A stretch of 32,343 bases of DNA. Source: Acidimicrobiales bacterium (lineage in GTDB: Bacteria; Actinomycetota; Acidimicrobiia; Acidimicrobiales; UBA8190). Position numbers and translations under genes: made by a program. Shown here piece after piece: positions 1-32,343 of the stretch (position 1 is the stretch's first letter; each line of letters begins with the position of its first letter). The DNA is taken from assembly GCA_031292675.1 (NCBI GenBank), contig JARLGQ010000355.1:1-32343 (forward strand), given 5' to 3'. Below the pieces are notes generated by a model. The model saw nothing but the letters and a program-made list of their open reading frames with translations. It did not search any database and was not told the DNA's origin.

Positions 1-191
1 ACGGCCACGACCCGGGCCGCCATGAAGCGTGCCGTCCGCACGGCACGTCCCGACCGGGTCACCTCGGTGACTTCCACCGAGCCCCGCGAGTTGAGGATCT
101 CGACGCGGCGACCGGCCCGCGTGGCGCGGATGTCGAAGCGCTGGACGCCGTCGCCCACGTCGACGACCACCTCGACCCGGTCTCCCTTCAC
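1..191 (-). CDS. partial CDS, unrecognised small protein (N-terminal 63 residues)
   Basis: The reading frame starts at a GTG (191-189) and runs off the left edge of the window, so only the first 63 residues are seen. They are rich in Val, Arg, Asp and Thr and look like beta strands (VEVVVDVGDG, RVEILNSRGSVEVTEV), but I recognise no domain. The start is chosen because a TACTAT box lies 7 nt upstream, the leaderless arrangement seen at other genes here, and an in-frame stop lies a little further upstream. A GGAGG just before the GTG is too close to act as a normal ribosome binding site. It is divergent from nothing: the neighbouring pentapeptide gene reads the same way. Function unknown. Confidence 0.55.
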   Translation of the reverse strand, partial: MKGDRVEVVVDVGDGVQRFDIRATRAGRRVEILNSRGSVEVTEVTRSGRAVRTARFMAARVVA

Positions 192-198
192 GCCTCCA

Positions 199-204
199 AT
201 AGTA
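199..204 (-). promoter_or_regulatory. candidate leaderless -10 box (TACTAT)
   Basis: TACTAT on the minus strand, 7 nt before the GTG of the partial gene. The placement would start transcription at or next to the start codon, as in actinobacterial leaderless transcripts. No clear -35 box is visible. Confidence 0.4.
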
Positions 205-336
205 CGACGCCCGGGAAGCGGTCACCCGCGGGCCGATGACGGCGACCTCGGGCGATGCCTCGATGATCGACGTGCGTACTGTCACGGTCGGGTCGACAGG
301 CGACCGACCTCACCAGCCCGTGCCTACAGGTCGTGC

Positions 337-680
337 TTACACGTCCCCCGTTCGTTTGCTGTTCTTGCCGTCGGGACATGTGGTGTTACCCCACGTCGCT
401 CCCCTGAACTTGGCGTCCGTCGCATTGGCGTGACCAGGGGAAGCTCCGCAAACGACAGGTTGGCCCCGGTCAGGTTGGCGCCAGTCAGGTTGGCGAGTGC
501 GAAGTTGGCCCCGGCCAGGTCGGCGTCGGCCAGGTCGGCACCGGCAAGACCGCAGCTTTGCAACTGGGCACCGGGACCGGGCACACAGCTCGCGGCGGCT
601 GCAGGTGCGGGCCAGATGACATACAAGACTGCTACCAGGAGCAGCGGAACCGCCAATGCAAATGCACGCTTTCGCATCAT
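337..680 (-). pseudogene. secreted pentapeptide-repeat protein, frameshifted
   Basis: The gene starts at ATG 680 with AAGGGGG 4 nt upstream, encodes MMRKR plus a hydrophobic signal segment ending at an A-rich cleavage site (PAPAAAAS), and then a short run of A(D/N)LxG pentapeptide repeats (GADLADADLAGANFALANL). After NLSFAEL the frame drifts into non-repeat sequence that would end at 324. The next frame instead continues with GHANATDAKFRGATWGNTTC and PDGKNSKRTGDV, ending at 337. The A-N-A-T-D-A-K-F-x-G-A-T-W-x-N-T-T-C-P-D-G string is the usual C-terminal end of secreted pentapeptide proteins. So the two halves belong together and an indel lies near 430-445, beside a CCCC run. The intact product would be a small exported right-handed beta-helix protein of unknown role. 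A sequencing error cannot be excluded. Confidence 0.8.
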
Positions 681-830
681 CGGCCCCCTTTCCGCCGTCT
701 TCACGAAGTGGTGGAACCAGCGACCTGCCGGGAGGGTAACCCTCTGCCGTCTGGCCGACATGGGGCGGGAGCGGTCGCCGGTCCGGCGGGGCATACCGGC
801 CCCGGTAGCCGGTCAGCACGCACAGAGCGA

Positions 831-836
831 TACGGT
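831..836 (+). promoter_or_regulatory. candidate leaderless -10 box (TACGGT)
   Basis: TACGGT lies 6 nt before GTG 843 of the GH1 gene. This supports GTG 843, rather than GTG 840 or any start further upstream, as the first codon. Confidence 0.45.
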
Positions 837-842
837 TCGGTG

Positions 843-2045
843 GTGCACCAGCCCGACTCGGCGACACCTGATGCGAAGTTCCCCGACGGCTTCCTCTGGG
901 GCACGGCAACGGCCGCCCACCAGATCGAGGGTGGCAATTTCAACAACGACTGGTGGGCTTGGGAACACGACCCCGGCTCGGGCTGCGCCGAGCCCAGCGG
1001 AGATGCGTGCGACTCGCTGCATCGTTGGCCCGAGGACGTGGCGCTCGTCTCCGTGATGGGCCTCGGGGCGTATCGGTTCTCGCTCGAGTGGAGCCGGATC
1101 GAGCCTGCAGAAGGGGAGTTCTCGATAGCTGCGTTGGACCATTACCGACGCATCTGTGCGGCGTGCCACGATCGGGGCATCACGCCGGTGGTGACCTTCC
1201 ACCACTTCACGACGCCCACATGGCTCAGCGTGCGTGGCGGATGGGAGGCGGCCGACGCACCCGACACCTTTGCCCGCTTCGTGTCCCGGTCCGTCGCTCA
1301 TCTCGGCGACCTCATCGGTTGGGCGTGCACGATCAACGAGCTCAACGTCATCGGGGTCATGGGGTACACCGTCGGGAGCTCTCCACCCGGGGTCAAGGGG
1401 GATCTCGGCCGTCACCTCGCCGTCAACGAGTCCATGGTGCGGGCGCACCGTCTGGCCGTCTCGGCGCTGCGGTCTGGCCCCGGAGACTTCCCGGTGGGGT
1501 TGACTCTTTCCATGGACGAGCTCGTGGCCGAGCCGGGCGGGGAGGACGTACGCGAGGCTGCTCTGGAGATCCTGGAGGACAGGTTCTTGCGGGCCACCGA
1601 AGGCGATGACTTCGTCGGGGTCCAGTGCTACTCGCGCATGCACTTCGGACCTGAAGGCCAGGCCCCCAACGATCCTGAGGTGCCCACCACCCAGATGGGT
1701 TACGAGTACTGGCCGCAGGCGGTCGAGCACTGTGCCCGGCGTGCGGCGGCCGTGACCGGCCTCCCGGTGCTCGTCACCGAGAACGGGATCGCCACCGACG
1801 ACGACGCCCAGCGAATCGCCTATCTGACCGAGGCTTTGCGAGGGGTACGGCGCTGTCTCGACGATGGTGTGGACATACGCGGGTACTTCGTGTGGAGCCT
1901 GCTCGACAACTTCGAGTGGAGTCTCGGTTATCGGCCGAAGTTCGGGCTGCACCGCGTCGATCCGGAGACCTTCGCCCGCCATCCGAAGCCCAGCGCATCG
2001 TGGTTCGGTGCCGTGGCCCGATCGAACGGGCTGCCGGGGAGCTGA
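843..2045 (+). CDS. GH1 family beta-glycosidase (copy 1)
   Basis: A 400-residue glycoside hydrolase of family 1, a retaining TIM-barrel enzyme that removes beta-linked glucosyl or galactosyl residues. The family start FLWGTATAAHQIEGG is at about residues 17-31. The general acid/base Glu166 lies in TINELN and the nucleophile Glu313 in LVTENG; FxWSLLDNFEW follows near the C-terminus. The Pro that normally follows the acid/base Glu (TINEPN) is Leu here, which is unusual. There is no signal peptide, so it acts in the cytoplasm. At about 400 residues it is shorter than most GH1 enzymes, but the paralogue at 8947-10155 has the same length and its catalytic residues carry the same numbers, which supports GTG 843 as the start. 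The substrate cannot be read from the sequence. Confidence 0.92.
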   Translation: MHQPDSATPDAKFPDGFLWGTATAAHQIEGGNFNNDWWAWEHDPGSGCAEPSGDACDSLHRWPEDVALVSVMGLGAYRFSLEWSRIEPAEGEFSIAALDHYRRICAACHDRGITPVVTFHHFTTPTWLSVRGGWEAADAPDTFARFVSRSVAHLGDLIGWACTINELNVIGVMGYTVGSSPPGVKGDLGRHLAVNESMVRAHRLAVSALRSGPGDFPVGLTLSMDELVAEPGGEDVREAALEILEDRFLRATEGDDFVGVQCYSRMHFGPEGQAPNDPEVPTTQMGYEYWPQAVEHCARRAAAVTGLPVLVTENGIATDDDAQRIAYLTEALRGVRRCLDDGVDIRGYFVWSLLDNFEWSLGYRPKFGLHRVDPETFARHPKPSASWFGAVARSNGLPGS

Positions 2046-2092
2046 CAAGCAGTCGTTCGGACCTGGGCAAAGGTCGTCGACGCAAGCCGACC

Positions 2093-2506
2093 TCAGAGAA
2101 TCAAGCCGTGGGCCTTCTGGCAGTGCGGGCCACCCCAGTGCTCCACGATCTGCCCGTCTCGGATCCTCAGGATCGCGGTGCCGTTGATCGTCACAGGCTC
2201 CCCGGAGGCCGGCACGTCGTAAAAGGGCGTCCCGGAGTGGGTTCCTTTGACCGTCCAATTCGAAACCACCAGGTCGCCCGACTCGACGAGCAGGTCGACG
2301 GTGAACGTCATGTCCGGGAAAGCCGATCGCGCTTGTTGCCACCACTGCTGTTCATCGCCCCGGAGGTCGGTGCCGACCCGCTCCGGACTCACGCGCTCGG
2401 TCACGTGACTGTGGAAGTCCTCGGAGAAGAACTCGTACACCGCGTCACTGTCACCGGACTCCATGGCGGCGCTGTACTTTCCCAGAACCCGCAAGTTCTC
2501 CGACAC
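2093..2506 (-). CDS. SnoaL/ester-cyclase-like NTF2-fold protein
   Basis: A 137-residue protein of the SnoaL-like (NTF2-fold) superfamily: small cone-shaped domains used as polyketide cyclases, isomerases or hydrolases. Typical features are a helical N-terminus (LGKYSAAMESGDSDAVYEFF), the F-P-D-M-x-F-x-V-x-x-L stretch near residue 70, the W-x-x-x-G-T-H-x-G segment and a C-terminal I-x-R-I-x-D-G-x-I-x-E-H-W-G strand pair. The start is GTG 2506, because AAGGAG lies 8 nt upstream; the frame could open upstream to ATG 2611, but that extension looks non-coding. It converges on the GH1 gene and is divergent from the ORF at 2640. The specific reaction is unknown. Confidence 0.8.
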   Translation of the reverse strand: MSENLRVLGKYSAAMESGDSDAVYEFFSEDFHSHVTERVSPERVGTDLRGDEQQWWQQARSAFPDMTFTVDLLVESGDLVVSNWTVKGTHSGTPFYDVPASGEPVTINGTAILRIRDGQIVEHWGGPHCQKAHGLIL

Positions 2507-2639
2507 GTCCTCGCTCCTTCCCCACAGCCCATCAGGCCGGTGTCGCTCGACGACGAGCGACAGACAGAACTCGTCCCCACCGCGAGCCGGATCATAATCG
2601 GGCGCCGACATCCCCGGGCAGTCCGGAGTTTCTGCGAAG

Positions 2640-3137
2640 ATGCCCGCCGTGGTCCACGAGCCCCGAGACGCGGGAGCAGAAGCGTTCCACGTTCTGGTGA
2701 TGCGCTTCTACGGCATCGGGCGTCTTGCCTTTGACGTCAATCTCTACGGGACGAGGTTCGACAAGTACGCCGTGATGACATTCGGGCTCACGGAGTTCAG
2801 GATTCAGAAGACCGATCGTCGGGGCAAGCCCAGAGAAGGCAGCGCCTTGTTCCCCACTTCTTCGACGTGGAGCCTGGAGGACATCAGGTCTTCGGGGGTC
2901 TTCCAGACCCCATGGTGGATATCGGCCACGATCGGTGCAGGGCAGTATCCGGCGGGGTTGCTGTTGGACATGGGGGAGTCGGGATGGAACCTGGCGCTGT
3001 TCGCCGTGAGGTTCGACTCTCTGGTGCAAGCCTTCGGCTCTCGTGGCGAGGGCATTGACAAGACCCCGAGGAAGCTCACGCCCCTGGTGATTCGCCGTGA
3101 GGACTACCTGAGCGAGCACGAAGAGCGACCCGACTAA
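2640..3137 (+). CDS. hypothetical protein
   Basis: A 165-codon frame whose third positions are strongly G/C and whose composition is balanced (Phe, Tyr, Trp, Ile and Asn all present), so it looks genuinely coding. I recognise no family. Visible features are an N-terminal F-Y-G-I-G-R-L-A-F-D-V-N-L-Y-G stretch, a central TPWWISATIGAGQYPAG segment and an L-L-x-D-M-G-E-S-G-W-N region. There is no signal peptide or clear membrane helix. The start at ATG 2640 has a weak GGAG 11 nt upstream; GTG 2697 or ATG 2700 are alternatives. It sits between a divergent SnoaL gene and the GH5 gene, 51 nt downstream, which has its own promoter-like box. Confidence 0.6.
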   Translation: MPAVVHEPRDAGAEAFHVLVMRFYGIGRLAFDVNLYGTRFDKYAVMTFGLTEFRIQKTDRRGKPREGSALFPTSSTWSLEDIRSSGVFQTPWWISATIGAGQYPAGLLLDMGESGWNLALFAVRFDSLVQAFGSRGEGIDKTPRKLTPLVIRREDYLSEHEERPD

Positions 3138-3176
3138 CGCCCGGACCGCCCACGTCGGCAACGGTGTTGCCGCTGG

Positions 3177-3182
3177 TACCGT
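3177..3182 (+). promoter_or_regulatory. candidate leaderless -10 box (TACCGT)
   Basis: TACCGT ends 6 nt before ATG 3189 of the GH5 gene, which has no Shine-Dalgarno sequence. This is the same arrangement as at 843, 10155, 15263 and 17971. Confidence 0.45.
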
Positions 3183-3188
3183 ACCGCG

Positions 3189-4919
3189 ATGCAGCGGGCA
3201 CTTAGAATCGGATTGATCTCGGGCCTTGCAGTGGCAGCCGTCGTCGCCTCGGCATTCCTCTGGTTGCCAGCAGGCGCAGGAGGAGCAGCCGACGCAGCAG
3301 GCGGAGCAGGCGGAGCAGGCGGAGCAGGCGGAGCAGCGAAGGGAACGTCAGGTACGTCAGGCTCGTCAGGTTCGTCTGCGCCTGGCCTCACGGCGACGAG
3401 CCCGTTCGTCCACGGGGTCTTGTCCAGCCTCCAGGGGGGATTCATCAACGATCAATACGGCCGAGTGGTCATCCTCCACGGGGTCAACGCCGTGTACAAG
3501 CGGCCGCCCTACGAGCTGTTCATCGATCCGGGCAAGCCGTGGAACTTCACCCGCAAGGATGCCGCCGCCATCGCTGGTCTCGGATTCAACGTCGTTCGCC
3601 TGGGGATCATCTGGGCCGGGATCGAGCCGGGCACGCTCAAAGCGAACAATCCCGCCATTTGCGCGCACGGGAACCCGAGTGATCCCCACCAGTGGAATCA
3701 GGGGGTCGCCGACCGCTACCTGTCGAGGGTGCAGGAGACGGTGGACCAGTTGGGTCGCTACCACGTGTACACCCTCTTGGACATGCACCAGGACGTCTAC
3801 AGCACCGGCTTTCGAGGTGAGGGGGCTCCGCCTTGGGCTGTTTGCACCAACGGGTTGCCGATCAAGACGTTGCCCGGGCGTTGGTCCAACAACTACTCCT
3901 CCCCCTCGCTCAATGCCGCCGTCCGCAATTTCTGGACGAACGACGTGGTGGGGGACATCCAGGGGGAGTACGACCGAAGCTGGGCCGCCGTCGCCTCGAC
4001 GTTCGAGAGCGATCCCTGGGTCGTAGGCTACGACCCCGTCAACGAGCCCTTCACCACCACCCTCGACCGGTTGACCCCCGAGGAGTTGGATGTTCGCCTC
4101 GAGTGTTTCTACACGGGGACCGCGATACCCGGGCACCTCCTCGACAGCACGAAGGCGATTGCCTGCCCTCCCGCCGTCCCCGTGCTCGGGCTGATTCCGA
4201 CGATCCTCGCTGCCGATCCGCACCACCTGATCTTCCGCGAGCCCACGATCTTCACCAGTAACGGGGCCCCCAACTACGTGGGCGCCATGAACTACCCCAA
4301 TCTGGTGCTCAATTTCCACGACTACTGCAGCTTCCGGAGCGGGGTGACCGGCAACCCGTACAATCTCGCCGCTTGCGTGGCTCAAGAGGAGTCGACCTTC
4401 GTGCGGCGGTCCGCTGAAGCCCCCTTGGTCGCCACGCCGTCAGAACCGCTTGGATTGCCCCTGTTCATGTCCGAGTTCGGCGCCACCCAGAGCTCCGAGT
4501 TGCTCCAGAATCTGACAAGGGTTGCGGACCAATCGCTGATCGGCTGGGCGTACTGGTCGTGGAAGTACTACGACGACCCCACCGGCAGCTCGGCGGAGGC
4601 ACTCGCCAGCCCCTCGGGGCAGCTGCACCCGATCGCCAATGCGCTGTCCCAGCCCTTTCCCGAGGCTGTGGCGGGATCCTTGACCTTGATCGACTACGAC
4701 GCCACCTTGGGCGCCTTCTACCTCAACTTCGTGTCCAACCCCAAGGTGCAGGCCCCCACGCTGATCGGCATTCCGTCCCGGAAGTATCCCCATGGGTACT
4801 GTGCCCGCACCTCGGCCGGCCGGCTCCGTACGGTCGGGAGCGCGGTGGAGGTGACCAATCCGTCGTCAACCGAGACGGTCGAAGTCACTGTGGTCCCTGG
4901 TCGCTGTCCCGGTCGTTGA
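3189..4919 (+). CDS. secreted GH5 endoglycoceramidase-like glycoside hydrolase
   Basis: A 576-residue exported glycosidase. Residues 1-30 form a signal peptide (MQRALR, hydrophobic core, AGA). A low-complexity linker of Gly/Ala and then Gly/Ser/Thr follows at about residues 30-65. The TIM-barrel domain starts at GVNAVYKRPP and carries LDMHQDVYS, a hallmark of the endoglycoceramidase branch of family GH5. The acid/base is Glu286 in GYDPVNEPF and the nucleophile Glu429 in FMSEFGAT. A C-terminal beta-sandwich of about 100 residues closes the protein. Family members cleave glycosphingolipids or sterol glucosides outside the cell or at the membrane. Cys residues in the barrel may form disulfides. 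The two cytoplasmic GH1 enzymes nearby could process released sugars; that link is inference. Confidence 0.9.
   Translation: MQRALRIGLISGLAVAAVVASAFLWLPAGAGGAADAAGGAGGAGGAGGAAKGTSGTSGSSGSSAPGLTATSPFVHGVLSSLQGGFINDQYGRVVILHGVNAVYKRPPYELFIDPGKPWNFTRKDAAAIAGLGFNVVRLGIIWAGIEPGTLKANNPAICAHGNPSDPHQWNQGVADRYLSRVQETVDQLGRYHVYTLLDMHQDVYSTGFRGEGAPPWAVCTNGLPIKTLPGRWSNNYSSPSLNAAVRNFWTNDVVGDIQGEYDRSWAAVASTFESDPWVVGYDPVNEPFTTTLDRLTPEELDVRLECFYTGTAIPGHLLDSTKAIACPPAVPVLGLIPTILAADPHHLIFREPTIFTSNGAPNYVGAMNYPNLVLNFHDYCSFRSGVTGNPYNLAACVAQEESTFVRRSAEAPLVATPSEPLGLPLFMSEFGATQSSELLQNLTRVADQSLIGWAYWSWKYYDDPTGSSAEALASPSGQLHPIANALSQPFPEAVAGSLTLIDYDATLGAFYLNFVSNPKVQAPTLIGIPSRKYPHGYCARTSAGRLRTVGSAVEVTNPSSTETVEVTVVPGRCPGR
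3297..3374 (+). repeat. two in-frame 9-nt tandem arrays coding the GH5 linker
   Basis: Four perfect copies of GCAGGCGGA (3297-3332), then, after a short break, three copies of a second 9-nt unit, TCAGGNNCG (3348-3374). Both keep the reading frame and encode the Gly/Ala and Gly/Ser/Thr linker between the signal peptide and the GH5 catalytic domain. Copy number could vary without loss of function. Confidence 0.9.
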
Positions 4920-4974
4920 CCGGAAAGGGCGCCACCTGAGGCGGGACCGGAACCGGCGGCGCGAGAGGCAGGCC

Positions 4975-6363
4975 TCAGCCGGTGCCGGGCTGGGACGGCC
5001 TGATGTTGGCGTTCAAGTGGAAGAGGTTCTCGGGGTCGTACTCCGCCTTGATACGAGACAGCCGCTCGTACTTGGGCCCGTAGGAGGCCCGCACCCGCTC
5101 CTCGTCGGGATCGCTCATGAAGTTGACGTACGTGCCGACGCCGGCTGCGAAAGGTTGAAGGGCGTCAAACATCGAGCGGACCCAGGTCCGATCGGCCTCG
5201 AGCAGGTCGGGGGTGGGTGCGATGGCGGCGATGTTGAAGACCCACTTGACTGCCCGGCTGCCACCCCAAGCCGTGGCGTCGTCCGCCACCTCGTGGTACG
5301 CACCGCCCAGGGGGAACACGGGCATGATCGACATCGGCGAGGACTTGGCCGGGAACCTCTCGGCCACGACGTCGATGGCGCCGTCCCCGAGGTCGTCGAG
5401 GTACAACGCCTTCTCGTACCCCAGGATCCCCCATGGTGCTGAGTCGTCCAGCATCTGTTGCAGGAAGGTGTAGGGGAGAGGGGTGATGAACTCGAACAGC
5501 GGAGGAAGCGTGTCACGAATCGGTTGGACCAGCGCGGCGTGCTCCTCCGCCGAGCCCCATCCCACGACAGCGACGGCATAGCCGGGCGCCAGGTGGAACT
5601 CCTCGGGAACGAACGGCGCCGGCGGCGCGTTCAACCCGATGAGCTGGACACCGGTGCCCGGCGGGACCGAGGCCGTGTAGTCCCGCACGAAGCGGAGCGC
5701 GTCGACCCCCTGTTGCACCCCCCAGAAGAAGAGGCCGAGGTGGACCTCCGGGCCCACCTCGTGAAGGGCGAACTCGAACTCGGTGACCACCCCGAAGTTC
5801 CCCCCTCCGCCGCGCAGCGCCCAGTGCAGGTCGGGATTCTCGGCCTCCGAGGCGGTGAGGAGGCGGCCATCGGCGGTCACGACCCGTGCCGACACCAGGT
5901 TGTCGCAGCTGAGACCGGCTCTCCGGGTGAGCCACCCGATCCCCCCACCCAATGTCAGGCCCCCGACACCGGTGTGGCTGATCACCCCTCCGGGGGTGGC
6001 GAGCCCGTGAGCCTGGGTGGCGGCGTCGAGTTCGGCCCAGGTGGTTCCCCCCCCACAACGTGCGCGTCGAGCGCCCGGGTCGACCTGCACGTCGCGCATG
6101 GGGCTGAGGTCGATCATCAGCCCGGCGTGGCACACTCCGTGGCCGGCGAAGTTATGCCCGCCGCCCCGTACCGCTATCTCGAGGCCTTCGCCGCGACCGA
6201 ACTCGAGGGCGGAAGCCACTTCGTCGGCGGTTCGGCACTGGGCGATGACCGCCGGTCTCCGGTCGATGTCACCGTTCCACAGTGCGCGCGCGTTTTCGTA
6301 GCCCTCGGAGGTGGGCACCATGACGTTGCCGGTGAAACCCTTGCGGAACGTGTCGACGGTCAT
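4975..6363 (-). CDS. FAD-linked oxidoreductase, berberine-bridge (BBE) family
   Basis: A 462-residue flavoprotein of the PCMH/vanillyl-alcohol-oxidase fold with a C-terminal BBE segment (YDPENLFHLNANI). The FAD-binding loop RGGGHNFAGHG at residues 66-76 supplies His70, the usual site of 8-alpha-histidyl FAD attachment. The second attachment site of bicovalent members, the Cys of the GxCPTxGxGG motif, is Ile here (GGVISHTGVGG), so FAD is expected to be held by one bond only. Such enzymes oxidise sugars, alcohols or alkaloid-like substrates with oxygen. AAGGAGG stands before ATG 6363. The MBL-fold gene lies 45 nt upstream on the same strand, so the two may be one transcript. There is no signal peptide. 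The substrate is unknown. Confidence 0.9.
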   Translation of the reverse strand: MTVDTFRKGFTGNVMVPTSEGYENARALWNGDIDRRPAVIAQCRTADEVASALEFGRGEGLEIAVRGGGHNFAGHGVCHAGLMIDLSPMRDVQVDPGARRARCGGGTTWAELDAATQAHGLATPGGVISHTGVGGLTLGGGIGWLTRRAGLSCDNLVSARVVTADGRLLTASEAENPDLHWALRGGGGNFGVVTEFEFALHEVGPEVHLGLFFWGVQQGVDALRFVRDYTASVPPGTGVQLIGLNAPPAPFVPEEFHLAPGYAVAVVGWGSAEEHAALVQPIRDTLPPLFEFITPLPYTFLQQMLDDSAPWGILGYEKALYLDDLGDGAIDVVAERFPAKSSPMSIMPVFPLGGAYHEVADDATAWGGSRAVKWVFNIAAIAPTPDLLEADRTWVRSMFDALQPFAAGVGTYVNFMSDPDEERVRASYGPKYERLSRIKAEYDPENLFHLNANIRPSQPGTG

Positions 6364-6408
6364 TGGGGCCCTCCTTGTCTGCTCGTCCGGAAAGGGTATC
6401 CCGTGGCC

Positions 6409-7248
6409 TCAACGACGACGAGGTGGAGTCACGTCGAGTGTCAACAGGTCGGTGGCCAGCACCACGTCACCGGTGAAATGGGCCGTGGCCTGGTCGAACC
6501 ACTCCTGCTCGGTGCCGGGGGCCGGAGCGGGAACGAGATGGGTGAGCACGAGGGTCGGGACGCCATGTCGCTGCGCGGTCCGGGCCGCGTCGGGTACCGA
6601 GGAGTGGTAGTCGAGCACATCGGTGAGCCGGGGCAGGCCGACCTGTTCGATGAGATCGCGCCGTACGACGGTGTACACGAGCATGTCGGCACCGGCGCAG
6701 AGCTCGTCGAGCCCCGCGCACGGCACCGTGTCGCCGGCGATGACCACCGACCGGTCTCCGTCGTCGACGCGGAAGCCCAGGGTCGGCCGGACAGGGGCGT
6801 GATCGGTCGGGGCGGCGGTCACCCGCACCGACCCCTCGTCGAAGATGACGCCCCCGTCGGCCTCGGTCACGGTTGCCGCCGGTCGCCACTGCAGGTCGTC
6901 ATGGTGTGCAAGGCGGTAGCCGATGTCCGGTTCGAGCATCGCTTCGGTGGCCTGCACGAGAGCCGCAGTGCCGATCGGACCGAACACCGGTAACGGATTG
7001 GGGACCAACGACATGACCCATCGCATGGTGAAGATGTCGTTCAGGTCCGTGATGTGGTCGCTGTGGAGATGGGTCAGGTACAAGCCCCGGATCGCCCCCG
7101 CGCCCGACCCCACCGCGGCACAACGCATCAGCACGGCGCGTCCGCAATCGAACAGCAGGTCTCCCACCGCGGTGCGCACCAGTGTCGACGGGCCGGCACG
7201 AGCCGGATCGGGAAGCGGGCTCCCGCTACCCAGGATGATCACCTGCAT
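6409..7248 (-). CDS. MBL-fold metallohydrolase (RNase Z/arylsulfatase-like branch)
   Basis: A 279-residue metallo-beta-lactamase-fold enzyme. The zinc motif T-H-L-H-S-D-H is at residues 59-65 (His60, His62, Asp64, His65); an Asp in IAGDTVPC and a His in LVLTHLVPAP supply later ligands. The N-terminal LGSGSPLPDPARAGPS is typical of the branch that includes tRNase Z-like and AtsA-type arylsulfatase-like proteins, but here it is a general hydrolase call. The start is ATG 7248 because GAGAGGAG precedes it by 5 nt; an upstream start at 7272 lacks such a site. It is 45 nt upstream of the FAD oxidoreductase gene, which may be cotranscribed. Confidence 0.87.
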   Translation of the reverse strand: MQVIILGSGSPLPDPARAGPSTLVRTAVGDLLFDCGRAVLMRCAAVGSGAGAIRGLYLTHLHSDHITDLNDIFTMRWVMSLVPNPLPVFGPIGTAALVQATEAMLEPDIGYRLAHHDDLQWRPAATVTEADGGVIFDEGSVRVTAAPTDHAPVRPTLGFRVDDGDRSVVIAGDTVPCAGLDELCAGADMLVYTVVRRDLIEQVGLPRLTDVLDYHSSVPDAARTAQRHGVPTLVLTHLVPAPAPGTEQEWFDQATAHFTGDVVLATDLLTLDVTPPRRR

Positions 7249-7484
7249 GGTGCTCCTCTCATCGGACCCCACGGCCGCCGCGGGTGCATCGTCTCATGCC
7301 CACCAGGGCGACCCGCCGGGTCGAGCGCGCTGGCCGTGATCGTCGTGCACCTCGAGCACCTGCGCACCAGGCGCGCTCTTGGTGCCGGCCATGGGACATG
7401 ACCCGACCTCGAGATCGCGGTCGTAGGCGACGGGAAGGGGCTCTCCGTCGGGTGGGGGCGACCCTCTGAACAATCAGCCTGAAG

Positions 7485-7532
7485 TTCGGTCACCCTGACA
7501 CTCGGTCGACCCTTTGCTCGGTCAACCTGACG
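7485..7532. repeat. degenerate 16-nt tandem repeat, three units, at the 3' end of the DedA gene
   Basis: Three consecutive 16-nt units: TTCGGTCACCCTGACA, CTCGGTCGACCCTTTG and CTCGGTCAACCTGACG. The third unit contains the stop codon of the DedA gene (7522-7524, minus strand). The repeat is degenerate, and by itself would be weak evidence; it is listed because two clearer arrays at 8870 and 19492 sit in the same position relative to their genes. Confidence 0.6.
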
Positions 7533-8142
7533 CGCTGTGCCGTTCCTCTCGTACCGTCCGGAGGCGGTGGAGGAAGAGCAGGACCACCGCCACCACGGCC
7601 AGCGCAGCCAGCGCGTATCCGGCGTAGCTGAAGTCCTTCAGGACGTGGTTGTAGCTGGACCCGAGGGCATCACCCAGACTGGCCAGAGCCGTGCACCAAA
7701 TGGCACAGCCGATGACGGTGAAGGCCAAGAACTTGGCGATGGCCATCTCGCCCAAGCCGGCGGCGAAGGACACGAACGATCGCAGCAGCGGGATGAAGCG
7801 GCCGAACAGGACCAGCGGCTCGCCGTGGCGGCCGAACCACGCTTCGGCCCGGTCGAGGTCCTTGTGGGTGAGCAACACGTACTTGCCGAACCGGTCGACC
7901 AAGGCACGTCCGCCGTAGAAGCCGATGAGATAGCCCGCCAGGGAACCCATGACCTCGCCCAAGGTGGCCAGGACGATGACGAGGACCACGTTGAGGTGAT
8001 GAGGTTCGTGGGCGATCTGGCCACTGGCCAGCACCCCGCCGTAGATCACGGCCAATTCGGCGCCGACGGGCAGGCCCATGGACGAGATGAAGCTGAGGCC
8101 GAATACCGCGACATAGCCCCAGGTCTCGAGAAAGTGCTCCAT
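7522..8142 (-). CDS. DedA-family membrane protein
   Basis: A 206-residue integral membrane protein of the DedA/SNARE-associated family, whose members act as lipid or undecaprenyl-phosphate flippases or proton-linked transporters in the inner membrane. The family signature is seen as E-(x)n-G-E-V-x-G-S-L-A-G-Y-x-x-G-F-Y-G-G near residues 60-80 and G-R-F-I-P-L-L-R-S-F-V-S-F-A-A-G at about 117-132. Hydrophobic helices lie at about residues 8-35, 50-75, 140-160 and 175-195. The start is ATG 8142, preceded by GGAGG at 7 nt. It is divergent from the HD-domain gene at 8263, and the short region between them holds the promoters of both. Confidence 0.92.
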   Translation of the reverse strand: MEHFLETWGYVAVFGLSFISSMGLPVGAELAVIYGGVLASGQIAHEPHHLNVVLVIVLATLGEVMGSLAGYLIGFYGGRALVDRFGKYVLLTHKDLDRAEAWFGRHGEPLVLFGRFIPLLRSFVSFAAGLGEMAIAKFLAFTVIGCAIWCTALASLGDALGSSYNHVLKDFSYAGYALAALAVVAVVLLFLHRLRTVREERHSASG

Positions 8143-8249
8143 GACACACCTCCGATTGGGCGATTTCCTTCGCGGTCGGGCCGGACCCCCGGCACGAGCC
8201 GACCAAAATCTACCCACCCGACCTGGGGGGTTTGCACCATGCGTCGCGC

Positions 8250-8255
8250 TACCCT
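8250..8255 (+). promoter_or_regulatory. candidate leaderless -10 box (TACCCT)
   Basis: TACCCT lies 7 nt before GTG 8263, favouring that codon over ATG 8239 as the start of the HD-domain gene. If ATG 8239 is used, this box is inside the coding sequence. Confidence 0.4.
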
Positions 8256-8262
8256 GGATTCC

Positions 8263-8820
8263 GTGGGCGCCAGCAGCGGATTCGGCTCGTGGCGACATCT
8301 GACAGGGCGCTTCTTCACCGCCCTTTCGCCGCGCGGCCCGGCCCCGGCCGATGAGTCCTGGGCGTTGGACCACCTCATCGAGGGCGAGCAAGCGCTGTGG
8401 CGGCGCATGTCGGGACCAGACCGGCGTCATGCCGTGGGGGTCGCCCGGGACACGATTCGCCTGCTGGATACCGAGCAACCGGGGAGGGAGGTCGTCGCCG
8501 CGGCTCTCCTCCACGACGTCGGCAAGGTCGAGTCGTCGTTCGGGACCTTCGCCCGTGTGTGGGTCACCTTCGCGGCACTGGCCGTCGGCCGGGCCCGATT
8601 GATCCGCTGGGCCGGGGACCTTTCACGGGGCGGACGTCCTTCGTGGCGGTCCCGAGTCGGGCTCTATCTGACCCATGATCGCCTGGGCGCCGAGCTGCTT
8701 CGACGCGCCGGCAGTCAGACCCTGACCGTGTCCTGGGCACTGGAACACCACCTGGCGCCCAAGTTGTGGACGATCGACGCCACCATCGGCGACGCCCTCA
8801 AGGCCGCAGACGGGGACTGA
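8263..8820 (+). CDS. HD-domain protein
   Basis: A protein of about 185 residues with an HD-type metal-dependent phosphohydrolase core: A-L-L-H-D-V-G-K-V-E at about residues 84-93, with an upstream His in RRHAVGVARDT and a later E-H-H in WALEHHLAP. An N-terminal WxLxHLxxGExALWRRM-type segment (WALDHLIEGEQALWRRM) precedes the HD core. The middle of the protein (VWVTFAALAVGRARLIRWAG) is hydrophobic and could touch the membrane. Substrates of this branch are not known to me; HD enzymes often act on nucleotides. The start is GTG 8263, from the TACCCT box; ATG 8239 in the same frame, with a G-run 8 nt upstream, is the alternative. Confidence 0.75.
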   Translation: MGASSGFGSWRHLTGRFFTALSPRGPAPADESWALDHLIEGEQALWRRMSGPDRRHAVGVARDTIRLLDTEQPGREVVAAALLHDVGKVESSFGTFARVWVTFAALAVGRARLIRWAGDLSRGGRPSWRSRVGLYLTHDRLGAELLRRAGSQTLTVSWALEHHLAPKLWTIDATIGDALKAADGD

Positions 8821-8869
8821 CGTCCGCAGCTGCGACGCGCCTGACCCTCGGTCTCAGTCTCGACGTCAT

Positions 8870-8967
8870 GCAGCGGCCAGGTTCAGGGAGGCCAGGTTCA
8901 GGCAGCGGCCAGGTTCAGGGAGGCCAGGTTCAGGCAGCGGGCAGGGTCAGGGAGCGGGCAGGGTCAG
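8870..8967. repeat. 32-nt tandem repeat at the 3' end of GH1 copy 2
   Basis: Two perfect 32-nt copies (8870-8901 and 8902-8933) beginning GCAGCGGCCAGGTTCAGG, then a third, diverged copy (8934-8967). Each unit itself contains two copies of a CCAGGTTCAGG-like half unit. The third copy overlaps the last codons and the stop (8947-8949) of the minus-strand GH1 gene, so the array fills the space between the convergent HD and GH1 genes. Confidence 0.9.
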
Positions 8968-10155
8968 GGCGTTCGCCTTGGCCACGTCTCCGAACCAGTG
9001 GGCGCTGGGCTTGGGGTGGCGCTGGAAGGTGACGGGGTCCACGGCGCAGATGCCGAGCTTGGGCCCGAATCCCAGGTGCCACTCGAAGTTGTCGAGCAGG
9101 CTCCACACGAAGTAGCCGCGCACGTCGACCCCGTCGGCGATGCAGCGGTGCAGGCTCTGCAGGGCGGTGGTGATGAACTCGACACGCTCGGCGTCGTTCT
9201 CCGTGGCGAGCCCGTTCTCGGTCACCACCACGGGGATCCCGGTGTAGGCGGCGGCCCGTCGTACCGTGTACTCCACCACCTGAGGCCAGTACTCGTATCC
9301 CATCTGGGTCAGACGCGTCCCCGGAGGCGGCTCGACGGGCCCGGTGGGGCCGAGAACGGTGCGCTCGTAGCACTGCACGCCGATGAAGTCGTCACCGGCG
9401 GTGCCGTCGAGGAAGGTGTTCTCGAGGATCTGCTCGGCGGCGTCCCGTGTCTGCTCCCCTCCCTCGCCGGCCACGAGCTCTTCCATCGACAGCGTGATCC
9501 CGACGGGGAACGACCCCGGTCCCGAGCGCAGCGCGTCCACCGCCAGCCGGTGGGCGCGCACCATGGCCTCGTTCACCGCGAAGTGCCGGGCGTACTCGTC
9601 CTTCATGCCCGGCGGGTAAAGGCCGACGGTATAGCCCAGCACGGCCACCACGTTCGGCTCGTTGATGGTGCACGCCCAGCCGATCAGGTCGCCGATGTGG
9701 GCCACGGCACGCGCGACATAGCGCGCGAAGCGCTCCGGCGCGTCGGGGGCCTCCCACCCACCTCGCTGCGCCAGCCACCGCGGCGTCGTGAAATGGTGGA
9801 AGGTCACCACCGGTGAGACGCCGCGCTCGTGACATGCCGCGCACATCCGGCGGTAGTGGTCGAGCGCGGCAAGGGAGAATTCTCCCTCTGCGGGCTCGAT
9901 GCGGCTCCATTCGAGAGAGAAGCGGTAGGCACCGAGGCCGAGGTCGGCCACGAGTCCCACGTCCTCGTTCCACCGGTGGAACGAGTCGCAGGCGTCCCCG
10001 CTCGATTCGACGCACCCGGAGTCCGGGTTGTGCTCCCAGTCCCACCAGTCGTTGTTGACGTCGCCACCCTCGATCTGGTGCGAGGAGGTGGCTGTTCCCC
10101 ACAGGAATCCAGGCGGGAACTGCAGTGCGTGCTCGTCTTTCGCTGCGGCGCTCAT
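8947..10155 (-). CDS. GH1 family beta-glycosidase (copy 2)
   Basis: A 402-residue family 1 glycoside hydrolase. It carries FLWGTATSSHQIEGG near the N-terminus, the acid/base Glu166 in TINEPN, the nucleophile Glu313 in VVTENG and F-V-W-S-L-L-D-N-F-E-W. It aligns over its whole length with the GH1 at 843-2045, with long identical stretches (e.g. GAYRFSLEWSRIEPAEGEF), and keeps the canonical Pro after the acid/base Glu that copy 1 has lost. There is no signal peptide. A TACCGT box 6 nt before ATG 10155 suggests a leaderless transcript. The last residues (LTLPAP) are encoded in a tandem repeat. The two copies are divergent enough in sequence to be an old duplication. Confidence 0.93.
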   Translation of the reverse strand: MSAAAKDEHALQFPPGFLWGTATSSHQIEGGDVNNDWWDWEHNPDSGCVESSGDACDSFHRWNEDVGLVADLGLGAYRFSLEWSRIEPAEGEFSLAALDHYRRMCAACHERGVSPVVTFHHFTTPRWLAQRGGWEAPDAPERFARYVARAVAHIGDLIGWACTINEPNVVAVLGYTVGLYPPGMKDEYARHFAVNEAMVRAHRLAVDALRSGPGSFPVGITLSMEELVAGEGGEQTRDAAEQILENTFLDGTAGDDFIGVQCYERTVLGPTGPVEPPPGTRLTQMGYEYWPQVVEYTVRRAAAYTGIPVVVTENGLATENDAERVEFITTALQSLHRCIADGVDVRGYFVWSLLDNFEWHLGFGPKLGICAVDPVTFQRHPKPSAHWFGDVAKANALTLPAP

Positions 10156-10161
10156 TCCCGC

Positions 10162-10167
10162 ACGGTA
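10162..10167 (-). promoter_or_regulatory. candidate leaderless -10 box (TACCGT)
   Basis: TACCGT on the minus strand ends 6 nt before ATG 10155 of GH1 copy 2; no Shine-Dalgarno sequence is present. Confidence 0.45.
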
Positions 10168-10205
10168 GCGGGCGGACGTCAGGGCCGAAAGCTCCGGCCG
10201 GGCTG

Positions 10206-11102
10206 CTACCCGCCCACCTTCACGGCGCCGGCGCGGTCGGCGAGGGCCGGGTCACGGAGAAAGCGGGCGATGTCTTCGAATTCGTCGGTGGGGCCCTTCC
10301 ACCGCAGGTCCTGCACCGACGCCAGCAGCGCGCGGTCGACGCGCAGCGTCGCCAGGTCACGGAACAACAGTGCCAGGTCGACGTCCGACGCGAGGCGCTC
10401 GGCGAGCTTCGCCGCGCCGCGCACCGTCCGTCGAAGGTCGGGGTCCCAGTCCGAGACGGCGGGGGGGATCGCCTCGAGGTGCTCGTAGTGCCCGAGCACG
10501 GTCGACGCCGACTGCTTTCCCCAGCCCGACAGCCCGGGGAACCCGTCCGCGCTGTCCCCGACGAGCGCCAGCCAATCGGGGATCGACGCCGGCCCGATTC
10601 CGTAGCGGGCGCGCACTGCTTCTTCGTCGGTGACCACGTCCTTGCGCCGGTCGAGCTGGACGACGCGCCTGCCCCGCACGCATTGGGCCAGGTCCTTGTC
10701 GGGGGTGCACACCAGTACCTGCTCGACGCCGGCGTCGTCGGCCGCGACGGCGGCCGCTGATGCGAGTGCGTCGTCCGCCTCGAGCGCGACCATGGGCCAG
10801 ACCACGACGCCCATGGCCTCGAGGGCGGCCTCGAGGAGGGGGAACTGTGCCATGAGCAGCTCGGGCACGCCCTCGCCGGTCTTGTATCCCGGCCACAGCT
10901 CGTTGCGAAACGACTCGATCACGTGATCGGTGGCCACGCCGACGTGCGACGCGCCGCCCGCCAGCATCGAGAGCACCGACTGCACCACGCCCCGCACGGC
11001 GCCGATCTCACCGCCCTCGGCACTGACCCGGGGCGGGGCGCCGTAGAAGTGCCGGAACAGCTCGTAGGTACCGTCCACGAGATGCACCTTTACGCCCTTC
11101 AC
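10206..11102 (-). CDS. 5'-3' exonuclease (FEN/PolA N-terminal-like)
   Basis: A 298-residue stand-alone relative of the 5'-nuclease domain of DNA polymerase I. Metal-binding acidic residues are visible in VHLVDGTYELFRHFYG at the N-terminus, VALEADDALA, and VCTPDKDLAQCV; the helix-three-turn-helix DNA-binding region is PDWLALVGDSADGFPGLSGWG. Such enzymes trim 5' flaps or RNA primers. The start is GTG 11102, because its GTGA overlaps the stop of the upstream GNAT gene by 4 nt, which points to translational coupling. The frame is open far upstream, but that part is antisense or out-of-frame GNAT sequence. It is a cytoplasmic DNA-repair-type enzyme, not obviously tied to the neighbouring catabolic genes. 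Confidence 0.9.
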   Translation of the reverse strand: MKGVKVHLVDGTYELFRHFYGAPPRVSAEGGEIGAVRGVVQSVLSMLAGGASHVGVATDHVIESFRNELWPGYKTGEGVPELLMAQFPLLEAALEAMGVVVWPMVALEADDALASAAAVAADDAGVEQVLVCTPDKDLAQCVRGRRVVQLDRRKDVVTDEEAVRARYGIGPASIPDWLALVGDSADGFPGLSGWGKQSASTVLGHYEHLEAIPPAVSDWDPDLRRTVRGAAKLAERLASDVDLALLFRDLATLRVDRALLASVQDLRWKGPTDEFEDIARFLRDPALADRAGAVKVGG

Positions 11103-11701
11103 CGGACAGGGTCCCGTCGCATGTACCACGTTTCGACACCCAGAACCGTGGCAACGGAGGCCACCTCGAATCCGAGGGCCGAGTAGAAGCGGACGTTGCG
11201 CTCCTTGTCGGTCTCGAGCCACGCCATGCGCCCGCCCTCGTCGAGCCAGCCGCACACCTCGTGCATCACGAGCCCGCCGATGCCCCGGCCCTGGAAGCCC
11301 GGTTCGACGCCGACCGGGCCGAGATGCCAATGCTCCTCCCCGACGTCTGCCTGCGCCCAATGTGCCCAGAAGGCGTGCGCCCGCGCCGGGTCGCCCACCG
11401 GCGGCAAGGGTGCGTCGAGGAGCTCGGAGATGTTCCCCGCCAGGAACGAGCCGATGCAGCCCCCCGGCGGTGCGACCCCGGCCGCCGCCACCACGCAATC
11501 GCCGGCGAAGGCGGCGATCTGCGGAGAGGGGAGCAATTCGAAGAACGGTCCGAGCTCCCGGTACAGCCCCGCCAGCGCGTTCAGCGGGTCGCCGCCGTAC
11601 ATGGCGACCGACGTCGGTGAGTCCGCCAGCGCGCGCGACGTCACCGCCGCCGCCGCCCGGTGCTCGTCCTTGCGCAGGGCGCGTACCTCGGTGCCGTTCA
11701 C
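11099..11701 (-). CDS. GNAT-family N-acetyltransferase
   Basis: A 200-residue acetyl-CoA-dependent N-acyltransferase. The acetyl-CoA pyrophosphate-binding loop is LGPVGVEPGFQGRGIGG (Q-G-R-G-I-G) at about residues 133-149, followed by the alpha-helix M-H-E-V-C-G-W and the strand W-L-E-T-D-K-E-R-N-V-R-F-Y-S-A-L-G-F, the usual last motif of the fold. The start is GTG 11701 (VNGTEVRAL), with a G-rich stretch just upstream. It is translationally coupled through a GTGA overlap to the exonuclease gene and divergent from the acyl-CoA ligase gene at 11914. The acceptor substrate is unknown. Confidence 0.87.
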   Translation of the reverse strand: MNGTEVRALRKDEHRAAAAVTSRALADSPTSVAMYGGDPLNALAGLYRELGPFFELLPSPQIAAFAGDCVVAAAGVAPPGGCIGSFLAGNISELLDAPLPPVGDPARAHAFWAHWAQADVGEEHWHLGPVGVEPGFQGRGIGGLVMHEVCGWLDEGGRMAWLETDKERNVRFYSALGFEVASVATVLGVETWYMRRDPVR

Positions 11702-11896
11702 GCCCCCATCATGTCCACAACGTGTCCCCGGTGCCTCTCCGGCGTCGACTGTGGCACGCCCCCGCTTCGGCCCCAGCACTCGAGGGAGGGCGCCCCGAGG
11801 ATGGGTGCCTCGGGTGATGGCGCAGGGCCGTGGTGAGGCCGGACGGCCCCGGTGACGGGGCCCGAGCACAGAAGATGGGCGGCCTCCCCGTCCTGT

Positions 11897-11902
11897 TACC
11901 AT
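11897..11902 (+). promoter_or_regulatory. candidate -10 box (TACCAT)
   Basis: TACCAT lies 11 nt before ATG 11914 of the acyl-CoA ligase, which has no Shine-Dalgarno sequence. The spacing is longer than at the other boxes, so a very short leader is more likely than none. Confidence 0.35.
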
Positions 11903-11913
11903 CGCGCGCCTCT

Positions 11914-13524
11914 ATGACGGTGCGTCAGATCCGGGGGGAGCACACCACCGTCACCGGCGTCCTGCGGGCCGCCGCCGACACGAACGCCGAGGTCGAGGCC
12001 TATGTCGAGATGGCCGGGCCCGGTGCCTCGGGGCTGGTCGCGCCCGGCACCGACGGGCGGGGGCGCCTGACGTTCGCGGCATGGGACGCCGCCGCCGGCG
12101 CCGTGGCGGGGTTGTTCAGCGACTTGGGAGTGGCCAAGGGTGATGTGGTGTGCCTCCTTCTCCCCTCGTCCATCGACTACGCCGTGTGCTACCAGGCCGC
12201 CGCACGGCTCGGGGCGGTCACCACAGGCGTGAACCTGCGCATGGGCGCGGCCGAGCAGGCCTCGATCACGGCCCGGGTGCATCCGGCGCTGACCGTCGTC
12301 GACACCGATGCCGTGGCGCCGGGCGCGGTTCCGCCCGGGTCGGGCCTCTTGCTGGCGCGCCACGCGCTGGCCGGCGCGTGGGAGCACACCGCGCCGCCCA
12401 TGAGCGCGGCCGACGCCCGTGATCCGGTCGCCATCGTGTGGACCAGTGGGTCCACGGGTGTGCCCAAAGGGGCGGTGTTCGACCACGCCAACCTCCAGGC
12501 CGTGGCGGCGGGCACCGACGTGCTCTCCCATCCCGGGGACCGCCGGTTGTCGCCGTTGCCCTTTCCCCATGTCGGCTACATGACCCGCGCCTGGGACGAG
12601 ATCGCCCACGGCGTCACCACCGTGATCGCGCCCCAGCCGTGGACCGCGGCGTCGGCCATCGAATTGCTGAGCTCGGAGCGGGTCACCGTCGGGCAGGGTG
12701 TGCCCACCCAGTGGGCCCTGATGCTCGCCCACCCCGACTTCGCCGGTGCCGACCTCTCTCACCTGAGGATCGCCGGCACCGGTGCGTCGCGCGTCCCGCC
12801 CGAATTGGTCCGTGCCATGCGCGCCCGCCTGGGATGTCCCGTCGTGGTGCGCTATACCTCCACCGAGTCGTCGCTCGGGACCGGAACCCGGCCCGAGGAC
12901 TCCGACGAAGTCGTGGCCACGACCGTCGGCCGGCCCGTGCCCGGTGTCGAGCTCGAGGTGGTCGACGACGACGGCACGCCGGTCGCGACCGGCGAGGTGG
13001 GAAGGGTCCGGCTGCGGTCCCCGGCGGTGCTGCGCGGGTACGTGGGCGACCTCGCCACGGGGACGCTGCTCGACCCCGTGGCCACCGCCGCGGTGCTCGA
13101 CTCCGAGGGTTGGGTCACCACGGGTGACCTCGGCTCTGTCGGCGAGGACGGCAACCTGAGGCTGGCCGGTCGTGTCACGGAGATGTACATCCGCGGCGGG
13201 TACAACGTCTACCCCGCCGAGGTAGAAGCGGTGCTGGGCGAGCTGCCCGGCATCGCCCAGGTCGCGGTGGTGGGGGCTCCCGACGCCGTCCTCGGCGAGA
13301 TCGGTGCGGCCTTCGTGGTGCCTGCGGGCGCCGGTGCTCCCCCCGAACTCGACGCGCTCCGATCGGAGTGCCGCGCCCGCCTCGCCGACTACAAGGCACC
13401 CGACCGCCTTCACCTCGTGGCCGAGCTGCCCCTCACGGCGATGGCGAAGATCGACAAGCGGGAGCTGGCGGCGCGCGCCGCCGAACTCGAGACACAACGA
13501 GTGAAGGAGCGAGTGACCACATGA
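11914..13524 (+). CDS. acyl-CoA synthetase / AMP-dependent ligase (ANL superfamily)
   Basis: A 536-residue adenylating enzyme that activates a carboxylic acid as its acyl-AMP and then acyl-CoA. The P-loop VWTSGSTGVPKGAVFDH is at about residues 172-188, the A5 motif is YTSTESSLGTG, the A7 Asp motif is VTTGDLG, the hinge is GRVTEMYIRGGYNVYPAEVE, and the catalytic Lys is in TAMAKIDKREL near the C-terminus. The acid substrate is not evident. Its stop overlaps the ATG of the EthD-like gene by 4 nt (ATGA), and that gene overlaps the SDR by GTGA, so three coupled genes form the front of the cluster. Confidence 0.93.
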   Translation: MTVRQIRGEHTTVTGVLRAAADTNAEVEAYVEMAGPGASGLVAPGTDGRGRLTFAAWDAAAGAVAGLFSDLGVAKGDVVCLLLPSSIDYAVCYQAAARLGAVTTGVNLRMGAAEQASITARVHPALTVVDTDAVAPGAVPPGSGLLLARHALAGAWEHTAPPMSAADARDPVAIVWTSGSTGVPKGAVFDHANLQAVAAGTDVLSHPGDRRLSPLPFPHVGYMTRAWDEIAHGVTTVIAPQPWTAASAIELLSSERVTVGQGVPTQWALMLAHPDFAGADLSHLRIAGTGASRVPPELVRAMRARLGCPVVVRYTSTESSLGTGTRPEDSDEVVATTVGRPVPGVELEVVDDDGTPVATGEVGRVRLRSPAVLRGYVGDLATGTLLDPVATAAVLDSEGWVTTGDLGSVGEDGNLRLAGRVTEMYIRGGYNVYPAEVEAVLGELPGIAQVAVVGAPDAVLGEIGAAFVVPAGAGAPPELDALRSECRARLADYKAPDRLHLVAELPLTAMAKIDKRELAARAAELETQRVKERVTT

Positions 13525-14444
13525 CCGAGGCCAAGGACCCGGTGACCAAGAGCGACGCTCCGGCCAAGCCGGCCGGGGAGCGGCCGCCCCGCCAGCACCC
13601 CATCGTCGCCGGGGCGGAGCCCATCAAGCTGGGGTCGATGCTCTTCACGTTGGTCGAGCCCCGGCGGGGCCACGAAGTGGCTTACAACCGCTGGTACGAG
13701 CGTGACCACTTCTATGCAGGGTGCATGATCGGTCCCTACCAGTTCGCCGGGAAGCGCTTCGTGGCCACCGCCGAGCTGAAGGCCCTGCGCGACCCCGATC
13801 CCTCCAGCATCACCGGCGAGCCCGATCGGGGAAGTTTCCTGTCCGTGTACTGGGTGCTCGACGGCTACCACGACACCTGGAACCGGTGGGCGGTGGACCA
13901 GGTGAAAGCGCTCCACAAGGCCGGCCGCATGTTCGAAGAGCGCGACCACGTCCACACCCTTCTGTACCGCTACGCGTGGGAGCGTTCCCGTGATCCCGAC
14001 GGCCTGCCCGCCGAGCTCGCACTCGACCATCCCTCGGCCGGGCTCGTCGCCGTGTTCACCGATCGCTCCGAGGGTGTCGACGCCGCCGAGTTCGAGGCGT
14101 GGATGCGCGACGAGCACCTTGCGGCGCTGCTCCCGGGGACAGCGGCCCGACTCGTGATCGCGGCGGACCCGCTGCCGCTCCTGATCGACGCGCCGGGGGA
14201 CGTGCCGCGCTCGGAGTCCGACGACCGCCGCCAGTTGACCCTGTGGTTCCTCGACACCTCGCCCCAGGAGGCCTGGGACTCGGTGGTGGTGGCACACCGG
14301 GCCGCTCTGGAGAAGTCGGGCAAGGCCACGGTCGTGGCCGCCCTGCCGTTCATCCCGACCATCCCCGGGACCGACACCTACACCGACATGCTGTGGCCCG
14401 ACCAGGACGACCGCAGCCAGAACGACCACAGGAGGTCTTCGTGA
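13521..14444 (+). CDS. EthD-like dimeric alpha/beta-barrel protein
   Basis: A 307-residue protein with no catalytic motif I can name. After a charged, Pro-rich N-terminus it shows two ferredoxin-like segments. The first, at about residues 38-80, reads MLFTLVEPRRG, then YNRWYERDHFY and G-P-Y-Q-F-A-G-K-R-F-V-A, resembling EthD and related monooxygenase or dehydratase accessory proteins. The second, around residues 175-220, reads LVAVFTDRSEGVDAAEF, then EAWMRDEHLAALL. Internal duplication is typical of dimeric alpha/beta-barrel (DABB) proteins. It is translationally coupled on both sides (ATGA with the ligase, GTGA with the SDR), so its role is presumably in the same pathway, perhaps binding or cyclising an intermediate. 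That role is inference. Confidence 0.75.
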   Translation: MTEAKDPVTKSDAPAKPAGERPPRQHPIVAGAEPIKLGSMLFTLVEPRRGHEVAYNRWYERDHFYAGCMIGPYQFAGKRFVATAELKALRDPDPSSITGEPDRGSFLSVYWVLDGYHDTWNRWAVDQVKALHKAGRMFEERDHVHTLLYRYAWERSRDPDGLPAELALDHPSAGLVAVFTDRSEGVDAAEFEAWMRDEHLAALLPGTAARLVIAADPLPLLIDAPGDVPRSESDDRRQLTLWFLDTSPQEAWDSVVVAHRAALEKSGKATVVAALPFIPTIPGTDTYTDMLWPDQDDRSQNDHRRSS

Positions 14445-15226
14445 GCCCCGATCCCGCCGTAGTCACACCGCCGGCGCGCCGTTTCGAAGGCAAGACCGCC
14501 ATCGTCACCGGGGCCGGCTCGGGCATCGGCAGGGCCACGGCCATCCGCCTCGCGGTGGAGGGAGCATCGGTGGCCTGTCTGGACGTGGTGGCCGACAATC
14601 TCGACGAGACCGTGGACGCGCTGGCCACCCTCGGAGCGAAGGCCGTCGCCTACCGCTGTGACGTCACCGACGAGTCGCAGGTCAACGAGACCGTGACCGA
14701 AGTGGCCTCGGCCCTGGGCCGGCCCGAGGTGTTGTGCAACGTGGCCGGCATCGGCACCTTCGCCCACACCGCCGAGATGCCTCTCGCCACGTGGGACCGC
14801 ATCATCGCCGTCAACCTAACCGGGACCTTCCTCATGACGAAGGCGGCTCTCGCCTACATGCTCGAGGCTCCGGGAGGCAGCATCGTCAACATCGCGTCGA
14901 CGTCGGGCATCATGGGAGCGGCGTACTCGGCCGCGTACTCCGCCTCCAAAGGCGGGGTGATCATGTTCACCAAGGCCCTGGCGATCGAGTACGCGGGCCG
15001 GGGTGTGCGCATCAACGCGGTGGCGCCCGGGGGAGTGGACACGCCGCTCATCGGGAGCTTCCGGCTTCCCGAGGGAGGGGACCCGAAGCACATCCACAGG
15101 ATCACCAGCCGCATGGGTTTCTGCACCCCCGACCAGGTCGCCGCCGCCATCGCCTTCCTGGCGTCGGACGAGTCCGCGTACACGACCGGCGCGGTCCTGG
15201 CCGTGGACGGAGGCATCACGGCGTAG
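14441..15226 (+). CDS. short-chain dehydrogenase/reductase (SDR)
   Basis: A 261-residue classical SDR. The NAD(P)-binding TGAGSGIG is at residues 23-30, the acidic residue at the end of the second strand (CLDVV) suggests NAD(H) preference, and the structural N-x-A-G motif reads CNVAG. The catalytic triad is Ser153, Tyr166 (YSASK) and Lys170, and the C-terminal GAVLAVDGGITA is typical. The start is GTG 14441, with AGGAGG 6 nt upstream and a GTGA overlap with the EthD-like gene. It probably oxidises a hydroxyl or reduces a ketone of the compound activated by the ligase at 11914; that substrate is inferred from position only. Confidence 0.93.
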   Translation: MSPDPAVVTPPARRFEGKTAIVTGAGSGIGRATAIRLAVEGASVACLDVVADNLDETVDALATLGAKAVAYRCDVTDESQVNETVTEVASALGRPEVLCNVAGIGTFAHTAEMPLATWDRIIAVNLTGTFLMTKAALAYMLEAPGGSIVNIASTSGIMGAAYSAAYSASKGGVIMFTKALAIEYAGRGVRINAVAPGGVDTPLIGSFRLPEGGDPKHIHRITSRMGFCTPDQVAAAIAFLASDESAYTTGAVLAVDGGITA

Positions 15227-15248
15227 GGCCCCGGCCGTGCCGGGTCGC

Positions 15249-15254
15249 TACCAT
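15249..15254 (+). promoter_or_regulatory. candidate leaderless -10 box (TACCAT)
   Basis: TACCAT ends 8 nt before GTG 15263. It gives the second half of the barrel-protein cluster its own start point, separate from the ligase-EthD-SDR unit. Confidence 0.45.
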
Positions 15255-15262
15255 CCACGACC

Positions 15263-15961
15263 GTGAGCCCGCCCCCGCTGTTCATCGTCACCGACGTCTC
15301 TCCGTACCCTCACGGGCCGGCCGGCGTCCACGGCGTGCTTCCCCAGGCGGCGGTGGCACTGTCGGAATTGGCCGGGCTGGCCGCCTTGGACGCCGTGCGT
15401 GTGCACGCCGTCCCCGATGTCGAGCCCGCCGCCCTGGCGGCCGGAGGCGTCCTGGCGCTGTTCACCATCGGCGAGACCCCGTGGTCCTCCGAACAGCGCG
15501 CCGCCATCACCGACGGCGTCCGCTCGGGTCGACTGGCGATCCTGGGTGTCCACGCCGCCACCGACGCGTGCACGGCGTGGGAGGAGTACGGATCGCTCCT
15601 CGGGGCCCGCTTCGACGGGCACCCGTGGACCGAGACCTTCGACATCGAGGTGCTCGACCAGTCGCACGCGAGCACGCAGCACCTCGGCGCCGTGTGGCGG
15701 TGGCACGACGAGGTCTACCTGTTCCGTGACCTGCGGCCCGACGCCCGGGTCCTGCTGCGCGTGGCGGAGGGCCAGCTCGACATGAGTGTCCCCGGGGCGC
15801 GCCGGCCGCCCGTCGGGTTCCCCCTGGCGTGGTGCTTCACCGAAGGACAGGGACGCGTCTTCTACACGTCGCTGGGGCACTTCCCCGGGGCGTGGGAGAC
15901 CCCTGCCTATCTCGGGCATCTCCAAGGTGGGCTCACGTGGGTCCTCGGCGACGGGGAATGA
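15263..15961 (+). CDS. ThuA-like domain protein
   Basis: A 232-residue protein of the ThuA (trehalose-utilisation) family, a flavodoxin/class I glutamine-amidotransferase-like fold. Recognisable elements are the central G-R-L-A-I-L-G-V-H-A-A-T-D segment, FDGHPWTETFDIEVLDQSH, the D-E-V-Y-L-F motif and the C-terminal GRVFYTSLGHFPGAWETP and GGLTWVLG. Most ThuA-like proteins are poorly characterised; some are keto-sugar isomerase-like or sugar-oxidation enzymes. A TACCAT box stands 8 nt before GTG 15263. It is followed after 16 nt by the Dabb/NIPSNAP-like gene, so it likely heads a four-gene unit. There is no signal peptide. Confidence 0.85.
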   Translation: MSPPPLFIVTDVSPYPHGPAGVHGVLPQAAVALSELAGLAALDAVRVHAVPDVEPAALAAGGVLALFTIGETPWSSEQRAAITDGVRSGRLAILGVHAATDACTAWEEYGSLLGARFDGHPWTETFDIEVLDQSHASTQHLGAVWRWHDEVYLFRDLRPDARVLLRVAEGQLDMSVPGARRPPVGFPLAWCFTEGQGRVFYTSLGHFPGAWETPAYLGHLQGGLTWVLGDGE

Positions 15962-15977
15962 GGCGGGAACGTCGGCG

Positions 15978-16298
15978 ATGATGCACCTCGTCGACACCAT
16001 CGAGGTCGAGTCCGAGCACGTGGACGGCTACCTCGAGCTGGTCAGGACCTTGGGCATGGCGGTCATGACCGACGCCGGCGCCACCTTCGTGTCGTGTGCG
16101 ACGACCCCGGGCGGGCTCGGCGAGCCCCAGCACGTCCAGGTGGTGTGGTCATGTGACGACTTCGTGCACTGGAACGAGATCCGCAAGAACATGGTGCTCG
16201 ATCCCCGCTACCACGAATACGGGAGCACGGCCGCCTCTCTGCGGGTGGGTGGGTCTCGCCGTTTCTTCGTTCCCGTGACCCTGTCGCCGTCTCCGTGA
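15978..16298 (+). CDS. small NIPSNAP/Dabb-like alpha/beta-barrel protein
   Basis: A 106-residue single-domain protein. It has the beta-alpha-beta pattern of NIPSNAP-like and Dabb proteins: first strand HLVDTIEVESEHV, helix YLELVRTLGMAVMTDAG, then QHVQVVWSCDDFVHWNEIRK and a C-terminal Y-H-E-Y-G motif. No catalytic residues can be named with confidence. Its stop overlaps the start of the next gene (GTG 16295 or ATG 16298), which is another barrel protein, so the two are translationally coupled and may form a complex. The ATG at 15978 has only a weak G-rich sequence upstream; the next codon is also ATG. Confidence 0.7.
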   Translation: MMHLVDTIEVESEHVDGYLELVRTLGMAVMTDAGATFVSCATTPGGLGEPQHVQVVWSCDDFVHWNEIRKNMVLDPRYHEYGSTAASLRVGGSRRFFVPVTLSPSP

Positions 16299-16990
16299 TG
16301 CTCCGGCGCTTCGAGGTCTACGCGCTCGGGCCCGACGCGCCGGTCGATGGCGTGCACGCCCTCGAAGCGGCGTGCCGCCTCTGCGGGCGGTTCATCCCCG
16401 AGGTCCTCGACTGCGCCATCGGCAGGAACCTGTCCGATGCGCCGGTCCAGCTCGTGTGGGAGCACGCCTACGCGTCGCCTGATGCGTACGGGCGCTACAT
16501 GGTGCACCCGTATCACGCCGTCGTCGTGGACCGCCATCTGCTGCCCGACGCACCCGAGAGGATCGTCATCGACGGCCCGTTGGGAGCCGGGCTCTACGGC
16601 TATGCCTGTGACACTCCCGCGTACCGGATGAGCGGTGGCGGTGTCCGGCGCCTCGTCCTTCTCCGCGTCGACAACGAGGCGTCGGAGACCGACCTGTCGC
16701 GGCTGCGCCAGGAGCTCGAACGGACCCCCGAGGACGTCCCCGAGATGGTGGTCTCGGTCATGGCCGCCAATTCCATGGGCTCGGCCTGGTTCGACGGGGT
16801 CACGCCGATCATGGGCCCACCGAGATGGACCCATCTGTGGGAGCAGGGTTTCCCGAGCCTCGACGCCCTCGACTCCTATCGCCGTGGCGAGTCGACCATG
16901 GCCGGCGTCGAGCGCGCCGGCTGGGACGCCGGTACAGGTGGCATCGTGAAACGTTCGGCCGAGCTCTATTACGAAGTGTGGGGAGGGTGA
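16295..16990 (+). CDS. two-domain Dabb-like protein
   Basis: A 231-residue protein with two tandem stress-response A/B-barrel (Dabb)-like halves. The first half (residues about 1-95) contains L-E-A-A-C-R-L-C-G-R-F-I-P, the strand C-A-I-G-R-N-L-S, and Y-A-S-P-D-A-Y-G-R-Y-M-V-H-P-Y-H. The second half (about 115-225) has RRLVLLRVDN, then L-S-R-L-R-Q-E-L, and HLWEQGFPSLDALDSYRRG. The H-P-x-H and helix pattern resembles Dabb domains, some of which act as polyketide cyclases (for example olivetolic acid cyclase in plants). That is known of the fold, not shown here. It overlaps the upstream gene by 4 nt and precedes the methyltransferase by 33 nt. Confidence 0.72.
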   Translation: MMLRRFEVYALGPDAPVDGVHALEAACRLCGRFIPEVLDCAIGRNLSDAPVQLVWEHAYASPDAYGRYMVHPYHAVVVDRHLLPDAPERIVIDGPLGAGLYGYACDTPAYRMSGGGVRRLVLLRVDNEASETDLSRLRQELERTPEDVPEMVVSVMAANSMGSAWFDGVTPIMGPPRWTHLWEQGFPSLDALDSYRRGESTMAGVERAGWDAGTGGIVKRSAELYYEVWGG

Positions 16991-17023
16991 GGGTGTCGGG
17001 AGACCGGGCCCGAACGCAGAGCA

Positions 17024-17821
17024 ATGGGTGACGACCGGTACCTGCTCGACAACCGGTCGGCCGGGGCCGGGACGCGCCTCGACGCCCTGGCGGCGATCTT
17101 CGACCCCACCACGTTCCGTCACATCGACGCGCTGGGCATCAGCACCGGATGGCACTGCTGGGAGGTGGGCGCAGGTGGTCCTTCGGTGGTTCGTTGGCTG
17201 GCGCAGAGGGTCGGGCCCACGGGCAGGGTGCTCGCCACCGACATCGACGTGTCGTGGACCCAGGACGGGTCGGGCCCCGGGGTCGAGGTCCGGCGCCACG
17301 ACGTCGCCCGCGATGCCGCCCCGGCGGAGACGTTCGACCTCGTCCACGCCCGCCTGGTGCTCGTGCACGTCGCCGATCGGGACGAGGCTCTGCGCTCGAT
17401 GGTGCGCGTCCTGCGCCCCGGTGGCTGGCTCCTCGTCGAGGACGCCGACCCTGCGTTGCAGCCGCTCAGCTGCCTCGACCCGCACAGTCCCGAGGAGGAG
17501 CTCGCCAACACGCTGCGCACCGGGTTCAGGGCGCTCATGGAACAGCGCGGCGTGGACCTCGCCTACGGTCGAAAGCTCCCGAGGCTTCTGCGGGGCGCGG
17601 GGCTGGTCGACGTGGCCGCCGACGCCTACTTCCCCGTGGCGAGGCCCGAGTGTGCCCGGCTCGAGTCGACCACGATGGACCTGATCCGCGACGACCTCGT
17701 GCGACACGGGATCGCCACCGGCGCGCAGATCGACCGGCACGTGGCCAGCGTCGCCGCCGGTCGCCTCGACCTGGCACAACCGCCCATGATCTCGGCCTGG
17801 GGGCGCGTGCCCGAAGCGTGA
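17024..17821 (+). CDS. class I SAM-dependent methyltransferase
   Basis: A 265-residue Rossmann-fold methyltransferase. Motif I is CWEVGAGGPSVVRWLA at about residues 45-60; the acidic residue at the end of the second strand is in LATDID; the F-D-L-V-H-A-R-L-V-L-V-H-V segment is motif III/IV; and L-R-P-G-G-W-L-L-V-E-D follows. The N-terminal YLLDNRSAGAGTRLDALAA is common in this family of small-molecule methyltransferases. The acceptor is not identifiable. It is the last gene of the ThuA-Dabb-Dabb unit (33-nt spacer), which suggests methylation of a pathway intermediate or product. The next gene has its own promoter-like box. Confidence 0.9.
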   Translation: MGDDRYLLDNRSAGAGTRLDALAAIFDPTTFRHIDALGISTGWHCWEVGAGGPSVVRWLAQRVGPTGRVLATDIDVSWTQDGSGPGVEVRRHDVARDAAPAETFDLVHARLVLVHVADRDEALRSMVRVLRPGGWLLVEDADPALQPLSCLDPHSPEEELANTLRTGFRALMEQRGVDLAYGRKLPRLLRGAGLVDVAADAYFPVARPECARLESTTMDLIRDDLVRHGIATGAQIDRHVASVAAGRLDLAQPPMISAWGRVPEA

Positions 17822-17957
17822 TCCTGGCGTCGCAGCTGTGACTCCACTGAGATACGAGGTGTCCGGCCTGTGGGGGCCCGATGTGTGAAGGCACCAGGCA
17901 GGTGGGTGCAGGGCACCAGGTGGCAGAGCCGCCTGACAACAACGGACCGGACCCAGG

Positions 17958-17963
17958 TACGCT
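17958..17963 (+). promoter_or_regulatory. candidate leaderless -10 box (TACGCT)
   Basis: TACGCT ends 7 nt before ATG 17971. A CTGACA (17933-17938), resembling a -35 box, lies 19 nt upstream. Together they support ATG 17971 over ATG 17881 as the L,D-transpeptidase start. Confidence 0.5.
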
Positions 17964-17970
17964 GCTGAGG

Positions 17971-18999
17971 ATGCAATTCCGCCGAAGAACACCGGAGCGG
18001 AATGGGGAGCAGGTGTGGTTGACGCCGCCGGCCGGCGCCCGTGGTCGGGGGTCGAGGCGGTGGAGATGGCCTAGCGGAGGCTCCAGCTCGCTCCTGTTGG
18101 TGGTGGCCGTGGCGTCGATCGCGACGGGAAGCGGCGCCGTCGCGCTGGACTTGGCCGGGAATGCGGGCACCCCGGCGCCGTCCGCGCAACACGACGCTGC
18201 CCGCGGCACTCCGACCGCGCACAAGAATGTCGTCCCCACACGGATCCCGCCCGCTCCGGCCCCGGTGCTCATCCCACCCGCGCCGACCACGACGATGAGC
18301 GCCGTGGACGCGCCGGTGGGACCGGCGCCGGGTGTGTGGAGGAGCTACGTCGTTCCCCCTGTGGCGCCGGTGCTCAACAGCGCGCCGTCCAACGTGACCG
18401 ATCCCTCGGTCATCGCCACCGCCGCCGTGCCCACGGTCCCGTTGTACTCGGCGCCGGGCGCTCCCAAGCCGGCCAAGACCATGGCCAATCCCAACTACCT
18501 GGGCGCGACACTGGTGTTCCTCGTCACCGGCTACCAGCCGGGGTGGGTGCAGGCCTACATCCCCGAACGCCCCAACGAGTCCACGGCGTGGATTCCCAGT
18601 GCGGACGTGGCCATCTCCTTCGTCCCGGACCACATCGTCGTCAGCCTCTCGGCTCGCTTGCTGACCCTGTACCACGACAACGTGCCGGTGTTCCAGACTC
18701 CGGTGGCGCCGGGGGAGCCGAGCTCACCCACTCCTACCGGGTCGTTCTTCGTGGCCTATATCGTCAAGCTCACCGATCCCGGCGACGTCTACGGCCCCTA
18801 CGCCATGGGCACGTCGGCCTTCTCCAACACCTACTACAGCTTCGACGGCGGACCGGGTCAGGTGGGCATCCACGGGACCAACCAACCCTGGGTCATCGGC
18901 TCGTACGCCAGTCACGGCTGCGTCCGTCTCCCCAACGCCGCCATCACGACCCTGGCCCAGCAGGTGGTCCCGGGCACGCCCGTCGAGATCGAGCACTGA
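17971..18999 (+). CDS. L,D-transpeptidase (YkuD domain), exported
   Basis: A 342-residue cell-wall enzyme that forms 3-3 cross-links in peptidoglycan or attaches proteins to it. An arginine-rich cytoplasmic N-terminus precedes one hydrophobic segment (SSLLLVVAVASIATGSG, about residues 40-55), which is a signal anchor. A long Ala/Pro-rich region (about 65-140) spans the wall. An SH3-like segment comes next, then the YkuD domain with HGTN at residues 301-304 and the catalytic Cys317 in SHGCVRLPN. The start is ATG 17971, from the TACGCT box. The downstream SRPBCC gene follows after 7 nt on the same strand and may share the transcript. Confidence 0.92.
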   Translation: MQFRRRTPERNGEQVWLTPPAGARGRGSRRWRWPSGGSSSLLLVVAVASIATGSGAVALDLAGNAGTPAPSAQHDAARGTPTAHKNVVPTRIPPAPAPVLIPPAPTTTMSAVDAPVGPAPGVWRSYVVPPVAPVLNSAPSNVTDPSVIATAAVPTVPLYSAPGAPKPAKTMANPNYLGATLVFLVTGYQPGWVQAYIPERPNESTAWIPSADVAISFVPDHIVVSLSARLLTLYHDNVPVFQTPVAPGEPSSPTPTGSFFVAYIVKLTDPGDVYGPYAMGTSAFSNTYYSFDGGPGQVGIHGTNQPWVIGSYASHGCVRLPNAAITTLAQQVVPGTPVEIEH

Positions 19000-19006
19000 G
19001 GCGGCG

Positions 19007-19513
19007 ATGAAGGGGTACGTGCTCACGGTGGAGCGGGTGGTCCCGGCCTCTCCTGATGCCGTGTTCGACATCCTGGCGGACGTGAGCCGGCACCACCTGA
19101 TCGACGGTTCGGGCATGCTCCAGGGTGCCCGCGAGGACAACCCCCGGCGCCTCGCGCTCGGCACGACCTTCGGCATGGGCATGAAGTTGCTCGTGTCGTA
19201 CTCCACCGTGAACCGGGTGGTCGAGTTCGAGGAGAACCGGTTGATCGCCTGGAAGACCGGGCCTCCCGGGTTCATGGGCCGCCTCGTGGCCGGCAGGGTC
19301 TGGCGCTACGAGCTGGCGCCGGTGGACGGGGGCACCCTGGTCCGGGAGAGCTGGGACATCACCGCCGACCATCAGCGCCTCCTGTTGAAGCTGGGGGACA
19401 TCTATTCGGGCAAGACGCGTCGGGACATGGAGCGGACCCTGGAGCGCCTGAGCCGGTTGGTGGCCGGTGAAGGCGCCCGGGAGGACCCGGCCACGCCTGA
19501 CCATCACGCCTGA
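19007..19513 (+). CDS. SRPBCC-fold (polyketide cyclase/START-like) protein
   Basis: A 168-residue protein of the START/Bet v1-like superfamily, which binds hydrophobic ligands in a deep cavity. It shows the N-terminal V-x-R-V-V-P-A-S-P-D-A-V-F-D-I-L-A-D pattern, a central W-K-T-G segment, W-R-Y-E-L-x-P-V-D-G-G-T-x-V-x-E-S-W-D, and a C-terminal helix (DMERTLERLSRLV). It starts at ATG 19007, 7 nt after the L,D-transpeptidase stop. The last residues (TPDHHA) are encoded by a 13-nt tandem repeat, and the stop codon lies in the second unit. Ligand unknown. Confidence 0.85.
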   Translation: MKGYVLTVERVVPASPDAVFDILADVSRHHLIDGSGMLQGAREDNPRRLALGTTFGMGMKLLVSYSTVNRVVEFEENRLIAWKTGPPGFMGRLVAGRVWRYELAPVDGGTLVRESWDITADHQRLLLKLGDIYSGKTRRDMERTLERLSRLVAGEGAREDPATPDHHA

Positions 19514-19568
19514 CCATCACGCCTGACCATCACGCCTGACCATCACGCCTGACCATCACGCCTGACCA
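19492..19568. repeat. 13-nt tandem repeat, six units, spanning a stop codon
   Basis: Six units of CACGCCTGACCAT (the last 12 of 13 nt), perfect from 19492 to 19568. The array begins inside the final codons of the SRPBCC gene and runs on into the intergenic region. Every unit contains TGA. Because the unit is 13 nt, each copy is read in a different frame: the first TGA is out of frame and the gene ends at the second (19511-19513). Confidence 0.95.
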
Positions 19569-19656
19569 CAGGGCGGACCGCCCGGGGCAACCCGTCTTCC
19601 CTCACGCTACGGTGGGCCCTTCGCAGCCCACAGCGGGCGTCGAGGAGGGTCAGGCC

Positions 19657-20055
19657 ATGCCGGATATCGTCGCTGGCGTCATCGGGATCGCTGTCGTCTT
19701 CGTCTGGATCTACTGCCTCTACGACGTGATCACCACTCAGGACGCCCTCGTGCGCAACCTCCCGAAGCTGGCCTGGTTCGTCATCGTGTTGCTGCTCTTC
19801 GACCTCGGTTCCATCTTGTGGCTGTGCTTCGGCCGACCCCGCGTCCAGAGCGCGCGGATCGCGAACGTCGAACGGCACCGTCCCCACCGGGCGAGCTCCG
19901 ACATGCCCGCGTTCGAGTCCTCGTCACTGGACCATCTGCACCCCGTCGTCCGCGAGCGCGAGGAGATGGCCCGCCTGCGCATGCTCGAAGCACAGTCCCG
20001 ACGCCGGGACGCCGAGCTCCGCCGGCGCGAGCTCGGAGACGGCTCCGGCTCGTAG
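19657..20055 (+). CDS. PLDc_N-domain membrane protein
   Basis: A 132-residue protein. Two transmembrane helices at about residues 5-25 and 37-57 frame the PLDc_N signature (W-I-Y-C-L-Y-D-V-I-T-T, L-P-K-L-A-W-F-V-I-V-L-L-L-F-D-L-G-S-I-L-W-L). The rest is a charged, arginine- and glutamate-rich cytoplasmic tail (about residues 60-132) that may form a coiled coil (REREEMARLRMLEAQSRRRD). The domain is named from its place in phospholipase D-type cardiolipin synthases, but no catalytic domain is attached here. The start is ATG 19657, with GAGGAGGG 8 nt upstream; a TACGGT box lies at 19608-19613. Small PLDc_N proteins are common in actinobacteria; their function is unknown. Confidence 0.87.
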   Translation: MPDIVAGVIGIAVVFVWIYCLYDVITTQDALVRNLPKLAWFVIVLLLFDLGSILWLCFGRPRVQSARIANVERHRPHRASSDMPAFESSSLDHLHPVVREREEMARLRMLEAQSRRRDAELRRRELGDGSGS

Positions 20056-20085
20056 CGCGGCGCCCGAGGGCCGGCGCCACCGTCG

Positions 20086-20880
20086 ATGCCGTCGGTCTCG
20101 GTCAACGGGATCGAGCTCTACTACGAGCGGTCCGGCCACGGACCGCCCGTGCTCTTGCTCAACGGGTCTGGATCGACCCTCGCCGACGTCGCCCCCCTCA
20201 TGCAGGTGCTCGCCGGTCACCTGGACGTGGTGGCCCACGACCAACGGGGCCTGGGGCGCAGCGCCATACCTCGGGGGGCTTACACCATGGCGGACTACGC
20301 CGCCGATGCCCTCGGGCTCCTCGACGTGGTGGGGTGGCAGGCGTGCCGCGTCGTCGGGGTGAGCTTCGGTGGCATGGTGGCCCAGGAGCTGGCCGTCACC
20401 GCTCCCGAGCGTGTGGAACGCCTGGCGCTGCTGTGCACGTCGCCGGGTGGGGCGGGAGGCTCGTCGTTCCCGCTGCACGAACTGCGCGGGCTCCCGCCGC
20501 GCCGACGCGACTCGGAGTCCGGGCGGCTCCTCGACTCCCGGTTCTCCGAGGAATGGCTGGCGACGCATCCCGCCGACCGCGTGCTCGCCGACACCATGGC
20601 GAAGAGGCATTCACGCGCCGTGTCCGACGAGGTCCACCGCGGCGAGGCACAACAGCTCGAGGCCCGTCGCCATCACGACGTCTGGGATCGGCTCGGGTGT
20701 GTCGCGTGCCCGACATACGTGGCGGCCGGCCGGTTCGACGGGATCGCCCCCCTCTCCAACAGCGAAGCCATCGTGAGCGCCATCGCAGGCGCCACGCTGC
20801 ACGTCTACGAGGGAGGCCACGCCTTCTTGGCGCAGGACCGGCGCGCCCTGCCCGACGTCATCGACTTCCTGGGGTCTTGA
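20086..20880 (+). CDS. alpha/beta hydrolase
   Basis: A 264-residue alpha/beta-hydrolase-fold protein. The nucleophile elbow is GVSFGG with Ser93; the oxyanion region is L-L-N-G-S-G-S; HDQRGLGRS at about residues 51-59 is the usual loop after strand 4; the acid is in GRFDGIAP and the His in EGGHAFL near the C-terminus. The overall pattern is that of lactonase, esterase or C-C bond hydrolases such as 3-oxoadipate enol-lactonase, but the substrate cannot be fixed. It starts 30 nt after the PLDc_N gene. It ends 3 nt from the convergent dehalogenase-like gene, leaving no room for a separate terminator. Confidence 0.9.
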   Translation: MPSVSVNGIELYYERSGHGPPVLLLNGSGSTLADVAPLMQVLAGHLDVVAHDQRGLGRSAIPRGAYTMADYAADALGLLDVVGWQACRVVGVSFGGMVAQELAVTAPERVERLALLCTSPGGAGGSSFPLHELRGLPPRRRDSESGRLLDSRFSEEWLATHPADRVLADTMAKRHSRAVSDEVHRGEAQQLEARRHHDVWDRLGCVACPTYVAAGRFDGIAPLSNSEAIVSAIAGATLHVYEGGHAFLAQDRRALPDVIDFLGS

Positions 20881-20883
20881 AGG

Positions 20884-21891
20884 TCACCGCGAGGCTGCCG
20901 ACTCCTCGGCGAAATCGCCGACGATCCGCCCGAGCTCCTCGCCTCTCTCCTCGGGGACGAAGTGCCCGGCACCGCGTATGGTCGGGTGCGTCCGTCCCGC
21001 CGCACCGGGCACGTTCGCCTGGAGGACGGTCTCCCATCCACCGGTGGCGGGGTCGCCGTCGGAGAAGGCGGTGAGAAAGGGACGTTGCCAGCCCTGGAGC
21101 ACCTGCATCGTGGCGCGTGCGATGCGCGCCCCGGGATCGTTGGGTGTGATCGGGATGAGACCGGTCATCTGCCGCATCCCGGCGGTGAAGGCCCGGTCGG
21201 GGAAAGGTGCGTCGTAGGCAGAGAGCACCTCGGGGGACAGGGTCCTCGAGGTGGCGTACAGGAACGTGCTCGCCACCAATTGCGGTGCCCGCTGGCAGTA
21301 CTGCAGGTAGTCGAGGAGGGACTCCTCGAGCACGACCCGGCCGTCCCCGGTCCCGTGATTGGCCCAGGTGAGCTTGCCGGCGAGGGCAGGGTCCGCGCTG
21401 TGGAGGGCGGTGTTGGTCGCCACCACCCGGGCGAAGCGCTCGGGCACCGCCGCGAGGGAACTGAGCCCGATGGGCCCTCCCCAGTCCTGGACGACGAGGG
21501 TGACGTCGCGCAGGTCGAGCCCCTCGACGAGGCTCGTCATCCATTCCACGTGGCGCCGGTAGGTGTAGAGGGTCCGGTCCGCCGGCTTGTCGGACCGGCC
21601 GAACCCGATGTTGTCCGGCGCCACGGTGCGAAACCCCATCTCGGTCAACACCGGAATGACGGTGCGGTACAGGTACGACCAGGTGGGTTGGCCGTGGAGG
21701 AGGAGCACGACGGGCCCGTCGGCAGGCCCGGCGTCGACGAAGTGCATGCGCAGCGGGTCGACCCCCTCGGCCCGTACCGACACGTAGTTGGGCTCGAAGG
21801 GGTAGTCGGCCAACGCCGAGAAGCGCTCGTCGGGGGTGCGCAGGACCTCGGTGCCGGTCGGGCGCGCCCGGCGTGGATCGTCGCTGCTCAC
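20884..21891 (-). CDS. haloalkane dehalogenase-like alpha/beta hydrolase (HLD-I type)
   Basis: A 335-residue alpha/beta hydrolase with the features of subfamily I haloalkane dehalogenases, which cleave carbon-halogen bonds by an Asp nucleophile. HGQPTWSYLYR (residues 66-76) forms the oxyanion hole. The nucleophile Asp136, followed by the halide-binding Trp137, is in VVQDWGGPIG. The acid is Asp280 (or Asp278) in FSDGDPATGG and the base His310 in GAGHFVPEE. The cap domain lies between about residues 160 and 240. Not every member dehalogenates, and epoxide hydrolases are close relatives, so the reaction needs testing. It is the last gene of the sigma-MDMPI-SnoaL-dehalogenase operon, 32 nt after the SnoaL gene. 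Confidence 0.88.
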   Translation of the reverse strand: MSSDDPRRARPTGTEVLRTPDERFSALADYPFEPNYVSVRAEGVDPLRMHFVDAGPADGPVVLLLHGQPTWSYLYRTVIPVLTEMGFRTVAPDNIGFGRSDKPADRTLYTYRRHVEWMTSLVEGLDLRDVTLVVQDWGGPIGLSSLAAVPERFARVVATNTALHSADPALAGKLTWANHGTGDGRVVLEESLLDYLQYCQRAPQLVASTFLYATSRTLSPEVLSAYDAPFPDRAFTAGMRQMTGLIPITPNDPGARIARATMQVLQGWQRPFLTAFSDGDPATGGWETVLQANVPGAAGRTHPTIRGAGHFVPEERGEELGRIVGDFAEESAASR

Positions 21892-21923
21892 CGTGGTGCC
21901 ACCACCGTCCGTGGACAGAACAG

Positions 21924-22388
21924 CTAGTCGGACCCGCTGCCGGTGTGCGCCTTCTTCGCCGCCATCCAGTCCTTGACCACGGGCGCGAAGTTGGCCGGGT
22001 TGTACACGTCCTCCTCGGAGGAGAAGCGCATGTCGCCCGCGTACTTGAGGATCGTGATGTTGGCCGACTGGTAGACCCCGCCGTCACCGGGGTCGTTGAA
22101 GCGGTTCTCGATCTGGCAGATCCACCAGCCCCGCTCTTCGTCGCACACGCACCAGTCGTGGGGGAACATCGTCATCTCGTTGTTCGGCCACTGTGCCATC
22201 GTCTTCGAGATCCATTCGTAGATCTGCTCCCGCCCCACGAAGCGACCGTAGAGGTGCTCGACGTACTCGGCGTCCTCCGTGAACACGTCGGCCCACGGGC
22301 GCCAGTCGCCGCTTCGTCCCGCCTGTGCGGCCACCGCCAGGTAATTGTCGTGTGCCCGTTGCAGCTCGGCGCGGTCCCACTTGCCCAC
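21924..22388 (-). CDS. SnoaL-like NTF2-fold protein
   Basis: A 154-residue NTF2-like protein with W-A-D-V-F-T-E-D-A-E-Y-V-E-H-L-Y-G-R-F-V-G-R-E-x-I near residues 33-57, the usual start of the SnoaL-like fold, and WWICQIENRFNDPGDGG later. It has more aromatic residues than typical SnoaL proteins. The start is GTG 22388, supported by GGAGG 5 nt upstream; the frame extends further up to 22463 but would overlap the end of the MDMPI gene. It lies between the MDMPI gene (22 nt upstream) and the dehalogenase-like gene (32 nt downstream). Such proteins act as hydrolases, isomerases or cyclases; the substrate is unknown. Confidence 0.82.
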   Translation of the reverse strand: MGKWDRAELQRAHDNYLAVAAQAGRSGDWRPWADVFTEDAEYVEHLYGRFVGREQIYEWISKTMAQWPNNEMTMFPHDWCVCDEERGWWICQIENRFNDPGDGGVYQSANITILKYAGDMRFSSEEDVYNPANFAPVVKDWMAAKKAHTGSGSD

Positions 22389-22410
22389 CAGTGCCTCCGG
22401 TGCTCGGTGA

Positions 22411-23352
22411 TCAGTCCAATGCCAGGCTGGCGGCGCCGACGAAGAGGTCTTGGGCCAGCGCATGGTCGCCGTCGACGACGGTTGCCAGTGCGGCCGGGTC
22501 GACGCGGTTGGCCACGAGCCGGCAGAAGTCCACCGCGTCGAGGACGATCCGGACGTCGGCGGGGCCCCGGGACCGGGAGTCGTCGGGAGTCGAGCCCAGG
22601 TCCCTCTGCCAGGTCCCGCCCCCCGGGCCCGTCAGCACGATCCGGGCACAGCGCCCGCCGGCGTCACGATCGGCCCGCCGCATCCCCGAGGGCAGCATGG
22701 CGACGGCCAGCTCGGTCATGAGCCGCAGGCTGGCCGCGTCCGGTGCCTGCAGGGGCCGGGCCGTGGCACGGCGGATGTCCTCCTCGTGGGTCCAGAGCTC
22801 GAAGGTCCGCACCACCAGCATCGGTCCGAGGGGCAGGCGCAACCCGTGGAGTGCGACCGTCTCGTCCAGGTGCGAGGAGGTCTCTGCCTCGGACAGGGCA
22901 CCGAGGGTCTCGGCCGCCGCCACCTGCCAATGGCGCAAGGTCTCCGCCGGCGACCGACCGCCCTGGGCGAGCGCCACCGCGTCGGTCGACGCCACGTGGT
23001 CGGCATCGGCCTGCGCGCCGTCGGGCTCGTGGAGGGAGGCGAGGAAGCCGCGCTCGACACCCGTCAGGTGGCCCACCAGTCCCTGGACGTCGAGGTCGCG
23101 CAGCGCGGGAAGCCGCCATTGCTCTGCATCGAGTGACTCGAGCAACCGGTCGAGGGACGCCACGGCACGTCGGAACGCCTCGAACTCGGAGATGGGCGGC
23201 GGCTCGTGGACCGGCCGCCCGGCGGCCCGGGTCGCAAGTGCGGCGTCGAGCACCGTCTGCACCAGGCCTTTCGGCGGGTGAATGGCATCTCCCTCCGCCA
23301 GCGCGAACTGCAGCTCCTCCAGTGGCTCGACGTGTCGACGGGTCTCGGTCAT
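22411..23352 (-). CDS. MDMPI (mycothiol-dependent maleylpyruvate isomerase-like) domain protein
   Basis: A 313-residue protein. The MDMPI N-terminal, DinB-like four-helix domain covers about residues 50-210 (L-D-R-L-L-E-S-L, the W-R-L-P-A-L segment and V-Q-G-L-V-G-H-L-T-G-V-E metal-binding His/Glu pattern). The C-terminal domain ends with V-R-I-V-L-D-A-V-D-F-C-R-L-V-A-N-R, as in SCP2-like C-terminal MDMPI domains. Its ATG overlaps the stop of the ECF sigma factor gene by ATGA, so it is a candidate anti-sigma or redox-sensing partner. That pairing is known for related ECF loci, but its role here is inferred from position. Mycothiol is the actinobacterial thiol, which fits the lineage. Confidence 0.82.
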   Translation of the reverse strand: MTETRRHVEPLEELQFALAEGDAIHPPKGLVQTVLDAALATRAAGRPVHEPPPISEFEAFRRAVASLDRLLESLDAEQWRLPALRDLDVQGLVGHLTGVERGFLASLHEPDGAQADADHVASTDAVALAQGGRSPAETLRHWQVAAAETLGALSEAETSSHLDETVALHGLRLPLGPMLVVRTFELWTHEEDIRRATARPLQAPDAASLRLMTELAVAMLPSGMRRADRDAGGRCARIVLTGPGGGTWQRDLGSTPDDSRSRGPADVRIVLDAVDFCRLVANRVDPAALATVVDGDHALAQDLFVGAASLALD

Positions 23353-24041
23353 ACGAGTTCCAAGAGGTTGGGGTCGAGCCAGGAGTGGAGCTTGGTCTGA
23401 GCAAGCCGGAGTCGCGACTTGGCGGTGCCCTCGGGGATGTCGAGAGCGACGGCCACCTCGCGATGGGTCAGGCCGCGGTAGTAGGCGAGCTCGACCGCCT
23501 CGCGTTGTTCGGCGGGAAGCCTTCCTATGGCGTCGCGCACGGCGTCGTGCAGCTCGGCGCACTCGGTCCGCTCGTCGGGCGACGCCTCGGCTTTCGGGTG
23601 CAGCCGGTGGTGCCGATGCTCTCGTTCGGTCCGGCGACCTTCACGGCGCAGTGCGTCGATGGCACGTCGCTGGGCGTGCACCCCCAGGTAGGCGCGCAGC
23701 GAGCCCCGTCGGGCGTCGAAGCGCTCGGGCTGTTGCCACAGGGTGACGAAGACTTCCTGGATGACGTCCTCGGCGGCCGACGGGTCCCCCGTCAGCCGGC
23801 GGGCCAGCCCGAACACGAGGGGGGCGTGTCGCTGCCACACTTCGGCCAGGGCCTCCTCGTCACCTGCGGCCAGCCTGGCCACGAGCACGGCGTCCCCCGA
23901 GTCCACGGCGCGCACCATATCTTCCCGCCGGGGCTTCTGCCGGGGCTTCTGCCGGGGCTTCTTCCGGGGCTTCTGCCGGGGAAGGACCCGGGGGCCGGGC
24001 GCACAGGGCGGGGCCGGACGCTCGCGTGTGAGCACCATCAC
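23349..24041 (-). CDS. ECF-family RNA polymerase sigma factor
   Basis: A 230-residue sigma factor. Region 2 (HAPLVFGLARRLTGD, then AEDVIQEVFVTLWQQ and the L-R-A-Y-L-G-V-H-A-Q-R-R-A-I-D segment) binds the -10 box and core polymerase. Region 4 (LPAEQREAVELAYYRGLTHR, EVAVALDIPEGTAKSR) carries the -35-binding helix-turn-helix. An N-terminal 41-residue extension is rich in Pro, Lys and Arg and made of repeats (KPRQKPRQ). If translation starts instead at ATG 23918 (MVRAVDSGD), which has GGAAG 2 nt upstream, the extension is not translated and the length is that of a typical ECF factor. The gene is coupled by ATGA to the MDMPI gene and heads the operon that ends with the dehalogenase-like gene. Confidence 0.9.
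   Translation of the reverse strand: MMVLTRERPAPPCAPGPRVLPRQKPRKKPRQKPRQKPRREDMVRAVDSGDAVLVARLAAGDEEALAEVWQRHAPLVFGLARRLTGDPSAAEDVIQEVFVTLWQQPERFDARRGSLRAYLGVHAQRRAIDALRREGRRTEREHRHHRLHPKAEASPDERTECAELHDAVRDAIGRLPAEQREAVELAYYRGLTHREVAVALDIPEGTAKSRLRLAQTKLHSWLDPNLLELV
23929..23976 (-). repeat. 12-nt tandem repeat in the sigma factor N-terminus
   Basis: Four 12-nt units of CGGGGCTTCTGC (plus-strand reading), the third with one substitution. On the minus strand they keep the reading frame and encode repeated K-P-R-Q/K. They lie within the N-terminal extension of the ECF sigma factor, or just upstream of it if ATG 23918 is the start. Confidence 0.9.
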
Positions 24042-24167
24042 GGCGACGCCCTCAGTTTTCCTGCGTGCTCAGCCGGTCGTGCCAGGCGTCGGGCTCGGTG
24101 CACGGAGGCTCCCCTCGGCTCGCTCCGGTGCGGTCGTTTCGTCTTCGTCGCCCACGGCCAGCTCGGA

Positions 24168-24797
24168 TCACGGCGGCCCCGAGTCGTCGGGAATCAGCTG
24201 GTCGCCGTCACCAACGAAGGGGATGAGCTTCTTCGTCCGGGCGCAGTAGTCGTCGTAGTCCGGGAGCTCGCGTCGGAGCAGCTCTTCTTCGGCTGCCATG
24301 CGCCGGTGGTAGGCCGTGCCCATGAGCGCACCGACGAGGGCCACGACGAGCAGGCTCGATGACGTGAGCGCGAACCCGGTCCAGATCAGGAGCGAGCCGG
24401 CGTAGCCGGGGTGGCGGACGAGGCGGTACGGACCGGTGTCGACGACCGACTGACCCGTCTCGGTGCGCAGCGTCCGCGAGTAGGAGCGCCCCAGCGTCCG
24501 CATCGCCCACAACCGCGCCCCGAGCCCCACGGCTTGGAGCACCACCCCGGCAGGGGCGGCCCGGCGGGGCAGCGGGAGCAACGCCGAGTGCCGCAGCACC
24601 GGGGCCAGGGACGATGCCAGTGCGTAGGCGCCCACGATCATGCCGGTGGTGCCTCGGTCGTCGCCCGACGCGTCGAGGCTCGAAGCCCCGCCCCCACGGC
24701 GGGTCGTGGCCTCCAGCACGAAGAAGCCCGTCACGCCCGCGTAGCCGGCCACGAGCCACAGGCCCGACACCCGGGAGCCCTCGCCGCCATCCCGCAC
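24168..24797 (-). CDS. isoprenylcysteine carboxyl methyltransferase-like membrane protein
   Basis: A 209-residue integral membrane protein of the ICMT/NnrU-like family, which methylates small lipids, isoprenoids or phospholipids with S-adenosylmethionine. The hallmark is VVDTGPYRLVRHPGYAGSLL at about residues 118-137, followed by a transmembrane segment and a C-terminal E-E-E-L-L-R-R-E-L-P-D-Y-D-D-Y-C motif that binds the cofactor. Four to five hydrophobic helices are visible (about residues 13-30, 50-68, 80-97, 135-165). GTG starts at 24797 and at a downstream codon (VSGLWL) are both possible. It lies 126 nt upstream of the sigma factor gene on the same strand, possibly outside that operon. 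Confidence 0.85.
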   Translation of the reverse strand: MRDGGEGSRVSGLWLVAGYAGVTGFFVLEATTRRGGGASSLDASGDDRGTTGMIVGAYALASSLAPVLRHSALLPLPRRAAPAGVVLQAVGLGARLWAMRTLGRSYSRTLRTETGQSVVDTGPYRLVRHPGYAGSLLIWTGFALTSSSLLVVALVGALMGTAYHRRMAAEEELLRRELPDYDDYCARTKKLIPFVGDGDQLIPDDSGPP

Positions 24798-24901
24798 GGA
24801 TCAGAGCATGGCACCCGTAGCCCGAACCGCGGAGATCGGGTGAACCGTGGGGGCCACGGGTGGCGAAGACCAGGGGAGAAGACGATCGGAAAGGGGATCC
24901 C

Positions 24902-25306
24902 ATGAGCGCGGACGACAACATCAAGACCATTCAGGCGATCTACGAGGCGTTCGGTCGGGGGGACGTCGGAGCCATCCTCGACGCCGTGACCGACGACGTG
25001 GACTGGGCTTCGGACACCAGCTCCACGGTGGCGCCGTGGTACGGGGTCAAGCACGGCAAGGAAGGCGTCACCTCGTTCTTCGAGGCCTTCGGGTCCACCA
25101 TGGAGGTCGACGAGTTCACTCCCTTCACCTTCGCCGCCAACGAGGACGCCGTGTTCACCGTGGTGCGCTTTCGGGCGAGGCCCCGCGCTACCGGCAAGCC
25201 GGTGTCGATGAACCTGCACCATTACTTCCGGTTCCGGGGCGGCAAGATCGACTACTACCGCGGCACCGAGGACAGCGCGCAGACCGAGGCCGCCCTCCGG
25301 TCCTGA
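24902..25306 (+). CDS. NTF2/SnoaL-like protein
   Basis: A 134-residue NTF2-fold protein of the nuclear-transport-factor-like, ketosteroid-isomerase type: I-Q-A-I-Y-E-A-F-G-R-G-D at the N-terminus, W-Y-G-V-K-H-G-K-E-G-V in the middle and H-H-Y-F-R-F-R-G-G-K-I-D-Y-Y-R near the C-terminus. It starts at ATG 24902, with AAAGGGG 6 nt upstream. It is flanked by a divergent ICMT-like gene and by a hairpin at its 3' side. It is the third NTF2/SnoaL-like gene in the window, after those at 2093 and 21924, and is not closely similar to either. Function unknown. Confidence 0.8.
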   Translation: MSADDNIKTIQAIYEAFGRGDVGAILDAVTDDVDWASDTSSTVAPWYGVKHGKEGVTSFFEAFGSTMEVDEFTPFTFAANEDAVFTVVRFRARPRATGKPVSMNLHHYFRFRGGKIDYYRGTEDSAQTEAALRS

Positions 25307-25370
25307 GGACGACCGGCCACCTCGTCGTCGCCACACCGTGAGGGCCCCCTGACCGACCGGAGCCTCTGAA

Positions 25371-25408
25371 GGCGCCCCGCCGGCCCGCCCTCGCCGGTGG
25401 CGGGCGCC
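25371..25408 (+). terminator. candidate terminator hairpin
   Basis: An imperfect GC-rich inverted repeat: GGCGCCC on the left pairs with GGGCGCC on the right, with further partial pairing inside. There is no T-tract. It follows the NTF2-like gene by 64 nt and sits directly before the TACCCT box of the next unit, so it may end the upstream transcript. Confidence 0.4.
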
Positions 25409-25414
25409 TACCCT
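25409..25414 (+). promoter_or_regulatory. candidate leaderless -10 box (TACCCT)
   Basis: TACCCT ends 8 nt before ATG 25423 of the 13-codon leader ORF. The spacing suggests a leaderless transcript that starts with the leader ORF rather than with the transporter gene at 25472. Confidence 0.45.
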
Positions 25415-25422
25415 TGGGTGTG

Positions 25423-25464
25423 ATGACGACGCGCCAACCAGGACGTCCCGGGGACACTCGGTAG
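25423..25464 (+). CDS. 13-codon leader ORF upstream of the membrane protein gene
   Basis: ATG to TAG, encoding MTTRQPGRPGDTR. It lies 7 nt upstream of the GTG start (25472) of the membrane protein and 8 nt downstream of a TACCCT box, so on a leaderless transcript it would be translated first. Its arginine and proline codons could matter for attenuation or reinitiation control of the next gene, but no such mechanism is shown. Confidence 0.4.
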   Translation: MTTRQPGRPGDTR

Positions 25465-25471
25465 GGCTGTC

Positions 25472-26221
25472 GTGCGCAGCGCCAACATCGTCCTCCTGGT
25501 GTCGGTCTTCCTGGCCAGCGCGGTCGAGATGGTAGAGGCGCTGACTGTCGTGGTCGCCGTGGGGGTGACCCGGGGCTGGCGGTCCGCTCTCGAGGGAGCC
25601 GCGGTCGCCCTCACCACCCTGGCCGCTCTGGTCGTCGCCATCGGGCCCGCCCTCGTGCACTACGTGCCCCTGAACGGCCTGCGGATCGCGGTCGGCGCGC
25701 TGTTGCTCGTGTTCGGGCTGCAGTGGCTGCGCAAGGCGCTGCTGCGCGCCAGCGGCCTCAAGGACAAGCACGACGAGGACGCCATCTTCACCGAGCAGGT
25801 GGCCGAGCTCGAGGCCTCTGCCCGGCCTGCCAAGGGCCGTGACTCCACCGCGTTCGCCGTCGCCTTCAAAGGGGTGTTCCTCGAGGGCCTCGAGGTGGTC
25901 GTGATCGTCCTCACCCTGGGCGCTGCCGATCACCGCCTCGGTCTCGCCGCCGTCGGTGCCGGGGCCGCCGTCGTGGTGGTGGCGGGGGTGGGAGCCGTCG
26001 TGTCCCGCCACCTGGCCGGGGTGCCCGAGAACGCCATGAAGATGGCCGTGGGCATCATGCTGGTCAGCTTCGGCACCTTCTGGGCGGGCGAGGGCGTGGG
26101 AGTGCACTGGCCCGGGGGCGAGGTCGCCCTTCCCGTGCTGGTGGGGGTGTACGCCGTGGTGGCATGGGCGACGGTGTCGGTCGTGGGACGAGGGGAACGG
26201 GCCGGTGTCGAGGTTGCCTGA
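25472..26221 (+). CDS. membrane protein with paired E-x-x-E motifs, transporter-like
   Basis: A 249-residue integral membrane protein with two related halves. Each opens with a membrane helix bearing paired acidic residues: SAVEMVEALTVVVAVG (about residues 16-31) and V-F-L-E-G-L-E-V-V-V-I-V-L-T-L-G (about 135-150). The E-x-x-E placement resembles the iron permease FTR1 and LysE/TMEM165-type metal and amino-acid transporters, so a divalent-metal or related transport role is inferred. About six hydrophobic segments are visible, with a charged loop (KDKHDEDAIFTEQVAEL) between halves. The start is GTG 25472. The small membrane protein gene follows 28 nt after its stop. Confidence 0.75.
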   Translation: MRSANIVLLVSVFLASAVEMVEALTVVVAVGVTRGWRSALEGAAVALTTLAALVVAIGPALVHYVPLNGLRIAVGALLLVFGLQWLRKALLRASGLKDKHDEDAIFTEQVAELEASARPAKGRDSTAFAVAFKGVFLEGLEVVVIVLTLGAADHRLGLAAVGAGAAVVVVAGVGAVVSRHLAGVPENAMKMAVGIMLVSFGTFWAGEGVGVHWPGGEVALPVLVGVYAVVAWATVSVVGRGERAGVEVA

Positions 26222-26249
26222 CCGGCGCCCGGGAGGGGAACGAACCCCG

Positions 26250-26495
26250 GTGTCCCTGGTGCGCCGCTACGGGTCCGCGTTCGGCCGGTTCTGGTGGGAG
26301 TTCCTGGTGGGGGACACCCCCGAGCTCCTGCTCGGCGCGGCACTGGTCGTGGTGGTGGGAGCCGTGCTCGCCCACCAAGGTGTGGCGCGCCCCGTGGTGG
26401 TGGCCGCCATGCCGGTGCTCGTGATCGCGCTGCTCGGGGCATCGGTGCGACGCGCCCAGCGGGCGGGCCGTCCGCCTCGGCGGCCCGGAGGGTAG
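26250..26495 (+). CDS. small two-helix membrane protein
   Basis: An 81-residue protein with two hydrophobic helices (about residues 25-42 and 47-64) and a basic C-terminus (RRAQRAGRPPRRPGG). I recognise no family. The start is GTG 26250, with GGGAGGGG 11 nt upstream; a GTG at 26205 in the same frame would overlap the upstream gene. It follows the E-x-x-E membrane protein gene and may work with it. Its 3' end is 12 nt from the convergent sulfatase gene. Confidence 0.7.
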   Translation: MSLVRRYGSAFGRFWWEFLVGDTPELLLGAALVVVVGAVLAHQGVARPVVVAAMPVLVIALLGASVRRAQRAGRPPRRPGG

Positions 26496-26507
26496 GAGCG
26501 CCGGCGG

Positions 26508-28820
26508 CTATTGCCGGGCCAGGGCGAAGTGGGCGTCGGCCTCGGGGTCGGCGAAGGGCGGTCCGTCGACGTCGATGACCACCCGGAGGATGCGCCCGGT
26601 GAACTCGAAGGGCGCGGCGTACCGGCGCGACACGGGGACGCCGTCGCTGTAGCCGCACGTGAGCCCGGCACCGCTGATCGAGAAGCGCATGGGCGTGAAG
26701 CGGGGGATCGTCCCTTCGCCGACCTCGACGCCGTCGACGAGCAGCCGGCCGGTCCCGGCGTGGTCGGCGGTCCTCGTGAACGCGAAGGCCACCTCGTGTC
26801 GCCCGGGAGTGACGGGGGGAACGTCCGCGTCCGCCTCGATGTGGTGCTCCTCGAGGCTCACGAAGTTGTGGACGTACGCGGGCCGGCCCTCCACCATGTA
26901 GAGAGCCCACCCCCCGAGGCCCGAGCCCTGGGAGACGAGCACGCCGCTCGCCTCCGGAGACGGCGCGGGTCCACCGGCCCCGGCGCGATCCCCGGGGATC
27001 TCGAGCTCGGCGCGCACGACGTGGGGACGGTTGCGGATGTTCACCGCCACCATCTCCGGGACCGGGGAGGCCCCCGGGTAGTAGACGTAGCGCGTGCGCG
27101 GCTGCACGGGGGGAGGCCGCTCCAACACGAACGCCGAGAAGGGACGGTTGTCGAGGGGGAGGACCTGGTGTCGCTCGGCCTCCTCCCACCACAGCCCCAT
27201 CATCTCGCGCAGCTTGTCCGGCTGCACCGCCGCCAGGTCGCGGCACTCCGAGGCATCCTCGGCCACGTGGTACAGCTCCCAGACGTCGTCGTCGAACGCG
27301 ACCCGAGTGTCCTGGATGGGGTGATACGTGACCGCCTTCCACCCGTCGTGGTAGATCGCCCGGCATCCGAACATCTCGTAGTACTGGGTGGCGTGGCGGC
27401 TCGGCACGCCGGCGTCGTCGAAGCAGTACGCGAAGGCGGTGCCCTCCACGGGGCTCTGCTCGACACCGCCCAGAGTGGCCGGCGACTCGATCCCGAGGGA
27501 TTCGAGGACGGTGGGGTAGATGTCCACGGCGTGGACGTACTGGCGACGGGTCTCACCCCGGGCCCGCATACCGCCCGGCCAGCGCACGATGAGCGGGTCG
27601 GCGACACCACCTTCGTGGGTCTCGCGCTTCCAGCGCTTGAACGGTGTGTTGCCGGCCACCGTCCATCCCCATGGATAATTGTTGTGGCACCACGGGCCGC
27701 CGATCTCGTCGATGCGGGCCAGGCCCTCCTCCACCGTGCGGGGCGCCATGTTCCACGGGCGCACGTCGTTCACCGACCCCGTGGGGCCTCCCTCGGAGCT
27801 GGCGCCGTTGTCCGACAGCACCACCACCATGGTGTTGTCGAGGTCGCCGGTCTCCTCGAGGAAGCCGAGCAGCCGCCCGATGTGGTGGTCGGTATGGCTC
27901 AGGAACCCCGCGAACGCCTCCATGTACCGGGCGTAGAGGCGTCGTGCGTCGGGCGAGAGCGAGTCCCACGCCGGCACCCAGTCCGGCCGGGGGGACAATT
28001 CGGTGCCGGGGGGCAGCACGCCGGACTGCAGCTGTCGGGCCAGCGTGGCCCGGCGCCATTTGTCCCAGCCGCCGTCGAACGCCCCCCGGTAGCGCTCGAT
28101 CCACGGCGCGGGCGCCTGGTGTGGGGCGTGGCACGCCCCGGGACAGAAGTAGAGGAAGAACGGCTTGTCGGGGTCGACGGCGCGCAGGCCCTTTACGAGC
28201 CCGAGGGCGTGGTCCACGAGGTCCTCGGTGAGGTGGTAGCCGTCCTCGGGGCGCCGTGGCGGAGGGACCTGGTGGTTGTCGGCGACGAGGGCGGGGACGT
28301 ACTGGTGCGTCTCGCCCTCCATGAAACCGTAGAAGCGCTCGAAGCCCCGGCCCAGCGGCCAGCGCGTCCGGGGGGCGGCCTCGTGGCACTCGTCTTCGGG
28401 CGTGAGGTGCCACTTGCCCACGGCCCAGGTCGAGAAACCACGCTCCACCAGCACCTCCGACAGCAGGCCGTTGGACTTCGGGATGCGGGAGTCGTAGCCC
28501 GGGAACCCCGTGGCCAGCTCGACGATCCGGCCCATGCCGTTGGAGTGGTGGTTGCGGCCGGTGAGGACACAGGCTCGCGTGGGTGAGCACAACGAGGTGG
28601 TGTGGAAGTTCGTGAACCGCAAGCCCTCGGCGGCCAGGCCGTCGAGCACGGGCGTGTCGATGTCGGAGCCGAAGCAGCCCAGCTGGGCGAACCCGACGTC
28701 GTCGAGCACGATGATCACGACGTTGGGCGTCGCCGGATCGGCGCGTCGCATCTCGGGCCACCACGGGGTCGACTCCGAGTAGTCGCGCCCGATCACCCCT
28801 TCGAACTGACCTCGTTCCAT
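26508..28820 (-). CDS. arylsulfatase (type I, formylglycine-dependent)
   Basis: A 770-residue sulfatase that hydrolyses sulfate esters. The N-terminal metal site is VVIIVLDDVGFAQLGCFG (about residues 33-50). The formylglycine precursor is Cys78 in LCSPTRACVLTGR, matching C-x-P-x-R. Further on are GKWHL, H-A-P-H-Q-A-P and LSDNGASSEGG (metal-binding Asp-Asn). The C-terminal domain of about 150 residues (from about 610) is a beta-sandwich (F-S-I-S-G-A-G-L-T-C-G-Y-S-D-G) typical of long arylsulfatases. The start is ATG 28820, preceded by AGGGGG 5 nt upstream. No signal peptide is evident, so it should be cytoplasmic. It lies downstream of an acyl-CoA ligase and thiolase, suggesting a sulfated lipid or sterol as substrate. 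Confidence 0.92.
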   Translation of the reverse strand: MERGQFEGVIGRDYSESTPWWPEMRRADPATPNVVIIVLDDVGFAQLGCFGSDIDTPVLDGLAAEGLRFTNFHTTSLCSPTRACVLTGRNHHSNGMGRIVELATGFPGYDSRIPKSNGLLSEVLVERGFSTWAVGKWHLTPEDECHEAAPRTRWPLGRGFERFYGFMEGETHQYVPALVADNHQVPPPRRPEDGYHLTEDLVDHALGLVKGLRAVDPDKPFFLYFCPGACHAPHQAPAPWIERYRGAFDGGWDKWRRATLARQLQSGVLPPGTELSPRPDWVPAWDSLSPDARRLYARYMEAFAGFLSHTDHHIGRLLGFLEETGDLDNTMVVVLSDNGASSEGGPTGSVNDVRPWNMAPRTVEEGLARIDEIGGPWCHNNYPWGWTVAGNTPFKRWKRETHEGGVADPLIVRWPGGMRARGETRRQYVHAVDIYPTVLESLGIESPATLGGVEQSPVEGTAFAYCFDDAGVPSRHATQYYEMFGCRAIYHDGWKAVTYHPIQDTRVAFDDDVWELYHVAEDASECRDLAAVQPDKLREMMGLWWEEAERHQVLPLDNRPFSAFVLERPPPVQPRTRYVYYPGASPVPEMVAVNIRNRPHVVRAELEIPGDRAGAGGPAPSPEASGVLVSQGSGLGGWALYMVEGRPAYVHNFVSLEEHHIEADADVPPVTPGRHEVAFAFTRTADHAGTGRLLVDGVEVGEGTIPRFTPMRFSISGAGLTCGYSDGVPVSRRYAAPFEFTGRILRVVIDVDGPPFADPEADAHFALARQ

Positions 28821-28917
28821 CGTTCCCCCTGTGGTCGGGCGCCCCACGGGCACCGATCGGGCGCGCTTGAGGACCCGCGGACCGTGGGAGCGGGCGTCGA
28901 GGGCCGCGCCGCCGGAG

Positions 28918-30477
28918 TCAGCCCCCAAAGGGCTTGTCCGCCAGCTCCTCGCGCAGCTTGTACTTGAGCACCTTGTTCAGAGTCTCGTTGCGGGGGAGGG
29001 CGTCGACCACCTCGAGCTGTTCGGGCACCTTCTGTTTCATGTGGTGCGCGGCCCGCAGGTGCGCCACCATCTCGTCGAAGCGCAGCGGCTCCGCGCCCTT
29101 GGCCGTCTCGACCACCGCGCACACACGTTCGCCGCGCTCGCGGTCGGGCAGGCCCACCACGGCCACGTCGCCCACCTTGGGGTGGGTGTAGAGGAGGTCT
29201 TCGATCTCCTTGGCCGAGATGTTCTCGCCCTTGCGGATGATGATGTCCTTGAGACGCCCGGTGAGCACGACATGGCCGTCGGGCCGCAGGTGCCCGACGT
29301 CGCCGGTCCGGAAGTAGCCCTGGTCGTCGAAGGACTCGGCGCTGAGGACCGGGTCGGTGTAGCCCTTGCACACCATGGCGCCCCGCACCCGCACCTCGCC
29401 GTCCACCCCGGTCGCGGCTTCGGTCTCCTCGAGGGTCACGATGCGGACCTCGGCGCCGAAGACCGGCTTGCCGACGGTGTGGGCCAGCTGGTCCTCGGAG
29501 TCCGACGGCGATCCCATGCAGATCATGGGGATCTCGGTCATGCCGTAGCCGTGGGCGACCACCACGCCGATCTCGCGGGCCACCTCGTGGAAGATCTCCG
29601 GCGGCATGGGCGCCCCCCCGCCTGTCAGGAGGCGCAGTGTCGGGATGATCTTCTTCCCCGGCTGCTTGCGCTGTTCGTTGAGATAGGCCATGTAGAAGGC
29701 GGTGCTCCCCCCGGCCATCGTGACCCCGTTGCGCGAGAACACCTCGACGGCGACATCGGGCACGAACGACTCGAGCAGCACGGTCGAGAAGCCGGTGGCG
29801 AGCACCGTGACGAGATAGTCGGGACCGGCGATGTGCGCGAAGGGGAAGGCGATGGACCCCACGTCCTGCTCGCTCAGCTCCACCGCCATGGCGAGGCCGC
29901 GGCCGCCGGTGACGAGCGTGGTGTCGGTGTGGCGCACGCCCTTGGGGTCGGAGGTGGTGCCCGAGGTGTAGTAGATCCAGCGGACCTGCTCGCCCCCCGG
30001 CGGCGGGGGAGCGGGAAGCGTGGCGGGGTCGCCCTCGGGGAGCGAGTCGTAGGCGACGACCACGGTCGGGGGCCGTTTCAGACCGGCGCCGATCGTGTCC
30101 GCCATGGCGACGTAGTCGAAGCCCTTCCACACGCCGGGGACGAAGAAGAACTCGGCCCCGGTCTGAGCCAGGGCGAAAGCCACCTCGCGCTCGCGGTAGA
30201 TGTGGATGATGGGGTTCTGCACCACGCCCAGGCGCGCCAGTGCCATCGACAGGACGATGGTCTCGATCCGGGTGGGAAGCTGCCACGACACCGCCGTCGA
30301 CGGGCCCACCCCCATGGCGTGCAGCCCGGCCGCGACGACTTCGCACCGGTCCCGGAACTCGCCGAAGGTGATCTCGCGGCCGGCCTCGTCGACCAGCATG
30401 CGATGGTCCCCGGACGCGGCCGCCCGGGCCTCGACGAGCTCCCACATCGAACCCACGTCGTAGATGACGCCGGCCAC
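28918..30477 (-). CDS. acyl-CoA synthetase (AMP-forming), FadD-like
   Basis: A 519-residue ANL-superfamily ligase that activates fatty, cyclic or steroid-derived acids to their CoA thioesters. The ATP-binding motif is YYTSGTTSDPKGVRHT at about residues 165-180; the A5 motif is HGYGMTEIP; the A7 Asp is in YFRTGDVG; the hinge is GRLKDIIIRKGENISAKEIE; and the catalytic Lys is in NKVLKYKLREEL. Relatives include cyclohexanecarboxylate-CoA ligase and FadD3-type enzymes. The start is GTG 30477, preceded by GGGGG 6 nt upstream; the frame is open to 30552 but would overlap the thiolase. It is 31 nt downstream of the thiolase gene and 97 nt upstream of the sulfatase, all on one strand. Confidence 0.92.
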   Translation of the reverse strand: MAGVIYDVGSMWELVEARAAASGDHRMLVDEAGREITFGEFRDRCEVVAAGLHAMGVGPSTAVSWQLPTRIETIVLSMALARLGVVQNPIIHIYREREVAFALAQTGAEFFFVPGVWKGFDYVAMADTIGAGLKRPPTVVVAYDSLPEGDPATLPAPPPPGGEQVRWIYYTSGTTSDPKGVRHTDTTLVTGGRGLAMAVELSEQDVGSIAFPFAHIAGPDYLVTVLATGFSTVLLESFVPDVAVEVFSRNGVTMAGGSTAFYMAYLNEQRKQPGKKIIPTLRLLTGGGAPMPPEIFHEVAREIGVVVAHGYGMTEIPMICMGSPSDSEDQLAHTVGKPVFGAEVRIVTLEETEAATGVDGEVRVRGAMVCKGYTDPVLSAESFDDQGYFRTGDVGHLRPDGHVVLTGRLKDIIIRKGENISAKEIEDLLYTHPKVGDVAVVGLPDRERGERVCAVVETAKGAEPLRFDEMVAHLRAAHHMKQKVPEQLEVVDALPRNETLNKVLKYKLREELADKPFGG

Positions 30478-30508
30478 GCCGATCCCCCTCTGTCCCGGAC
30501 GTGCCCGT

Positions 30509-31711
30509 CTACGACAGGCGTTCGACGACCATGGCCATGCCCTGGCCGCCACCGACGCACATCGACTCGAGCCCCCACGTCTTGTTCTCGTCGTCGAGGG
30601 CGTTGAGCAGCGTGGTCATGATGCGCGCCCCGGTCTTGCCGAAGGGGTGGCCCAGGGCGATGGCGCCTCCCCGCACGTTGAGCTTGTCCCAGTCGATGCC
30701 GAGATGCTTCGCCGACGGGATGACCTGCGCCGCGAAGGCCTCGTTGATCTCGACGAGTTCGATGTCGTCCATGGTCTTGCCCGCCCGCTTGAGGGCCTGA
30801 CGACACGCGTCGATGGGCCCGAGGCCCATGATCTCGGGGTCGAGCGCGGAGACGCCGCTGGAGACGATGCGCGCCAGCGGGGTGATGCCCAGCTCGCTCG
30901 CCTTGGACTGCGACATCACCACCACCGCCGCCGCGCCGTCGTTGAGAGGACAGGCGTTTCCGGCGGTGACGGTGCCCCCCTCGCGGAACACCGGCTTGAG
31001 CGCGGCCAGCCCCTCGACCGTGGTGTCGGGCCGGGGCCCGTCGTCTTTGGAGACCACGGTGCCGTCGTCGAGGGTCACGGGGATGATCTCGCGCTCGAAG
31101 AACCCGTTCTTCTGGGACTCCACCGCCAGGTTCTGGCTGCGGGCCGCGAACCTGTCCATCTCCTCGCGTGTGACCTTCTCGTACTCCGCCACGTTCTAGG
31201 CCGTCTGGCCCATGGCGATGTTCACGTCACCGATGCCCTTGGGCGGCGTCCACGGCTCGGTCACCGCCGGGTTGCGCGCCGCGGTGCGGGCCTCGGCTTC
31301 GGCGAAGGCCGGGTTGTGGGCTCCGACGTCTGACGCTCCGAACTGGAACCGGCTCACGGTCTCCACGCCCGCCGCCACGAACACGTCGCCCTCCCCGGCC
31401 CGGATGGCATGGGCCGCCATGCGGATGGTCTGCAGCGACGAGGAGCAGTAGCGGTTGACGGTGACCCCCGGAACGTCGATGCCGGCCAGGATGGCCGCCA
31501 CCCGGGCGACGTTGTAGCCAGCTTCCCCCGCGGGCTGGCCGCACCCGAGCATGACGTCCTCGATCAGCGCCGGGTCGAGCTGGGGGACCTTGGCCACCAC
31601 TTCCTTGATGACCAGGGCGGCCAGGTCGTCGGGGCGGCAGCTCACGAGCGAGCCCTTGTTGGCGCGTCCGATGGGCGTTCTTCCGGTGGCGACGATGACG
31701 GCGTCGGGCAT
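30509..31711 (-). pseudogene. acetyl-CoA acetyltransferase (thiolase) with in-frame TAG
   Basis: A thiolase gene of 400 codons, the usual length, broken by TAG at codon 172 (31196-31198). The first part has the acyl-accepting Cys89 in NRYCSSSLQ. After the stop, the same frame continues with NVAEYEKVTREEMDRFAARS, then NEAFAAQ, His355 in GHPFG and Cys385 in CVGGGQG. Families read M-G-x-T-A-E-N-V-A at the break; here GQTA-stop-NVAEYEK replaces the conserved Glu. GAG to TAG is a single change. The gene starts at ATG 31711 with AAGGAG 9 nt upstream. Degradative thiolases cleave 3-ketoacyl-CoA. The gene may be dead, a sequencing error or read through; a GTG at 31192 with no binding site could start only a C-terminal fragment. 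Confidence 0.93.
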
Positions 31712-31910
31712 GTGTCGTGGCTCCTTGGCTGCGTGCTCGGGGAAGGCCCTAGGTTGGCACAGGCGGCCGGGGACGGCCCAAGTGTCCTGGTGCCACGCTC
31801 GATGTGTGTGGGCTCGCCGCTTCCCCGCCCGTCGGTGAGTGGGCCCCCGTCGGAGGGTGGTCGCCCTGTCCCGCCGGCGGCCGGCCGCTGGCCCCCGCCG
31901 AGGGCGGAAC

Positions 31911-31924
31911 TGTAACCTGTTCCA
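31911..31924. promoter_or_regulatory. KstR-like operator
   Basis: TGTAACCTGTTCCA matches TnnAACnnGTTnnA, the palindrome bound by KstR, the TetR-family repressor of steroid catabolism genes in mycobacteria and Rhodococcus. It lies 30 nt upstream of the acyl-CoA dehydrogenase start and is nested in a longer GAAC..GTTC arrangement (GGAACTG before, AGGTTC after). The thiolase start is 200 nt away on the other strand. Confidence 0.65.
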
Positions 31925-31954
31925 GGTTCGACCCGGAAGAAGGGCAGGGCGGGC

Positions 31955-32343
31955 ATGGAGATCGGCTACACCGAGGAGCAACAGGCGCTGCGCCAGGAGC
32001 TGCGCGAGTACTACGAGAACCTGCTCACCCCCGAGGTCGAGGCGGAGCTGTCCCAGAGCCACGGCATCGGGCCCACCGTCCGGCGGATCACCAAGCAGAT
32101 GGCGAGCGACGGGTGGTTGGGGATCGGATGGCCCAAGGCGTACGGGGGCCAGGGCCGCTCGGCCATCGAGCAGTTCATCTTCTTCGACGAGTCGATGCGA
32201 TCGGGTGCGCCCGTGCCCATGCTCACCATCAACACCGTCGGCCCCACCATCATGAACTTCGGCACCGACGAGCAGAAGGCGTTCTTCCTACCCAAGATCC
32301 TGGCCGGCGAGATCCACTTCTGCATCGGCTACTCCGAGCCCCA
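31955..32343 (+). CDS. acyl-CoA dehydrogenase, partial (steroid/fatty-acid FadE type)
   Basis: The first 129 residues of an acyl-CoA dehydrogenase; it continues past the right edge. The all-helical N-terminal domain is seen: IGYTEEQQALRQELREYYEN, then GWLGIGWPKAYGGQGRS, F-F-D-E-S-M, and F-G-T-D-E-Q-K-A-F-F-L-P-K-I-L-A-G-E. The last residues, IGYSEP, begin the segment that binds FAD. The pattern (T-P-E near residue 26 and W-P-K-x-Y-G-G-Q-G-R-S) resembles the FadE26-like dehydrogenases of steroid side-chain degradation, which work as two-subunit enzymes. The start is ATG 31955, with a G-rich stretch upstream. It is divergent from the thiolase and lies just downstream of the KstR-like operator. 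Confidence 0.9.
   Translation, partial: MEIGYTEEQQALRQELREYYENLLTPEVEAELSQSHGIGPTVRRITKQMASDGWLGIGWPKAYGGQGRSAIEQFIFFDESMRSGAPVPMLTINTVGPTIMNFGTDEQKAFFLPKILAGEIHFCIGYSEP

Follow-up and report, generated by a model that had tools for sequence, protein, structure and literature searches.

Does the run of seven closely packed genes at positions 11914-17821 of the window (the whole 32,343-nucleotide stretch of Acidimicrobiales DNA analysed here) encode one small-molecule pathway, as suggested by an initial annotation of the sequence, and if not, which of its genes belong together?

Gene families of the seven-gene run

All seven open reading frames are present on the + strand as initially annotated, with junction spacings of -4, -4, 36, 16, -1, and 33 bp from gene 1 to gene 7. 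Since none exceeds 36 bp, all six junctions are tight, one more than had been counted. Promoter and terminator scans gave no signal above shuffles. Matches to AMP-binding, SDR, ThuA, Dabb, and Methyltransf_11 score above the Pfam cut-offs, confirming the proposed AMP-forming acyl-CoA ligase (lig1; 11914..13524; PF00501 214 bits, PF13193 67 bits), SDR oxidoreductase (14441..15226; PF13561 204 bits), ThuA-like protein (15263..15961; PF06283 119 bits), and SAM-dependent methyltransferase (17024..17821; PF08241 52 bits). The best NCBIfam model for lig1 is FadD3, but its 311 bits on the FadD3 HIP-CoA synthetase model NF005801 do not reach the cut-off of 657; the SDR reaches no equivalog cut-off among the NCBIfam models shown. 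Gene 5 (15978..16298), a single-domain protein, scores 17.3 bits on NIPSNAP PF07978, under the cut-off of 22.3, and is called NIPSNAP-like here. Gene 6 (16298..16990), described as a two-domain Dabb-like protein, matches PF07876 with 41.9 bits (cut-off 25) over residues 8-92, i.e., in its N-terminal half only, and its single-sequence AlphaFold2 model has a pLDDT of 40.

Gene 2 (EthD2; 13521..14444) was initially considered a two-domain EthD-like protein. Its family could not be recognised from sequence: nothing was found in Pfam (E<=1) or NCBIfam, the EthD2 profile gave no alignment with five PF07110 EthD-type proteins (E 0.12), PF07876 Dabb gave no sequence match, and no usable match was obtained to PDB sequences. 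The two EthD2 halves likewise have no significant similarity when compared by profile. The AlphaFold2 model (mean pLDDT 89.5, pTM 0.85) contains two beta-alpha-beta-beta-alpha-beta repeats and gives Z scores of 11-16 to alpha/beta-barrel proteins in a fold search (VIA up to 16.1), which supports a predicted tandem dimeric alpha/beta barrel. The fold proposed at the outset is thus retained and the EthD family dropped. A tandem alpha/beta-barrel architecture is also found in the marine metagenome protein 2pgc, sulfur oxygenase reductase, HemQ (coproheme decarboxylase), and bacterial chalcone isomerase, but EthD2 is only about 6-17% identical to these proteins. The EthD (PF07110) and Dabb (PF07876) families belong to the same barrel fold class; EthD2 matches neither by sequence, whereas gene 6 is a Dabb protein by this measure. 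Across 62 EthD2 sequences, a motif at approximately residues 56-67 is invariant, as are W123, R136, and R141, and H143 and H145 are invariant or nearly so.

The lig1-EthD2-SDR block and steroid ring degradation genes

The seven genes are separate units and not one conserved pathway. Genes 1 to 3 (lig1, EthD2, and SDR; 11914-15226) form a syntenic block across the family, while in relatives the remaining four genes are scattered. This is the outcome that the initial annotation had named as refuting a seven-gene unit; co-conservation holds for the first three genes only. The trio is syntenic in seven family members at 66-90% identity (some cut by contig ends), with lig1 orthologs adjoining EthD2 at 66-85% and SDR orthologs directly downstream of EthD2 at 69-90%. 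Over all 74 EthD2 loci, a member of the lig1 family is the immediate neighbour at 29.

In relatives, the block adjoins FadE30-IpdF-FadD3, a FadA6-type thiolase, and FadE26-like acyl-CoA dehydrogenases. In genomes G012 and G014, the trio is accompanied by FadD3 (728 bits, cut-off 657), a gene separate from lig1, by an IpdF-type SDR (407, cut-off 336) and a FadA6-type thiolase (658, cut-off 580), and by a FadE30-like gene. The gene order fadE30-ipdF-fadD3 recurs at further Acidimicrobiia loci and matches the neighbouring Mycobacterium tuberculosis genes Rv3560c, Rv3559c, and Rv3561 (PMC5380842). With the KstR2-type HIP cluster of M. tuberculosis and relatives, the Acidimicrobiia share this fadE30-ipdF-fadD3 neighbourhood, a FadA6-type thiolase close by, and IpdB in the same genomes. 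The trio contig of G003 additionally carries a CYP125-like P450, for which a CYP125 ancestor is the top PDB match (E 8e-154).

The window keeps only part of these surroundings, all on the - strand except for its last gene. A sulfatase (26508..28928; PF00884 210 bits) has homologs of 71-73% identity that directly adjoin the trio in G012 and G014. It is followed by lig2 (28918..30477), the second acyl-CoA ligase of the steroid-associated neighbourhood, with orthologs of 75-80% near the trio in G003, G005, G006, G012, and G014. Next comes a FadA6-type thiolase (30509..31711), whose orthologs pass NF005890/PRK07851 (658 and 670 bits, cut-off 580); the window copy is broken by an in-frame stop at 31196-31198 and has a single-frame match across 400 aa (85%). 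Of a FadE26-like acyl-CoA dehydrogenase (31955..32341, + strand; top PDB match 4x28_A, E 1.7e-47), the contig end leaves only the N-terminal part; its orthologs adjoin the same thiolase in relatives. Beyond the KstR2-type cluster, the Acidimicrobiia loci contain lig1, EthD2, lig2, an SDR, and an alcohol dehydrogenase, none of which is, to our knowledge, known from the mycobacterial HIP cluster.

Among 99 order-level genomes, IpdF is present in 33/36 with EthD2 compared to 4/63 without (p=2e-18), and IpdB in 33/36 compared to 5/63 (p=1e-17). The association persists when the genomes are collapsed to 60 families (IpdF 22/22 versus 4/38; IpdB 21/22 versus 4/38). FadD3-like genes (at least 580 bits) occur in 33 of the 36 EthD2-positive genomes, and each of the 36 carries one or more of IpdF, FadD3, IpdB, and an HsaC-like gene. 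EthD2 and IpdF reside on different contigs in 24 of the 33 genomes with both, so physical linkage alone does not explain the co-occurrence. At 48 of the 74 EthD2 loci, no FadD3, IpdF, FadA6, or FadE26-30 family gene was called in the available flank, many flanks being short. Steroid ring C/D (HIP) genes are found as a set in trio genomes, the window genome itself having IpdB only; FadD3 and IpdF were not found there (86% complete) or in sister genome G001, suggesting that the pathway may be reduced in the genus of the window.

Taken together, we think it probable that lig1-EthD2-SDR is a steroid catabolism module of uncultured Acidimicrobiia, and that the other four genes are unrelated same-strand followers. 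Of the initial proposal, a CoA-based small-molecule pathway with a central alpha/beta-barrel protein survives, for three genes instead of seven; of its two directions, biosynthetic or degradative, the association of the trio with steroid catabolism favours the latter. That steroids are the substrate is inferred mainly from the ring C/D genes. Most knowledge of steroid degradation comes from mycobacteria, rhodococci, Comamonas, Pseudomonas, and sphingomonads; the present data tie an unnamed protein family to it in an actinobacterial order of soil and lake that is large and for the most part uncultured.

Candidate roles of EthD2

Given that EthD2 genomes almost always have steroid ring degradation genes, EthD2 is a candidate for a missing enzyme of the steroid pathway. 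In the module, lig1 would convert a carboxylated steroid intermediate to its CoA thioester and the SDR would oxidise or reduce a ring hydroxyl or keto group. EthD2 itself would act inside the barrel cavity without a bound cofactor, most likely eliminating or adding water by acid-base catalysis, isomerising its substrate, or cleaving a C-C bond, and would rely on conserved His, Asp, Glu, and Arg for this chemistry.

The link also reaches sphingomonads, a group whose side-chain removal is described as largely unknown, via plasmids: all 12 EthD2 plasmid records are from Sphingobium. The EthD2 of S. herbicidovorans MH is WP_037469413.1, and this strain degrades bile salts (PMC12175502); the Sphingobium Tom isolates have been described as alpha-tomatine degraders (PMC10653915). 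Near Sphingobium EthD2 lies a Zn alcohol dehydrogenase that is 54% identical to the Acidimicrobiia one; for the epimerase that adjoins EthD2 in Sphingobium, the threshold used gave no homolog at the Acidimicrobiia loci. In cultured Sphingobium, EthD2 is a single gene open to deletion.

Sphingobium also provides a close analogy. Hsh3 of Sphingobium sp. Chol11 is a 7beta-hydroxysteroid dehydratase acting in steroid degradation; it is described as a dimeric alpha/beta barrel with an EthD domain, whose two halves mirror each other and which has a single major cavity (PMC12175502). EthD2 shares with it the (predicted) dimeric alpha/beta barrel and the steroid degradation context, and by this analogy we propose that EthD2 may catalyse a lyase or dehydratase step without a cofactor. 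More narrowly, within the steroid-module explanation, EthD2 could be an Hsh3-like hydroxysteroid dehydratase, with loss of a ring hydroxyl as water beside a conjugated ketone, either in the course of HIP breakdown or ahead of it. We consider this rather unlikely. The tandem barrel of both proteins and their association with steroids speak for it, but a common fold and pathway do not prove a common reaction, and the comparison, which included the N. aromaticivorans homolog of Hsh3, gave no BLASTP or profile similarity (BLASTP E 0.57; hhalign probability 0.3% versus Hsh3 homologs), so that EthD2 was rejected as a sequence homolog of Hsh3. Moreover, the same Sphingobium plasmids carry both an Hsh3-type gene and EthD2, at different loci, and in S. 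herbicidovorans the only reported Hsh3 homolog, WP_234810817.1, is a different gene from EthD2.

The genes for rings A and B present a different picture. HsaC, for which TIGR03213 was the marker, was unrecognisable in 32 of the 36 EthD2-positive genomes and HsaC-like in 4, and KstD had no match at 1e-80 in 26 and was KstD-like in 10, counts in which diverged enzymes could be missed. No genome exceeded the cut-off of TIGR03213 itself; we used 200 bits since HsaC of N. aromaticivorans scores 236 on this model. For KshA, an alphaproteobacterial query matched at 30-43% in 16 genomes, 14 of them EthD2-positive, which is suggestive, but matches this distant allow no assignment. Since most EthD2-positive genomes lack recognisable HsaC and KstD, the standard ring A/B route is unsupported in them, and an alternative route, judged from gene content, is possible. 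This raises the question of how rings A/B are opened in genomes with ring C/D genes. One speculative answer, to which we give little credence, is that EthD2, lig1, lig2, SDR, and alcohol dehydrogenase constitute an unrecognised Acidimicrobiia route that opens rings A/B or removes the side chain, feeding the HIP pathway without the KstD/HsaC 9,10-seco enzymes, and that EthD2 represents a new family of cofactor-free steroid lyases.

The scarcity of ring A/B genes is also what would be expected if the trio served another CoA-linked degradation, e.g., of a terpenoid, hopanoid, or other alicyclic acid, with steroid genes co-occurring in catabolic generalists; the sub-cut-off matches of lig1 and lig2 to FadD3- and cyclohexanecarboxylate-CoA-ligase-like models point the same way. 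This is, however, unlikely: the link of EthD2 to IpdF and IpdB persists at the family level, EthD2 and steroid genes are physically linked in several lineages, several EthD2-negative genomes are likewise rich in FadD-type ligases, and EthD2 is independently associated with steroid degraders in Sphingobium.

The four downstream genes

Returning to the steroid module, the last four genes of the run look like unrelated neighbours of the trio: the ThuA gene and the methyltransferase gene are units of their own outside the conserved block, and the NIPSNAP-like and Dabb genes form a rare pair. That all seven constitute a single small-molecule operon, with three barrel proteins as cyclases or decarboxylases, is very unlikely, since, despite the tight same-strand spacing throughout, a weak profile match of the Dabb protein to olivetolic acid cyclase (E 0.009), and the presence of EthD2 in all five genomes with the Dabb gene, the units are split between contigs in G003, G012, and G014, and few of the 99 genomes have a Dabb (5), NIPSNAP-like (4), or ThuA (8) gene, versus 36 with EthD2. 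No polyketide synthase was found among the window genes scanned, and nothing supports a polyketide-type cyclase.

In G003 (93% complete), the units are spread over three contigs: C31 has the trio, C66 has ThuA, and C78 has the methyltransferase together with the NIPSNAP-Dabb pair. ThuA follows the trio only in sister genome G001, and is on other contigs than the trio in G003, G006, G062, G084, and G093. The NIPSNAP-like/Dabb pairing is itself retained, apart from the trio, in G003, G012, and G014, and the methyltransferase homolog of G003 (76%) lies approximately 3.6 kb from the pair. The ThuA gene of G006 adjoins a GH1-like gene.

Conservation of the seven-gene arrangement

All seven same-strand ORFs described in the initial annotation were found, with junction spacings of -4, -4, 36, 16, -1, and 33 bp; beyond them, further genes, among them those of an L,D-transpeptidase and an SRPBCC-type (Polyketide_cyc2) protein, extend the plus-strand run to 20880. 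The family assignments held in part: Pfam supports the acyl-CoA ligase (lig1, 11914-13524), SDR (14441-15226), ThuA (15263-15961), methyltransferase (17024-17821), and the first half only of the Dabb protein (16298-16990), and the NIPSNAP-like protein (15978-16298) fell below the cut-off. The two-domain protein (EthD2, 13521-14444) had been labelled EthD-like, a name that no Pfam or NCBIfam match supports.

The proposal that the seven genes form one unit did not survive a neighbourhood conservation check in relatives, where only ligase, EthD2, and SDR are kept together. This trio is retained as a group in seven family members (G001, G003, G005, G006, G012, G014, and G016), some of the loci being broken off by contig ends. 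ThuA follows it only in the sister genome G001. The NIPSNAP-Dabb pair is on contigs other than the trio's in G003, G012, and G014; in G003, a third contig holds the ThuA gene, whereas the methyltransferase lies approximately 3.6 kb from the pair. Since the trio is kept while the other genes are placed elsewhere, the arrangement of all seven genes is specific to the genus at most. Among 99 genomes of the order, EthD2 occurs in 36, the window's ThuA type in 8, the Dabb protein in 5, and the NIPSNAP-like protein in 4. The ThuA homolog of G006 adjoins a GH1-like gene akin to the window's own, which suggests a link to sugar use for the window's ThuA gene. Glycoside hydrolase genes lie at 840-10155 of the window (GH1-like, 840-2045 and 8947-10155; GH5, 3189-4919).

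Association of EthD2 with steroid degradation genes

The ring C/D marker IpdF exceeds its cut-off in 33 of the 36 EthD2-positive genomes versus 4 of 63 EthD2-negative ones (p = 2e-18), and IpdB (query, the Novosphingobium aromaticivorans pNL2 protein) is present in 33/36 versus 5/63 (p = 1.4e-17). Collapsed to 60 families, the counts are 22/22 versus 4/38 for IpdF and 21/22 versus 4/38 for IpdB. EthD2 and IpdF are on separate contigs in 24 of the 33 genomes having both, many assemblies being fragmented, so that the association is more than linkage. Among the exceptions to this pattern, G087 has a truncated IpdF together with FadD3, G041 has IpdF and a partial IpdB, and G001 has, of the steroid markers, an HsaC-like gene only. 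In the window genome (86% complete; 406 contigs, the window being one), likewise an exception, IpdB was found, and FadD3 and IpdF were not.

For rings A/B, an HsaC-like dioxygenase (at least 200 bits on TIGR03213, where the reference HsaC itself scores 236) is present in only 4/36 EthD2-positive genomes and KstD-like proteins (1e-80) in 10/36. Diverged enzymes, a different route, or intermediates taken up from other producers could each account for these gaps. KshA-like Rieske oxygenases, albeit as distant matches, are enriched (14/36 versus 2/63).

In G012 and G014, the trio sits inside genes of the FadD3, PRK07831, and PRK07851 types, the G012 copies exceeding all three NCBIfam cut-offs. We equate PRK07831 with IpdF and PRK07851 with the thiolase FadA6, an assignment that the matching gene order also supports. 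The M. tuberculosis counterparts are numbered fadA6 Rv3556c, ipdF Rv3559c, fadE30 Rv3560c, and fadD3 Rv3561 (PMC5380842). Further neighbours of the trio in both genomes are a FadE30-like acyl-CoA dehydrogenase, an NDMA-type alcohol dehydrogenase, a sulfatase, and a second ligase. Across 80 named loci on GTDB contigs, nearly all from Acidimicrobiia MAGs, one large subset shares the order FadE30, IpdF, FadD3, alcohol dehydrogenase, lig1, EthD2, lig2 (a second CoA ligase), SDR, P450, ferredoxin, followed by a thiolase and FadE26/FadE27-like genes.

The window retains this thiolase, lig2 (28918-30477, minus strand), and a FadE26-like gene (top PDB match 4x28_A) at 28918-32341, as does G003, with extra genes intervening; a CYP125-like P450 is also on the G003 trio contig. 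The window's FadA6-type thiolase (30509-31711, minus strand) has an in-frame stop at 31196-31198, which may be a sequencing error or mark a pseudogene; relatives have an intact 400-aa ORF. The sulfatase (26508-28928, minus strand), whose homologs (71-73%) directly adjoin the trio in G012 and G014, is possibly a steroid sulfatase.

Fold and wider settings of EthD2

The AlphaFold2 model of EthD2 (61 homologs; pLDDT 89.5) has two beta-alpha-beta-beta-alpha-beta repeats. By structure it comes closest to proteins with tandem alpha/beta barrels, namely 2pgc (Z 16.1), sulfur oxygenase reductase (Z 14), and HemQ (Z 12), and Foldseek ranks a bacterial chalcone isomerase first. Invariant or nearly so are most of the NRWYERDHFYAG stretch (56-67), W123, R136, R141, H143, and H145. 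Within the literature collection searched, EthD together with steroid degradation returned only the paper on Hsh3, a 7beta-hydroxysteroid dehydratase described there as an EthD-domain dimeric barrel protein (PMC12175502). We do not place EthD2 in the Hsh3 family because it has no BLASTP or profile similarity to WP_011906908.1, an Hsh3 homolog named in that paper; by analogy, it may nevertheless work like Hsh3.

Cholesterol degradation and CYP125/142 have already been noted in marine Acidimicrobiales of deep-sea genera (PMC10205998). As far as we found, neither the EthD2 family nor the lig1-EthD2-SDR module has been reported, and we therefore rate the module as a new component, with a putative role, of a known type of pathway.

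In a plasmid collection, EthD2 homologs (47-51%) occur in 12 records, all Sphingobium. S. herbicidovorans MH reportedly degrades bile salts (PMC12175502) and, partly, alpha-tomatine; the Tom isolates are described as alpha-tomatine degraders (PMC10653915). The plasmid genes lie among CoA ligases, SDRs, crotonases, a nitronate monooxygenase, flavin monooxygenases (which carry a cyclohexanone monooxygenase annotation in one strain), and an alcohol dehydrogenase that shares 54% identity with its Acidimicrobiia counterpart. At six loci in two phyla (L077, L078, L081, L082, L095, and plasmid L157), EthD2 homologs adjoin putative Baeyer-Villiger type flavin monooxygenases, as assigned from sequence and annotation.

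Lone EthD2 copies stand between miaB/miaA-type genes and lexA at L064-L071, L073-L075, and L095, with no steroid cluster around them; such lineages (e.g., G038) still carry IpdF, IpdB, and a FadD3-like gene. In a second neighbourhood type (L103, L107-L111, L113, L119, and L137), EthD2 homologs lie near single-domain PF07110 EthD proteins, a CoA-transferase, an LLM oxidoreductase, and an epimerase-like gene. G028 has seven EthD2-like matches; more than one steroid or terpenoid route may lie behind this expansion. L062, L128, and L135, titled Acidobacteriota or Bifidobacterium breve, look like Acidimicrobiia in content and are likely mislabelled MAG records.
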